Of a DNA stretch of 64,000 nucleotides, positions 1-64,000 are shown one piece after another (the stretch's first letter is position 1; each line of letters opens with the position of its first letter). The position numbers and the translations under genes are program-made. The stretch is taken from contig NC_037598.1 of assembly GCF_003073045.1 (NCBI RefSeq), positions 25,171,822 to 25,235,821 of the forward strand. Reading direction: 5' to 3'. The DNA is from Pomacea canaliculata (lineage: Eukaryota > Mollusca > Gastropoda > Architaenioglossa > Ampullariidae). The notes beneath the pieces were generated by a model. The model did not search any database and was not told the DNA's origin. It worked only from the letters and a program-made list of their open reading frames with translations.

Positions 1-175
1 AGCCGCTGCGTTTCCATGACGACCGGCTGCGATTTTTTGCAACTCCCTGAGAGAAAAGCTGTGACGAGGCTGAAAGGTATTTGAGTAAAACAGTTCTACA
101 AGTAATTTTCAACATGCTCCGTATGTATTGTGCGTTTATCATCATCATCATCATGATCATCAATCAATCATCATC

Positions 176-212
<37 letters not shown>

Positions 213-1334
213 GCACCCTATCAGACCTTTAAAAAAATGGACAAAGTCAGGAGGCGTGTTTACGATTGTCCACGTACCTTTGCCTTCAAGTAGGCAGCAA
301 GTCCTTCCCAAGCCAGACCCTCGGGGTGCAGGTAGACCCTCAGGGGGGACAGTGAGGTCACAAGGACCGAGAACCGCCACACCAACGCCTCCTTCCAAGC
401 GACAAAAACGTCTTCGTCACGTGAGTCGGGGATGACCGTGGGGCTGTCGCTGGTGGTGTCGAAGACTTTCTTCTTTGAGTGGGCGTCTGTCCACGTCAGC
501 AAACTGGTCGGCAGCTTCAGCGCCACCCCTGAGCCACTGGGGGACAGGAAATGGTGGTACAATGATCACACACACACAGAGGAAAAATGAATGTACTATC
601 ATTTACATGCATGTATTTATACACTCCCTTTCCCCTCCGGAATGTAAGAAAATAAATGCTTTAAGGGCATCTTTCGCTCTGTCATTCCTACTCTGTGTGT
701 GAGAGAGAGAGAGAAAGAGAGAGCAAAAGCTCAAAGAACAAAACTTTCAGACGTAAGTCAAGAGGGACATACGAAAATTAAAAAAAAGACAAAGCTACAA
801 AACACAAAGAGATGGAAGAGAGGAAAACAACACGAGAGAGAGAGAGAGTCAGCGAAAGAATGAAAGAAACGACATATGCACCTGTTTTTCTTACCCCCCT
901 CCCTTTGTTGTATTCAGCACTCGTGTGTTCATCGTACCGAATGCAAAAACAAACAAAACAAAAGTCAACCAAAGCGAGAATCTGTCAATCATACACGACA
1001 ACAAGGGCATTAATTTGGCGAGCAGCTGCTACCTGTCATTGTTTCCTGCGCACGGTGCCAGAGTCATGCCGGCAGACATGTTGGACGGAAGTACCAGCAC
1101 CGAGAACTCCTCACAACTCCCAGATTCCTGGCGCACCCGGCTAACATTATTGGGTAGAAACAGGAAGGAGAGGTTGGTGCACGGAAGGTCTGTGTTGCAC
1201 CAGCTTCCTGCATTTCAGTCAAACAGGAAAAGATGTTTTATTTCATATCTTGAGGCGAAATTTTCTCCGAGGCAGAGGCTACATCACATCAAAACACCTT
1301 CTCTAGGTCTGGTGTGGCATGCACAGAGATATAA
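1..1334. other. Gene-poor stretch with simple repeats
   Basis: I see no convincing gene here. It holds an ATC trinucleotide array (about 138-212) and GA-rich purine tracts (about 703-724 and 825-848). The open frames in this part are short, and several only translate the trinucleotide array into runs of aspartate or isoleucine. Confidence 0.6.
138..212. repeat. (ATC)n microsatellite
   Basis: Roughly 75 bases of ATC repeat with a few interruptions, read directly. Confidence 0.95.
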
Positions 1335-1425
1335 CAGTGTGAGGAGACGGGATTTGAACCCAGGACACCTGATTGTTATGATATGGTGACAGGCCTAAGC
1401 CGTCGTGTGATTAGACTGCCCGTCA
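1335..1425 (-). repeat. tRNA-derived SINE remnant (minus strand)
   Basis: Read on the minus strand, this stretch contains a B-box-like motif GGTTCAAATCCCG preceded by an A-box-like region about 45 bases earlier, the spacing of a tRNA-derived pol III promoter. No full cloverleaf or acceptor stem can be drawn, so I call it a SINE head remnant and not a tRNA gene. Confidence 0.5.
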
Positions 1426-4220
1426 AAATGCGAGTCGAAACTAGAAGATTGTCATCATGAACAGCAGAATAGGAGAAATACTTTAGTTTGTTTTAATTTC
1501 TCTCTCTCGCACTCTCTCTCTCTCACACACACACACTCACACACATACACACATATCTCACGCGTGCACCAAACCAGACAGTTATACAAACCTTTGCTAG
1601 AGTTGTTGGTTCTGAGACAAAGCACTTCCGGCTGGTTCAGAAAGCTTTGTATTTTGGGAATTATGTTCACCTGCGGAAGAACATAAGATAGAGCATAACT
1701 AACTTCATCCTTTCCACAAGCACGCAGTGAGTGCAGCTCACCATTCTAGGTGGACATGCCAGGCGGAAGTGCTCTACTTTTCAAAGTATACAATTTCTGT
1801 AAAGTTAATTAAGGTTAACTTAAAGTTGTTAGGTGACTAAAAATAAATCCCAGTAAGAGAAAGTAGTCCTACCATGGACTAAATCTTTTAACCACTACAC
1901 TATGCTTTTATCTTTGCATGGATGTGAGTAGATGGATTGATGTCTGTCTGCCGAGACCAACGCTTGGTCTTTTCACGAACTAATATCCCTGGACTGCTGG
2001 CAGACGATTTTTCCAGTTAACTGCTAAAAACAAGGCATTAGACGACAGCTTCCGGTTTATTCACATTCTTTGTTACAGCTAGCTAACACAAGCCCACCCG
2101 CCTTCAGCGAAAAAAAAAATCACTCGTCAACCGGAAGACACCCAGAAAGTCTGGCGTCTGTAGCTGTGGTTCCCTCCTGCACCTTGGCGAGATAAAAAGA
2201 GAATTCACGATACTCGTATATCATCCAATGATCTTGCGACCACATTTTTTTTTATTCTGCAAACACCCTCTTTTCTAAAAATAGCTCGGAGTGCGTGGGT
2301 GCCAGTTCAGTCAAAGGATGAAACAAAAACATCCGGGTGCTTGCTGCAGTTTACTGTTTATTTGTTCAGAGCCTTGTCTCCGTCTGCGGGATTTATCTCC
2401 TCATCATTCTTTTTCTTTGCGAACTGCGCTTCATCCGAGCGTGCTCTACCTCAGGGACTTAGAGAAAAAAACAACAAAAGAGTTTAAAGCAGATAAACAT
2501 GTTATCCTCGGCACCCGACTGGTACAGACGCAGATAAAATTGAGGTTTGAAGGGGCATCCATTGCAAGTCTTAGCACACCTGCTAGTCGGTGATGACTGG
2601 GGTGACGAGGATGGTGCGATGACAATGATGACAGTTACCTGTTGGTGATGTTTGACAGAATGATGTCCCATGGAGGTGACCACACAGTCGTCCTGAGCCT
2701 TGCTGCTGGTGTTCAGACACAGAAGTATACTCCACTGACCAGTGCTGGGCTCCACTTCTGGAATTTATCAACAAAACAAACAAGAAAACAAAAGAGGGTT
2801 TGTGTGTTGGTGGAGGGAGGGAGAGAGCTAGGGGGAGTGAGTGAGTCTATACAATCTGAAGGATGGTGAATGAATTTGTAAGAGATATTTGATGCAACTT
2901 TGTGTGTGTGGGCGCTTTGAGTCTGCCTCTGTTGGTCGGATAAGGCGCTCTATAAATAAACATGTTTTAACACATATTTTTATTTAGTTTCAGGAGAGAA
3001 TCAACGAAAAACAAAACATTACAGCATTAACTGGATTTTGCTCTTCGTGTTTTCTCACACGTGTACTTAATCTAGAGCAATATATTGACTAATTAAAATA
3101 GAAGAGAAAACTAGATAAGCGTGACACAAAGATGACTGCATTTATATAACAAAGTTTCATGTCAAGCACTACAATGAATGTTCAGCGCTAAATGGATAAA
3201 AAAGAACAAACGAATAAACGAGAAAAGGAACAAGGGAATGAAAAAATAACAATCAGTATTACGAAAGAAGGATTTGTTGGCAGGGTGATAATACAGGACG
3301 ATGGCGGTGGTGGTGGTGGTAGTGATGATGATGATGATGATCGAAGAATACCTTTGTTGGATGAGAATTCCACCACAGTGGAATGTCTCCGGAAAGCAGA
3401 TTCCACCAGAGACACGTCGAGCTCTCGCCAAGGACCGGATCCCTGGACCACAACACGGACAGCGCCACCATCGTGAGACTGAAGCCGCTCCTCCGTCTGT
3501 GGGAACAGTCACAGATGATTTATTTATTTATTTATTCATTCATTCATTTATTGAGTTATTGAGTGAGTGAATGAGTGAGTGAGCAAGTGAGTGAGTCTTT
3601 CAGACGAAGGGGACAGAGTTTCTTCCTGACAACCCTTGCCGAGAATAAAGACAGAAAAACAAAAGCTGACGAGGGCGATTGTAGCGGCCTACTTCATGGA
3701 GGTTCAAAGCCAAAGCAAATACGCAACAGCAAAATGACTTCCGCAGATTCCTCTGCAACTTCCTGCTGGGTATGCCCAGGCTTGGCTCAGTTATCTCCAC
3801 TTGCCCACTTCCGGTACGGACAGAGTGCTTTAAAACTGACTCAAAGTCAGATTGAGGCAGAGATGGTGAAAGTTTATTTTCTCTTCCTTCGTCAGTCACA
3901 GTCTTCGGCTTCACACATTTCTTCTCACGGCCCCCACTTACCTCCACACACTCATCCTCACGTGCGCATCTCGTCTAGAGCGCGCCACGGCATTGCTGTC
4001 GATGAGGATGATTCGCTCAGCGTATCGTTTGCTTCCATTCCTCCTCTGGCATCACGTCGGCTGGGGGTAAAGGTCATGTCTCGATCGTCAAGGGTCAGAA
4101 GCCATGTTCCAAGACTTCTTTTCAACCCTCTCTTTATTCACACATCCCTCCCAACCCAAACTTTCCCTAACCCTAACCCTGATTCTTTCTGACTTTCTTC
4201 TACGTGGAGACATCGTTTAG
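1426..4220. other. Intergenic; microsatellites and SINE tail
   Basis: Contains a TC/CA-rich array (about 1498-1553), a SINE/LINE-type tail at 2900-2965, a GGT/GAT array (about 3302-3343) and TTTA/TTCA runs near 3520-3560. A 205-codon open frame at 3575-4192 has no domain, a non-ATG first codon and low-complexity composition, so I do not call it a gene. Confidence 0.5.
2900..2965 (+). repeat. SINE-type 3' tail fragment
   Basis: The stretch has GGCGCTTTGAG followed by AAGGCGCTCTATAAATA, the arrangement found at the 3' ends of several tRNA-SINEs and their partner LINEs (a paired GGCGCT followed by TATAAATA). No head is visible upstream. Confidence 0.45.
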
Positions 4221-4224
4221 ACGA

Positions 4225-4480
4225 GCGCTGGATGGGAGTCCGGGAGTGCAGTGGTAACAACACTCACTAGTCACCCCTGCAGTGAGAGGCCCTGGGTTCA
4301 GATCTCGTCTCAGGACACCTGTTCGCAGGTCCGGGCGTGGGAAGTTTTCTTCACGTTCTCCGGCTTTACATAGACTTTACCAGACTTGGGCAAATGTTCG
4401 TTCATCATCTCTCCCCTTAAGAACGATATGTAGACGAGTGTAACTTATTTTATACGACTCCCCATTATCTCATCTCATTT
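4225..4480 (+). repeat. tRNA-derived SINE
   Basis: An A-box-like region (GTGCAGTGGTAACAAC) is followed about 60 bases later by a B-box-like GGGTTCAGATCTCG. A non-tRNA body follows with CCTTAAGAACGATATG near its end. The second element at 22826-23035 shares the same B box and the CAGAACGATGA end motif, which supports one SINE family. Confidence 0.6.
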
Positions 4481-7400
4481 TCAATCCTAATCATCTATTT
4501 TCGCCTTTAATGAGCTCATCTGCCTATCATTTACTACACTTCTGAAATGAGAAGCCAGTGAAAGAGAATTTCTTGAGTTTTTTGGTAAAATGTCGAGGTC
4601 GTAAAATGTAAAGTGTCAGGCCCCGCCCTGAGTTCCAGTTATTTATGGTTCCACCCCAGACTTGCCGAGCTCAACTGTGGTCAAGGGCCACCTGGAGTAT
4701 GTGCCGCTTGCTGCTCGGGTGACTTTCCCACCTTCTAACTTTCACGCAGAAGAGCGTGTTTGTTGAACCTCGCCCCCCGCAAGCCGATGTTTTCCATGGG
4801 GAACGGTTGAGTTGCTGCGAGAACCTTTGAAACTTCACAAGATGAGGTCAGCCGGGTATCGCTGTCACGTGGCAGGGTCACGCGCGCACTTTTCCCAAGT
4901 CAGGGACGGGATGGCAAACGAAGGGAGATGAGGAGGAGTAAGAAGTTAGTGTGAGAGTGAGAGAGTGAGAGAGCAGGAAGGCGGCAAACAAACTCTTATC
5001 ATGAGTTCACACACAAGCCAACGTTTCTCAGCTCATCGCTTTTAAAAATGTATCAGAGGCTGCTGCAGGTGGTGTGTACAAACAGTGATGTGGATGTCGG
5101 GACAGGAGAACACTTCTATTTGCCCCCCTATCCCCCCCAACTGAATACAATGACTCGTTTGAGGAAAAACCCTAGAAATGAACCCGTCACAATCTCAAGT
5201 TTATCTTAATAAATCCATTTTCAGAAAAAACTTTTTGTAATATAAATGAGTAAAGTGAACACTTTAATTTCGAAGGTCTTGATCATCAAGAGAAACAACA
5301 AAGTAGTAAAGAGGAAGAAAGCGATGTTGGTGGTGGTGGTAAATGTATTCTCCACATTCTCTTTGAGGTCGTGGGTGTGAGAGAAATGTATACACACAGG
5401 GTTGTAGACGGTACACAATCATCACAGTAATGAACTCTTTATTACTTAATCAATTTTTAGTTGATCACAGTAGACTGAAACTGTAGTCTATCCAGACTTT
5501 CTCTCTCCCCCTCCCTGTGTGTGCCTCTGTGCCAGTCACTGGTGACGTCACACGTATAACGGTACACAATGACAGTTTTTGTTGTTGTTGTTGTTGTTTG
5601 AAACTTTACGACCATTAATTAATACTTTCCCAGGGCCAGTTCATCAACTCGTTTTGACACTGACATAAGAACAAGTCTTGTCGCCATAGTCACTATATTT
5701 CGGTGCTCAGCAGGAAATGACGTAGTTAGTAGGAAATGACATAAACCGCAGGAACGCAGGGTTGTCCTCTATAGCGCAGTGGGTCGAGTGACCTGACTTT
5801 CATTCCAGACATACGCGCAATCCCGATGCAGAAGGTGTTCAAAGCCCCGAGGGTCTGAACACACCAGCCTCGTTTCCGCCTCAACACAACCAGTGGAGCA
5901 AAACGCATTTCGCGGTGCAGCCGTTGGTACGAGAGGTCAGCGAGTGACCCCGACTACACTGCGCACAGTGTGCAGCGCCACAAGCCTCCCTTTGTCCCCT
6001 TCTCTTGGACTGTAGGGAGTGGTTGGTGGGATGGAGACTTCTGTCAAGTGTCGTTTCGTTTCTTATCGGCCGATGCCGCCACCTGCGTGTAGACTGTAGA
6101 GTGTTCTTATCAGGGAGGTGGAGGGAGGAGGTAGCGAGGGGTCAGATGACGTCACAAGTAGAGGACGCGTGGGATACGTTTGTTCCTCCACACATACACT
6201 CTCTACAAACATCATACACACACATACACACAAAAAGCACAGAGCACAAAGCCCCGGATCTTGCGATGCTACGTCCTGCAAAGTCACGTGCACCAAACGT
6301 GAAATTTACGTTTTACGTAGCTGTCTGGTTTGAATAAAGATGCAGCTGATATATATGTATGCTACAACAATGTGCAGCAATGTTTAATGATTTGGCTACA
6401 AGGCTCTTTCAATGAACATAATCCAGCCATCTTTCTTGCGGTGGGTTTGAAAACTTTAAACAATATGGCTAACAACGAAAACATCCGAGACAAGTTTAGA
6501 GACAGCAGACGTAGGTACCTGAACCCACACAGACATACAAACATACACAGATGGAATGGGTGGGTGGATACAAGGAGAGAAAACATTTTAAACACCCGCC
6601 GGCGGTGCTCCTGTGCCACGTGTTGCACTCGTGTCATTATTAACGAGCTCAGTGACATCTCGTCACAACCTCCCTCAGCACCTCCTCAGTCCCGCCTGCT
6701 GCCAGCAGCTGCAGCAGCTGTGAGTCATCTGACAGATAATGATGTGGATGACTCGGGTTACTAACAGGTTGAAGCCTCTTACCGCCTATAACAGCTTTTT
6801 CTTCTGTAACTAGAGAAAAGAAAACGACAAAAGCTGAAGCAAATAAATGAATGTGCCAGAAGGAAGTGAGCTCACGGCTAGATAAATGTTTCTCCAATAA
6901 TGACAAAAAATAATTTTTGAATTCCCTTTTGACAAGATTAAGTACACAGCTGTTCTAGAGATGCATGTCGACCTCTGTACATGTGGACAACAGTACCAGC
7001 ACCTGCCACACATCTCGTGGGTTCATCTTCGTCAACAAATCTCAGTTAACCACATTGAAACACGTTAAAATGAAAAATGGAGAATAAGTCTACAGAAGAA
7101 GAAAATATCAATTAGAGGAATCAGATGCACAAGCTCTGTCCTGAAACTTCACTCGCCATCCTTAAAAAAAAAACGGGTGAGAAGATAGATGGATACAGGA
7201 GAGTTTGTATCAACCTTTCCCAGCTCTGATTATCGCGATGCAGTTTGCAATGAAGTTGATAACTATCATCGGCAAAACCCGACAGGCATTAAACGACTTT
7301 GACCTTTGACCCCTCTTTCCCTGTAAGCTTTCTTTCGTTCCGCCAGGCACGGGAACCCTCATTTGAACCACAATGCCCACATCAGGGGTCTCGGGATGTC

Positions 7401-9690
7401 CTCAGCACTCGGTGCACCCAGGGTGCAAGACTCTTGCTCAGTGCACTTTGCTACATTCACCCACCCCTGTAGGTCCCAGCATGGCTGACATTACAACCCT
7501 CGACAAGACTGTGTGTCAAGTGTGGTACACAGGTTGTTTTAATATTGCAGGTTGGGCAACGAGGTAAGCTAAATATAGCAAGTCGTCAACAACTGGTGGG
7601 TGTGTCATTGCGATGACGTGGATAAGAGGCTATGATGCCCTCGGGAGGTCTATTTATAGTCTTGCCACCAGTTCAACAAAGATGCTCTCTCATTTCGTGT
7701 GTGTGTGAGCGCGTGTGTGTATGTGTATGTAAAATAAAACCTTTATTCAATCAACAAAAACATCATTCAGTGGTGGTGAGAGTTTAAAACATAATGTATA
7801 AGATGTTAAATGTTAACACTAATTGGCAACAGACCTGTATCCAGCTTCGCCATCACCTGATTTTGTTGAGAACTATTGAGCTAAAAAGAAAAGCGAGTAA
7901 GCAGACCTACTCTGAGAAACAAGATGGTCTTTCCTTTCGGTTCCTGCGAGTGCTTTAAGATGGTTGTACGAAGTCAGAAAAAAAAAAAAAAAAAAAAAAA
8001 AAAAGAAGTGTAGCTGCCATGCTTGCGTATCTTTGTTTAACTTGTTTTCTTGTCGATCTTATTCCTGTCTTCTCTTGGCTCTTGCTGGCACTTTATTTTC
8101 GTCCCCTGCATGTCAAGACCAGGAATTGCAGGAAGGTCACAATGGCAACCAGTCTTGAGACATGTCACAGACACAACATTTGTCAAAACGATTAGTTGAA
8201 CGATGCCAGAAACATTCTGGCTTTCCTTGCTGGCTTGCTTCAACAGCTAATTGGCCGTTTTAATTGAATCAGAACCTCACCTTTTTCTTGCTTTGGTTAT
8301 AAGGCAACTTGAGTTGTCCCTGAACTCTTCAGAAGAGAGAAAGAGTTTCCACAGAGCTTCGTTTCCAGAACAAAAGAATCGTTCACGAGACAAGGTTCTG
8401 TCAGATGTCAAGGCCAAACATCTCGTTCGTCATTCGCTTCTAAACGGTTCTTCTGTCTGCGGACTGGACAGGGTGCACGTGACGTAGGATTTGAAAACGA
8501 GGTTTATTTATGTGGCAAGCCTTTTTTTACCGTGTGTGAGAGAGAGAAGATAGTGAAGACGAAAGTACGATTATCAGGACGCCGGTGGCGCTAGTGTGTA
8601 TTGGCACGAGATAGTAGAGTTCTCTCCCGCTGCACCCATTCATTATCCTTTCTTGTCTCGTGTGTAGCATTCAGGGTCATCAACTTTTCCATTCACTCCT
8701 TCCATTTTCCCTTCCTGCCCGACGACGATCGAAGTTTGGTGAAGAAATAAATAAAAGGTTAAAAGTCTGTAATACGATTGAAGGTGTTTTGGTATCGAGC
8801 ACAATGACGAGTGATGTGCAAGTAGACAATAAATTAGAGAAGAGATTAAAAGAAAAATATCGGCTTTTAGTGGATGAAATAACAACATCTTTATGAGGAA
8901 CACAGAAGACTCAGAAACGGTCGGGGGAAAAAGAAGAGAAAGTGAGATGGAGGGTGAAACAGGAGTGGACAGGGCTTCTGAACATGTCAGCTTGTCTGAC
9001 CCCTTCCACAGCATTACTATCAATTAATAACAAAAGTTTCTGTGTTTAGACCGTTGCGCAGTTTCTAGGAAGGAATGATAAGACAGATTGGTTTACAGAC
9101 TGCCGTTGTCAAGACAACAGGTGTTGTGACTAAAGCTGGAGTAGGATGCTCAGATCACCTTAGGGTCTGGTTGGCTTTTGAAAAAACTTTCTGGTTTATT
9201 GTTTTTACTTTTTATTTGACATGGTAGGTTAGCCAGCTGTAAAGGGGAGAATTATGCACGGCCTGTCCCAAAAAGCCACTCAACACAATTTTCAACAGTC
9301 TGAAGACCAGATTGTGATGTGCGAACCTTGATATTTGCTGTCAAACATCCATGTGTCGTAAAATTTCAAACTGTTATAAGGATGTTGAACACATTTTGAA
9401 AAATAGACCTACTCACTCGGTTTCAGATTTTTTTTTATATTTTACAAGACAAACGACACGTGTTTAGGTCTTTCTCCGAGATAGGTATCAAGAAGTGATT
9501 TAACCAGAAAGACAAACAAAAGACAAACGTATCCAGCCTGTGTGTACGCCTGATAAGCCAGTCAATGAGTGGATGTGTTTGTGCGCCTGCTGATTCGTGT
9601 ATGCGACTACAAACAATAAATCTCTTCACTTTCTATTCATCCTTACCTTTTGCAAGACTCCTACAAGCTGAGCGTATCTCTCTCTGGAGG
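4481..9690. other. Intergenic, no gene recognised
   Basis: No open frame here has a domain, a consistent splice structure or a likely start. It contains a TTG array (about 5577-5598), a 27-base A run at 7978-8004 and CA/GT-rich patches. The short frames at 7373, 8251 and 8660 were examined and left uncalled. Confidence 0.5.
7978..8004. repeat. Poly(A) run, 27 bases
   Basis: Uninterrupted A tract. It could be the tail of a retroposed sequence, but no target-site duplication or body could be recognised beside it. Confidence 0.9.
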
Positions 9691-10014
9691 TCAAGCCGCA
9701 CGTGACCCCACAGACGAAAACGTGGTCGTCGACGACAATCCGCCATGTTGGCCGTCGTGACGTCTCTCGCCGTCACGTGACAGAGTCTGGGGCACCTGCC
9801 CGATGCTATTTCCGTCGCTGTCGTCGGGTGTCGGCTGCACCCGCACAAGCCAGGTCAGATGATGGCTGAGGTGAAGGGTTATCGTCATCGACGCAAGAGT
9901 GACGATCATCAGAACAAAGACACCCTCTCGCGATGACGTCATGGGCTTCGTGCACCTGCGGCTTCCGGTGGAGTGGTCGTTCCTGGCCTCGCCTGTCTGA
10001 GTGCACAGGGCCAT
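9691..10014 (-). CDS. Candidate membrane-protein exon (unidentified)
   Basis: I do not recognise this gene. On the minus strand a pyrimidine-rich tract ending TTGTAG (acceptor near 10026) leads into an exon with ATG at 10014 in a good Kozak context (CAGTCATGG). The frame gives 107 residues: a polar N-terminal stretch of about 29, a hydrophobic segment at about residues 32-57 that could be a single membrane span, then a polar Ser/Asp/Arg-rich tail ending at TGA. The local GC content is higher than in the flanks, as expected for coding DNA. A second frame starting at 9848 runs into an AAAAG|GTAAGG donor near 9650, so the true exon may end there in another frame. No homolog is recalled and no partner exon was found. 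Confidence 0.3.
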   Translation of the reverse strand: MALCTQTGEARNDHSTGSRRCTKPMTSSREGVFVLMIVTLASMTITLHLSHHLTWLVRVQPTPDDSDGNSIGQVPQTLSRDGERRHDGQHGGLSSTTTFSSVGSRAA

Positions 10015-10026
10015 GACTGTTCATTC

Positions 10027-12219
10027 TACAACAGAGAGCGAGAGAGTATTATAGGGGGAAAACCCCGACAAATACAAAACCTTTCTGGTATAACTGATTG
10101 TTTTTACATGAACTTCAAACAGTGCTCCTCAGAAGTCCTCGGATTTTTTTTTTTTTTTACCAAATTCTATGAAACATAAAAGAAAGTCGCTGTGTTTGAA
10201 CACACAACAAGACGATCATTTGATAATCCAATGCACTGACTGACGACGAACATTGGCAGTGTGAGTTTTAGAAAGAACAAACACTTGGCAGTCGGTGCTT
10301 CGAGAAATTTGGAACTGCAAGAAGGGTTGTATTCTTTATTGTCTGTGACGTACCTTGGCTGCATCTGCAACCAAACCCAGCAACAGTTGTTTCTTTTTTG
10401 TTGGGAGGAGCTGCACTTGGAGGAGAGGGCACACGGGTTAGAGATCTCTGTAGTAAGAGACAAGAAGGAAACTTCCAGAGAAATTCTGACGAAATAAAAA
10501 TCTTGGCAGTAACAAGAATTGTTCTCCTGCGCTCTACCTGCTTCGTTCTGTATGTTGGCCTGCCTCCCTGGATGGCTGCTTGCAGAGAAGGAAATGAGAG
10601 AGAGATAACTACATTTTATTTATGTTTGAGACCGTATAAAGTTTTCCATTAGCAGTATCATGCATGATGCATGTACACACAGTGTTGTATACTATTTTGT
10701 GTACATGTGTGTACGTGTTATCTATGTGTCTGCCACGGTGAAAGGAATCCAAGTCACCACGTGGTCTGGATTAGGTGGTTACATACACACATGACACTTG
10801 CAAAACTGGATGTACGCCTTCTTTTGACATCTAAGTATGAACAACAAGGGACATTCTTGCTGGAAGGCAGCAGTGGGATGAGGGACTGAACTCAACCACC
10901 CGTAACCCAGACAATATTTGTGAGCAGTTTGTTGACACCGTGAAGCCATCCTGCTTCCATTGCCTGTTCTTGTGTACAAAGGCTCCTTAACAACCGATGA
11001 ATCCATTTTCGTGGTCAATTTCGAAAACCTTCTTTGTGTAACAGGGAAAATCAGCTTAGAAATACTTGAAATAAACTTCGTCGGAACTGCGCCAAGAATT
11101 TCTTAACGTAACAAGAAAAGTTTTCTTTGTAGGAAAAGCTGGGAAGAGTTGCATGTAATATTTTCAAAATAAGCCTTAAACACTCGGACTTAAGTGTAAG
11201 TCGACTTTGATAAGTTTGGTTTCAAAAGTCATCTTGCCAATTATAACTCATTTTCAGGTTCAAGACCTGGCATGCACACCAGCCCCCAGGGACTTTTAAT
11301 TACACCAAAACACTTGGGCCGAACCTCGTTCGACATGCAGCCGAGTCCTTTTCTTTCTGGCTTTTACTACTTCTCTTTCTGTTTGTATATGTGTTTGTCT
11401 GTCCTTTCTTTCATCTATTTTTCAGTCTGCTTGCCCATCTTTCTGTCATCTTGAGTCCATTGCTCACCACATTTGGCAGAATGTTAATTTTTGTATATAT
11501 TATTTTCAACAGCCGTGTGCTTATGTATTCTCTTCGGCAAAACGGTTGATGGTGAAGCGAGGTGGGTATGTATCAATATTTCAAGAATATCATCTAGACA
11601 AACAGTAATGTAAACAGACGCAAGCTTACAAAGTTAAGACAAGATAATATTGTGCAAGTTTCAATGAAAAGACTATAGAATCCTGGAGGTGAGGCTCGTC
11701 TTGGGGAATACGAGGCCTGAAGTGTCGCTGTCAATGGGGGGATTCATCGGGATGTCTTATCGCTCTCTGCTTTGGTCGAGTTGACGCCAACCACGCAGAG
11801 TGAATCTGTCTGATTATCGCCGACATTTTGACACTCAACTTGTGCAGCCCACCCCGCTCCCCAGATGACGACAGCAGTGTAACTGCCAAACTGAAAATGT
11901 GCACCACGTGACTTCAGCCACTCGACACATGGCGTCTAAAGTCTCGGAAAAGCCACCAGCTCAAGCACATTTTTTTTCTTTTTATTTCTCAGGTGTGATT
12001 TCTTCTTTTTCTTACACACACACAGGTACATGCACACACACACACACAGAGAAACACACACGTGTACATGTTCTCTTTCTCTCTCTCATACACACATCCC
12101 TTAGTTCAGTCATGCTGCCACCCGTTTGTCGGAACAAGCCTGATATCATTAGTCTTGATCCACTGCCTTCCACATCATACTGAGCCTGAAAATGAGAAAG
12201 GTTAGTTTTCTTGGTTTGT
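10027..12219. other. Intergenic, no gene recognised
   Basis: Contains a T run at about 10146-10158 and CA/TC simple repeats near 12015-12090. I see no exon with both a splice pair and coding-like composition. Confidence 0.5.
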
Positions 12220-12575
12220 TTACCATTCCATGCAAACCTCAAACATGTTCGGAGTAATGGGAGGTGACTGGTGTAAACTACAGTCCACAGTCGTGGTGCC
12301 AGCTACATCCACTCCAGCTGTGACATCTGTCCTGTCCATTGTCGTCTGTGAGTTCACCAGAACCAAGGGCTGCTGTGGATGATCAACGTTCGTTTGGGTT
12401 TTGCAGCCACCAGCTGCGCCACCTGCTGGTCCCCAGCTGTAGTTGCTCGTGCATCGTAATGTCCTCCCAGCCTCCACCATGTTGGGGAGGAAAGTCTTTC
12501 TGTGCCACAGGTGAGGTCAGAAAGTCGGTGTACGTGTCCTCTTTGCTGGTATTTAACTGAGGGTTCGCCTTTTTT
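12220..12575 (-). other. Possible coding remnant, two overlapping frames
   Basis: Two minus-strand frames overlap here. One is open from about 12575 to a TGA at 12383-12385, and the other starts with ATG at 12480 and stays open to 12220. Both have coding-like composition. This could be one coding region with a frameshift, or one real exon plus chance. No domain is recognised and no strong acceptor lies upstream. Confidence 0.2.
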
Positions 12576-14273
12576 TTTTTTGGCTGGGGTTCGCAGGATG
12601 GTGTTAAAAGGTCAGCAGAGATGCATCCGACCTCAGTACTATTTTACAGGGTGAGCTGCGGGGAGGTAAAGGACACACACACGAACACATGAGAGAGAGA
12701 GAATGACAGAGAGTACAAGAAAGAGAACTCTTCCTGTCTATCATCATTAATTAAAGCGACTTAAGGACTCAAGAAAACAAGATTCTCACTGACAGTGTAG
12801 AATGGAAAATAAACTAAAACAACAGCAGCACTAAACTACTTAATGTCTAAAGCTTCAAATCCATGTTTAACCTGACCTTTTGCTGTATGTAGCACACCAA
12901 GACAGTAAGGTCAAGGTCTGTGTCTCACCTGGCAGTTGCTAGCCAAGGGCATGTGACATAGGCTGACTGCATGTCTATTGTAAATCATTATGACAAGCAG
13001 CAGTAGGCGCACACAACCAGAGAAAGTGGTTCATCGTAGCTCGGAGAGCCGCTTACAGTTTTCACAAAAACTTCTGTTTACTCGGCGGGGAGGCGGTGAG
13101 GGGTCTGCCTGTGCCGACAGGGTGATACCCTGACTGGAGAGACTACAGACTGTCTGCTGCAGGGCATTGTAGTCTAGAGAATTGTTCAGAAAACACTTTA
13201 GAGTCACAGAATACTACATCCTTGACTACGGAAAGGTGATGTTTGGTTAGAAAGGGGACACAACTCATGGAAAGGCTTTGTACAGGCGGGTATAAAGAGA
13301 GAACAAATACAGGACACAGAGGTTACAGCAGATTAGACGAATGATGTGACATCGACACAAAGTTAGCTGTCATCGTATATACACAAGGGGAGGGGGACCA
13401 CAGAGGGGGAGTCTAAGTGTTATATAAGGTTATCTGCCCCTTGTGTAGCAATCAGCGTGCATCATCAGACAAACCACTGGTTCCACTTGTTAAAAACAGA
13501 TACATGAAATATCTTCTAAGTGCAGATGTGCAGGTAGTCTTATTAGAAAACCGATATTTCAAAAAATAAAATAAAAAGTGAAAATGAAACTGTGCAAGAT
13601 ATGTTTTTAGTTAAATACTTTTTTAAAACAAAAATAACAGTCAGTGCATGCGGTCCATTTACACATGTGTTAAAAGTGTAAGAAGAAGAAGAGAAAAAAC
13701 GTTAAAAATAGATAATAAAGTTTAGATATGAATAGATGTGATAGACCATTCCGAGAAGCCAAGGTGTACTAATGTAGATCAGGTACTTACATGTAATGAA
13801 CTCAACCAGCAGCAATTAACACAGGTCACAGATTAAAGGCCTCCCTGCAGTTGAGAGGAAATGATTCACGAGAGAAGCAGATGGAAACTACGGATGTGAC
13901 CCAATAAACTGACGATTATTGTCGGTGTTGCTGATGTACTGTTACATCGCAGTGCTGGAGGTGGTGTAGATAGTGCGTTTGTGTGCGCGCACGCGCGTGT
14001 GTGAAGGAGAGAGTGTGTGTTTGTGTGTGAGAGTGAGAGAAGGGAAGAGTACACATGCACGTTTCCACAGTTGTTTCACTGCCATTGTTTATCTAAGACT
14101 GTCCTACCACAAGCCAAGTTCTAGATAGACAATGCAGCCAAGACTGTAGAATACTCCAGGTGACTGCCATGCACGTGTGGGTCTGTGTTTGTGGCGCACT
14201 GATGATTACCAAACTTTCCTGAAAAGATTTCGAGAGGCAGAATAGGTAAACAAAGAATCTGTTTGGAATCCTT
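12576..14273. other. Intergenic, no gene recognised
   Basis: AT-rich sequence with a GA array near 12690 and GT/GA arrays near 13980-14040. I see no gene. Confidence 0.5.
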
Positions 14274-14500
14274 ACCTGAGGTCTTCATAACCAGTGGCCT
14301 GGGGCTGTCAGAAACTGCGCAGCATCCCTGAGGAGCAACTGCGAGACACCAACGGTCGCCACCCTCCCACCAGCCTGTGTTTTCACGAGGTGGCCCTCCA
14401 CGTGTTGGAGCAGTGGCGCCAGTCAACCCACGCCCACCCTCCTTCTTTGGTTGGTTCCTCCACTTTCTCTCTCTCTGGCAAACTTTGTCAAAGCTGATGT
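14274..14500 (-). other. Possible orphan exon with strong donor
   Basis: On the minus strand a frame of about 75 codons runs without a stop to a consensus donor CTCAG|GTAAGG at 14274. It contains three Trp and three Cys. The upstream acceptor is weak and there is no partner exon, so the call rests on the donor and the open frame only. Confidence 0.2.
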
Positions 14501-17500
14501 TTGCTGCTGGTGTATCAGCAGGTATCTTGTAACCGAGTCTGCCGGCGGTGCAGCGGCCTGTGAACTGCTAATGAGCCATCAGCTGATTGGCTGAGCACTT
14601 TTTAGGAGGTAGATGTGTTGTTTTTTTTCTTTTTATTAGTTGGAACGGCGAAGGTGACGCTCGACACAGTCCCACGCACTCGTCAGCGGTGGTCTCCAAA
14701 CATTTCCTGAATAACAGATGTTTATGGAGAAATAAAAGTGTACAACTCTCAACAAGTGAGGGAGTCTTTGGATGATTGTAACAATAATGAAATTATAGCA
14801 GCCTCAGATAATTATGAAATTATGGCACAGATAATTATGAAAGTATTTTATAGATCAGCACAAACATTTTTACTTGTAAGGGCACGAGTAGAACACGTGG
14901 TCTCGTGTTGCTGTTACACACTTTGATGTTGTCGTCGGACCTCCACAGCTGCCACCGGAACCAGCGCTGCCCCCGTCTGTAGCAGATGTCTGTGATGGAG
15001 TCAGGCAGCCCTCAAGTACACACAGATGATTACCCAGTTATCTGTGCACGGCGAGGTACCCGCATTTTCCCACATTCATTAGCACTGGGAGCTGAAGTGC
15101 AATCAGCGGAGTCGACCTCCTGCAACACATTTCCAGGGTGCGAGGTGGGTGAGCACATCCACCCACCACAACTTCACGACCCTCGTGTCGGCACTGAGCT
15201 TCTTCCCCCGACATCTACTATGGAGGTGTGGTCTGAAGATCGTTTTCACACGGTGCCAGCAAGTCTGCTTCTAAATTTATTTTTAAAATCAGTGCTAGAA
15301 ACCTGCCTCTGTACCCGAAATATCCGAGAAAGATAATCAGCTACATTTCGATTCTTTATTTGAACATCGCTCAGTTGACCTTCGCAAGATGAAAAGCTAT
15401 ATTTGAGTTGACATTATCATATGTATGAGAAGAGAGAAGATTATTTCATATTTAAATAAAATAAGAAGTAAAGTCTTGTGCGCATTAACCGGGATTTGAT
15501 GTTTATTGTAGAAGACAGAAGCAAGTAAACAAACATCAGCAGCCACAGAATAGTTGACTATCTACATTCATGTGTTAGGGTTCTTTAGCAGTTGTGGGAA
15601 CGCTGATGGTGTTCATCGAATATTCTTGTTTATTTAACAGTTGCGATAAACTGTGGGGTGTTGGAGTTCCATAAAGTTCCATCTCTCCACGTGGCTGTCC
15701 TGAGAATTACTGGCATCTCCAGGATGATGGCAAGCTCCGTGAGTCCGAAATGATGATGGCAGTCACGTGATTAAAGCCAGCTCCAGCAAGGACAGATTTT
15801 ATTTCATTTTGCCCGGTGCTGAATTATTCAGTGCAGAGATGTAGGCACATCGAGCTCTGAGTGTGTTTACCACACAGTCTCCACCCCGGGTACAGCAGTC
15901 AACTACGTCACAGTCACGTGTCCCGTCTTTCAAATCACAATTTAAAACTCATCAACAGTCCCACTCGCTTACTTACTCTGCCAGCACCTGACATGACAAC
16001 ATGCATCTAAATCTTCGTTAAACGACTGTCATTGCTGTCAGTCAGTTTTTCCACGTGTACACATGTACCCGGGTACATTCAGCAAGGTTTCCACAGATAG
16101 CGGGGTAGACTGCACTGGTTCGCTGATATAAACTAGATTTTGGTTTCTTAAGTTTCGCAAATTCAGGATTGCTCTTCTGCAGCAAACATCTCCGAGACAA
16201 GGGAAGTATAAAGTATGTCAGAATTGTCTTGATGACTGTCGGACCGTGGCGGCCATGAATGTCGCCATTTTGTTACAGTTGATGGTCTCGGCTACACGCA
16301 CAGCACGCGTTACGATCACGTGACTGTTTAATAATTAAGTTCCTGCAGCGAGTAAAAATACTTTTTATAACTTTTATAAAGTTGTCTATAATATAGTAGT
16401 TTTCAATTTGTATGTTGTTATTGCAACTTTCTGTCGGAGGAAGCGAGCATCTCGTTGTTTACTACATAGACTAGGAAACCTCAGGTGCAGCTATGCGGTT
16501 GCCTCGGAGGTACCAGAATCAAGGCAGAATCCGCTAGGCATTTGTTGGCCAAGCTAGTGAGTACTTTTTTACAGCTAACCCCTTTGCACAACTTCCCAAA
16601 CTCGCTTTTACCTACTTTAAATGAGAAAAAGCTGGTATATGAGCCTCGCGAGCTTGTTGCCCCCACCTCAGCTGACCCCACTCCCGACTCATTATGCGTG
16701 AGGTATGGGCTGTCACGTGTTTGTGTATACACAGACCACACATGTTTATTTTTCAGAAGTGTTGATGACGATGAGACAGCACACAGGTGGTGACTGGGGG
16801 AGGGGAGGAGGACTTTGCTTATGACTTGATATACTCGGTGCTGTTCACATCGCCACACATCTAATCCCATAAGTCCACAGGAATGTTTTTGTCAACACAA
16901 CACTGGGGTCCTTTTGTCTGATGCACTTTAATGCAAGGACATGGGGTCTGGCAGGTCAAGTGCCTAGTGTTGCAATGAAACTGTCATTCGCTCGCAACCA
17001 ACGCCACCTTGTGACCGTCATTTCTGGTAAAACCCTCGAAAAAGCAAACACCAAAGGGACTGCACTAGTGCCAAGGGGAGATAAGGTCAGAGAGCGCAGC
17101 AATGTGTTTCCTTTCATGGAGAAGAAAAAAGTTCAGGTTTAGCTTGGGTTTGGCCAAATTCATGAGAAGACGCCCCTCCACGAGCGGAGAATGTTAGACA
17201 CGGAATATTCGAGAAGCTGAGGGTCACTTTTCAACTGCCTCACTCAAATGTTTGCATAACAGGCTTTTCAAAATGAAAACAAATACCCTGATAGAAAAAG
17301 TCTGAAAAGTATGAACTGGTAAGCATCAGGAACCTCAGAAGCACACCTAAATAATACAGCTGATTAAAGCAGTGAGGACCATACAGAACGACAAAAAAGA
17401 TTGAAAAAGTAAGAAAAGTAAAGAAAAAATATAAGACAAAAAGAATCAGAGGTAGAAGAGAGACAAAGAGAGAGCAAGGATTGATCGACAGAAACAGTGG

Positions 17501-17563
17501 GCGAAAGAGAGTTATACAAAGATAGAGAGGGAGAAGAGAGAAAAGGTGTAATAGAAAGCTTTA
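14501..17563. other. Intergenic, no gene recognised
   Basis: Frames at 14986-15336 (+), 16485-16793 (+) and 16481-16870 (-) are open but overlap each other on opposite strands. They show no domain and no convincing splice pairs. A purine-rich stretch lies at 17390-17560. Confidence 0.45.
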
Positions 17564-18102
17564 TTATCTTCTGCAAATGAAAACTACCTCCTTCTTGCTA
17601 TCTGGACCACCTGCGAATGCCCGTTCATAACCTTTGAATAAATATCTGCTTAAGGGAAGAGAGATGTAGGGATTGTAGGGATAAACATGGAAGGGTGGTT
17701 TAGCGGTCAGGTCCGCTGACTCATTGCCTTGCATACCTACATGTTCAGGGATCCACATAAAAGACATTGTTTTCACGTGGACTGTATATGCAAAGTATAA
17801 TGAAAGTAGTGAGCGTCTTTCACAACAGGAAAAGTAATTTTTCGTGTTACCAGAATTTAAAGTGCACAAAAGAGAGCCACACAAGTTTACAAGACAGAGT
17901 GCAGAGAGGGGACTGTACTGAAATGCCGTATGAATGGCGGACAGTTCTGCTGTAAAAGTGATGCAGCCATTAGCAGGAGTCCTTTTAATATGTTGGTGAG
18001 AGGCTTTAAAAGATAAAACAGCAGCTGCGGATTTCTCAGAGTTGACTGAGACATCAACGAAAAGAATCTGGTGATGCGGATAAGACTCAGAGTTGGTGAC
18101 AT
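17564..18102 (-). pseudogene. LINE remnant with RNase H domain
   Basis: Minus-strand frames across this stretch give an RNase H-like series: a DVSVNSEKSAAAVLSF segment matching the first strand of the fold, an FTAELSAIHTAF segment matching the helix with the catalytic Glu, and an FMWIPEHVGMQGNESADL segment matching the WIPSHVGIxGNExAD signature of LINE RNase H domains. The pieces lie in different frames, so the copy is decayed. An RNase H downstream of the reverse transcriptase is typical of I-group LINEs and some relatives. No reverse transcriptase palm was recognised upstream, so this is a fragment. Confidence 0.75.
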
Positions 18103-19654
18103 TTGATATGTGCGGTAGTCTTTAGGTTGTTTACATCGGAGGACATTACAGTCTGAGGCAAAAAGTTGTCAACGGGGTGGGAGGGGTTTATTATTTAAAA
18201 CAAAAATTGTTTTAAATAAGATAAAGCTCTTGAAATAGACTTTCTTTCCCATCAACACAATCTTTCATATGCGATTGAGCAACGTGTCTAAATGGAAGAG
18301 AATCGAATTTTGAACGATTGTAAATCTGCTTTTTAGAACAGTTTTAAGTTGTAGGAACATGCTGTGCAGCTGGCCCCATATATACACAGCCTCGCTTTCA
18401 GAATGATGGTCTGTTAACTCCAGCAAAGTGTTTGTAACATCTTGGCCTGTCAGCTCTGCCTGAAAATAGCGACGGGACCAAGCGTTCAAGCACCTGTTGA
18501 GGAAGAGATTTTTTTGTTTTGTTTTTGAAGATGTCGTCTTGACTTTCAGTTATCAAAAGAAAAATACCCAACATCGATAACAAATTAAAAAAAAGGGGGA
18601 AGTGTTTATGTTTCTCGTTTAGCCACAAAAATGTCTCCTGGTCCGTGGGAGGCTGAAGGAAAAGGCAACTGCAGCACATCTCAGCCAAACACTAGGGGCT
18701 GCATTCCGGAGCTTCACATAACAGTTGATGGCCCCTTGCCTATAGATGTCGCTTCCTTCCAAGAACATGCCAGCTTCACATCATAAAAAACTTGGTTTCT
18801 TTTTCGTTTGGCACTTTCCGGTGGTGGTAACCAAGGTTACTGTGACATTCACTTCAATCTACACAGGAATACTGCAGGGTAAGGGACAGAAACCTTGCTC
18901 ACAGTTTAAAAAGAATCCCAGGAGCTAAACGCGAAGAAGGCCGACTAAGCTTCGCTGAATGAAGTGGGAAAATAAACATTAAAATAAGTATGTGCGTACA
19001 TATATATATTCATATTTGAAACTGAATACAATAGAGCATACACATGATAATGACAACGATAATAACGATGACAGCTACAAGCAGCAATGTGAACATGGTA
19101 CAGAATGTCCTCTCGTCTTGTCAAACTTGGAGTGGAGAGCATTTTGAAACATGCAGTCCGTAAATACTCGTAAAATGATTTTTAAAGAAAGGGTCAGTGT
19201 GGTCAACATCACTTTGACAAAAAGATTGAACCACTTACTTACCTGCAGCAGGTTAGTCAAGGCCGCTCGTTACTCTAGGAAACAGGTGTCATGGTGACGA
19301 GGTCAGCTGATTGTCTGAAGATCTTCAGCCACAAGGTCCACCAGTCACACCAGGTCTTGTCCATCCCACCATTGTAGCTACACGTGTCCTCTTCGCTGTC
19401 CTTGCTGTCTAATGTATTTCTCAGATAAAACTGCTAAAGTGTGCCCCAAAAAAATCCTTGAAGCATAATCAGAAAATTAGAAACGGGGGAGAAGTAGTGG
19501 TGAGGTGGGGGCAAAGAAAGAGAAAGGATAGAAGGTGAACCAGACTGAGTCTTCCTTCAATCGAAATGTCAGTCAACGGGTATTATGTCTGCTCTCCTTG
19601 TCAGGGTGGGTCGCGTACCTGCCATCATCCTTCTGACAGAAATAAATGTTTTAA
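18103..19654. other. Intergenic, no gene recognised
   Basis: AT-rich sequence. Short minus-strand frames at 18265-18688 show no recognisable domain. I see nothing else of note. Confidence 0.45.
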
Positions 19655-19865
19655 TTACGAATGAATGCGTTTCTTTTGTTGTTTCACATCTGTTGCATTC
19701 TCGGTGCTTAGTATGTCGTCTGTTAACTTCTGACAGCAGGTGCTCCACACATGGACGATTTCTGTGTCCGTCTCGGGCTTGAAGATGTGACAAGTGATTT
19801 GATAGCCTCTTGCCGGACACGTTCCTGTTGAATGATTGGATTCCTTCTGGAGGTCAAAGGTAAAG
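19655..19865 (-). CDS. Candidate terminal exon, secreted/Cys-containing (unidentified)
   Basis: I do not recognise this protein. On the minus strand a pyrimidine-rich tract ending AAATGTCAG gives an acceptor at 19866-19867. The exon then runs 69 codons with good codon composition to a TAA at 19655-19657. The segment has four Cys (one CC pair), potential N-glycosylation sites (NHS, NAT) and a basic C-terminus. It enters in phase 2, so at least one upstream exon is required and none was identified. A plus-strand candidate exon at 20167-20435 lies where upstream exons of this gene would be expected. Only one of the two need be real. Confidence 0.35.
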
Positions 19866-20166
19866 CTGACATTTGAGATGTGGAGGTAAAAATAGATATA
19901 TGTAAGAAGAGTACTTTTTTTAATTTCGCTTTTTGAAAGGCGAACATGACACTCATGAGTGTGTGTGTGTTTTGTTAGACCTTCATGTATGTATTTGTGA
20001 AAAAAAATATGTGTGGATACTTGGAAAATGTGTTCCTTCGAGGAAGTGAAAGAAAGGGATGAGGTGGCTAGGGGAGAGGCGATAAGAAAGAAGGCATTAC
20101 AAAATAAAATGAAGGCATGGGACCATCCCTTGTTTACTTCTCTCTCGTCGTCTTTTCTCATCACAG

Positions 20167-20435
20167 ATGTCCACTGGGCTCGTGCACCAACCTCCCTCCC
20201 TTGGCTTCACGACCAGATGAAGCTGTTGTTAGAATGGGGGTCCTGTTGGGAGACAATTTGTCTTTGTTCTCAGTCTTATCACAGTCGCCGAGTGTTGGCT
20301 GTTACTGGCAACACCACAGCTGTGTGTAGGACAACCTTTCACCTTTACAGGCTCCAAACCCCATCATTGTCCTTCATCCTCTTTGTAACCCTCTTCCTTC
20401 TAGTGCTGGTGAAAACAGACTTTAATATTTTTTGA
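20167..20435 (+). CDS. Candidate terminal exon with hydrophobic C-terminus (unidentified)
   Basis: An unusually good acceptor (long CT-rich tract ending ATCACAG at 20166) opens a frame of 88 codons after a split codon, ending at TGA. The predicted piece has four Cys and finishes with a hydrophobic segment (about the last 22 residues, rich in Leu, Phe and Val) followed by a short polar tail. This would suit a membrane anchor or a GPI-attachment signal. No upstream exon was recognised. It competes with the minus-strand candidate at 19655-19865. Confidence 0.35.
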
Positions 20436-22825
20436 ATACATTTTTTCTTAAATCAGTTTGTGCCTGACGGAGAAAATAATACGAGTTGCAAACACAGCCT
20501 TGTGTATTCAGCTTAATATTTCTGCTTGTTCACTCAGGATTCCGTAAGGAGGAGGTAAATCACACAGCCAACAACTAAAAAGCGGAGTTTATGTAGGTGT
20601 GCACACCTGCAGTTTGTTTACAGGAGTGAAGTCCACTGTCTCAGTCATTTATCAGATGCTGTTTACATCCGTTTTGCGGATATCCACTGCAAATCTGGAT
20701 ATGGACCAAAAGCAACCCTGGATGTGTCGTTACCTCCATCGTCAGCTACAGCTAAAGCCTGAACATTGGTAGCTTGGGCAGAGCACAGACATGGATTTCT
20801 AGGTTTTCTTCATTTCTGAAAAGTCCCTGGCAAATTACATTTAAGAGTAATATACTGTCCCTCGGTCTCTACCTTCTTGTTTTATCTTTAGTCTCTATGG
20901 AAAATATATTTTTTCGTTATCCCCGACACCTTACAGTTAGTTGTAGGTTATCTGCTTTCCTTTAAAGAATACAGGAAGTAACTTCTTGACCCTCAGCTTT
21001 CTGTCTTCAGCCTCTTGTTGAAATATATTTTCATCAAGATTCAAAAATATTTACTATTTATTAACGGTTTGGGTCTGCATAATTATGGGCTATAGTGGAA
21101 GCGACTAGGAGTACTACACTCAACTCCACGATCTGTATCGCTTGTCAAGTCACGTGTCATTCTGTCTCTTATTTCCAAGTCATAGCTAGCCCTATATCCA
21201 CTTTTCCAGATGTTCTTCGTTCGAGGTTCGCACAGGACAGGGTTTGGCCACCTCACAGTGGACCACTTTCAGTTCGCTGACAATGGGCTACAGGAACCTG
21301 TAAAGAAGCCTGATGATTGTAGACAAACTGCTATTGTGGGAAATAACACTAAACAATTCCTTCACTGTTATTTTGTGAGAAATGTTTTATAGAGTTAGTT
21401 TCTTCATGCACCCACACTGTTGCTCAAAAAGGTGTTTGTTATTAGCAAAGAAAGTCTTGTCAGCTGTCAGAAATAGTCAGCGCTTCTATTAGTTTGAAGC
21501 AAACAAATGTTTATATTTTACACTGTTAGCTTTTGTAAACACACAATGTGTACAAACAAACACTGCATCTGTATTCGCGATAACATAGCACACACACTGG
21601 GGAATATGGAGAGAGTTTTTATGAAACCAGAACAGAACACGAAGGATGAAATATCTATTTTTTTCGGGGCCACATTCATGGTGAAGGGAGTGGTTGTCGG
21701 GTCAATGACGAGGAGGCGTCTTGTCTCTTGTTACAAGTTTTCTCCAGACTCTGTAAATATTGTTTGACACTCAGGACCGAAGTTTACAGAAGTGACAAAG
21801 ATGTTGTGGGATGAAAACAATATCCGTGGGACTTGGACAGTGGGGCGTAACTATGGAGACAAGACCCCCGTCCTTGACTTTCTTACTGTACCCACAGGTT
21901 ACCACTTATCCTCGCATCATGAATACAGCCCCTGGTGATTACCCTGTCATGTGACCACGTCAGTAGATGTACCTGAAGTTAGAGCTGCCGGGATAGACGA
22001 CTGAGTTATTTGCTTTACTGGCTGTGATGTCTAAGATAAGTTGCTGTCTACCTTTGAAATCATGACCCGCTTGAGATTATTAGAATGTAGATGCGGATGT
22101 ACACCCAAACATTTTAAACGTGGTGAAAGGTATTCTAAATATACATTTGTTTATGCTTTTAAATGTTTCGAAAAGGCAATATTTGTCTGGAGGAGTGGAC
22201 CACACACTCACTTCTTTACTGGTGAACTTAGAATAAATAACAATAGATGAAGTGAACTAACAGAAACAAGGGAAAGAAGTCGAAGAGAGAGAAAGCATGA
22301 TCAAAGTAAAATACTTCAGAATTTTCAACAACATGCAAACAAAAACTTTCCCCTTCCTGTCCTGTAAATCAAATTCCAAAGTAACTCTCTCGCTCTGCAA
22401 ATGCGAGTAAACGGAAATGGCCGACGTGGGACGTTTCCTCCCCTGAGCTGCAGGCTGTCTGTTGATTGTTTACATCTGTCTACGTGCACAGGTGAGGCTC
22501 GTCACCTGCACACAAACTGTTTACGTGTGCACGAGAGGATTGCGAGAAGACAGCGCCGAGCGTCTTATAAACTGTCTTGACACATCCACGCGCCGGACCT
22601 GGCATGTCCTCCTCCCTCTCCTCCACATCCTCCACCACCACCAGCACCGACTGTGAGAGCAGCACAGGGGCGATAACAACCACTTCCCTACAACCACTAC
22701 GTCGACGTGGATTACCGTTGTGTCAAACGTGAATGTTTGTAGTCATGCCAGTGACAAGTGCATGACAAAGTTGTTGTTTACATCCCTACTTTCCTGTTTT
22801 CAGCCGCTGATTCGTCCTGAAAGTC
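20436..22825. other. Intergenic, no gene recognised
   Basis: No exon with paired splice sites stands out. The GC-rich stretch at 22400-22690 is compositionally different and could be a promoter or 5' UTR, but nothing in it decides this. Confidence 0.4.
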
Positions 22826-23035
22826 AGGTGGTCCTGTGGCTCAACGGTTAGCGGCCTTCACCAATGAGGATTGACAGCCGTCGGTTCAGATCTCGTCTCG
22901 GGGCACGCTTCTTTTTCTCTATATTTGACATCTGTTTACAGAGCTGGCTGCTTAGCCGTGTTATAATCTTAATTCTGTCTAAACTGATGACACATCTTTT
23001 CAGAACGATGACTTGACTTTGACCCTGTCCTGACC
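22826..23035 (+). repeat. tRNA-derived SINE
   Basis: A tRNA-like head is visible: TGGCTCAACGGTTAGCGG as the A box and GGTTCAGATCTCG as the B box, about 45 bases apart. A body follows, ending with TTTTCAGAACGATGACTTGAC. It shares its B box and end motif with the element at 4225-4480. Confidence 0.65.
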
Positions 23036-23449
23036 CTGAGTGTGTATGAAGTGTGTGTGTGTGTAATGTACTTTGTGTGTGGGTGTGTGCTGTAGGTGAA
23101 GAACTTGAGAACTAAAATTAAACCAAAACATCATCCTTGTTTCATAGACATAAGTATTTGCTTTTTCTCTCAAACTGGTTCTGTCCTCTCGCAGCTTTTG
23201 TCAGAAACTCTAATATTAATGAAAAGGATCTTCTTTAGTTTTCTACATGAAAATCCTAGAGAGAACTCGCCGCTGGCCCCAGTTATTCAAGGAAAAGATA
23301 TGCACAGATGGCTACTGTTCTTTAACAGATGTTTCACGAGTAGCTTGTAAGATAAATAAAATTTAACATCGCCATGAAAACGATTCTTATCGTGTCTATC
23401 AGTGACAAACAGATGAATGACATTTTCAGTATTACACCTTGTCTTTCAG

Positions 23450-23582
23450 GTAGAGATAGACTCTTCTGTACACACACCCTCTCTGCTATATAATCCCACA
23501 TCGCAACAGGAGACCCTTAGAAATCTTCCGAGTTCTCTGAAACCTAGAGGAATTTATCCAAAAGATTACAAACGCAAAAAAG
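23450..23582 (+). CDS. Orphan internal exon upstream of collagen C4-like gene
   Basis: A strong acceptor (CTTGTCTTTCAG at 23449) and a strong donor (AAAAAAG|GTAAGG at 23582) bracket 133 bases that are open in only one frame, 44 codons plus one base. The segment is Ser/Pro/Lys-rich and ends basic. It lies 0.4 kb upstream of the collagen C4-like start, and a further acceptor (CTTCTGTAG) lies at 23893. The exon ends in phase 1. Joined to that acceptor it would terminate after about 16 more codons, so it does not read into the collagen C4-like frame. It may be a 5' exon of that gene or the end of another gene. Segment B has no counterpart of it. Confidence 0.4.
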
Positions 23583-23991
23583 GTAAGGTAGCCTGGTCAT
23601 CAACTGTTTTGCCTTGTATTGAGAAATATATCTTTGTCACTTTTTTGTTGTTAAATCTCTGACATATCTCATGCTTATAAATACATCGTATACATGCTTT
23701 ACTCGTCTGTAAATTTCTGCCATTTCTTTTGGGAAGTGGGGCGAGAAAAGTGAAATATTTAAAGGACAAAACACAATACGACGTCTTTACAATTACATAT
23801 TCTAATTAAAAAAAAATTAAATTTCTTAAATTTCATTTGCACAGAAATCTTTGATTCGCTATCCAAGTGAATTTGAATTATTTGTCTTCTGTAGGCTTCC
23901 TGGAGTTAAAGAAGGAAGGACGATTACAAATATTTGTTGCATGAAGAAATTTTGAAACTAAAAGAAGAAAGACGAGACGCCCATGACGACA

Positions 23992-26692
23992 ATGACGACG
24001 AAAGCAAAGTTAGTCTTTTTCCACGTACTGACGTCACTTCCTGCGTTCTACACCATGAGCCTGGATGCAAACGTCACAGCTGGCCACGCCGTGTCGTCAT
24101 CGCTAGAGCCAAGCGTAGGCGGTGTGGAGATGAGGAAGTTACGTCACATGGAGGCGGAGCTCGAGGTGTTGAGGAGGACAGTGACGGAGCTCAAAGCTGG
24201 CGGGCAGTGTGGGTCACAAAGGTCAGTGTGGGTCACAAAGGTCAATGTGTAACACGAACGTCAGTGGGAACGTGGAGGGAATGAGAGAGAGGGAGAGACG
24301 AACAGAGAAAGAGAGAACTAGAGAAGGACATACAAAAATGAGAGAAGATATAGCAAATGTAAAAGAGCGATATCATAAAGCAAAAAAGAAAAACAGTAAA
24401 AACAAAACCGAATGAAAACAAACGGTCAGAAGGAAGAGTAACAAAAGAAAGAGAAAGGAACACAAAAAATAGAGAGAAATAAAAGGTAATAGCGAAGAAA
24501 GAAGGAAAAAAGAAAGAGAAAAGAACGTCTGTAAAGGTTAGCTTGTATTCCAGTTAGACAAAAAGTATCCTTGAGCGAACTTTATTTTCTCTAATTTGAG
24601 ATACAATATTTGAAAAGAACATTCAAAAAAATGTTGTATTTATTTCCCAGTCTTCCTCTGACATTGAGATATTGTGTATTCGACCAGCTGATGACAGGTA
24701 ACAGATGTTAGAATAGGTGTGTGTGTGTGTGTGTCCGTGTGTGTGGATGTGTGCAGTTGTATGTACAGACTTTAAATCTTAGTATCTTTCTCTGTGTGAT
24801 GTGGATTTTTAAATATATAATTTCTTATGTAATTCATACCTTTGGTCTCTGTGTTCTAGTTGTCTCTAACGCAATTTAAAATCTTGGTCTCTGTGTGTCT
24901 GTGGATGTATTAGATATTCTAACGTATTTTACAATTTTTAAAATATTATATATATATATAACAGCGTTCATCAGCTTCAGCCTTAAAGACCAACCTGAAC
25001 GGTTTTGATTTTCTAGAGATATCAGTAGATGTAGGCGATATAAATATAGTAGATATAAATATAACCTATTTCAGCCTCCACAACCCATCCGTTAATTAAT
25101 TGTCCGCTAACAAAGTACGCTCATTCTCTCTCTCTGATTGGTGTTGACAGCTGGCAATGAGGTGAATGGTGTACTAATGTGACGTAGTACACTGTAATCA
25201 GGTGGGAATCGCTGAAATGTACAGATTACCTTCATATCAACTATCTCTACTGATATCTGAACAAAACACAAACCATTCAGGTTGTTCATTAAATGACTTT
25301 GCTGTGATTTCAGTCCGCATGGAGACCAGTTAAAGGAGCTGATGAGCGAAATACAAGGTCTCCGTTCACAGTTTCAAGCCCTACAAATGCGAAGAGAGTT
25401 ATCTGCCCTTCGCTCTGACATGCTGCAAGCCAAATCTTTGTTAGCAGACGCCGGAAGTAGACGGGACGACCTGCCAGGAGAAGATGCCAGTAAGCAGGGC
25501 TCAGATTTTGCAGGCAGAACAGTGGAAGCTGGTGTTGTCCAGAACATTCCATCCATCTTGAGCTCAGGTATGTCGCCTGCAGACTTTCTTCTGTCGCTTA
25601 TTTTTAGCAACGCGGGTTATGTTGTCTGGTAAAATCACAATTGAAGTCAAAATTGTCCTTTGTCATCTTCACAATACTTGTCAACTGGTCCCCAGCTATC
25701 ACCATATCTTCTACGCTAGTTCCTGTCACGTGCGTGTGAGGACATTGTGGACACTGCGTCATCACATACGTCATAACCTGTGGAGGTCTTTAGTAAACTT
25801 TAACTCTAGGTTATCTTTAACTCTAGTCTAACTCTAGTTGATCTTTAACTCTACTTTCTGTCTACAGGATCCGTGTATGAACGCTGTGGTCACGGAGGAT
25901 GCCCTAATGATACAGAAATGGTTTATACAGGTAAATATTGGGACCTCACGTGTTCGTGTGCACAAGGAGTGGCTGGCTGGCTGCTTTGTCGGGAAAGTGC
26001 TTCTGCCTGTAGGTCACTTTGCATTGAGGATAGAGGGAGGAGGAAGGATGCCTGAATACTTTACGGTTGCTTTTGTTTCTTCGTTGCATAGTCAACTGTA
26101 GGTTAATCTTTAATATTTTCACACAGAACAGTAAGCTTACCTTCACGTAGGTAGATGCACTCTACAAAGTACAGTAATAGTTGCACAGTTTTACCATGCT
26201 TACTCCTCCCTATTACCGTCTTGTCTCTTGTTCCAAGGGATCATCGGTGGTTCTAGTCATGACCAGACCGGAGCAGCTGCCAACGCCCTGTGTCTGCCCT
26301 TGGAGCCTGTGTTAGTAAACAACCCGGGCACACCCCACGTGACACTCATCGTAGGAGCAGAGTTAGAAGTGACCCCTCTCGCCCAGCACGATCTTGACCC
26401 CCTGTGTGCCGTGTGTCGCACCCCACGACCCACCGTCGTCATGGTGCCCGCTGCCAACGCTTGCCAGCTCGGGTGGACGCTGGAGTACTCCGGGTACCTT
26501 ATGGCAGGACACAACACTCACCCGGGAGCCTCACAGTTCATCTGCATCGACAAGCAGCAGCAGACGCGCATGGCGTCGGACAAGAACGAGAACGGCAGAC
26601 TGTTCTATTACTCCACTGGTATTTGCGGTAGTCTCCCTTGCCCACCTTACCAAGCTGGAAAAGTGTTTCCTTGTGTCGTCTGCTCCAAGTGA
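23992..26692 (+). CDS. Short-chain collagen C4-like domain protein, copy A (4 exons)
   Basis: Exons are 23992-24221, 25314-25567, 25868-25930 and 26238-26692. All introns are GT-AG, phases agree (2, 1, 1), and the total is 333 residues. Residues 6-25 are hydrophobic and suit a signal peptide or anchor. Residues about 40-140 are Leu/Glu-rich and heptad-like, as in a coiled coil. Exons 3-4 carry the Cys-rich domain of proteins annotated 'short-chain collagen C4-like': VYERCGHGGCP, ANALCLP, DPLCAVCR, GWTLEYSGYLMAGH, FICID and CGSLPCPPY with a C-terminal CVVC. No Gly-X-Y repeat is present despite the family name. The likely role is an extracellular, oligomerising structural or mucus protein (inference). 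An in-frame ATG at 23983 would add three residues; 23992 is the ATG conserved in copy B. Two tandem GGTCACAAAG|GTCA donors sit at the end of exon 1. Confidence 0.85.
25107..25200 (+). repeat. Half copy of the GTGACGTAGTACACTG repeat family
   Basis: Inside intron 1 of the collagen C4-like gene. It starts with CTCTCTGATTGGTGTTGAC and ends with one GTGACGTAGTACACTGT unit. It matches one arm of the palindrome at 57217-57503 and the blocks at 29885 and 60855. Confidence 0.7.
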
Positions 26693-26884
26693 AGACGATA
26701 ACGGCGACGAACATCAACTACAGTTATGATGATTACATTCTTGGAGCGAGTGGATCATAAAAAACTGCAGAAATGTAATACTTCTTGTTATGTGCACTCT
26801 CAGCAAAGAGCATAATTGTAACTGCAATTATCTATTCTTTCTCCCAATGTTTCATATACTTCTTGCAATTACACAGAAATAACA

Positions 26885-26896
26885 AATAAAAATAAA
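26885..26896 (+). terminator. Poly(A) signals of collagen C4-like copy A
   Basis: Two consecutive AATAAA hexamers lie about 195 bases after the stop codon. One is preserved at the matching place in copy B. Confidence 0.6.
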
Positions 26897-26899
26897 TGT

Positions 26900-27727
26900 G
26901 TGCTGGTGTTCGTTTATGTACGCGATTGTGTACGTGCATGCTACGTGTTATCTAAAAATATAAACACACTATTTTGTGTTCAACCTAGCCTGAAATCATT
27001 TCTTTGTGCTACAAATGTATCCTGCTCACCTAGGGGATAACATCTAACATGAATTTCTTTATTATACGCGTCTTACATTCTTCATACTGTAATAAATATC
27101 AAAGTGCTTTCCCACAATGTAGCAAAACATAATACAGTTTATTATGTGGACATATTCCTTGACAAAAACTATTGTTTTCTCAGATTTTAACAAATTTATT
27201 CAGATAAATCTCAGTCTTAAACTAAGATTTATCCAATTTATTATTCACTCAGTCGTCCCGTGACCGCCACCTGTGGTTGGGTGGATCACATGGATAGACC
27301 GCCACCTGTTGTTAGGGGAATCACATGGATTTCAAAGATCGTATTAAGTTGCATCGAAAAATGTGAAGGCGAAAAGCGGTCAAAGGGAAAGAATTCAAAA
27401 TCACAACGATGGTCTAGTCGGACTGAGTTTCTTCCCCTGTTTATTCATTGCCTTACTGTTTACCGTATTTGAGAATTCCAAGCATGTTTTTTTGTTATCA
27501 GTACAGTAACAAACTACAGCACGAGAACTTTTAAAGCATTAGCCTCTCCTTCTTTCAGGTTTTTGTGGACTGTGACCGCTTGAGTTTATTTACTTTATTT
27601 ATTTCTCTACGTACATCCCTCTATTCTTATCATTCTCCACTACACTCTACTCAGTTCGTCTGTTTAGTACATGTTTTCTCATCAGTATGTGTCTGTGAAC
27701 CTACAGTAATACTTATCTACTTATCTA
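26900..27727. other. 3' flank, no gene recognised
   Basis: AT-rich sequence shared almost unchanged with 59250-60090 in segment B. I see nothing else. Confidence 0.5.
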
Positions 27728-29135
27728 GCGTGAGCATAGCATGAGCATAGCTTGAGCATTGCCTGAGCATAGCTGAGCATCACGATAGCACAGGCTGAGC
27801 ACACACTGAGCATAGCGTGGGCATAGCCTGTGCATTCAATTCAGTTCAATTCAATTTAACTTTATTATCTCACTAGGAGATAGCCTGAGCATCACCGTAG
27901 CACAGGCTGAGCATAGCGTGAGCAAAGCTTGAGGATAGCCAGAGCATAGCTTAAGCGTCACCATAGCACAGGCTGAGCATAGCGTAAGCATAGACTGAGC
28001 ATAGCCGGAGCATAGCTTGAGCATAGCCTGAGCATCACCATAGCACAGGCTGAGCATAGCCTGAGCATAGCTGAGCATCACGATAGCACAGGCTGAGCAT
28101 AGCGTGAGCATAGCCTTAGCAAATCCTGAGCATCACCATAGCACAAGCTGACCATAGCGTAAGCATAGCGTGAGCATAGACTGAGCATAGCCGGAGCATA
28201 GCTTGAGCATAGCTTTAGCATTGAGTGAGCACAGCCTGAGCACAGCCTGAGCATCACCATAGCACAGGCTGAGCATAGCGTGAGTAAAGCGTGAGGATAG
28301 CCTTAGCATAGCCTGAGCATAGCCTGAGCATAGCTGCAGCATAGCCTGAGCATAGCCTGAGCATTGTCTGAGCATCACCATAGCACAGGCTAAGCATAGC
28401 GTGAGCATAGTATGAGCATAGCCTGAACATAGCTAGAGCATAGCTTGAGCATAGCATGAGCATAGCCTGAGCATAGCTTGAGCATAGCCTTAGCGTCACG
28501 ATAGCAAGGCTGAGCAGAGCGGGAGCATAGCGTGAGCATAGCCTTAGCATAGCTTGAGCATTGCCTGAGCATAGCTGAGCATCACGATAGCACAGGCTGA
28601 GCATAGCGTGAGCATAACCTTAGCATAGCCTGAGCATCACCATAGCACAGGCTGAGCATAGCGTGAGCATACCCTTAGCATAGCCTGAGCATCACCATAG
28701 CAGAGTCTGAGCATAGCGTAAGCATATCCTTAGCATAGCTTGAGCATAGCTGGAGCATAGCTTAAGCAAAGCGTGAGCATAGCCTAAGCATAGCATGAGC
28801 ATAGCCTGAGCATAGCATGAGCATCCCCCTAGCACAGGCTGAGCATAGCTGGAGCATGGCTTGAGTGTCTCGTGACCATAGCCTGAGCATTGCCAGAGCG
28901 TAGCCTGGGCATCACCATAGCACAGGCTGAGCATAGCGTGAGCATAGCGTGAGCATAGCTGGGGCATAGCTGGAGCATAGGTTGAGCATAGCTTGAGCAT
29001 AGCCTGTGCATCACCATAGCACAGGCTGAGCATAGCGTGAGCATAGCCTTAGCATAGCCTGAGCATAGCTGGAGCATAGCTTGAGTATAGCGTGAGCATA
29101 GACTGAGCATAGCTTGAGCATCACTATAGCACAGG
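27728..29135. repeat. 11-bp satellite array (TGAGCATAGCC units)
   Basis: About 1.4 kb of degenerate TGAGCATAGCC-type units with interspersed longer patterns such as GCATCACCATAGCACAGGC. Because 11 is not a multiple of 3, all three minus-strand frames stay open for long stretches and each translates into an 11-residue repeat. These frames are a by-product of the repeat and not genes. Segment B lacks the array entirely. About 50 bases of unrelated AT-rich sequence interrupt it near 27834-27885. Confidence 0.95.
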
Positions 29136-29884
29136 AACCTCACTGGACCTAGTCATCGTGCATTAAGGTCAAAAGGTTCTGCTTTTAGAACAAGTTGATG
29201 AGTGAGTGAGATGCATTGTGACCGTTAATTGTTCTTGCTGGGCGGTTTGCAGCTGGGTTCTGTGAAATGACTATAAGACTGTAACACTAACAGCACTTGT
29301 TTTGAGGAAGTGAGTCACAATTAATCTCTAATTATAAAAAGCTTTCGCTTCTATGTCGGCCACTCACTCGCTATTGAATCATTTAAACATGCTTTAGACA
29401 CACGGCTTTTCCATGAGCGTTATTTCAACACAGCTTGACATTATGACAGTTTTATGCGCGCGTGCGCGCGCGCACACACACACTGTCATATCACACAAGC
29501 AGCTGTCTCATTAATGGACTTTACGAACGCACCCATTGTCAACCATGTGTTTCTAAGGACAAGCTGAGCCTGTATAATCTAGGAAGTTGCATCAGTCGCT
29601 CCGCTTCTCCTGTTTCGACACCTTTGGTTGATTCTGTAAGACCACCAGGCTAAAGCCACGCAGGTGTGGAGCTGACTCTTCTGCACTGGGGTGTTGTGTG
29701 TCAGTTGACGACAATCGTGCGATGCACGCGAACCAAGAGCTCATCCCTCATTCCGCATGCGTCCCGAGTGGCGATGAGATCAGGTCCTCGCTACAACGCG
29801 GGATGGAGGAGATGATAAAGACAGGTGAAGAAACAAGAAATAGATGACAACGCTATGCAACCGACAATGAGTGTGTGTGTGTGT

Positions 29885-30027
29885 CGTTCTATCTCTCTGA
29901 TTGGTGATTAACGTTGGCAATGCTGGGAATGGCGCACCAACGTGACGTAGTACACTGTTAGCGTGACGTAGTACACTGTTAGCGTGACGTAGTACACTGT
30001 TACCGTGACGTAGTACACTGTTACCCG
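29885..30027 (+). repeat. MITE-like half element with four 21-bp repeats
   Basis: A CTCTCTGATTGGTG leader and a GGCAATGCTGGGAATGGCGCACC body are followed by four copies of the 21-bp unit GTGACGTAGTACACTGTTAGC. The matching block in segment B (60855-61031) has six units. Confidence 0.8.
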
Positions 30028-31224
30028 AGCTCGTTGATCGCAAGTGCCAATCGTAGAGGATAATGAATTAACGAAAGGGTTATGGACACGTGAAAATTTA
30101 CAGGTTAGTTTTATACCGCCTATATTTACTAATATCTGAAAAAAGCAAACAATTCAATTTGTTTTTTAAGGATTGATTACTTATGTGACCTCCGTCTGGG
30201 CCCATAAGCAAATTAACGAGTCCACATCATCGTTCATCTCTTTAAGGATATAATAAAATGCAGTAAAAGTATAGACAAAGTCAGGTCAGTAGATACCACC
30301 TCCGACAGGTCCCACTACCATTAACAGAGAAAGCGCTACATTCTATGATCTGGTAGTCATATAGTAAGAAATGTTTTTATCATTTTGAACAGTTTGAAGC
30401 TGCTAAATCCTTTGTTTATGCAGGGTTAGCGATGAAAACATTTTCGATTAATGAACGGGAAAAAAAGAAAGAAAGAAATCTTTAAATAGTTTTATTACAC
30501 AATGCGTACTACCAAAACAAATGACTAGCACCACATGCATTGCTAATGTCTTTAACAGAGATGACCAACATTTTAAAAACATAATAAAACCATTACTATC
30601 ATTGGTGATAAACATCACTGATATTACTAACATAACTGACCTTTAAGTTCATCGCCTAATTTTATATTTAAATGCATTAGAACTCAAAGCTACCTTGCTT
30701 GTAATAATTTTAATAAGTAATTTTAATTTTAATAATTGTTATATTATTAGCTTAAGAATATAATCATCATTAGCTCTTTATTAGTAGTAATGCAGCTCTG
30801 AGCCTGAATGCAATAAAAAGCTAATTAAATAAAATATTGAAGAAAACTCTCCTGAGGCGAATTGTGGCCAATGTACTCCAAGATCCTGTGCCAAGTTACA
30901 AAGTGGAACCATTCCTCTGAATGGATACCTCCACATTACAAATAGACATCATCATCATCATCATTCCTCACTAATGAAAGTTCTGCTCGAAAAGGGACGC
31001 GACTCGACTGACATATTCTTTGACCTCACACAATTCACGGAACATCGAGTACAAGAATCAGAAAGTCCTTAAGACGGGGAATAATATTTTAAACAAGCGC
31101 CATCTTTAGAATTGTAAGTAAAGGTATGATAGACCACACTCCAAACATGAAGACTACATAGTCGTCAGAACTTTACAGCTTCCGGTGAGATGATTGTCAT
31201 AAGATGACTGTTCTAATTAGCCCT

Positions 31225-31283
<59 letters not shown>
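31225..31283. repeat. (TTG)n microsatellite
   Basis: About 19 TTG units, read directly. A shorter version is at 62119-62171. Confidence 0.95.
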
Positions 31284-32380
31284 AATAAAGACAGAGAAAG
31301 GTAGGTAACAGCATTTTACTATAGCTGCTGGGGGATTGGGGACCTTTGATGCATGAAGAAAATAAGATGAAAGGGGTTAGGGTTAGGGGAGGTAAGAGAA
31401 GATCATCGTCGGTTACTGTGGTTGGTTCCTTTCTTCCAGCTGTTATTGTCTTCTCTTCAGAAAGCAGAGAACTGCCGAGTCCATGAGAGTGGCACACTGT
31501 ACTGACTGATCAATCCCTGTTCGAGGTTTCTCATGTTGTAGGCTGGCATTTAGTTTGTGTTATTATATTTATTGGCAATATCCAATAGAGCAACGAAAAC
31601 TTGGTCGTCTGTGTTAAGAATCTCAGTTATCCTCTCTTGTATTTCTTTGCTTGATGAAATCCATTGATTTGTTTGTTGGTTTATTCCTGCGTTTATTCCT
31701 AGAGCACTCTCAACTGAGATGTTTTTGACACTGCATGCTCGGATAAACTTTGTCTAACCGAAGACTTTCCCTCTTTCACAGACTTTGAGGTGTGATAGAA
31801 TAACTATATATTTAAGATGACTGAAAAATGGAACAAATCTGTGCTAAGAAGGTGTACACATATCTTTGGATATGATTGCTATTGTCTCTGTGTGTGTGTG
31901 TTTTGTGTTGTGTGTGTGTGTGCTTGTAGTTGATCGCGTTATTTGTTGTTACTATTATATTATTTGTTTCAAGTAATCACATTGAATCCTACGCGAGGAT
32001 TACTAGCAAATTACCAGCCTACTTCACTTAATCATTATTCACTAAACACTAGCACTCCTAAAAACAAAACAAACAAACATACACAGTTGAAGTCTGGATG
32101 ACGAGCATCTCCCAGAACCATTTGCCAGACATCTGACCCCCCATCAAACTATTTGTTAATTTAATTCTACTGTAGAAGTTACTGTTACATGACCGTTACA
32201 TCGCTGTAGCCGGCAAAACGTTTGTGTCTTCATTTAATACATTAAGTGACCATGATGATGTCTTTCTGTCTTTGTGATACGAGACACATCTACTAAAAAC
32301 ATTTCACAAATATTGAGAACACTTCCTGTCTGTGGCGTTCTCTCACAATATACATGGCCTACCCCCTCCCTAACAGTGAG

Positions 32381-32420
<40 letters not shown>

Positions 32421-32421
32421 G
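32381..32421. repeat. (TGT)n microsatellite
   Basis: About 13 units. The segment B counterpart (62888-62942) is interrupted by GCT and GAT units. Confidence 0.95.
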
Positions 32422-32739
32422 ACTTGCTTCCTCTAGATCTTGTGTTGTATAATGTCAAACTGTATGCACCCTCAGACTCAATATTTGTACATCGCATCAT
32501 GAATGCCTCTCTGCCGTTTGTTGTTAACTTATTAAGAAAATTTTCAACACAATTATCTTTCATTGATTTTGGGTTTGTTTTTTTGCTGTGGTGAAAACAG
32601 TAGAAATCGAAAATTTATACATATTTTTGTATTTTTATATTTGTTTGAAAAGGTGATATTGGAAGACTTGTAAATTGTCTGCTGTAGTGTTCTACAAGGA
32701 ATGGCACTGTGATTTCATTTTCTATTTAAAAGGTATAGA

Positions 32740-32740
<1 letters not shown>

Positions 32741-32829
<89 letters not shown>
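32741..32829. repeat. (CA)44 microsatellite
   Basis: An uninterrupted CA run of about 44 units just beyond the poly(A) signal of the secreted-peptide gene. Segment B has only a few CA dinucleotides at the same place. Confidence 0.97.
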
Positions 32830-32831
<2 letters not shown>

Positions 32832-32866
32832 ATGAAATGAAACAGAGACAGGGAACATCTGACGTT

Positions 32867-32872
32867 TTTATT
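32867..32872 (-). terminator. Poly(A) signal of secreted-peptide gene A
   Basis: AATAAA on the minus strand about 230 bases after the stop codon. It is conserved at 63391-63396 in segment B. Confidence 0.55.
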
Positions 32873-33101
32873 ATCAAGATATTTTGAAAGAATCCCTGGC
32901 AGTATCATAGTGGATAAAAACAGTTCACTTTGTAGAAACAAATGTTTTAAGAGATTATTTTCTTGAACATCGTTCTTGCTTTTCGAGAAAAAAAAATAAG
33001 TAGAAAGAGCAGGAAAAAAATTACATCAATCAGCTGACTGAATTGTGGTGACCTCCACGACTAAGTCAGGTCGCTGGTGACGGCAAGGAAGTCTTCCTGG
33101 C

Positions 33102-34396
33102 CTAACGACGTTTACGGCCAAGTCGCGATCCACTAGGCGGAGCTGGCTTTACTGAAAGAGAGACCAAGAAAAATTTAGTGTATACAATTATTAACAATAA
33201 GCAATGAAATAAATTTAACAAGCAAATAATTGAATGAATGAATGAACAAAGAATAAAGCGGGAAAGGGAGATGAACTAGAAATATATTTTATTAACCCAT
33301 CATTTAGTTAGAAGATTTTGAAGGTGAAATATCTACAAGATATTTTAAAAAAATTATAGATAGTATATATGTATAAACAAAGTAGTGAATGACGTCAAAG
33401 TAATGACAAATGACGTCATGTATGAGGTCAACATTCTGAGGAAGCAGACGAGCGGCCATGTCTGTGTGAAGCTAAACACAAGAGACGACCGGTCAGACAT
33501 CGGCGGCAAGGTTGTGTCTACAGATAGTTCTCTAATTACATTATTACTTTGTTTACTTTTGATTGTTTTTGTGTTTGAAATTGTTTTTTATTTACGTATC
33601 ACAAAGTGCTTACCGATGACAGGGGCTTTCCTATCTCCTATTGAGAGAGAACGCTCAGACGGCATTGACCTTTCTGAAAGGAAAAACAGAAAAAGTGCAA
33701 AATAGTGTATCATATATAAAATGTTAACTCGAGAACACAGCCTCCCACACTCAGCGCTACTCTCAGCAAAGCTCGTACGGACACAAAGTTTACCGGACAA
33801 CTACACTCGCCACAGACAACAACTGGCCTCAGGACCGCTCATGTCCTCTCCACCAAAAATTGCATATTGAGTGATGAGAGACAGTATCTGTCTGCAGGTG
33901 TGCTGAATGTCTGAACAAATTATACTTTTCACTGTATGATGTCTCAACGGCACTTAGTGAACAAAATCTATCATCTTTAACGATAAAAACGATGAAAAAA
34001 TAATCATTCCTGATATCCTACAAATTATAATTATACACATAATTATAATGTTTTTATAGTTGGTTTAGCAATGAACAGAACGACATTGTTTTGTTTGCTT
34101 TTCTTTTTCTTGGTATGTTTCAGAAAAAAACATTGCTAAAAAGGTATTGCTATACTATCTGTTGCACTAAGTTCTTTAACATTCTTTTCTTTTCTGCGAA
34201 TACAGTTACACTCCGAGACCAGCGATTGCCTTGTGTCAGTACTTTTCACTTTCTTCAGCTGATTTATAAATTAAGTTTTACAGCTAATGATTGGGTAAAG
34301 CTGAAGTAAACACTCTTAGGTGGCTTTGAAATTGTAGTTTATGCATTTATTAAAATTTAGGTAATCTCTCCTGTTGCCTGCCACTCCGTAATGCAC

Positions 34397-34427
<31 letters not shown>

Positions 34428-34707
34428 GACCCAAAGAAAGCAAACATAATTAGAAACATTGCTTTTCTCGATAGCAAAATGTTTACTATGTTCTTTTGCT
34501 TTTATTTGCTTTCTATTTCTATCTTTCTTTTATTACTAGTAAAGAAGACATGTAGCTTTTAAGGTTCCTCATTCTAAAACTTTTTCGTTAAAGAAGTATG
34601 CTCATTACACTGGGTGTTATCAACTTACCCTTATACAAATCAAGAAACACGCACGTCCCCTCCCCCACGACGAGCAGGCCGACCAAAAGGATGAGAAGGA
34701 CTCGCAT
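33102..34707 (-). CDS. Small secreted peptide precursor, copy A (3 exons, hypervariable exon 2)
   Basis: I do not recognise this gene as a named family. Minus-strand exons are 34707-34629, 33673-33614 and 33151-33102, with GT-AG borders. Both introns are phase 1, which makes exon 2 symmetric. The precursor is about 62 residues. Exon 1 starts MRVLLILLVGLL, a textbook signal peptide, with one Cys near its end. Exon 2 (60 bases) has a dibasic RK. Exon 3 is Pro/Ser-rich and ends GRKRR followed by TAG, the pattern of a C-terminal amidation donor Gly plus basic cleavage site. Processing at RK and GRKRR would release a Pro-rich amidated peptide of about 15 residues (inference). A TATA box lies 87 bases upstream of the ATG and AATAAA follows the stop. 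It could be a neuropeptide, defence or gland/venom-type peptide; the sequence does not decide. Confidence 0.65.
34397..34427. repeat. (CAA)n microsatellite
   Basis: About ten CAA units inside intron 1 of the secreted-peptide gene. Confidence 0.9.
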
Positions 34708-34793
34708 GATGACTGGTCTGCAGGTTCAGATGAAGCAGGAGGCAATTCACCTACGAACAAGATGCAATGGGTCACTCACAGTCATCACTCTCA

Positions 34794-34800
34794 TTTTATA
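34794..34800 (-). promoter_or_regulatory. TATA box of secreted-peptide gene A
   Basis: TATAAAA on the minus strand. A start site 25-30 bases downstream would give a 5' UTR of about 60 bases before the ATG at 34707. The spacing is typical, but the start site itself is inferred. Confidence 0.55.
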
Positions 34801-35919
34801 GGTAGTCTTGGACACGCCTCCTAGTCCCTGGTGTCGCACCTGACGTCTGTCATTTCTTAGAAATGCGTTCACGTGGACGGGAAATCCGTTGTGTGGGGGT
34901 AGAAGTTGGGTGTAAGAGAAGGTAATAATCATTTAAAAATAGTGTGCCTTTGATTCTGAACTCGGGACGAACTGAGTTGTCCGTTACAGTGAGTTCTTTA
35001 GATGAATTTCTTTTGAAAAGTTTGCAAAACGCAAATTAAAATGTTTCTTTCTTAAAGAAGACGAAGACTTTTCGCCATGAGGTGTTTTGCTACTTTCTGT
35101 GCTTTTTCACTATTTTGTATTCAGGTAAAGCATCTGTAGCCTGTAAAACGACAGGCATTGTAACGGTGAGTATGACACCCGGCATTGGTAATACACGAGA
35201 CTGCGAGAGCGAGGTCTGTTCAGTGAGGTAGCCACTAGGTGGAGCTCCAATTCCTCAGATACTGTTGTCATGGCAACAAGTTAATAACACCACATCACAA
35301 ACCTATATAACACAACATACTGTGGCAGGTTAATATTCGACTCATAACAGTCGGTAAAGCACTAGACATTAAGATTAATAGCATGACACTCAACCAATCA
35401 TCAATGTTCAAAGTTCACGACAAGACAGCTTCGTTTTCTTCATTTCAATCATTTGTTCCTTGTCTGGCGTCAGCTGTGAGATCCGGTTAACGGTTCAGTA
35501 TGAACCGGAGGGTCGGGGGTAAGGAAGATGGATGAAAGAACGTGACAGTGATGTCACAAAAGATGTGACAACGTTATGTATGCTTTTTTGTGGGGAGGTA
35601 TAGCACACTCATACCTGTCCACCTGTCCACCATACATACATATCGGGAGATGTGAACATAAGAGGACAAATCTCCTTTCTGAGATGGTTATTTAGAAGAT
35701 GATTTGCAACAGCAGACGTACATGCGCGCGCACACACAAACGGAGATAGGAACGTCACCTAACACACTACGTCACTGAGTCGAGTGCAACAAGAGCGACA
35801 CGATAAGATCAGGTCACCTGACTCCTCGTGACTGTGTAAGTAGGACTTCCTGGTGTCCTAAGGGTGAGCCGTGAGCCGTGTATAAGGTAATTAATTATAA
35901 TTAATTAGCTTTATGTTCC
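34801..35919. other. Upstream flank, no gene recognised
   Basis: Likely upstream region of the minus-strand peptide gene. I see no open frame with a domain and no clear repeat. Confidence 0.45.
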
Positions 35920-36690
35920 TTGCCAGCCTTTACAGGCTTTTTAAGTATTCTGTTCTCCGTACCATTATGCAAAGTCCACGTTTATCATCCACACAGCCAA
36001 CTGGTACGACAAGGGACTTGTACACATTGTACTTTGTAGAAAACCTGATGCTAGGACTGCGCCAGGTTCTCTCTAGACCAGGGGTGGGCAATTAATTTTC
36101 CCAAGGGGCCGCATGAGAAATTGGGATGGTTTTAGAGGGCCGGACTAATATAGTTAACTCAATTTTACCCAATACTGTATATATTAATATATAGTATATA
36201 TACTGGCGGGCGGCCGGTCAGAGACAGGAGGCGGGCCGGATCCGGCCCGCGGGCCGGCGTTTGCCCAGGTCTGCTCTAGACTATGGCCGGTGTTGCTGTC
36301 GCCATCTTCACGCAGATAGTTGTCCTGGAACTGTCATCTTAAAGCTGTTTACTTCTTCAAGCTGCGAGTCTTCTATGTTGATGTCTATTGTAGTTGTTGG
36401 TGTGATCCGTGACTCTGATCTTGTCAGGACTGGTCTCTAGTCCATATGTGATTGAAATTGTAGTCTACTCGTGAGTTCTTGCAATTTGCTGTTGATGTCT
36501 AAATTCAGATCATTATCGTCTGCAAAGCATAAACTGCATGTTAGCCTCCTGCCACCTATGAAGATATAAGTGTGAAGTTCGTGAAGAGTCTATCATATCA
36601 TGTTCTTCAAAATGGTGTTAAACAGTCCAGGCGACAGACAGCATCTTTGACCAACGTCTGCTGTCTTAAGAGAGTTATCACACGGCACTA
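35920..36690 (-). pseudogene. LINE reverse-transcriptase remnant (minus strand)
   Basis: Broken minus-strand frames give a CLSPGLFNTILK segment (compare GCLLSPxLFNxxL of LINE reverse transcriptases), then a CFADDNDLN segment containing the catalytic FADD box, then a downstream KYNVYKSLVV segment (compare KxxLYKSLVxSILLYG). Frameshifts and stops separate them. A 195-bp hAT MITE (36079-36273) splits the copy. Confidence 0.7.
36079..36273 (+). mobile_element. hAT-type MITE with 8-bp target duplication
   Basis: The ends are CAGGGGTGGGCAA and TTGCCCAGGTCTG, imperfect terminal inverted repeats of a widespread hAT group. The 8-bp duplication CTCTAGAC flanks it exactly at 36071-36078 and 36274-36281. 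The body is GC-rich near the right end (CGGGCCGGATCCGGCCCGCG). It has no coding capacity, so it depends on a transposase elsewhere. Confidence 0.9.
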
Positions 36691-36714
36691 AGTAGATCAG
36701 TAGACCTGCTGTTT

Positions 36715-37790
36715 GTGTGTGGCGATTTCAATACCTGTGATCTGAATAGCGTGATGCCCAACCTACATCAGTATATAACCTGTGCCACTCGACTGAATAG
36801 GACGCTGGATAAGTGCTATGGCGACATACCTAAGGCCTTTCGTGTTAGGCAGCGACCTCCCCTGGGCAGGTCAGACCATTATGTAATACATCTGCTACCT
36901 ACGTATAGGCAGAAACTGAAGACGGCAGAAACCTGTTGTAAAAAAGGTTAAGCAATGGAATAGTGACAATGTTGCAGCGCTGCAGGGCTGTTTTGAAGCA
37001 ACAGATTGGCAAGTTTTCTTTGACTCTTGTGAGGGAAGGGGAGATGAGTTAGCAGACACCATCACATCGTACTTGCAGTTTTGTGAGGACAGTGCTATTA
37101 CAACAAAAGAGACAAAAGTGTATGCAAACTCAAAACCATGGATCAATCGCGAGCTTAGGCAGTGTCTTAGGGAGAAGAAAGAAGCTTTTGCCGTAGGAGA
37201 TATGAACACAGTGAGGGAGAAGACGAAATTATTTAGAACAAACTCTGTGAAGGCTAGGGCCGAATATAAGGACAAAGTAGAAGATAAATTTAGGACAGTG
37301 AATGCCAGAGAAGCGTGGCAGGGACTCAACAATATGATGGGCAGAACAACTAAAAGCCAATACATTAAAAGTGACAACCCAAAGGAGCTGTCTGAGGAAC
37401 TCAACAGATTTTATGCCCGATTTGACGTGGGAGACTCCAGCTCAGAATGTGAAAATATATGTTCTAGGTTGACCACAGATGCAGCGCCTTTAGAGGTCGG
37501 TGAGCAGGAGGTTGAGAGGTGTCTAAGGCGTTTAAAGCCAAACAAGGCCCCGGGGCCTGACGGACTGAGGGGGTCAGTTCTAAAAACTTGTTTGCAACAA
37601 CTCGCACCCATGCTCACCCAGCTCTTTAGCCTGTTTCTAAACATCCCCTTTGTACCCCGCGTCTGGCTATCCTCTACCATTGTACCCATTCCCAAAAAAC
37701 CCGATGCTAATGAAAACAAAGATTTTAGACCTGTTGCGCTGACACCAGTCATAGCCAAGTGTTTTGAAAGGATAATATGCAATAAACTTG
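36715..37790 (+). pseudogene. LINE endonuclease C-terminus and N-terminal reverse transcriptase
   Basis: Frames at 36715-36951 and about 36950-37790 give the end of an endonuclease (GRSDHYVIHLLPTYRQKL) and the start of the reverse transcriptase: NKAPGPDGLRGSVLK, then STIVPIPKKP, DFRPVALTPVIAKCFER. One frame change lies near 36950. The frame runs into the hAT inverted repeat at 37791 and stops at once. Confidence 0.85.
37786..37790. repeat. Target-site duplication ACTTG (left)
   Basis: ACTTG flanks the hAT element on both sides (37786-37790 and 39938-39942). Confidence 0.85.
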
Positions 37791-38444
37791 CAGTGGCGTA
37801 GGAACCAGGGGGGCAGCGGGGGCAGCCGCCCAAGGAAATACAGGGGGGCAAGAATATCCTTTTGCCCCCCCCCCAATATTTGAGACGTAATTCCTCACAA
37901 AGAGCAAAGAACTGAAGAAAGGTAGGGGAACGTAGAGAGGAGACGGTCATCACCGTCACAAAGCGGGCCCTGAGGCAAGTGGAGCCCTAACACCTCTGAC
38001 GATCAGATCGGGACAGTCGTTGGTCTTGTTTGCCATGCTAATTGCAGGCTGTGTTGAAGCCTGAGTGAAGAAAGCAGCCGGACAGTACATCGTACATCGA
38101 GTGTCGTCTCCCTCCCCATAATGCGACGCCTTTTCTTTGGCGGTTTTCGTTTGACCAACATAAAACATCCCCCACCACTCGCTGTCACCCACGGTGTGTG
38201 ACGAGTGTGACTGCGTGGCCTGTGCATGCGCGCATGTGTGCATAGGTGTGTGCGCGCTGGTGTATATGTGCAAGCTGGAATGTTGACCGTTGCTGTCAAG
38301 GGGGTTGTGTTTTCTTTTTTAGGTATAATGTTTGGTAGTGTATTTTATAATAGAGGTACTGGAAGAGCTGACCAGTAAACATGGAGACGGGGGGATTGCT
38401 CTTGGCCGGAAGGGTTAGTGAGAAAGATGTTAAGCGAGATCGAT

Positions 38445-38594
38445 AAGCTTTTGAAACTGTATCTTACTATCCCAGACCACGGCAACTGCAGAACGCAGTT
38501 TTTCTGCCTTAAAACGAACAAAAACATGAAAAGTTCCATGACACAAACGCGCTTGAATAACTGTCTCATTATGCATGTATTTAAAGAGGGTTGA
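38445..38594 (+). pseudogene. hAT transposase C-terminal (dimerisation) fragment
   Basis: A 49-codon frame ending in TGA follows the hAT C-terminal signature in order: a KLYLTIPDHGNCRTQFFCLK segment (compare LxIPATSAxxERxFSxLK), then TNKNMKSSMTQTRLNNCLIM (compare TxLRSTMxQxRLNxLxLM) and HVFKE. The N-terminal catalytic core is missing, so this is a relic. Confidence 0.7.
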
Positions 38595-38715
38595 TCTACT
38601 AATCTGGACGAGATTCAATGGAGTTCATTAATAGAAATCACCGAAGACACAGTTTTTTTGGCACACTGACTTGCCAACCTTGATTAATATGATTTATATG
38701 ATTATAACGTTTATC

Positions 38716-39717
38716 ACATTTCTAGAGAGAGCCTTTGGCGCATCCTGAGAGCATACGGAATACCAATGGAAATTGTACTGCTGGTCAAAAGCTTCTATGC
38801 GAACTTTTCATGCTGTGTTGGAAACAGTGACATCTACTTTGAGGTCAGGACCGGAGTGAGACAGGGCTGCGTGATGTCTTCCCTGCTCTTTAACCTTGTC
38901 ATTGACTGGGTAACGCGCCATTGAACGGAAGATGAACCAAGGGGCACGATGGACACTCCACGAACTTAGAAGACCTAGACTTTGCCGACGACCTGGCCCT
39001 GCTGTCACACACCCACCGGCACATGCAGGAGAAGACGACTCGCCTGCACACTTTTGCGCAGCAGGTCGGACTGCACATCAGCCGGACAAAGACAGAAGTG
39101 ATGACCTGAACACCACCAATACAACACCGATTAGCATAGAGGGAGAAGACTGCCGATGGTTGAAAGCTTCACCTACTTGGGCAGCGTGGTCACGCAAGAT
39201 GGAGGAGCAGGCCGTGACATCCAGAGCAGACTGAGCACAGGCAGGGGCATCTTTGTAGCCTACGCAACATCTGGAAGTCGACACAGTACAGAATCAATAC
39301 CAAGCTGAGACTTTACCAGAGTCTGGTCATGTCCACTCTACTGTATGGCTCGGAGTGCTGGCGATGACTGACAGCGACCTCAACAAACTGTCAGTTTCCA
39401 TGCGAAGAATCCTGGCATCTTCTGGCCAAGGACAATCTCCAACAAAGAACTACTTGCCAGTGTGGGCAGGAGAGTATTGTGAAGAAGCGATGGGCTGGAT
39501 GGTCACGTCCTCCGATCCATCACAAAAACTGCCTTACACTGACGCCAGAAGGAAAACGCAAGCGAGGCAAGATCACCTGGCGCCGAACTGTGGAGGCAGA
39601 CATGAAGACCCTAAACCTCAGCTGGGGTACTGTGGGGAGTCTAGCTCAGGCAGGCAAAAGTGAGAACCTTTGTCGCTGCCCTACGTGCCGACCGGCATAA
39701 CGGGAACTAACTAACTA
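38716..39717 (+). pseudogene. Second LINE fragment nested in the hAT element
   Basis: Segments in changing frames give SLWRILRAYGIP, VRTGVRQGCVMSSLLFNLVIDWV (reverse transcriptase box with GVRQGC), LDFADDLALLSH (catalytic FADD box) and SFTYLGSVVTQDG, then the C-terminal end with a CTAA-repeat tail (TAACTAACTAAC) near 39703-39717. This is a different LINE family from the host L2/CR1-type copy. Several stops and shifts make it non-functional. Confidence 0.8.
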
Positions 39718-39937
39718 CATTTCTTGTGAATGCGTTAGCCGGGGAGTCATTCTTTAATTTGTTTTTTCTTATTTAATGCTGCTTTGGCCTTTAACACAGT
39801 GTGTTGTGATGCTACCACTGTGTACGTGCGTGCTCTACCCCCCCCCCATCCTTTTTTACGTAATGTGCGAGTGCGAACGCCGTTCACTGTCAGCAGAGAG
39901 TTTGCCCCCCAAAGCCGAACATCTTCCTACGCCACTG

Positions 39938-41017
39938 ACTTGTAGCAGCTGTTTCTGAGCGTCTAGACCCCATGCAGTTTGCGTACAGGCTAGAGAGGGG
40001 TGGAAGACGCTACATTAACATCCTAGACACAGTTTCAAACACCTAGACAAAGCAGGAACGTCCATCAGAGTATTTTATGGATTTCTCTTCAGCATTCAAC
40101 ACATTGCAGACACACATTCTCATTCAACGCCTAGTAGACCTAGAAGTTAGTCATTCACTAATTCGCTGGATTCATCAGTTTTGAGTAACAGACCACAGAG
40201 GGTAAATGTTATATCCAGTGAACTGATATTGAATACAGGAGTGCCACAAGGGTGTGTTCTATCTCCAGTATTCATTCTCTGTATAGAGATGCAAATAAAT
40301 AACGGAATTCTTTGTTTAGTTAAATATGCAGACGACATGGCTCTGATTGGTCACTGAGAGATGAGAAATCTTTGCCACATACCACACAAGTGCAGGCCCT
40401 TTGCTAGTGGTTCAAAAGCAGCTGCTTAGAACTAAATGTTGGAAAAACGAAGAACTAGTTATAGATCAGAGGAAAGGAAAGAAATGTCCACTCCATTAGT
40501 AATCGGAAATGAAGAGGTTGAAAGGGTGACAACATTCAAATATCTTGGAACAGTAATAGACGATAGTTTGAATTTCACTGAACATGTAGGGACAGTGCAT
40601 AAGAAGGCACAACAACGGTTGTATCTGATCAGGAAGCTTCGTAGTTTTAATGTAAGCCAACACATTTTGGTAGATGTCTATCGTGCGCTGGTAGAAAGCG
40701 TAATTACATTTAATATTGTGTCTTGGTATGGCCAGACAAGCGTGACAAACAAGAACAAACTGAGGCGAGTCATAAACACAGCCAGCAAAATCGTAGGCTC
40801 ACAACAGCTGACCCTTTCCCACCTGTACGATTCAGCCCTTGTCCGGAAAGCAACACAAATCATGCTTGACCCCACCCATCCACTCAACCCCCGCTTCGAG
40901 CCTATGCCCTCAGGACGGAGACTGAGAGTCCCTCTTGCGAAAAAGAACGTTTATAGAAGGCCATTCATCCCATCGGCCATCTCTACCCTCAACAAACAAA
41001 AGACTATAAGCGACTAG
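39938..41017 (+). pseudogene. LINE reverse transcriptase, C-terminal part
   Basis: Continuation of the L2/CR1-type LINE after the hAT insertion: DPMQFAYR, DFSSAFNTLQ, a GVPQGCVLSP box at about 40235, the catalytic KYADDMALIG box at about 40320, FKYLGTVID at about 40530 and a C-terminal thumb-like region ending at 41017. Stops near 40050-40190 and a shift near 40436 break the frame. Confidence 0.85.
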
Positions 41018-41255
41018 TAGTGTTACACACAAGGGGGATGACGTAATCCCATCTCTGTTATTACTTTTATTATGTAGTCATGGAAACTGGTGTATTGTCC
41101 TTTTGATACGGGCGTGTGTGTGTGTGGGTGTGTGTGTGCTCACTTCTGCCATTGCTGATGTTATTGTTGATGTTTTTGATTTTCTCTCTGACTGCCTGCA
41201 TGCTGGAAGACACATCTCCTTTGCTGGACAATAAAGTTATCTTATCTTATCTTAT

Positions 41256-41788
41256 ACGGCGCTCCCATCGATGCCACAATTTTTGTGCTCCTGTACTTGT
41301 TTCAAGCCAACCTCACCGGTGGTCTATGTGCTCTTCTGAATTATTGAGCATTACTTTCATTAGGTGGCTAATCATTCTGTAATTTTGCATTGTTTATTGT
41401 TTTACTTTCTTTGAGGGTGTGACTCGTTCTTGCGTCCACTCTTTGTGCGATTCTTCACGTTTCCACATTGCTTTTCACACAAAAGTGGGAGCTTTTGTTG
41501 TTTGTTTTCCACCCTGCTTCAGCACCTCAGCTGCGATGTCAACACCAGGTGCTTCCGTCTCTTCAGACTGAGGATCACTCTCTGGACCCTGTCCCATAGG
41601 AATTTATGGTCTAAGATTTCAGTTTTATAACTTTTGTATGTAGCCATCAGCTGCCATCTCGATCGCCACACAACCAGCGAGAGGAATATATGAGAATAAC
41701 ATACAAGGGTCTTTCAAAAATGCACTTAATCCAACGAGCCTGATTGGTGACTTTAAGTCTTACACACTCGTACCAGGAAAATATAGTA
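41256..41788. other. Flank between LINE and LTR element
   Basis: No gene or repeat was recognised in this short stretch. Confidence 0.5.
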
Positions 41789-42112
41789 TACATATGGTAG
41801 TGTGTAGACGAGGGGACGGCGATAGTGGGTGGTCACCGGAAGAGGCCGAAAATAGTTTTGCTGATGCATGTGGAAAAAGTGCTGATGCTTGCGGGAAATA
41901 GTGCTGATACAGAAGACCGCGAAAAGTGACCCACCCGAGGGGTATATAAGGAGACAGGGCAGTTAGTGTGGGGGAGAAAGTATGTGAGATCAAGGTTCGC
42001 CACTGCCAGAAATATCGACTGGCGTCGGATTAAAACCATCTAGAACCCACGACAGTGTTGTGTTTGGTGTTGTGGAGAGACTGGGGGAAGAATCGCATCT
42101 AACCCTGCTACA
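41789..42112 (+). repeat. 5' LTR
   Basis: Matches 44726-45091. It contains a GGGTATATAAGGAG promoter-like stretch near 41940. It has two fewer copies of the 21-bp GTGCTGATGCTTGCGAAAAAA unit than the 3' LTR. The exact left edge is uncertain: either TACATATGG (the counterpart of TGTATATGG in the 3' LTR) or ATGGTAG five bases later. Confidence 0.85.
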
Positions 42113-42116
42113 TTTT

Positions 42117-42133
42117 TGGCGCCCAATGTGGGA
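42117..42133 (+). promoter_or_regulatory. Primer-binding site, tRNA-Lys type
   Basis: TGGCGCCCAATGTGGGA begins four bases after the LTR's TACA end. TGGCGCCCAACGTGGGG is the complement of tRNA-Lys(CUU) used by several retroelements; this site differs at two positions. Confidence 0.75.
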
Positions 42134-42182
42134 CACTGGGCGAAACTGAACATCTCAAGTCAGCTTAGTGCCGCCAGAGACA

Positions 42183-42572
42183 ATGGAACTAACAGAGGAG
42201 GAGAAGCGAGTGTTAGAGGCCTTCAGGAATTTGGAAGTGAAGCCAACAGCAGACACCTCTGCCGACCTGCACCAATGGGTGGCAGGGTGTGCTGCGACAA
42301 GGGATGGAGTGGAGACTGCGCCGCTGAATGCCAGCGGACCACAGACACCGCGACTGCCGCCATTCTCCGGGGGCAAGAACGACACAGCGCTGGATCTGTG
42401 GAAGTATGAACTGATGTGTTTGCGGGGGAGGTATACAGACGCTGTAGTGTTGGAGGCTGTCCGCCGTTCTTTGAGAGGAGAGGCGGCCAGGGTGGCCATG
42501 CGTCTAGGCCCGCACGCGACATTGAACGAGCTGTTGCAGAAATTTGACTATTTTTGGTCTCGTGGTGTGTGA
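42183..42572 (+). pseudogene. Retrotransposon gag, N-terminal part, frameshifted
   Basis: The frame starts with ATG at 42183 (MELTEEEKRVLEAF) and gives a gag-like matrix/capsid region with LPPFSGGKNDTALDLWKYEL, a pattern typical of Gypsy-type capsids. It meets a stop at 42570, while the continuation of the capsid lies in another frame that overlaps from 42544. The simplest reading is a small indel near 42550. A programmed shift is possible but no slippery heptamer was recognised. Confidence 0.8.
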
Positions 42573-44583
42573 CCAAGACCTACTCGGGTCATTCTACACT
42601 GCGCGCCAGGAGGCCGGGGAGAATGTCACGCAGTGGCGGTGTCGCATAGAAGACATCCTGACACAAGCCCTGAGTGCGTGTCTGATCGAAAGACGCGCAT
42701 ACAGCGAGACGCTGCGCGGCAGACTGTGGGGAGGCCTACGGCAACCCCTAAAGGATCGAACTGCCTACAAGTTCGAAATGGAGACAGACGTGGACGCTCT
42801 ATTTCGCAGCTTAAGACAGGCCGAGCAGGAGGCCGAGGGACCAGCACCAAAGACAGGCGCTGGAAAGCAAGCGGCGGTCAACGCTGCACAAACCATCCCG
42901 GCCGAAGACTGGAATGCAGAGGTGAGGAAGCTGTCGGCCGAGGTGCAGTCGTTGCGGCGCCAACTGCAACAAGGACCACGCAACGAGCCTGCGGCTGACA
43001 AGGCGTTAAACCAGCGGCCACCACGCTCCAGCTACGAGGACGACGGGCCTACATGCTTCAGGTGTGGCGGCAAGGGCCACATCAAAGTGGGGTGTCGGGT
43101 GCGAATTGACCATCTGCGCAAGCCCCTAAACTACAGACTGACCTGCAGAAAGGGGCAACGGGTTGACCAGCGTCCGCCGGCACACGGCCCCGCTGGCGAG
43201 AAAACATTGATAGGTCCCAGCACTTGTGTAGACGTCTGCATCGAAGGTGTGGCCACGGCAGCGCTGCTGGATACAGGTGCCACTGTATCAACGGTGACGG
43301 AGACATTCCATCGCCAGAAGCTGGCACACCTGGCCGTCCGTCCGCTTCAAGAAGTGTTACGTATCGAGTGTGCGGATGGCCGAATGCTCCCGTACTTAGG
43401 ATACATCCAAGCGGATGTACGAGTGGAGGGGGCAGGGGGCGGGGCTGATAGTCTCCCCTGCCTACTGCTGGTCATCCCAGCAACCAGATATAGTGACAGT
43501 GTTCCGGTGCAGCTAGGTACCAATGTCCTGGAACAGCTTATGCACCAGGCACAAGACAAGCAAGGATCCCAGTTCCTGCAGGACGCACAGCTGCAACCAG
43601 TACTGCATCGTTCCTTTCGCTGCCTAGCGATGCGGAACAGAGCGCCGCGCATGAATCGCAACAAGCCTTACGCGCGCGGCTTACAGACAACGACCACCAG
43701 ACCAGTTAATAATGTTCCGTGTGAAAGTGCCATGGGTATGACGGAAGCGGCACCAGACTCTGTAAACTCAGTGGTTATCTCGCCTGATTTGACAGTGAAA
43801 CAGCAGGCGGGCAGAGACATGATTAGCGTCCAGACCGACAATTCTGGAACCAGTGGAACTAATAATAGTGGCAAACTCACATGTGTAAAGGACGCAACTG
43901 AGCATACAAATGGATCAAAGAAAAAACGGACTCTTCGCCGCAACATGTTGCTACCAGTGGGCGGATTAATACAGGATGCGCATCAACCAGAAGATGCGAG
44001 GGATTACTCGCTGTATCGGAGGAAACGAAAGCCACGCCGCCAGTTCAGTGAGGACGACACATCTAGTGCACAGTCATCCGCCGGTGAAAATGAGAGCGAC
44101 AGTGACATGTCTAGCTCTGTGGTCGTACATACCCGGCCGCCAACCACCAGATCAAGAGGACAGCCGCCGGCGAGTGATGACAGCGACCAAGAACAGCAAG
44201 CAAGAGAGGACAATGAGGCAGAACCACCCAGGCCACTCCCTGATCCTGATTCAGAGAGCACCACCCTTCCTCCACTGCCTAATGACAACGACAGTCAAGG
44301 ACCGGATGTTCAGGAGGGAGGGAGAGATAAGGAGGGGGCTAAGCCACGTGCAGTGGTTACCCCGCCCCCGTCACCAAGCCACGCCCCGCGAGCGTCCACA
44401 AGGCCACGTCAGCAACCGACGTGGATGAGAAGCGACGACTACATACTTCGCCAGCAGCAAACACTAGACAATTATAGCTTTAAATGTGACAAACTGAAAA
44501 TGCTGCTGAGCAAGTTATCATCAGAAAAACTGCCTGAGACTGTGGTGACCACGCTTATTAAGGCTGTCTGGCCACTGTTATAA
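42544..44583 (+). CDS. Retrotransposon gag C-terminus, CCHC knuckle and protease
   Basis: A frame of about 679 codons. In order: capsid C-terminal part (about residues 1-100), a CCHC knuckle CFRCGGKGHIKVGC at 43054-43095, and an aspartic protease core LLDTGATVS at about 43264-43290. The rest is a long low-complexity acidic, Ser/Pro-rich region ending with a leucine-rich helix. No YxDD reverse transcriptase box and no HHCC or DDE integrase motifs are present. The frame is intact over 2 kb, which is notable for a non-autonomous copy. Confidence 0.8.
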   Translation: MTIFGLVVCDQDLLGSFYTARQEAGENVTQWRCRIEDILTQALSACLIERRAYSETLRGRLWGGLRQPLKDRTAYKFEMETDVDALFRSLRQAEQEAEGPAPKTGAGKQAAVNAAQTIPAEDWNAEVRKLSAEVQSLRRQLQQGPRNEPAADKALNQRPPRSSYEDDGPTCFRCGGKGHIKVGCRVRIDHLRKPLNYRLTCRKGQRVDQRPPAHGPAGEKTLIGPSTCVDVCIEGVATAALLDTGATVSTVTETFHRQKLAHLAVRPLQEVLRIECADGRMLPYLGYIQADVRVEGAGGGADSLPCLLLVIPATRYSDSVPVQLGTNVLEQLMHQAQDKQGSQFLQDAQLQPVLHRSFRCLAMRNRAPRMNRNKPYARGLQTTTTRPVNNVPCESAMGMTEAAPDSVNSVVISPDLTVKQQAGRDMISVQTDNSGTSGTNNSGKLTCVKDATEHTNGSKKKRTLRRNMLLPVGGLIQDAHQPEDARDYSLYRRKRKPRRQFSEDDTSSAQSSAGENESDSDMSSSVVVHTRPPTTRSRGQPPASDDSDQEQQAREDNEAEPPRPLPDPDSESTTLPPLPNDNDSQGPDVQEGGRDKEGAKPRAVVTPPPSPSHAPRASTRPRQQPTWMRSDDYILRQQQTLDNYSFKCDKLKMLLSKLSSEKLPETVVTTLIKAVWPLL

Positions 44584-44725
44584 ACGCAACATGACTACAG
44601 CAACAATTTGTACATTTATGTTTATAAGTTTGCCTAAGATGTATATATTTTTATAGCACGTTACATTTGGAAAAACTATGGGTTCTAGTTTTAAATGTCG
44701 AGGACAACATTTCTCCTCGAGGGGG

Positions 44726-45091
44726 TGTATATGGTAGTGTGTAGACGAGGGGGCGGCGATAGTGGGTGGTCACCGGAAGAGGGCGAAAATAGTTTTGCTG
44801 ATGCATGCGGAAAAAGTGCTGATGCTTGCGAAAAAAGTGCTGATGCTTGCGAAAAAAGTGCTGATGCTTGCGGGAAATAGTGCTGATACAGAAGACCGCG
44901 AAAAGTGACCCGCCCGAGGGGTATATAAGGAGACAGGGCAGTTAGTGTGGGGGAGAAAGTATGTGAGATCAAGGTTCGCCACTGCCAGAAATATCGACTG
45001 GCGTCGGATTAAAACCATCTAGAACCCACGACAGTGTTGTGTTTGGTGTTGTGGAGAGACTGGGGGAAGAATCGCATCTAACCCTGCTACA
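44726..45091 (+). repeat. 3' LTR
   Basis: Same sequence as the 5' LTR plus two extra 21-bp units (GTGCTGATGCTTGCGAAAAAA), about 42 bp longer. A purine-rich GAGGGGG tract lies just upstream at 44719-44725 and would serve as the polypurine tract. Confidence 0.85.
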
Positions 45092-45095
45092 TTTT

Positions 45096-47859
45096 TACAT
45101 CAACAAACTTTCATATTGAGAAGCCGTAACCTATGATAGTCAAACAGTCTACAAATGTAAGGACCTGCTGATTAACGGAAGAACCTAAATAAGAGTAAAT
45201 GGAGCTCTCGGGAAATAAGAGATGAAAAAGAAGTTCTGAAACAAACTTACATGAGTTCTGAAAAAAATAATTAAAGTTGTACATTTTAACACAAAAATAT
45301 GGAGCGAAGCTGCTTAGACAAAAGTAAACGATTAAAGCTTTTACAACAGTTTAAACAGGTATCGGCAAAGGTAACAGCAACGATTGGATAAGTCAGGAAA
45401 AGTGCAAACTGAGAGATTAGCCAAGACAATCAACAATCGAAATACCTGTTGACCAGGTAGATCACTGGTGATGGTGTTTGATGCTGCTACTCTCCCGACA
45501 GAAGGGTACTAAGCCGACAGACGGCAGTCAAGTCCTTGTCCATCAACATGGTGTGCAAGCTCTACCTTCCCAGTGTCTAGTACTGCTACTAACATTACCT
45601 TTCCTTCTGCAAGAACTATTTCTCTGTATAATTGCAATTTATACCTCCATCCCTAGTTTGAAAGTGTTCAAACGATAGCTCCTCCCTCTTGTGACCTTTG
45701 AAATAACACAGGTCAGTAGTGACTCTTTGTAAAATGTTTGTTATGACGACAGCCTCCCCCGCTCACCCAAATAATACAAAAGATAACAGGTCAACAGTCA
45801 GGAGCAAAGTTTTGTCAGGTCAGGTGTACTTGCCTAGTATACAGGGCAACGACCTTTCCCTGTAATCGTGGCAACGACCCTTGAAGCACATGGTACCAAA
45901 GGGAGGTCTAATATCCGCCGACAGTCGTCCTCATTGGTTGGATGGACCGAGAGGGATGCAGACAACGAGAAGAGGAATAAATTTAAGATAAGAAAAAAGA
46001 AAAGCGTTGTAGCTACCGTCTGCACTGAGCACGACCGGCATCTGTCTCAGGTCTGAAAGCAGGTGGAACTCACTCTGATGAGCGAGGTGAAGAGAGTCTG
46101 TAGGTGTACAGGACTGACACGTGATCAGACAGCATCTACAGCAGGCACTGTCGTCATTACACTTTTGAATTTTCTAGTATTTTTCCATGTAGTTTTTTTG
46201 GACATGTTAGAAACTCTCTTGTTACAATTTCTGCAAATGGTTTCAGGTACTGAATGTGAACACATGGCTGTCGACCTGTGCTTGTGTTCAGTACTTGAAG
46301 CCTGTGAGTGACCGATGTCGACGAAGGAGAGGATGCTCTTGACCTCCGGCTGTCTGTCTTGTGATTTGCTTAATGGTTGCATCATCGTCGCCTAATTTCC
46401 ATGTGGAAGTACGTGCCTTCGATGCCCTGATACACGTTTGGTATACAACATGTGTCAAGTTCACATTCACATTGTAGGTTGCCTCATCATGTCCTTGTCC
46501 TACTCGACTTTCTGACTTTTTGTACCAATTCATCCCCCGTGCAGACGTAAGGCGAGGGAATGTTTTTTCATCAACCTTTTCAACATGCAACAGCAGTAGA
46601 ACCTTTGTGCCAGAGACGAAAGCAGACGATTAATGAGAGAGGGGAGGGTTGACAAGGAACACTTTTATTCTAAAACTGACTTTAAGTAAAACATTGTATG
46701 CATAATACAAAGTGTAATGACACATTCTTGCGGCGTTGGCATTTGGTTTGATGTTCTTATCATCTATCATTCATTCTCATCGTCATCATATGGAGCAAGA
46801 ACTTTCTACTTTTGTTCTAACGGTTTGGACGTTTTGGTCTGCTTTACAGTCATTTGAATTACCTGTGTCCTTACTACGACTAACTCACTGTAGGGGTCCG
46901 ATTACACTTTCAAAATAAATGTTATACTCAGGTAAGACAGTGGTCCTGTTAGTCGTTACACTGCGTGTAGTAGAATATAACAATTTTTATTCAGACATTA
47001 TTTGCTATGAATATAATGAACTACACAAACTTACAAATGTGTATCTTCTGCTCAGCTGTCAATAATATTGCTGGCTCTCACCTCTTCGTTTATTATTTTC
47101 CTTGATAACGATTGGTCTGGCAAGCTGTCAAGAGCAGTAATTAAAATATATTGAAAATACTCAGGTGACTGTGCATCCGCAAATCTTTACGAATGCAAAA
47201 TGGTTTGGAACAAGTCCTTTTTTTTAATAATGTGCAATGCACAGCGATGAAGGTTTGTACACCGACACACGCAGGCAACATTTAGCCGCCAGGTCTTCAC
47301 AGTTACTATGGAGATGCTTTTCATGGTCAAGCAATGTGTTGATGTTAAAAAAGGTCTCTTCCCATAAAGACGATTTAGCACTGTACATAGCTGGGGAAAT
47401 GGGGAGCCCGGATGTATAGGAAAATGAGATAAAAGTAGTAAGGAGGTTAGGGTTAGGACAGGGAGACATCGTTGCTGATGTTGCTGACTTTCTTGTAATT
47501 GTTTCTGTCTGCTCCTGGAAAGCCACAGATGACTTGGTAAGTACCAGTCGTGACGTGTGAGAAAGTTTGCTTGATCACTGTTCTACTGTTCCACTGTTCC
47601 ACTGTTCCTAGACTTTAGGCTTCAGTTTAGTTTTGGGCGTGTGTTCATATTTTGACACATTCAGTTTGTCCGACCTTTGCCATATCTCTCTTGCCAAAGC
47701 TAGATGTGTGATAGAAGAGCTATGGAAACCTTACCGTTACTAGAAGATTCTTTAACACGCCCATACATGAAAAAAGAAAGCTGTAGAGAAAAGGTGCATA
47801 CGTGCTGTGTAAGATGGTTTACATCGACATTAGATATGTGCCTTCAGAACGAGAACCGC
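45096..47859. other. Intergenic, no gene recognised
   Basis: Frames at 45868-46056 and 46063-46311 were examined. The second has a hydrophobic stretch and several Cys but no supporting splice sites. A GGGTTAGGGTTAGG-like stretch occurs near 47445, and TGTTCCAC repeats near 47580-47610. Confidence 0.45.
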
Positions 47860-48010
47860 GGGTAACCTGCCGGCCCCAAGCCTGGGTGAAGGAGGAGGGT
47901 TGGACGAGGGGCTAGCAACCCCACCCGGTAACGGTAAAGCAACCCCTGCTACAGTGTAACTGCAACCCCATCCTCCACTGAAGGCGGAAAGGGAATAAGA
48001 AGAAGACTAC
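47860..48010 (+). repeat. LINE 5' UTR-like fragment
   Basis: Contains AAGGAGGAGGGTTGG and GGGGCTAGCAACCCCACCC. The same sequence occurs on the minus strand at about 52285-52350, directly upstream of the LINE endonuclease frame, and at 56078-56205, so it marks the 5' end of that LINE family. Confidence 0.7.
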
Positions 48011-48683
48011 AGAATGAAGGGGAATGAAGTCTGAGGGTTAGACACAGCATACTGTACTAAGAGAATATCAAAGGCCTTGCTGTGCGTCGCATGTTAACCA
48101 GACATAAGGTGTCTACATTCTGACACATATTCTTAATCTGTAAGAATTACAAAGAAAATAAAGCAGCAGAAAGACGAGTAATCTAGATTTCAAAAAAACA
48201 AAAACTTATATATATATATCTTCTTGTTCCTATTCGATCCCAGTGGAGCACAGCGCCACAGCCACACACCGACATCGGAACCGATTCTGGACGTCCCTTT
48301 CCAGTTGGGACCATGCCATGCCACCCGTCTCTGCCTCTCTGTGGACTGATCTCCTCCATGTCTGTCTGAGTCTCCCAACCCTTTGCTTCCTCTGTGGGTT
48401 CCAGTCAGAGCTTGTCTAGTTAAATTGTCGGCTGGCTTTTGCAAAGTGTGACCAATGCTGACTATGCTGCCAAGGTAGGTCAAACGGTCAGACTCTGTAA
48501 TACATTCTCCATGTAGTTGGAGTGGAGCTTCTTGCTTGTTGTTGACCCGCATGACCTCCGTCTTCTTGATGTTGATGGTCAGGCCAGTCATCGCTGCTTC
48601 TTCTGCGAGCCGAGTGAGCTTTGTCTGTGCGTGTTGTTGCTTGATCGATCTGGTTTTCTGTATGTCCATCTGGTGAAGTCCAG

Positions 48684-48708
48684 GGCTGGTGTGCACAAGC
48701 GAACTTAA
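48684..48708. repeat. PIF/Harbinger left terminal inverted repeat
   Basis: A 25-bp terminal repeat beginning GGCTGGTGTGCACAAGCG. It matches the right end with one mismatch. CAG lies on both outer sides (48681-48683 and 51757-51759). Confidence 0.85.
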
Positions 48709-48938
48709 ACATGAACTTAAGCTTAAGTTGGCTGACTCAACTTTAAGTACAGTAATTCGGTGTGCACAAGACAACTCAAGTCCGCTAAGTACAAAATTTC
48801 TTACTCAACTTTAAGACTGCCCTCCCCCTGGTATAAACCCTTACTTAGCCGAGTCGGGCGACTTAAGTTAGCACATTTCTGATTTCTTCGCGTGAAGAGT
48901 GACAGAAGATGGCAGTGAGATGACTGTGCTTTAGAATG

Positions 48939-49153
48939 ATGACAAGAAGACATTTGAGGAGGGAATGTGTGTTTCGTGACAGACACAATCCTTTTGACCT
49001 GTATGATCCGTGATATAGCCCTAGTTGCTGGCACGGCATAAAACACAAACAATGTGACCTGTATGACGACGTTGAACTCTACGCTCGATTTCGCTTTCGG
49101 CGAGTCGATATCTTGTACCTGTGCGATTTAATACAGGAGGACATCGACCACCC
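48939..49153 (+). pseudogene. Harbinger transposase N-terminal fragment
   Basis: From ATG at 48939 the frame gives CVFRDRHNPFDLYD and stops. A further segment from 49056 gives DLYDDVELYARFRFRR and LCDLIQEDIDHP. Both match the N-terminus of Harbinger transposases (FRDRxNPFDxYDDxELxxRFRFxR...). The DLYD motif appears twice, so about 60 bases seem to have been inserted or duplicated. Confidence 0.7.
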
Positions 49154-49949
49154 TGGCTTTTAAATTTGACCATTTTTTAAAATTCTGGGCTCATTCCCGT
49201 TTTTGCTCTCCACGAGAACTGATGGCAACTGCTATGTCTTTCCACAGCTGATTTTTTTTCTTCGCGGTCAATACATAAACAAAACATAACAAAAACTACC
49301 GCACATATCAATTTACATAAATAGATCAACAAACATATCTCTGACAATCTACACAAATCTTTCCTCCATCTCATCATGCCCTACCCTATGAAAGGACCAG
49401 CTGACGCTAGTAACAGTATATATAGGTTGTAGTGGTTTGTCTTTCAGTTGTAGCCTACACAAATACTGATAGCTTTCAACATACATCAATAAATAACACA
49501 TATTTCAGGCAGTTCGCACATTTCAACTGTACACTGAACTTATACTTATCTATACATTTATGACATTAGCTACATCTTTGCATAGCTCACCCATATATTA
49601 TCTTCACGTATACAAATACCAAATCAGGGAAGGAAAAGTCTATTCACACACATTTTCAAGTAGGTATAGGGTATCCAGACTACGAGGAGACATAAGGGAT
49701 ACATGATTATTTAGAGATACATAACAATATATGTATGCATAACTAACAAGCAATATTTTACAATATACCAACATAAAAAACAAACATATACACATAAATT
49801 AACAAACATTTTAAGAATACATACATCTGCCCAGAGAAGCCACACAAATAAAGCAATCATCATAGAATGCACCTTGGAGCTCATGTGTCATAGGATGACA
49901 GCACAATATTAATGTATATCAAGACATATGTAGTTTTTGATAATCAAGA

Positions 49950-51465
49950 TAAGATAAATGTATATAATCAGTATTTAGTTTAGTTAACAAGTTGTTCACA
50001 GGATAGCCAGTGTTTAGCAAACTTTTCTTTGGTTAATTGTAAACATGCATTAAATTTTTCAATTCAATATCTGTGTTTCAATATTTGGATATAGGGTTCT
50101 AACTGGGGGATAACTTTTTTAAATATACAAGAATATATGTATGCTTTTGCCAGCAATAAAATTAAATCAAATGGAACATCTGTCTCAAAGTTATTATTGC
50201 ATCCAAATAAAATCAAATGTTCACTAAAAGTTATCTTAGGTGCATTTGTACATTTGTCTAATATACAATTTTGTAAGTTTTTCCAAAAAAAATTAACAAA
50301 TTTACACTTCCAAAAAAATATGCTGAATATTTTCTTTATCATCTCTGCAAAGGCTGCAGACATAATCCTCTTCTAGTCTATGTGGAATAATATTACTCTT
50401 GTCGCCCAGATTCTATGTAACACTCTGATTTGAAGCCGTTTTAATTTAATATCTTTTATATTAGCCATTGCTTTAAATATAACATGCCAATCAACATTTC
50501 TATTTATCCTTTTATCCCAGTGAAAGCAACAGTTTGGTATACATGCGTTAGATAATATTTTATCATAATATGGTCTTGCTCCGTTCTGTATTATTCGAAT
50601 TATTCTCAGAGTTTTGTTTGTGTCATATGTAGAAGGAGATAAATCTGTTTTATTCCTTCTATTTAAGTTTATGTATGTTTTTATGGCCTTTATGCAACCA
50701 TTAAAAGAGACAAAGTCAATGTTAACATCATATTTATTTTTAACAGCTTGATATGATAGAAAGTTTCCTCTTTCATCTGTCAAGTGTTTGAGTATACATC
50801 TTTCTCCACCCATCTTCTATATAGAATTGGCTTATTCCCAATTGTTATTCTATCGTTACGAAAGATAGGTTCTGACAAAATTTCATGTTTATCACACACT
50901 ATATTCTCTCCAAAAATCCTGTATGCTTTTAGTATATCCATCCAGAAGCTTTTTGCATTAATATAGTGGTAAACTGCAGGGCCCAGTTTGTCCAAATAAC
51001 CTATTATTTTATGTGTAGACAGAAGATTTTTTTCCAGTTGTGGTTACTTTTCTTTATTTTCTGCAGCCATGATAATTTTAATGCATTCATATAAGTTTTA
51101 ACATCAGGTATGCCTATATGCCTCCAGCCTGGATATTTTTCTATTAATTTTATCATTTTTTTCCATTCCATACAAACCTAAAGATAGATTTCTGTATGTC
51201 ATTTATAACAAAGTCTGGAGGGTCAGGTAGGAGTAACCAAAGGTGTACTAGTTTTGATAAAATTAAGGACTTATAAGTATTGCTACTCTCCCTAATGGAG
51301 TTAATTAACTGTCTCTTTAATCATATTTTGTACAACATTCTTATTTTAGCAAGCTTGCTATCGTAGTTTAATTTTATACAGTCTTTTACGTAGGTCTTTT
51401 TTTTTTTTTTTTTTGATAATTGTTTCCATTTTTTCAGGTAAATACCTCAATCTCAAAAGATAGTA
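49950..51465 (-). pseudogene. L1/Tx1-like LINE, C-terminal fragment
   Basis: Minus-strand frames give, from high to low coordinates, ALSKLVHLWLLLPDPP-like, FRFVWNGK-like, SWLQKIKKSNHNWKKIF-like, a NKPILYRRWVEKDV segment with a downstream GERCILKHLTDERGNFLSY segment, and a final FFWKNLQNCI segment. These correspond to the region after the reverse transcriptase in L1/Tx1-type LINEs. Stops and shifts separate the pieces, and the catalytic part is missing. Confidence 0.7.
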
Positions 51466-51731
51466 TCGTGGTTGAAAAGACTGAACAAGACCAAACATAA
51501 AAGCGTAACACACGAACAAAGCGAGTGTTGATTGGCTGTTTGTCTATAAATAGCCAGTGACGCGAGAGAATTCCCGGGCAATTCCGAAAAGGACGAGAGG
51601 TCACTGTCTTGACCCATTTCTTAAGTAAGCAAGCAGTTGAGTCCGCTTGTGCACACCGATGAGAATTCTCGCCAGCAGCGAACTCAGCTGAGTAAAGTTT
51701 GCGGTTAAGTCGGCCAACTTAAGTATGAAAT

Positions 51732-51756
51732 TTAAGTTCGCTTGTGCACATCAGCC
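51732..51756. repeat. PIF/Harbinger right terminal inverted repeat
   Basis: Inverted copy of 48684-48708 with a single mismatch (A for G at the sixth base from the outside). Followed by CAG. Confidence 0.85.
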
Positions 51757-52370
51757 CAGGTGGTCTTGTGAATGGTTTTGTGTTGAAAGACTGTGCCTCC
51801 GACTACAAGGTCATTGAACAAGTCTGTGAGCAGCTCATCATTTTCATTGCAGTTGCCCACACCGTGCTTTCCCATTATGTGTCCTTTGTCTGTGTTGTCA
51901 TTTCCAACTTTGGCATTCATGTCGCCCATTATGATCTTTAGGTCTCGTTTTGGAGTACAAACAACCAGTGCTTGTAGGGAATTGTAATAGTCTTCTTTTT
52001 CCTCTTCTGTAGCTGCGTTGGTAGGTGCATAGCACTGGGTGATCGTGATCGTTCTTCCTTTGGAGTTGAACCTGGCTGACATGAGTTGTGGGGACACTGG
52101 TTCCCATGCTATTAGTGATCTTGCTATTAGTGATTTTTGCCATGGCCGTGAGAAGATGGTTCGGCGAGCTGGCTTCCCGAGGGCTTTCCCCAGCACGCGT
52201 CATAAGCTCATCCAAACAGGAATCTTCCCGTCCAGGCTCCAGTTGTACAGTTGGTATGTTTGTGGTTTCTGTAGCGTTTTAGTCTTTGTCAGGGTGGGGA
52301 TGCTAGCCCCACACCTAACCCTCCTCCTTCATCTGGGCTTGGGACTGGCAGGTTACTCGAGTGGTTTCCA

Positions 52371-53035
52371 GGCAGAGTTATATATATATATAGCCATGAT
52401 CGGTTAATATTTGAATCGATCTTTGAAGAAGTTGAACATACAGACTCCACGCTTTCTCCAAAGGTATAACACGATGGGTTATGACTGGGAATTAGTATCA
52501 ACACAGCGTTTGAAGTTCGTCTGAAAGCAGTACGGATCCAGTAGGGTACCTCGATTAAAACTTATTTTAATTCAATTTCTAACTTTTATTTTAACATAGC
52601 AGTGTATTTTCCTGATAGTTTAATAACCAAGGAATCCATATTTAAAGAAAAGTCAAACTGCACAAAGCTGACTCCTGTCGCCTTTCGGGGCCTCGAGCAC
52701 ACAACTGTTCCGAGCGACTTCAGACTCATTTCGTCGTGTAGGTCACATATAGTCGGGTTCTTACCAAACGATCCTTTGATACAAGTGCACTTAGAGATAG
52801 GTAACAGCGGCGTCTGTCAATGTCAAGGCTTGTCTTTGTCCTGTGCGCTCTCACAGGTGTTACAGTTTTCTCACATGTCACGCATGGCTAGTTCTGCACG
52901 GTAGTCTAGTCACACGAGGTTCAGATGCACATACTTGTCCACAGGAAAGTAACTGAAGTACATTCCAGACACCGAATTGCTTCTCTTATTACCAACAAGG
53001 CCAAAACATTTTTGCAAAAACGTTTAAAAAAGTCG
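52371..53035. other. Intergenic, no gene recognised
   Basis: Between the LINE and the large inverted repeat. Short open frames at 52602-52904 have no domain and no partner exon. Confidence 0.4.
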
Positions 53036-53465
53036 GTGAGGCTGTTGTATATATACATATGGTTCAGTGGTACGAGCTGGCATTGTGGGGATGCTCTTGA
53101 TGTCGGCGATGTGTGTGCGTGCGGGCATGTCTTATTTTGCTTAGTTTTCTTTTCCAATCGTTGTTGTTTCACTTGTTTATTTCTCTGCTGGCTCTTGGTG
53201 TCTTTCTTTATTAGTTGTCTGGTATTGACATGAGTTGGCGTTGGGGTTAGCTATGATTGGGATTAGGGTTAGGCTTGTGTTGGGTTGTTGCTTATATCTG
53301 TTCACAGAAAAGCTGGTATATGTAAGCACACTACACAAACACACTGAGCCAGGTTTACTTGATTGCTAATCCCTCCCTAAACACGCCCCCTGGCTTAGTG
53401 CAGTCAAGCAGCACACGGACTTGCCGCAGGTGTTACCTGACTTGTTTGGGAAACTTTTTACTTTC
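53036..53465. repeat. Large inverted repeat, left arm
   Basis: Imperfect reverse complement of about 54620-55207. Shared landmarks include CAGCTTTTCTGTGAACA-type sequence, the GTGTAGTGTGCTTACATATACCAGC stretch (read in two parts), the GGGGGCGTGT block and the ATATATACAACAG edge. The spacer is about 1.15 kb. Confidence 0.8.
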
Positions 53466-53759
53466 TCCTTCATACATCCTCGGCTTGAAAGGACAAGCTG
53501 TTGTCACCAACAATGACCCTAGATAAATTTCGTTTAGATCAGTGTCATATGACAACGTCCAATCAGAATTGACCAGTTCTCTTAGTGCCGTGTGCAAACC
53601 AGCGTTCTTCACTGTCAGAATAATCTACGATTTCGTCTTAATTAACATGGAGAAAGCGACTTAAATCGAACCCATTAACGGGTGGCTGTTCAAATTTGCG
53701 TTTCAGTATCTATGGCAAGTTGGAAATGTGTGGGTAAAATCTGGGCAGTCTCCCTGTAT

Positions 53760-54030
53760 TAATGTTTACTCAATGTGGACAGAGTCTGTATATGTGAGAG
53801 TAATGTCAAGTCAATGTAGATAGTATCTGTGTATATGTGTCTAATGTCTAGTCAATGTGGATAGTATCTGTGTATGTGTGTCTAATGTCTAGTCAATGTG
53901 GATAGTATCTGTGTATGTGTGTCTAATGTCTAGTCAATGTAGATAGTATCTGAGTATGTGTGTCTAATGTGTAGTCAATGTGGACAGAGTCTGTGTATGT
54001 GAGAGTAATGTCAACCCAATGTGAGCAGTG
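53760..54030. repeat. 41-bp minisatellite
   Basis: Six to seven copies of a 41-bp unit containing CTAATGTCTAGTCAATGTGG and TAGTATCTGTGTATGTGTG. Unit starts at 53841, 53882, 53923 and 53964 are exactly 41 apart. It lies in the loop of the large inverted repeat. Confidence 0.9.
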
Positions 54031-54619
54031 TCTGTTTGTCTATGACAGGAAGAGAAAGCCGACGAGAAAGAAAGAGTGTTTATTTAGAATACGTGTATAT
54101 GTATGTGGAAAATATTCACAGGGGTGTATCAACCACAGTGCAAGCAACAGCTTCTGCAAGTGTGGATGTGAGTGTGATTGGTATTTGTGAATAAGTGGCG
54201 ACCATCATCAAGTCAAATTCCTAATGTAGTATCGCTTGGTAAATAAACGAATTCCTGTTTTTAGTGGTAATAAGAATAAAAATAGTAACAAAAATGTCGT
54301 CAGCGAATCACATGAAATTCAACGTCTCATAAAGCCAGCCAGCAAGCCATCCAGCCAACTAAGCAGGATGCATACTGTTCAATCACGGTTAGTGATCAAC
54401 AAAGGCAATAAAATCGTCTTTTCTAAAAGAATCACGATTTATTCATTTGTAAGCGTTCGCCACATGGTGGCAGGAGAGAAAAGAGTCCTTCAGCCATCAG
54501 TGAGCACCGTCCATCATCACACACAATTCTGTTGAGATCAACTATTCACATGCTGCCTCCCGAAGGCACAGCTGGTGGTCGGTTAATGTTCACGTTGGTG
54601 AACGTGCCTGAGTGTGTGT

Positions 54620-55207
54620 AGACCTGTAAAAAGTTTCCCAAACAAGTCACGTGAGAGTTGCGGCACCAGCAAGTCCGTGTGCTGCTTGACTGCACTCAGC
54701 CAGGGGGCGTGTCCAGGGAGGGATTTGCCCCACCCACCCTGCTGACAGGAAACACGAAGTGTTCAGCCAATCAAACGTTACCTTGCTCACTGTTCAGGGA
54801 AGGGTTGGGGGCTAAATTTTTTTCTCACAGTGACTAGGTCAGGAAAATTCAGATGATGAGACTAAGCCACCAAGCAAGTAAACCTGGCTCAGTGTGTTTG
54901 TGTAGTGTGCTTACATATACCAGCTTTACTGTGAACACATATAACCAACATCCTAACTGTAACTAAACCTAACCCAAAGCCTAACCCTAATCTCAATCAT
55001 AACTAACCCTAACGCTATCTCATGTAAATGCCAGACAATTAATAAAGAAAGACATCAAGAGCCAGCAAAAAATAAAGAAATGAAACAACAACGACTTGAA
55101 AAGAAAACTAAGCAAAATAACAAACACATCGCAGAACTCAATCCAACAACATAACTACGATGTCAGCTCATACAACTGAACTATATAATTATATATATAC
55201 AACAGCT
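54620..55207. repeat. Large inverted repeat, right arm
   Basis: Pairs with 53036-53465. The right arm is longer and has extra short insertions. No transposase, target duplication or clean termini were found, so the type of element is open. Confidence 0.75.
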
Positions 55208-55394
55208 CCATGGACACCAGGGATGCTTTCTAGTATGTTTTTTTCTCCGACTTCTAAAACCGTTTTAGCTAAAGTGTTTTGGCCTTAGTAACATTATTAT
55301 ACACGGTCTCTGCATCTCCATCAACCTTACCTTTATAATACGACATTTACATCCTATCTACACAACTGTCGAGGGAGAAAAAAAGAAAGAAAGA

Positions 55395-56077
55395 GTTATT
55401 TATAGCTTTTTCTGGTTTTCCTTTTAGAAGTAAGAATACTGGGTGAGCTTCGTGGACCACGAACAGCCCGTGTCACCGGTAAGCACTTTGTGTCGTTGTG
55501 GGTAATACGTGTATACAAAACAATTTCAAACAGAAAAACAATCAAAAGTAAACAAAGTAATAATGTAATTAGAGAACTATCTGAAGACACAACCTTGCCG
55601 CCGATGTCTGACCGGTCGTCTCTTGTGTTTAGCTTCACACAGACATGGCCGCTCGTCTGCTTCCTCAGAATGTTGACCTCATACATGACGTCATTCGCAC
55701 CATTACTTTGACATCATTAACTAACTTCCTCCATAACAGTAGCCGCTATAAATAGTATCATTAAGACATGTAATATTTAAAATGTAATGTTGCTGCTATA
55801 AATATTATTTAACATATATGCTTTCTACCATTTTTTTTTTAAATCTTGCAGATATTTGACCCTCAGAATCATGTAACTAAATGACATTCGATATCTTGTC
55901 AGTCTAACACTCAGTCTATGGTTAATAAAATATAATTCTAGTTCGTCTCGCTTGCCCGCTTTATTCTTTGTTCGTTCATTCAATTATTTGCTTGTTGAAT
56001 TTATTTCATTGCTTATTGCGAATAACTGTGTACACCACACATAGTCTGTGGAAACTTTTACTTGGTCTCTCTTTCAG
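55395..56077 (+). pseudogene. Inverted fragment of the secreted-peptide gene (copy C)
   Basis: Plus-strand counterpart of the minus-strand region 33150-33740. It holds the end of intron 1, exon 2 (55428-55478, 51 bases), all of intron 2 and its acceptor (GGTCTCTCTTTCAG at 56077). Exon 1 is absent because homology ends near 55395, and exon 3 is replaced by LINE-derived sequence. Exon 2 is symmetric (phase 1 to phase 1), open in the required frame and very different from exon 2 of copy A, while the introns are nearly identical. Most likely a gene fragment. An unseen upstream exon cannot be excluded. Confidence 0.65.
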
Positions 56078-56205
56078 ATTATTATTCCCTTCCCGCCCTC
56101 AGGGAAAGCTGGGGTTGCAGTTACACTGTAGCAGGGTTTGTTTTATCGGGTGGGGTTGCTAGCCCCTCGCCCAACCCTCCTCCTTCATCCGGGCATGGGG
56201 CCGGT
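56078..56205 (-). repeat. LINE 5' UTR-like fragment abutting the copy C acceptor
   Basis: Reverse complement of the sequence at 47860-48010, beginning at or next to the base after the exon 3 acceptor of copy C. Read in the plus direction and in the phase required by that acceptor, it is open for about 81 codons to a TAA at 56320-56322, with five Cys. Confidence 0.6.
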
Positions 56206-56880
56206 GTAGCGAGACAAGATTTCCAACCAAGACTATCGTTCCAAGCGAGGTGTGCGTCTTGTTGTAAGGACAGAACCGAACTCTCAGCGAGAGCCAATGG
56301 TCTGTGCATACTACAAAATTAAATTTAACAGTTGAGAAACACGTGAAACTTCTAGGTTCAAATTATTACAGCTTGCAAAGAGATATGGATAGCGGACTAT
56401 TTTCTTTTGATATCACTGCGCGAGTGGGTGTTTGATCGTCTGCTAAATAGTAACTACAAGTAACTACAAGTCAAATTAAAAAAAAAATAACATAAAAAAG
56501 CTAAACACATTCAACTGTCCGACTTCACTTGTTTTGATAAATATCTCTGTGTCACTTTTTTGTTGTTAAATCGTCAGACATATTTCATGCCTATAAATGC
56601 ATCGTATACATGCTTTGCTCGACTGTAAATCTCTTCCATTTCTGTTTGGAAGTGGGGAGAAAAGTGAAATATTTTAATGACAAAATACAATATGATATCT
56701 TTACAATTAGATATATCTAATAAAAAATTTATTTTTGTTTATTCAAGTAAGTCATTTGCATAGAAATCTTTGATTCGCTATCCAAGTAAATTTGATTTAT
56801 CTGTCTTCTGTAGTCTTCCTGGAGTGAGAGAAGAAATTTTGAAACCAAAAGAAGAAAGACTTGAGACGCCCTTGACCACA

Positions 56881-59045
56881 ATGACGACGAGAGCAAAGTT
56901 AGCCTTTTTCCACCTACTGACGTCACTTCCTGCGTTCTACACCATGAGCCTGGATGCAAACGTCACAGCTGGCCAAGCGGTGTCGTCATCGCTCGAACCA
57001 AGCGTAGGTGGTCTGGAGATGAGGAAGCTACGTCACATCGAGGCAGAACTCGAGGTGTTGAGGAGGACAGTGACGGAGCTCAAAGCTGGTGGGCAGTGTG
57101 GGTCACAAAGGTCAGTGTGGGTCGCAAAGGTCAGTGTGTAACACGAACGTCAGTGGGAACGTGATGGGAATGAGAGAGAGGGAGAGACGAACAGAGCAAG
57201 AGAGAAAGGCATAAAAAACAGTGTACTACGTCACGCTGGTGCACCATTCCCAACATTGCCAGCCGTCAACACCAATGAGAGAGAAAAACAATGAGCGACA
57301 GTTCGTGTTATTCGGAAGGTGAAAGTCTGCATTTCTCGTGCTAAAGTAGCAGCTGTTTACAACCACAATAAACGCAGACTTTCAACGTCCGAATAATCCC
57401 AACTGTCACTCATTCTCTCTCTCTGATTGGTGTTGACGCTGGCAATATTGTGAATGGTGCACCAATGTGACGTAGTACACTGTTAGCGTGACGTAATACA
57501 CTGTTATCAGCGCTGGGAGGTGCGAATCGTGCTGATAAATTATTAACGTATCGGTTTTGGAGGCTGAAATGTACAGGTTACCTTCATATCACCTAGCTAT
57601 CTCTACTGAGATCTGAACAAAATCCAAACCATCTAGGTTGTTCTTTGAAACTCTTTGCCTGTGATTTCAGTCCGCATGGAGACCTGTTAAAGGAGCTGAT
57701 GAGCGAAATACAAGGTCTCCGTTCACAGTTTCAAGCCCTACAAATGCGAAGAGAGTTATCTGCCCTTCGCTCTGACATGCTGCAAGCCAAATCTTTGTTA
57801 GCAGACGCCGGAAGTAGACTGGACGACCTGCCAGGAGAAGATGCCAGTAAGCAGGGCTCAGATCTTGCAGGCAGAACAGTGGAAGCTGGTGTTGTCCAGA
57901 ACATTCCATCCATCTTGAGCTCAGGTATGTCGCCTGCAGACTTTCTTCTGTCGCTTATTTTTAGCAACGCGGGTTATGTTGTCTGGTAAAATCACAATTG
58001 AAGTCAAAATTGTCCTTTGTCATCTTCACCATACTTGTCAACTGGTCCCCAGCTATCACCATATCTTCTACGCTAGTTCCTGTCACGTGCGTGTGAGGAC
58101 ATTGTGGACACTGCGTCATCACATACGTCATAACCTGTGGAGGTCTTTAGTTAACTTTAACTCTAGGTTATCTTTAACTCTAGTCTAACTCTAGTTGATC
58201 TTTAACTCTAGTTTCTGTCTACAGGATCCGTGTATGAGCGCTAGGGTCACGGAGGATGCCCTAATGATACAGAAATGGTTTATACAGGTAAATATTGGCA
58301 CCTCACGTGTTCGTGTGCACAAGGAGTGGCTGGCTGCTTTGTCGGGAAAGTGCTTCTGCCTGTAGGTCACTTTGCATTGAGGATAGAGGGAGGAGGAAGG
58401 ATGCCTGAATACTTTACGGTTGCTTTTGTTTCTTCGTTGCATAGTCAACTGTAGGTTAATCTTTAATATTTTCACACAGAACAGTAAGCTTACCTTCACG
58501 TAGGTAGATGCACTCTACAAAGTACAGTAATAGTTGCACAGTTTTACCATTCTTACTCCATCCTATTACCGTCTTGTCTCTTGTTCCCAGGGATCATCGG
58601 TGGTTCTAGTCATGATCAGACCGGAGCAGCTGCCAACGCACTGTGTCTGCCCTTGGAGCCTGTGTTAGTAAACAACCCGGGTACACCCCACGTGACTCTC
58701 ATCTTAGGAGCGGAGTTAGAAGTGACCCCTCTCGCCCAGCACGACCTGGACCCCCTGTGTGCAGTGTGTCGCACCTCACGACCCACAGTCGTCATGGTGC
58801 CCGCTGCCAACGCTTGCCAGCTCGGGTGGACGCTGGAGTACTCCGGGTACCTTATGGCAGGACACAACACTCACCCGGGAGCCACACAGTTCATCTGCAT
58901 CGACAAGGAGCAGCAGACGCGCATGGCGTCGGACAAGAACGAGAACGGCAGACTGTTCTATTACTCCACTGGTAGTTGCGGTAGTCTCCCTTGCCCACCT
59001 TACCAAGCTGGAAAAGTGTTTCCTTGTGTCGTCTGCTCCAAGTGA
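56881..59045 (+). pseudogene. Short-chain collagen C4-like copy B, one in-frame stop
   Basis: Same four-exon layout as copy A: 56881-57110, 57671-57924, 58225-58287 and 58591-59045. All splice borders and phases are kept and the summed length is identical (1002 bases). The only disabling change is TAG at 58242-58244, codon 168, where copy A has a Cys codon of the RCGHGGC motif. Two base changes are needed. Exon 3 is 63 bases and symmetric (phase 1/1), so skipping it would leave an open frame of 312 codons but remove two conserved Cys. Everything else reads as a working gene. I classify it as a recent pseudogene, with exon skipping as the alternative. Confidence 0.8.
57217..57503. mobile_element. 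Palindromic MITE/foldback in intron 1 of copy B
   Basis: Two arms of about 100-120 bases are near-perfect reverse complements (AACAGTGTACTACGTCACG ... GTGACGTAGTACACTGTT; ATTCGGAAGGTGAAAGTCTG ... CAGACTTTCAACGTCCGAAT) around a loop of about 45 bases. The right arm ends with two 21-bp-type units. Copy A has only one arm at the same place. Confidence 0.8.
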
Positions 59046-59243
59046 AGACAATAACGACGACGAACATCAACGACAGTTATGATGATTACATTCTTGGAGC
59101 GAGTGGATCATAAAAAACTGCAGAAATTTAATACTTCTTGTTATGTGCACTCTCAGCAAAGAGCATAATTGTAATTGTAATTATCTATTCTTTCTCCCAA
59201 TGTTTCATATACTTCTTGCAATTACACAGAAATAACAAATAAC

Positions 59244-59249
59244 AATAAA
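59244..59249 (+). terminator. Poly(A) signal of collagen C4-like copy B
   Basis: AATAAA about 200 bases after the stop, at the position of the copy A signals. Confidence 0.55.
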
Positions 59250-60850
59250 TGTGTGCTTGTGTTCGTTTATGTACGTGATTGTGCACGTGCATGCTACGTG
59301 TTATCTAAAAATATAAACACACTATTTTGTGTTCAACCTCGCCTGAAATCATTTCTTTGTGCTACAAATGTATCCTGCTCACCTAGGGGATAACATCTAA
59401 CATTAATTTCTTTATAATACGTGTCTTATATTCTTCATATTGTAATAAATATCAAAGTGCTTTGCCACAATGTAGCAAAACATAATACAGTTTATTATAT
59501 GGACATATTCCTTGACAAAAACTATTGTTTTCTCAGATTTTAACAAATTTATTCAGATAAATCTCAGTCTTAAACTAAGATTTATCCCATTTATTATTCA
59601 CTCAGTCGTCCCGTGACCGCCACCTTTGGTTGGGGGAATCACATGGATAGACCGCCACCTGTTGTTACTTGTTAGGGGAATCACATGGATTTCAAAGATC
59701 GTATTAAGTTTCATCGAAAAATGTGAAGGCGAAAAGCGGTCAAAGGGAAAGAATTCAAAACCACAACGATGGTCTAGTCGGACTGAGTTTCTTCCCCTGT
59801 TTATTCATTGCCTTCCTGTTTACCTTATTTGAGAATTCCAAGCATGTTTTTTTGTTATCAGTACAGTAACAAACTACATACAGCACGAGAACTTTTAAAG
59901 CATTAGCCTCTCCTTCTTTCAGGTTTTTGTGGACTGTGACCGCTTGAGTTTATTTACTTTATTTATTTCTCTACGTACATCCCTCTATTCTTATTCTCCA
60001 CTACACTCTACTCAGTTCGTCTGTTTAGTACATGTTTTCCTCATCAGTATGTGTCTGTGAACCTACAATAATACTTATCTACTTATCTAACCTCACTGGG
60101 CTAGGGACCTAGTCATCGTGCATTAAGGTCAAAGGTTCTGTTTTTAGAACAAGTTGATGAGTGAGCGACATGCATTGTGACCGTCAATTCTTCTTGCTGG
60201 GCGGTTTGCAGCTGGGTTCTGTGAAATGACTATAAGACTGTAACACTAACAGCACTTGTTTTGAGGAAGTGAGTCACAATTAATCTCTAATTATGAAAAG
60301 CTTTCGCTTCTATGTCGGCCACTCACTAGCTATTGAATCATTTAAACATGATTTAGACACACGGCTTTTCTATGAGAGTTATTTCAACACAGCTTGACAT
60401 TATGACAGTTTTATGCGCGCTTGCGCGCACACACACACTGTCATATCACACAAGCAGCTGTCTCATTAATGGACTTTACGAACGCACCCACGTACGCATT
60501 GTCAACCATATGTTTCTAAGGACAAGCTGAGCCTGTATAATCTAGTTCCATCAGTCGCTCCGCTTCTCCTGTTTCGACACCTTTGGTTGATTCTGTAAGA
60601 CCACCAGGCTAAAGCCAGGCAGGTGTGGCACTGTCTCTTCTGCACTGGGGTGTTGTGTGCCAGTTGACAACAATCGTGCGCTGCACGCGAACAAAGAGCT
60701 CATCCCTCATTCAGCATGCGTCCCGAGTGGCGATGAGATCAGGTCGTAGCTACAACGCGGGATGGAGGAGATGATAAAGGCAGGTGAAGAAACAAGAAAT
60801 AGGTGACAACGTTATGCAACCGACAATGAGTGCTTGTGTGTGTGTGTGTC
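59250..60850. other. 3' flank of copy B, no gene recognised
   Basis: Matches 26900-27727 joined directly to 29136-29880 of segment A; the 1.4-kb satellite is absent at the junction near 60088. I see nothing else. Confidence 0.5.
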
Positions 60851-60854
60851 GTTC

Positions 60855-61031
60855 TATTTCTCTGATTGGTGTTGACCGTTGGCAATGTTGTGAATGGCGC
60901 ACCAACTTGACGTAGTACACTGTTAGCGTGACGTAGTACACTGTTAGCGTGACGTAGTACACTGTTAGCGTGACTTAGTACACTGTTAGCGTGACGTAGT
61001 ACACTGTTACCGTGACTTAGTACACTGTTAC
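60855..61031 (+). repeat. MITE-like half element with six 21-bp repeats
   Basis: Same leader and body as 29885-30027, followed by six GTGACGTAGTACACTGTTAGC units, two of them with CTTAG in place of CGTAG. Confidence 0.8.
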
Positions 61032-61817
61032 CCGAGCTCGTTGATCGCAAGTGCCAATCGTAGAGGATAATTAATTAACGAAAGGGTTATACACGCGAAA
61101 ATTTACAGATTAGTTTTATACCGCCTATATTTACTAATATCTGAAAAAAGCAAACAATTCAATTTGTTTTTTAAGGATTGATTACTTGTGTGACCTCCGT
61201 CTGGGCCCATAAGCAAATTAACGAGTCCACATCATCGTTCATCTCTTTAAGGATATAATAAAATGCAGTGAAAGTATAGACAAAGTCAGGTCAGTAGATA
61301 CCACCGCCGACAGGTCCCACTACCATTAACACAGATAGCGCTACATTCTATGATCTGGTAGTCATATAGTAAGAAATGTTTTTATCATTTTGAACAGTTT
61401 GAAGCTGCTAAATCCTTTGTTTATGCAGGGTTTTTGATAAATGAACGGGAAAGAAAGAAAGAAATCCTGAAATAGTTTTATTACACAATGCGTACTACCA
61501 AAACAAATGACTAGCAAAACATGCATTGCTAAAGTCTTTAACAGAGATGACCAACATTTTAAAAACTAGTAAAACCATTACTATCATTTGGTAATAAACA
61601 TCACTGATATTACTAACATAACTGACCTTTCAGTTCATCGCCTAATTTTATATTTAAATGCATTAGAACTCAAGGCTACCTTGCTCTTAATAATTTTAAT
61701 AAATAATTTTAATTTTAACAATTGTTATATTATTAGCTTAAGAATATAATCATTATTAGCTCTTTATTAGTAGTTATGCAGCTCTGAGCCTGAATGCAAA
61801 ACTCTCCTTAGGCAATT

Positions 61818-62015
61818 GTGGCCAATGTACTCCAAGATCATGTGCCAGTTACAAAGTGGAACCATTCTTCACCAATGAAAGTTCTGTTCGGAAAGGGCCG
61901 CGACTCGACTGACTTATTCTTTGACCTCACACAGTTCATCGAGTACAAGAATCAGAAAGTCCTCAAGACAGGGAATCATTTTTTAAACAAGTGCCATCTT
62001 TCGAATTCTAGGTAA
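61818..62015 (+). other. Short open frame intact in B, broken in A
   Basis: A 65-codon frame with coding-like composition (a KVLFGKGRDSTDLFFDLTQF stretch). The counterpart near 30868-31110 has single-base and larger insertions that destroy the frame. It starts with GTG; the first ATG is near 61875. No splice sites or domain are recognised. It may be a degraded exon or chance. Confidence 0.2.
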
Positions 62016-62118
62016 AGGTATGATAGACCACACTCCAAACATGCAGACTACATAGTCGTCAGAACTTTACAGCTTTCGGTGAGATGATTGTCATAAGATG
62101 ACTGTTCTAATTAGCCCT

Positions 62119-62171
<53 letters not shown>
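62119..62171. repeat. (TTG)n microsatellite
   Basis: About 17 units. Counterpart of 31225-31283. Confidence 0.95.
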
Positions 62172-62887
62172 ACTAAAGACAGAGAAAGCTAGGTACTTGA
62201 CCTAACAGCATTTTAGTATAGCTGCTGGGGGATTGGGGACCTTTGATGTATGGAGGAAATAAGATGAAAGGGGTTAGGGTTAGGGGAGGTAATAGAAGAT
62301 CATCGTCGGTTACTGTGGTTGGTTCCTTTCTTCCAGCTGTTATTGTCTTCTCTCAGAAAGCAGAGAACTGCCGAGTCCATGAGAGTGGCACACTGTACTG
62401 ACTGATCAATCCCTGTTCGAGGTTTCTCATGTTATTTCTCACGAATCTGTACTAAGAAGGTGTACACGTATCTTTTGATATGATTCCTATTGTCTGTGTG
62501 TGTGTGTGTGCTTGTAGTTAATCGCGTTATTTTTTGTTACTATTTTATTCTCTGTTTCAAGTGATCCAATTGAATCCTACGTAAGGATTACTAGCAAATT
62601 ACCAGCCTACTTCTCTTAATCCTTATTCATTAAACACTAGCACTCCTAAAAACAAAACAAACACACACAGTTGAAGTCTGGATGACGAGCATTTCCCAGA
62701 ACCATTTGCCAGACATCTTACCCCGATTGTGTCTTCATTTACTGCATTTAGTGACCATGATGATGTCTTTCTGTCTTTGTGATACGAAACACATCTACTT
62801 AAAACATTTCACAAATATTGAGAACACTTCCTGTCTGGTGGCGTTCTCCCACAATACACATGGGCCTACCCCCTCCCTAACAGTGAG

Positions 62888-62905
62888 TAGTGTTGTTGTT
62901 GTTGC

Positions 62906-62942
<37 letters not shown>
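62888..62942. repeat. Interrupted (GTT)n microsatellite
   Basis: GTT array with GCT and GAT interruptions. Counterpart of 32381-32421. Confidence 0.9.
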
Positions 62943-62944
<2 letters not shown>

Positions 62945-63390
62945 CAGAAAGCCACTCAGACATTTATCTTTGTCACAATACATTTGATTTTGACTTGCGG
63001 GAAACTGAGTTCAATGTCGCGACATCAAGTCAACATCACAGTGCCATCTGCTGGCAACACAAATTGTTTCCTCTACATCTTGTGTTGTATAATGTCAAAT
63101 TGTATGCACCATCAGACATAATATTTGTACATCGCATCATGAATGCCTCTCTGCCGTTTGTTGTTAATATGTTTTGAAAGGTGATACTGGAAGACTTGTA
63201 AATTGTCTGCTGCACTGTTCTACAAACTGTCAATTTGCAAAAACTGAAAATGGGGTTAACCTGTAGGGTCATCATATCACCTTATATGGATGGCACTGTG
63301 ATTTCATTGTCTATTTAAAAGACATAGATAATGCTCATTCTCATTGCACACGCATGAAATGAAACTCAGAGATAGAGAACATTATATCTT

Positions 63391-63396
63391 TTTATT
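63391..63396 (-). terminator. Poly(A) signal of secreted-peptide gene B
   Basis: AATAAA on the minus strand, at the same place relative to the stop as in copy A. Confidence 0.5.
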
Positions 63397-63617
63397 ATCA
63401 AGATATTTTGAAAGAATCCATGGAAGTATTATAGTTGAAAAATACTAGGTTTTATGTTATAGGTGATTATTTTCTTGAACATCGTTCTTGCTTTTCGAGA
63501 AAAAAATAAGGAGAAAGAGCAGGAAAAGAAATTACATCGATCAGCTGATTGATATTGTGATGATCTCCACGACTGACTAAGTCAGTTCACTGACCACGGG
63601 AAGGAAGTCTTCCTGGC

Positions 63618-63667
63618 CTAACGACGTTTACGGCCAAATCGCGATCCACTAGGCGGATCTGGATTTA
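63618..63667 (-). CDS. Secreted-peptide gene B, terminal exon only
   Basis: Minus-strand exon of 50 bases after the acceptor CTCTCTTTCAG, entering in phase 1 like copy A and ending GRKRR then TAG. Compared with copy A there are three base differences, each changing an amino acid (Lys to Asn, Ala to Asp, Leu to Phe). The Gly-Arg-Lys-Arg-Arg processing signal is unchanged. Exons 1 and 2 would lie beyond base 64000, so whether the gene is complete cannot be seen. Confidence 0.6.
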
Positions 63668-64000
63668 CTGAAAGAGAGACCAAGAAAACGTTTCAACAGA
63701 CTATGTGTATTGTATAAAACTATTAGCAATAAGCAATAAAATAAATTTAACAAGCAAATAACTGAATGAATGAACAAAGAATGAAGCGGGAAAGCGAGAC
63801 GAACTAGAATTATAGTTTATTAACCCGTCATTTAGTTGAAATGTCTGCAAGATATTTAAAAAAAATTATAGATAGTAGATATGTATAAACTAGGTAGTGA
63901 ATGACGTCAAAGTAATGACAAATGACGTCATGTATGAGGTGAACATTCTGAGGAAGCATACGAGCGGCCATGTCTGTGTGAAGCTAAACACAAGAGAAGA

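Follow-up and report, generated by a model that had tools for sequence, protein, structure and literature searches.

Can a coding exon change faster than the introns that flank it, and if so, what keeps the introns alike while the exon varies? An exon that outruns its introns is seldom seen and is an informative sign, and such a case seemed to be present in a 64,000-nt stretch of the Pomacea canaliculata genome (NC_037598.1, 25171822-25235821; the whole stretch analysed, hereafter the window). There, a sequence-only reading had noticed that exon 2 of a small gene (gene A) differs strongly from its counterpart in a second copy (copy C) while the adjacent intron 2 is nearly identical, and had likened this to the diversifying selection of conotoxin-type genes. 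The window was analysed together with the genome (440 Mb, 24 contigs), and coordinates past 64000 are window coordinates continued beyond the window end.

Gene A has canonical splice sites and encodes a predicted 62-residue product starting with a typical signal peptide. Its features, with site counts from the seven array genes described below, are as follows:

34795..34800, minus strand: TATA box, 93 bp before the ATG
34707-34629, minus strand: exon 1 as a whole
34651..34707, minus strand: signal peptide part of exon 1, codons 1-19 (2/57 sites variable)
34629..34650, minus strand: exon 1 tail, the first codons behind the signal peptide (11/19 gap-free sites variable)
33674..34628, minus strand: intron 1, with its last 150 bp near-invariant
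33614..33673, minus strand: exon 2, 60 bp (22/60 sites variable)
33152..33613, minus strand: intron 2
33102..33151, minus strand: exon 3, the last 16 codons and the stop
32867..32872, minus strand: AATAAA behind the gene

The gene A peptide had no homologue sharing three 5-residue words in the protein collection searched (short genes of this sort can escape annotation) and matched no Pfam family. Against the PDB it found no conotoxin chain and just two weak matches, both to designed proteins. As a sanity check, a plasmid collection was searched with the region, and gave no match.

A genome search located exon 1 at nine loci, i.e., seven in an array of ~140 kb (genes A, B, and G3-G7) and two elsewhere (the distant genes L021 and L022), and additionally returned one 32-base promoter piece. 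This number is a lower bound (at least nine), and the same nine came back when the search was repeated with a query taken from the distant copy L021. Each gene consists of a TATA promoter, exon 1, one or two 60-bp phase-1 cassette exons, and a last exon. Genes A, B, G3, and G4 have three exons, and G5, G6, and G7 carry a fourth, in that exon 2 is duplicated into two 60-bp exons (2a and 2b). The exon 1 tail of the array genes measures 18 or 21 bases, followed by a final shared G. Apart from those of the C type, every one of the 12 exon-2 sequences has an open frame and a length of exactly 60 bp; this absence of indels is weak evidence, with about two expected from intron 1. Intact-looking models yield products of ~54-89 residues, and the net charge behind the signal in the gene models is positive (+2 to +10, by gene and exon choice). 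In none of the nine gene models does a cysteine occur after residue 19, and most exon 2s contain a basic pair RK or KK (KQ in G3, MK in G5b).

The family is best read, from its gene models, as unannotated genes for putative cationic, cysteine-free, conotoxin-like secreted peptides. It was not named in the literature searched, although it may still have been published. An amidated neuropeptide was also considered in view of the GRKRR C-terminus of A, B, and G4, and was rejected with G3 ending in GFKGR and the ends of G6, G7, and L021 differing as well; GRKRR-type neuropeptide strings were not found in the literature searched. Since G5 has CGG in place of CAG ahead of exon 3 and L022 lacks the GT after exons 1 and 2, both of them may be defective. 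The seven-gene counts omit L022 but include G5, whose removal leaves the number of variable sites in exon 2 at 22. In both distant genes the signal DNA is preserved, as is the 33-bp end of intron 1 (94% identical to A), with quite different exon tails and exon 2.

Gene B lies at the window end:

63391..63396, minus strand: AATAAA behind gene B
63618..63667, minus strand: exon 3 of gene B
63668..64000, minus strand: part of intron 2 of gene B within the window
64137-64196 (continued coordinates, beyond the window end), minus strand: exon 2 of gene B
64864-64942 (continued coordinates, beyond the window end), minus strand: exon 1 of gene B

It is carried, together with a short-chain-collagen-C4-like gene, by a large direct duplication (23613-33485 vs. 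56528-64000). The two C4-like genes (23900-26700 and 56900-59050), duplicated along with genes A and B, are 96% identical in their C4 part, and more distant relatives lie at 96.2, 145.2, and 162.5 kb (continued coordinates), so that members of two secreted gene families take turns along the array. The C4-like gene neighbouring the peptide gene has its named close relatives in Pomacea and Batillaria. The first C4-like gene is followed by a minisatellite-like array (27726-29135, many self-matches at 76-87% identity). The window also holds an LTR-type element (41792-45096) with direct repeats at 41859-42117 and 44838-45096 that are ~98% identical; it has one long ORF with weak gag/aspartic-protease matches, and no reverse transcriptase was noticed in it.

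When the A-C pair was re-measured, the original observation was confirmed. Exon 2 of A (33614-33673, minus strand, 60 bp) and its counterpart in C (55428-55478, plus strand, 51 bp) are both bordered by AG and GT. The 9-base gap reported between them was found again, but the 29/51 matches reported with it became 31/51 identical bases upon realignment. The alignment of the adjacent intron 2 returned the five substitutions and one 12-base indel previously given, and what had been described as about 100 identical bases is a run of 111 (A 33519-33409, C from 55585). Likewise, both exons are indeed open in the same phase and differ in length by a multiple of three, a combination with a chance of ~18% under random fill, so that the frame argument alone is weak. 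Mismatches amount to 20/51 in exon 2 vs. 45/458 in the whole of intron 2 (Fisher p = 3e-7). The earlier comparison had used the most conserved part of intron 2 as its reference, as 14/240 positions differ in the 5′ half vs. 31/218 in the 3′ half, and the whole intron contains six gaps of 2 to 78 bases. Moreover, the central part of exon 2, comprising 43 bases of A and 34 of C, cannot be distinguished from unrelated sequence by its alignment score, which 14% of 2000 shuffles equalled, with the 31 bases upstream of the exon matching at 25/31 and the last 13 exon bases at 11/13.

Copy C itself is a fragment, with the following features:

55285..56077, plus strand: copy C, akin to a 2b exon with its upstream intron end and intron 2
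55428..55478, plus strand: exon-2-like segment, 51 bp, open
56079..56204, no strand assigned: dispersed repeat where exon 3 of C would start (relatives at 47870-48001 and 52269-52343)

Three such loci exist, i.e., C (55428), C2 (75836), and C3 (122683; continued coordinates), which share the 51-bp exon-like segment, the surrounding intron, and the repeat starting at the expected place of exon 3. In the stretch fetched, none of the nine exon-1 loci lies upstream of C on its strand, and C3 has lost about 104 bases directly behind exon 2, donor included. Because of the missing exon 1, the repeat at exon 3, and this deletion, the C-type loci are best read as gene fragments, and C as a full gene was rejected on the first two grounds. 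A mobile intron 2 was rejected too, as the homology in C is not confined to intron 2 but takes in the last part of exon 2 and the preceding intron. Directly upstream of C lies an inverted repeat (52990-53461 and 54626-55290, pieces ~79-86% identical).

From 55285 on, the upstream part of the C-type loci matches the region before exon 2b of G7 and not intron 1 of A. Exon 2 of A, in turn, looks like a 2a/2b fusion, with bases 1-33 differing from type 2a (G5a/G6a) and bases 34-60 from type 2b (G7b) by one mismatch each, at a split point (base 33) chosen by eye after viewing the alignment. Of the aligned copies, only A has lost the 12 bases of the neighbouring indel (C3 lacks that stretch). With A a hybrid and C a relic of the 2b side, their comparison sets different exon types side by side. 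It is thus very likely that the A-C contrast arose from comparing unlike things, namely a decaying 2b-side fragment and a 2a/2b hybrid whose exon difference would be old or replaced and whose intron 2 would be young. Against this stand the split having been picked with the alignment in view, and the comparison of C with C2, in which the relic exon (5/51 differences) is not clearly slower than the surrounding block (57/1204). The sequence facts of the A-C pair are correct, yet the pair is poor evidence for fast exons: a replacement making exon 2 of one copy foreign, which the sequence-only reading had named as what would undo it, is nearly the situation of these two differing exon types.

Unlike things do account for the A-C pair, with no need of a fast exon there, but not for the pattern across the seven array genes, where the claim that exons change faster than introns does hold. 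These genes were aligned from the promoter to exon 2, with C left aside and gap-free sites counted. The promoter and 5′UTR around the TATA box are near-identical (2/118 sites variable), and the signal codons vary without any amino-acid change. Intron 1 is variable at 78/607 sites (6/148 in its last 150 bp) vs. 11/19 in the exon 1 tail and 22/60 in exon 2, and within exon 2 the variable sites are distributed as 3/4 in the first four bases, 3/25 in bases 5-29, and 16/31 in bases 30-60. The mean pairwise differences (pi) are 0.010 in the signal, 0.047 in intron 1, 0.243 in the exon 1 tail, and 0.174 in exon 2. Exon 2 exceeds intron 1 (p = 1e-5) and its last 150 bp (p = 5e-9), p values that are optimistic because sites in related genes are not independent. 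The mature-coding parts (i.e., the exon 1 tail, exon 2, and partly exon 3) thus evolve several times faster than the promoter, signal, and intron 1.

Individual pairs reveal the same contrast. Between A and B, exon 2 differs at 16/60 sites vs. 0/57 in the signal, 0/149 in the last 150 bp of intron 1, and 45/666 in the whole of intron 1. The 2b exons of G7 and G5/G6 differ at 9-11/60 sites vs. 1 of 126-130 downstream and 11-13 of ~119 upstream, and in some pairs this upstream flank is as divergent as the exon (9/128 vs. 2/60 for G5b-G6b). G5 and G6 hardly differ in exons 1 and 2. Exon 3 differs at 13/50 between G3 and G4 vs. 2/100 in the 3′UTR and 5/58 upstream; it is fast in pairs with G3 and not above its flanks in A-B (3/50), A-G4 (4/50), and B-G4 (3/50).

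Might the exons then simply be unconstrained, with the introns, promoter, and signal being unusually constrained or recently homogenised and diversifying selection playing no part? The last 150 bp of intron 1 and the 111-base core of intron 2 are indeed far more conserved than the remaining intron, and intron 2 also contains a recurring palindrome:

33390..33418, no strand assigned: two TGACGTCA palindromes in intron 2 of A (starts 33390 and 33411)

A perfect pair of these palindromes, 21-24 bp apart, occurs in 11/12 intron-2 copies, including those of L021 and L022, and in A it lies at the edge of the core identical to C. Within the window they are also found at 63902-63930 and at 55686-55693, C having one. 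We take the palindromes to be of the CRE/ATF type, and their conservation suggests that the pair is a candidate intronic regulatory element. However, exon 2 is above every 60-column window of intron 1, if by a small margin (0/548 windows reach its 22 variable sites, the maximum being 19, and two windows come near the exon peaks with pi of 0.20 and 0.17). In addition, length and frame are kept in 12/12 of the non-C exon 2s, and the boundary between the frozen and the variable part of exon 1 is sharp, falling at codon 19/20. With these points against it, a family of merely unconstrained exons is unlikely, even though it would fit the codon statistics.

Those statistics, obtained across the family as the sequence-only reading had proposed, gave a dN/dS of 1.63 (codon-bootstrap interval 0.91-3.74; six genes, G5 dropped), i.e., a ratio above but not significantly above one, and omega = 1 was not rejected (2*delta lnL = 2.38, six genes). 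Summed over the 21 pairs, the signal shows 12 synonymous and 0 nonsynonymous differences, and the mature part has a pN of 0.216 and a pS of 0.129. Silent sites of the mature part exceed intron 1 as well (~10/59 vs. 120/2488, p = 0.0006; three independent pairs, counts rounded). Under pure selection, silent sites would be expected to match the intron, and the excess suggests that recombination among copies contributes as well. Of the conotoxin-type scenario, the gene layout and the fast mature-coding parts therefore stand, but it is not established that diversifying selection acted alone.

The exons are indeed mosaic. B and G5/G6 differ at 1/22 sites in their tails and at 16/60 in exon 2, and G4 and G7 at 0/19 and 9/60, respectively. 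Within exon 2, 26 of the 171 biallelic site pairs fail the four-gamete test. Moreover, the exon-2 and intron-1 trees disagree, and no single tree fits the shared exon segments. Recombination that keeps exon types and homogenises their surroundings probably acts together with selection. The silent-site excess, mosaic segments, and four-gamete failures would suit a targeted change, in which short exon segments are hypermutated or replaced through gene conversion by those of diverged donors, with drift doing the rest, and diverged exon-like fragments do lie within the same array (candidate donors being the 2b exons, C-type fragments, and distant copies). However, a whole-tract donor could be pointed out for none but the 2b-like 3′ end of A, and the frozen signal indicates change filtered by function, making targeted change followed by drift quite improbable. 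Finally, a wrong minus-strand model, with an antisense coding exon explaining the conserved block (33364-33705, plus strand, in A and 55396-55713, minus strand, in C; 113/105 codons with a hydrophobic stretch), is a minor rival with hardly any likelihood: this frame is open in both copies and kept by the 9- and 12-base gaps, but has no homologue, no PDB match, and one Pfam family far below the cut-off, in a window holding 174 ORFs of at least 80 codons, and the minus-strand model has a promoter, signal peptide, splice sites, and AATAAA.

We consider it reasonably probable that in this unannotated family, exchange within the array homogenises the scaffold and reshuffles exon segments while selection favours different mature peptides. 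Gene conversion and unequal exchange would keep promoter, signal, and introns alike, and the same exchange may reshuffle exon segments among the array copies. Older, differing exon variants would be retained, the likeliest reason being an advantage of having different mature peptides. With less certainty, the predicted peptides might act at an interface with other organisms, in host defence or other secretion; a role in defence or other contact with foreign organisms is a guess by analogy, as other families with fast mature peptides act so. It is a new family evolving in a known way. A bolder version, and a doubtful one, is that a non-venomous snail diversifies a set of secreted peptides with a cassette system, in which a frozen signal exon and introns would serve as the scaffold for short exon segments swapped among genes, 2b exons, and C/C2/C3. 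If true, it would be a germline parallel to the diversification of conotoxins or 185/333 genes, with repertoires possibly differing between individuals. As the pattern occurs here in a compact and complete array (nine genes found, with duplicated and hybrid cassettes and relic fragments) of an easily reared, invasive, and sequenced snail without venom, the contributions of selection, gene conversion, and targeted mutation become testable.

Exon divergence above intron divergence is also a property of snake venom phospholipases and abalone sperm lysin, for which positive selection has been established by codon tests. The apple-snail genes resemble them in their fast exons, but the proteins are unrelated and dN/dS is here not significantly above one.

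Among gastropods, the excerpted account of the Conus conotoxin superfamilies describes a conserved signal peptide, a hypervariable mature peptide, mainly three exons, and duplicated genes (PMC10561478). As far as that excerpt goes, the apple-snail family matches it in its frozen signal, variable mature part, about three exons, and duplication, all in a gastropod. In contrast, the variable part of the apple-snail genes starts within exon 1 and takes in a 60-bp cassette exon that has been duplicated, and the gene A peptide yielded no sequence match to conotoxins in the protein collection, Pfam, or PDB. Conotoxin mature peptides typically, though not universally, have a cysteine framework, and the cysteine-free apple-snail models offer no disulphide framework. 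To our knowledge, P. canaliculata has no venom duct. The family as a true conotoxin family is hence not shown.

A further parallel in gene architecture may be drawn with the citrus SCAmpPs, in which, according to the portion of the source at hand, the promoter, first exon, and intron are near-identical between paralogues and a short product segment is hypervariable, with targeted mutagenesis or strong selection being discussed as its cause (PMC4409773). Within the limits of that portion, both families encode small precursors with frozen surroundings and a variable product segment, but SCAmpPs are plant genes with two exons, a cyclic 5-10-residue product, and unrelated sequence (PMC4409773).

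The sea-urchin Sp185/333 genes are described, in the extracts of their account, as clustered and segmentally duplicated, encoding secreted and highly variable defence proteins with mosaic exons (PMC3091723), and the apple-snail genes are likewise clustered, duplicated, predicted to be secreted, and mosaic in their exons. Sp185/333 genes have two exons and larger proteins, and in the same extracts the diversity of their introns generally exceeds that of their exons (PMC3091723). Set against that description, the apple-snail family presents the opposite arrangement, in which the diversity of exon 2 (pi 0.174) is above that of intron 1 (pi 0.047).
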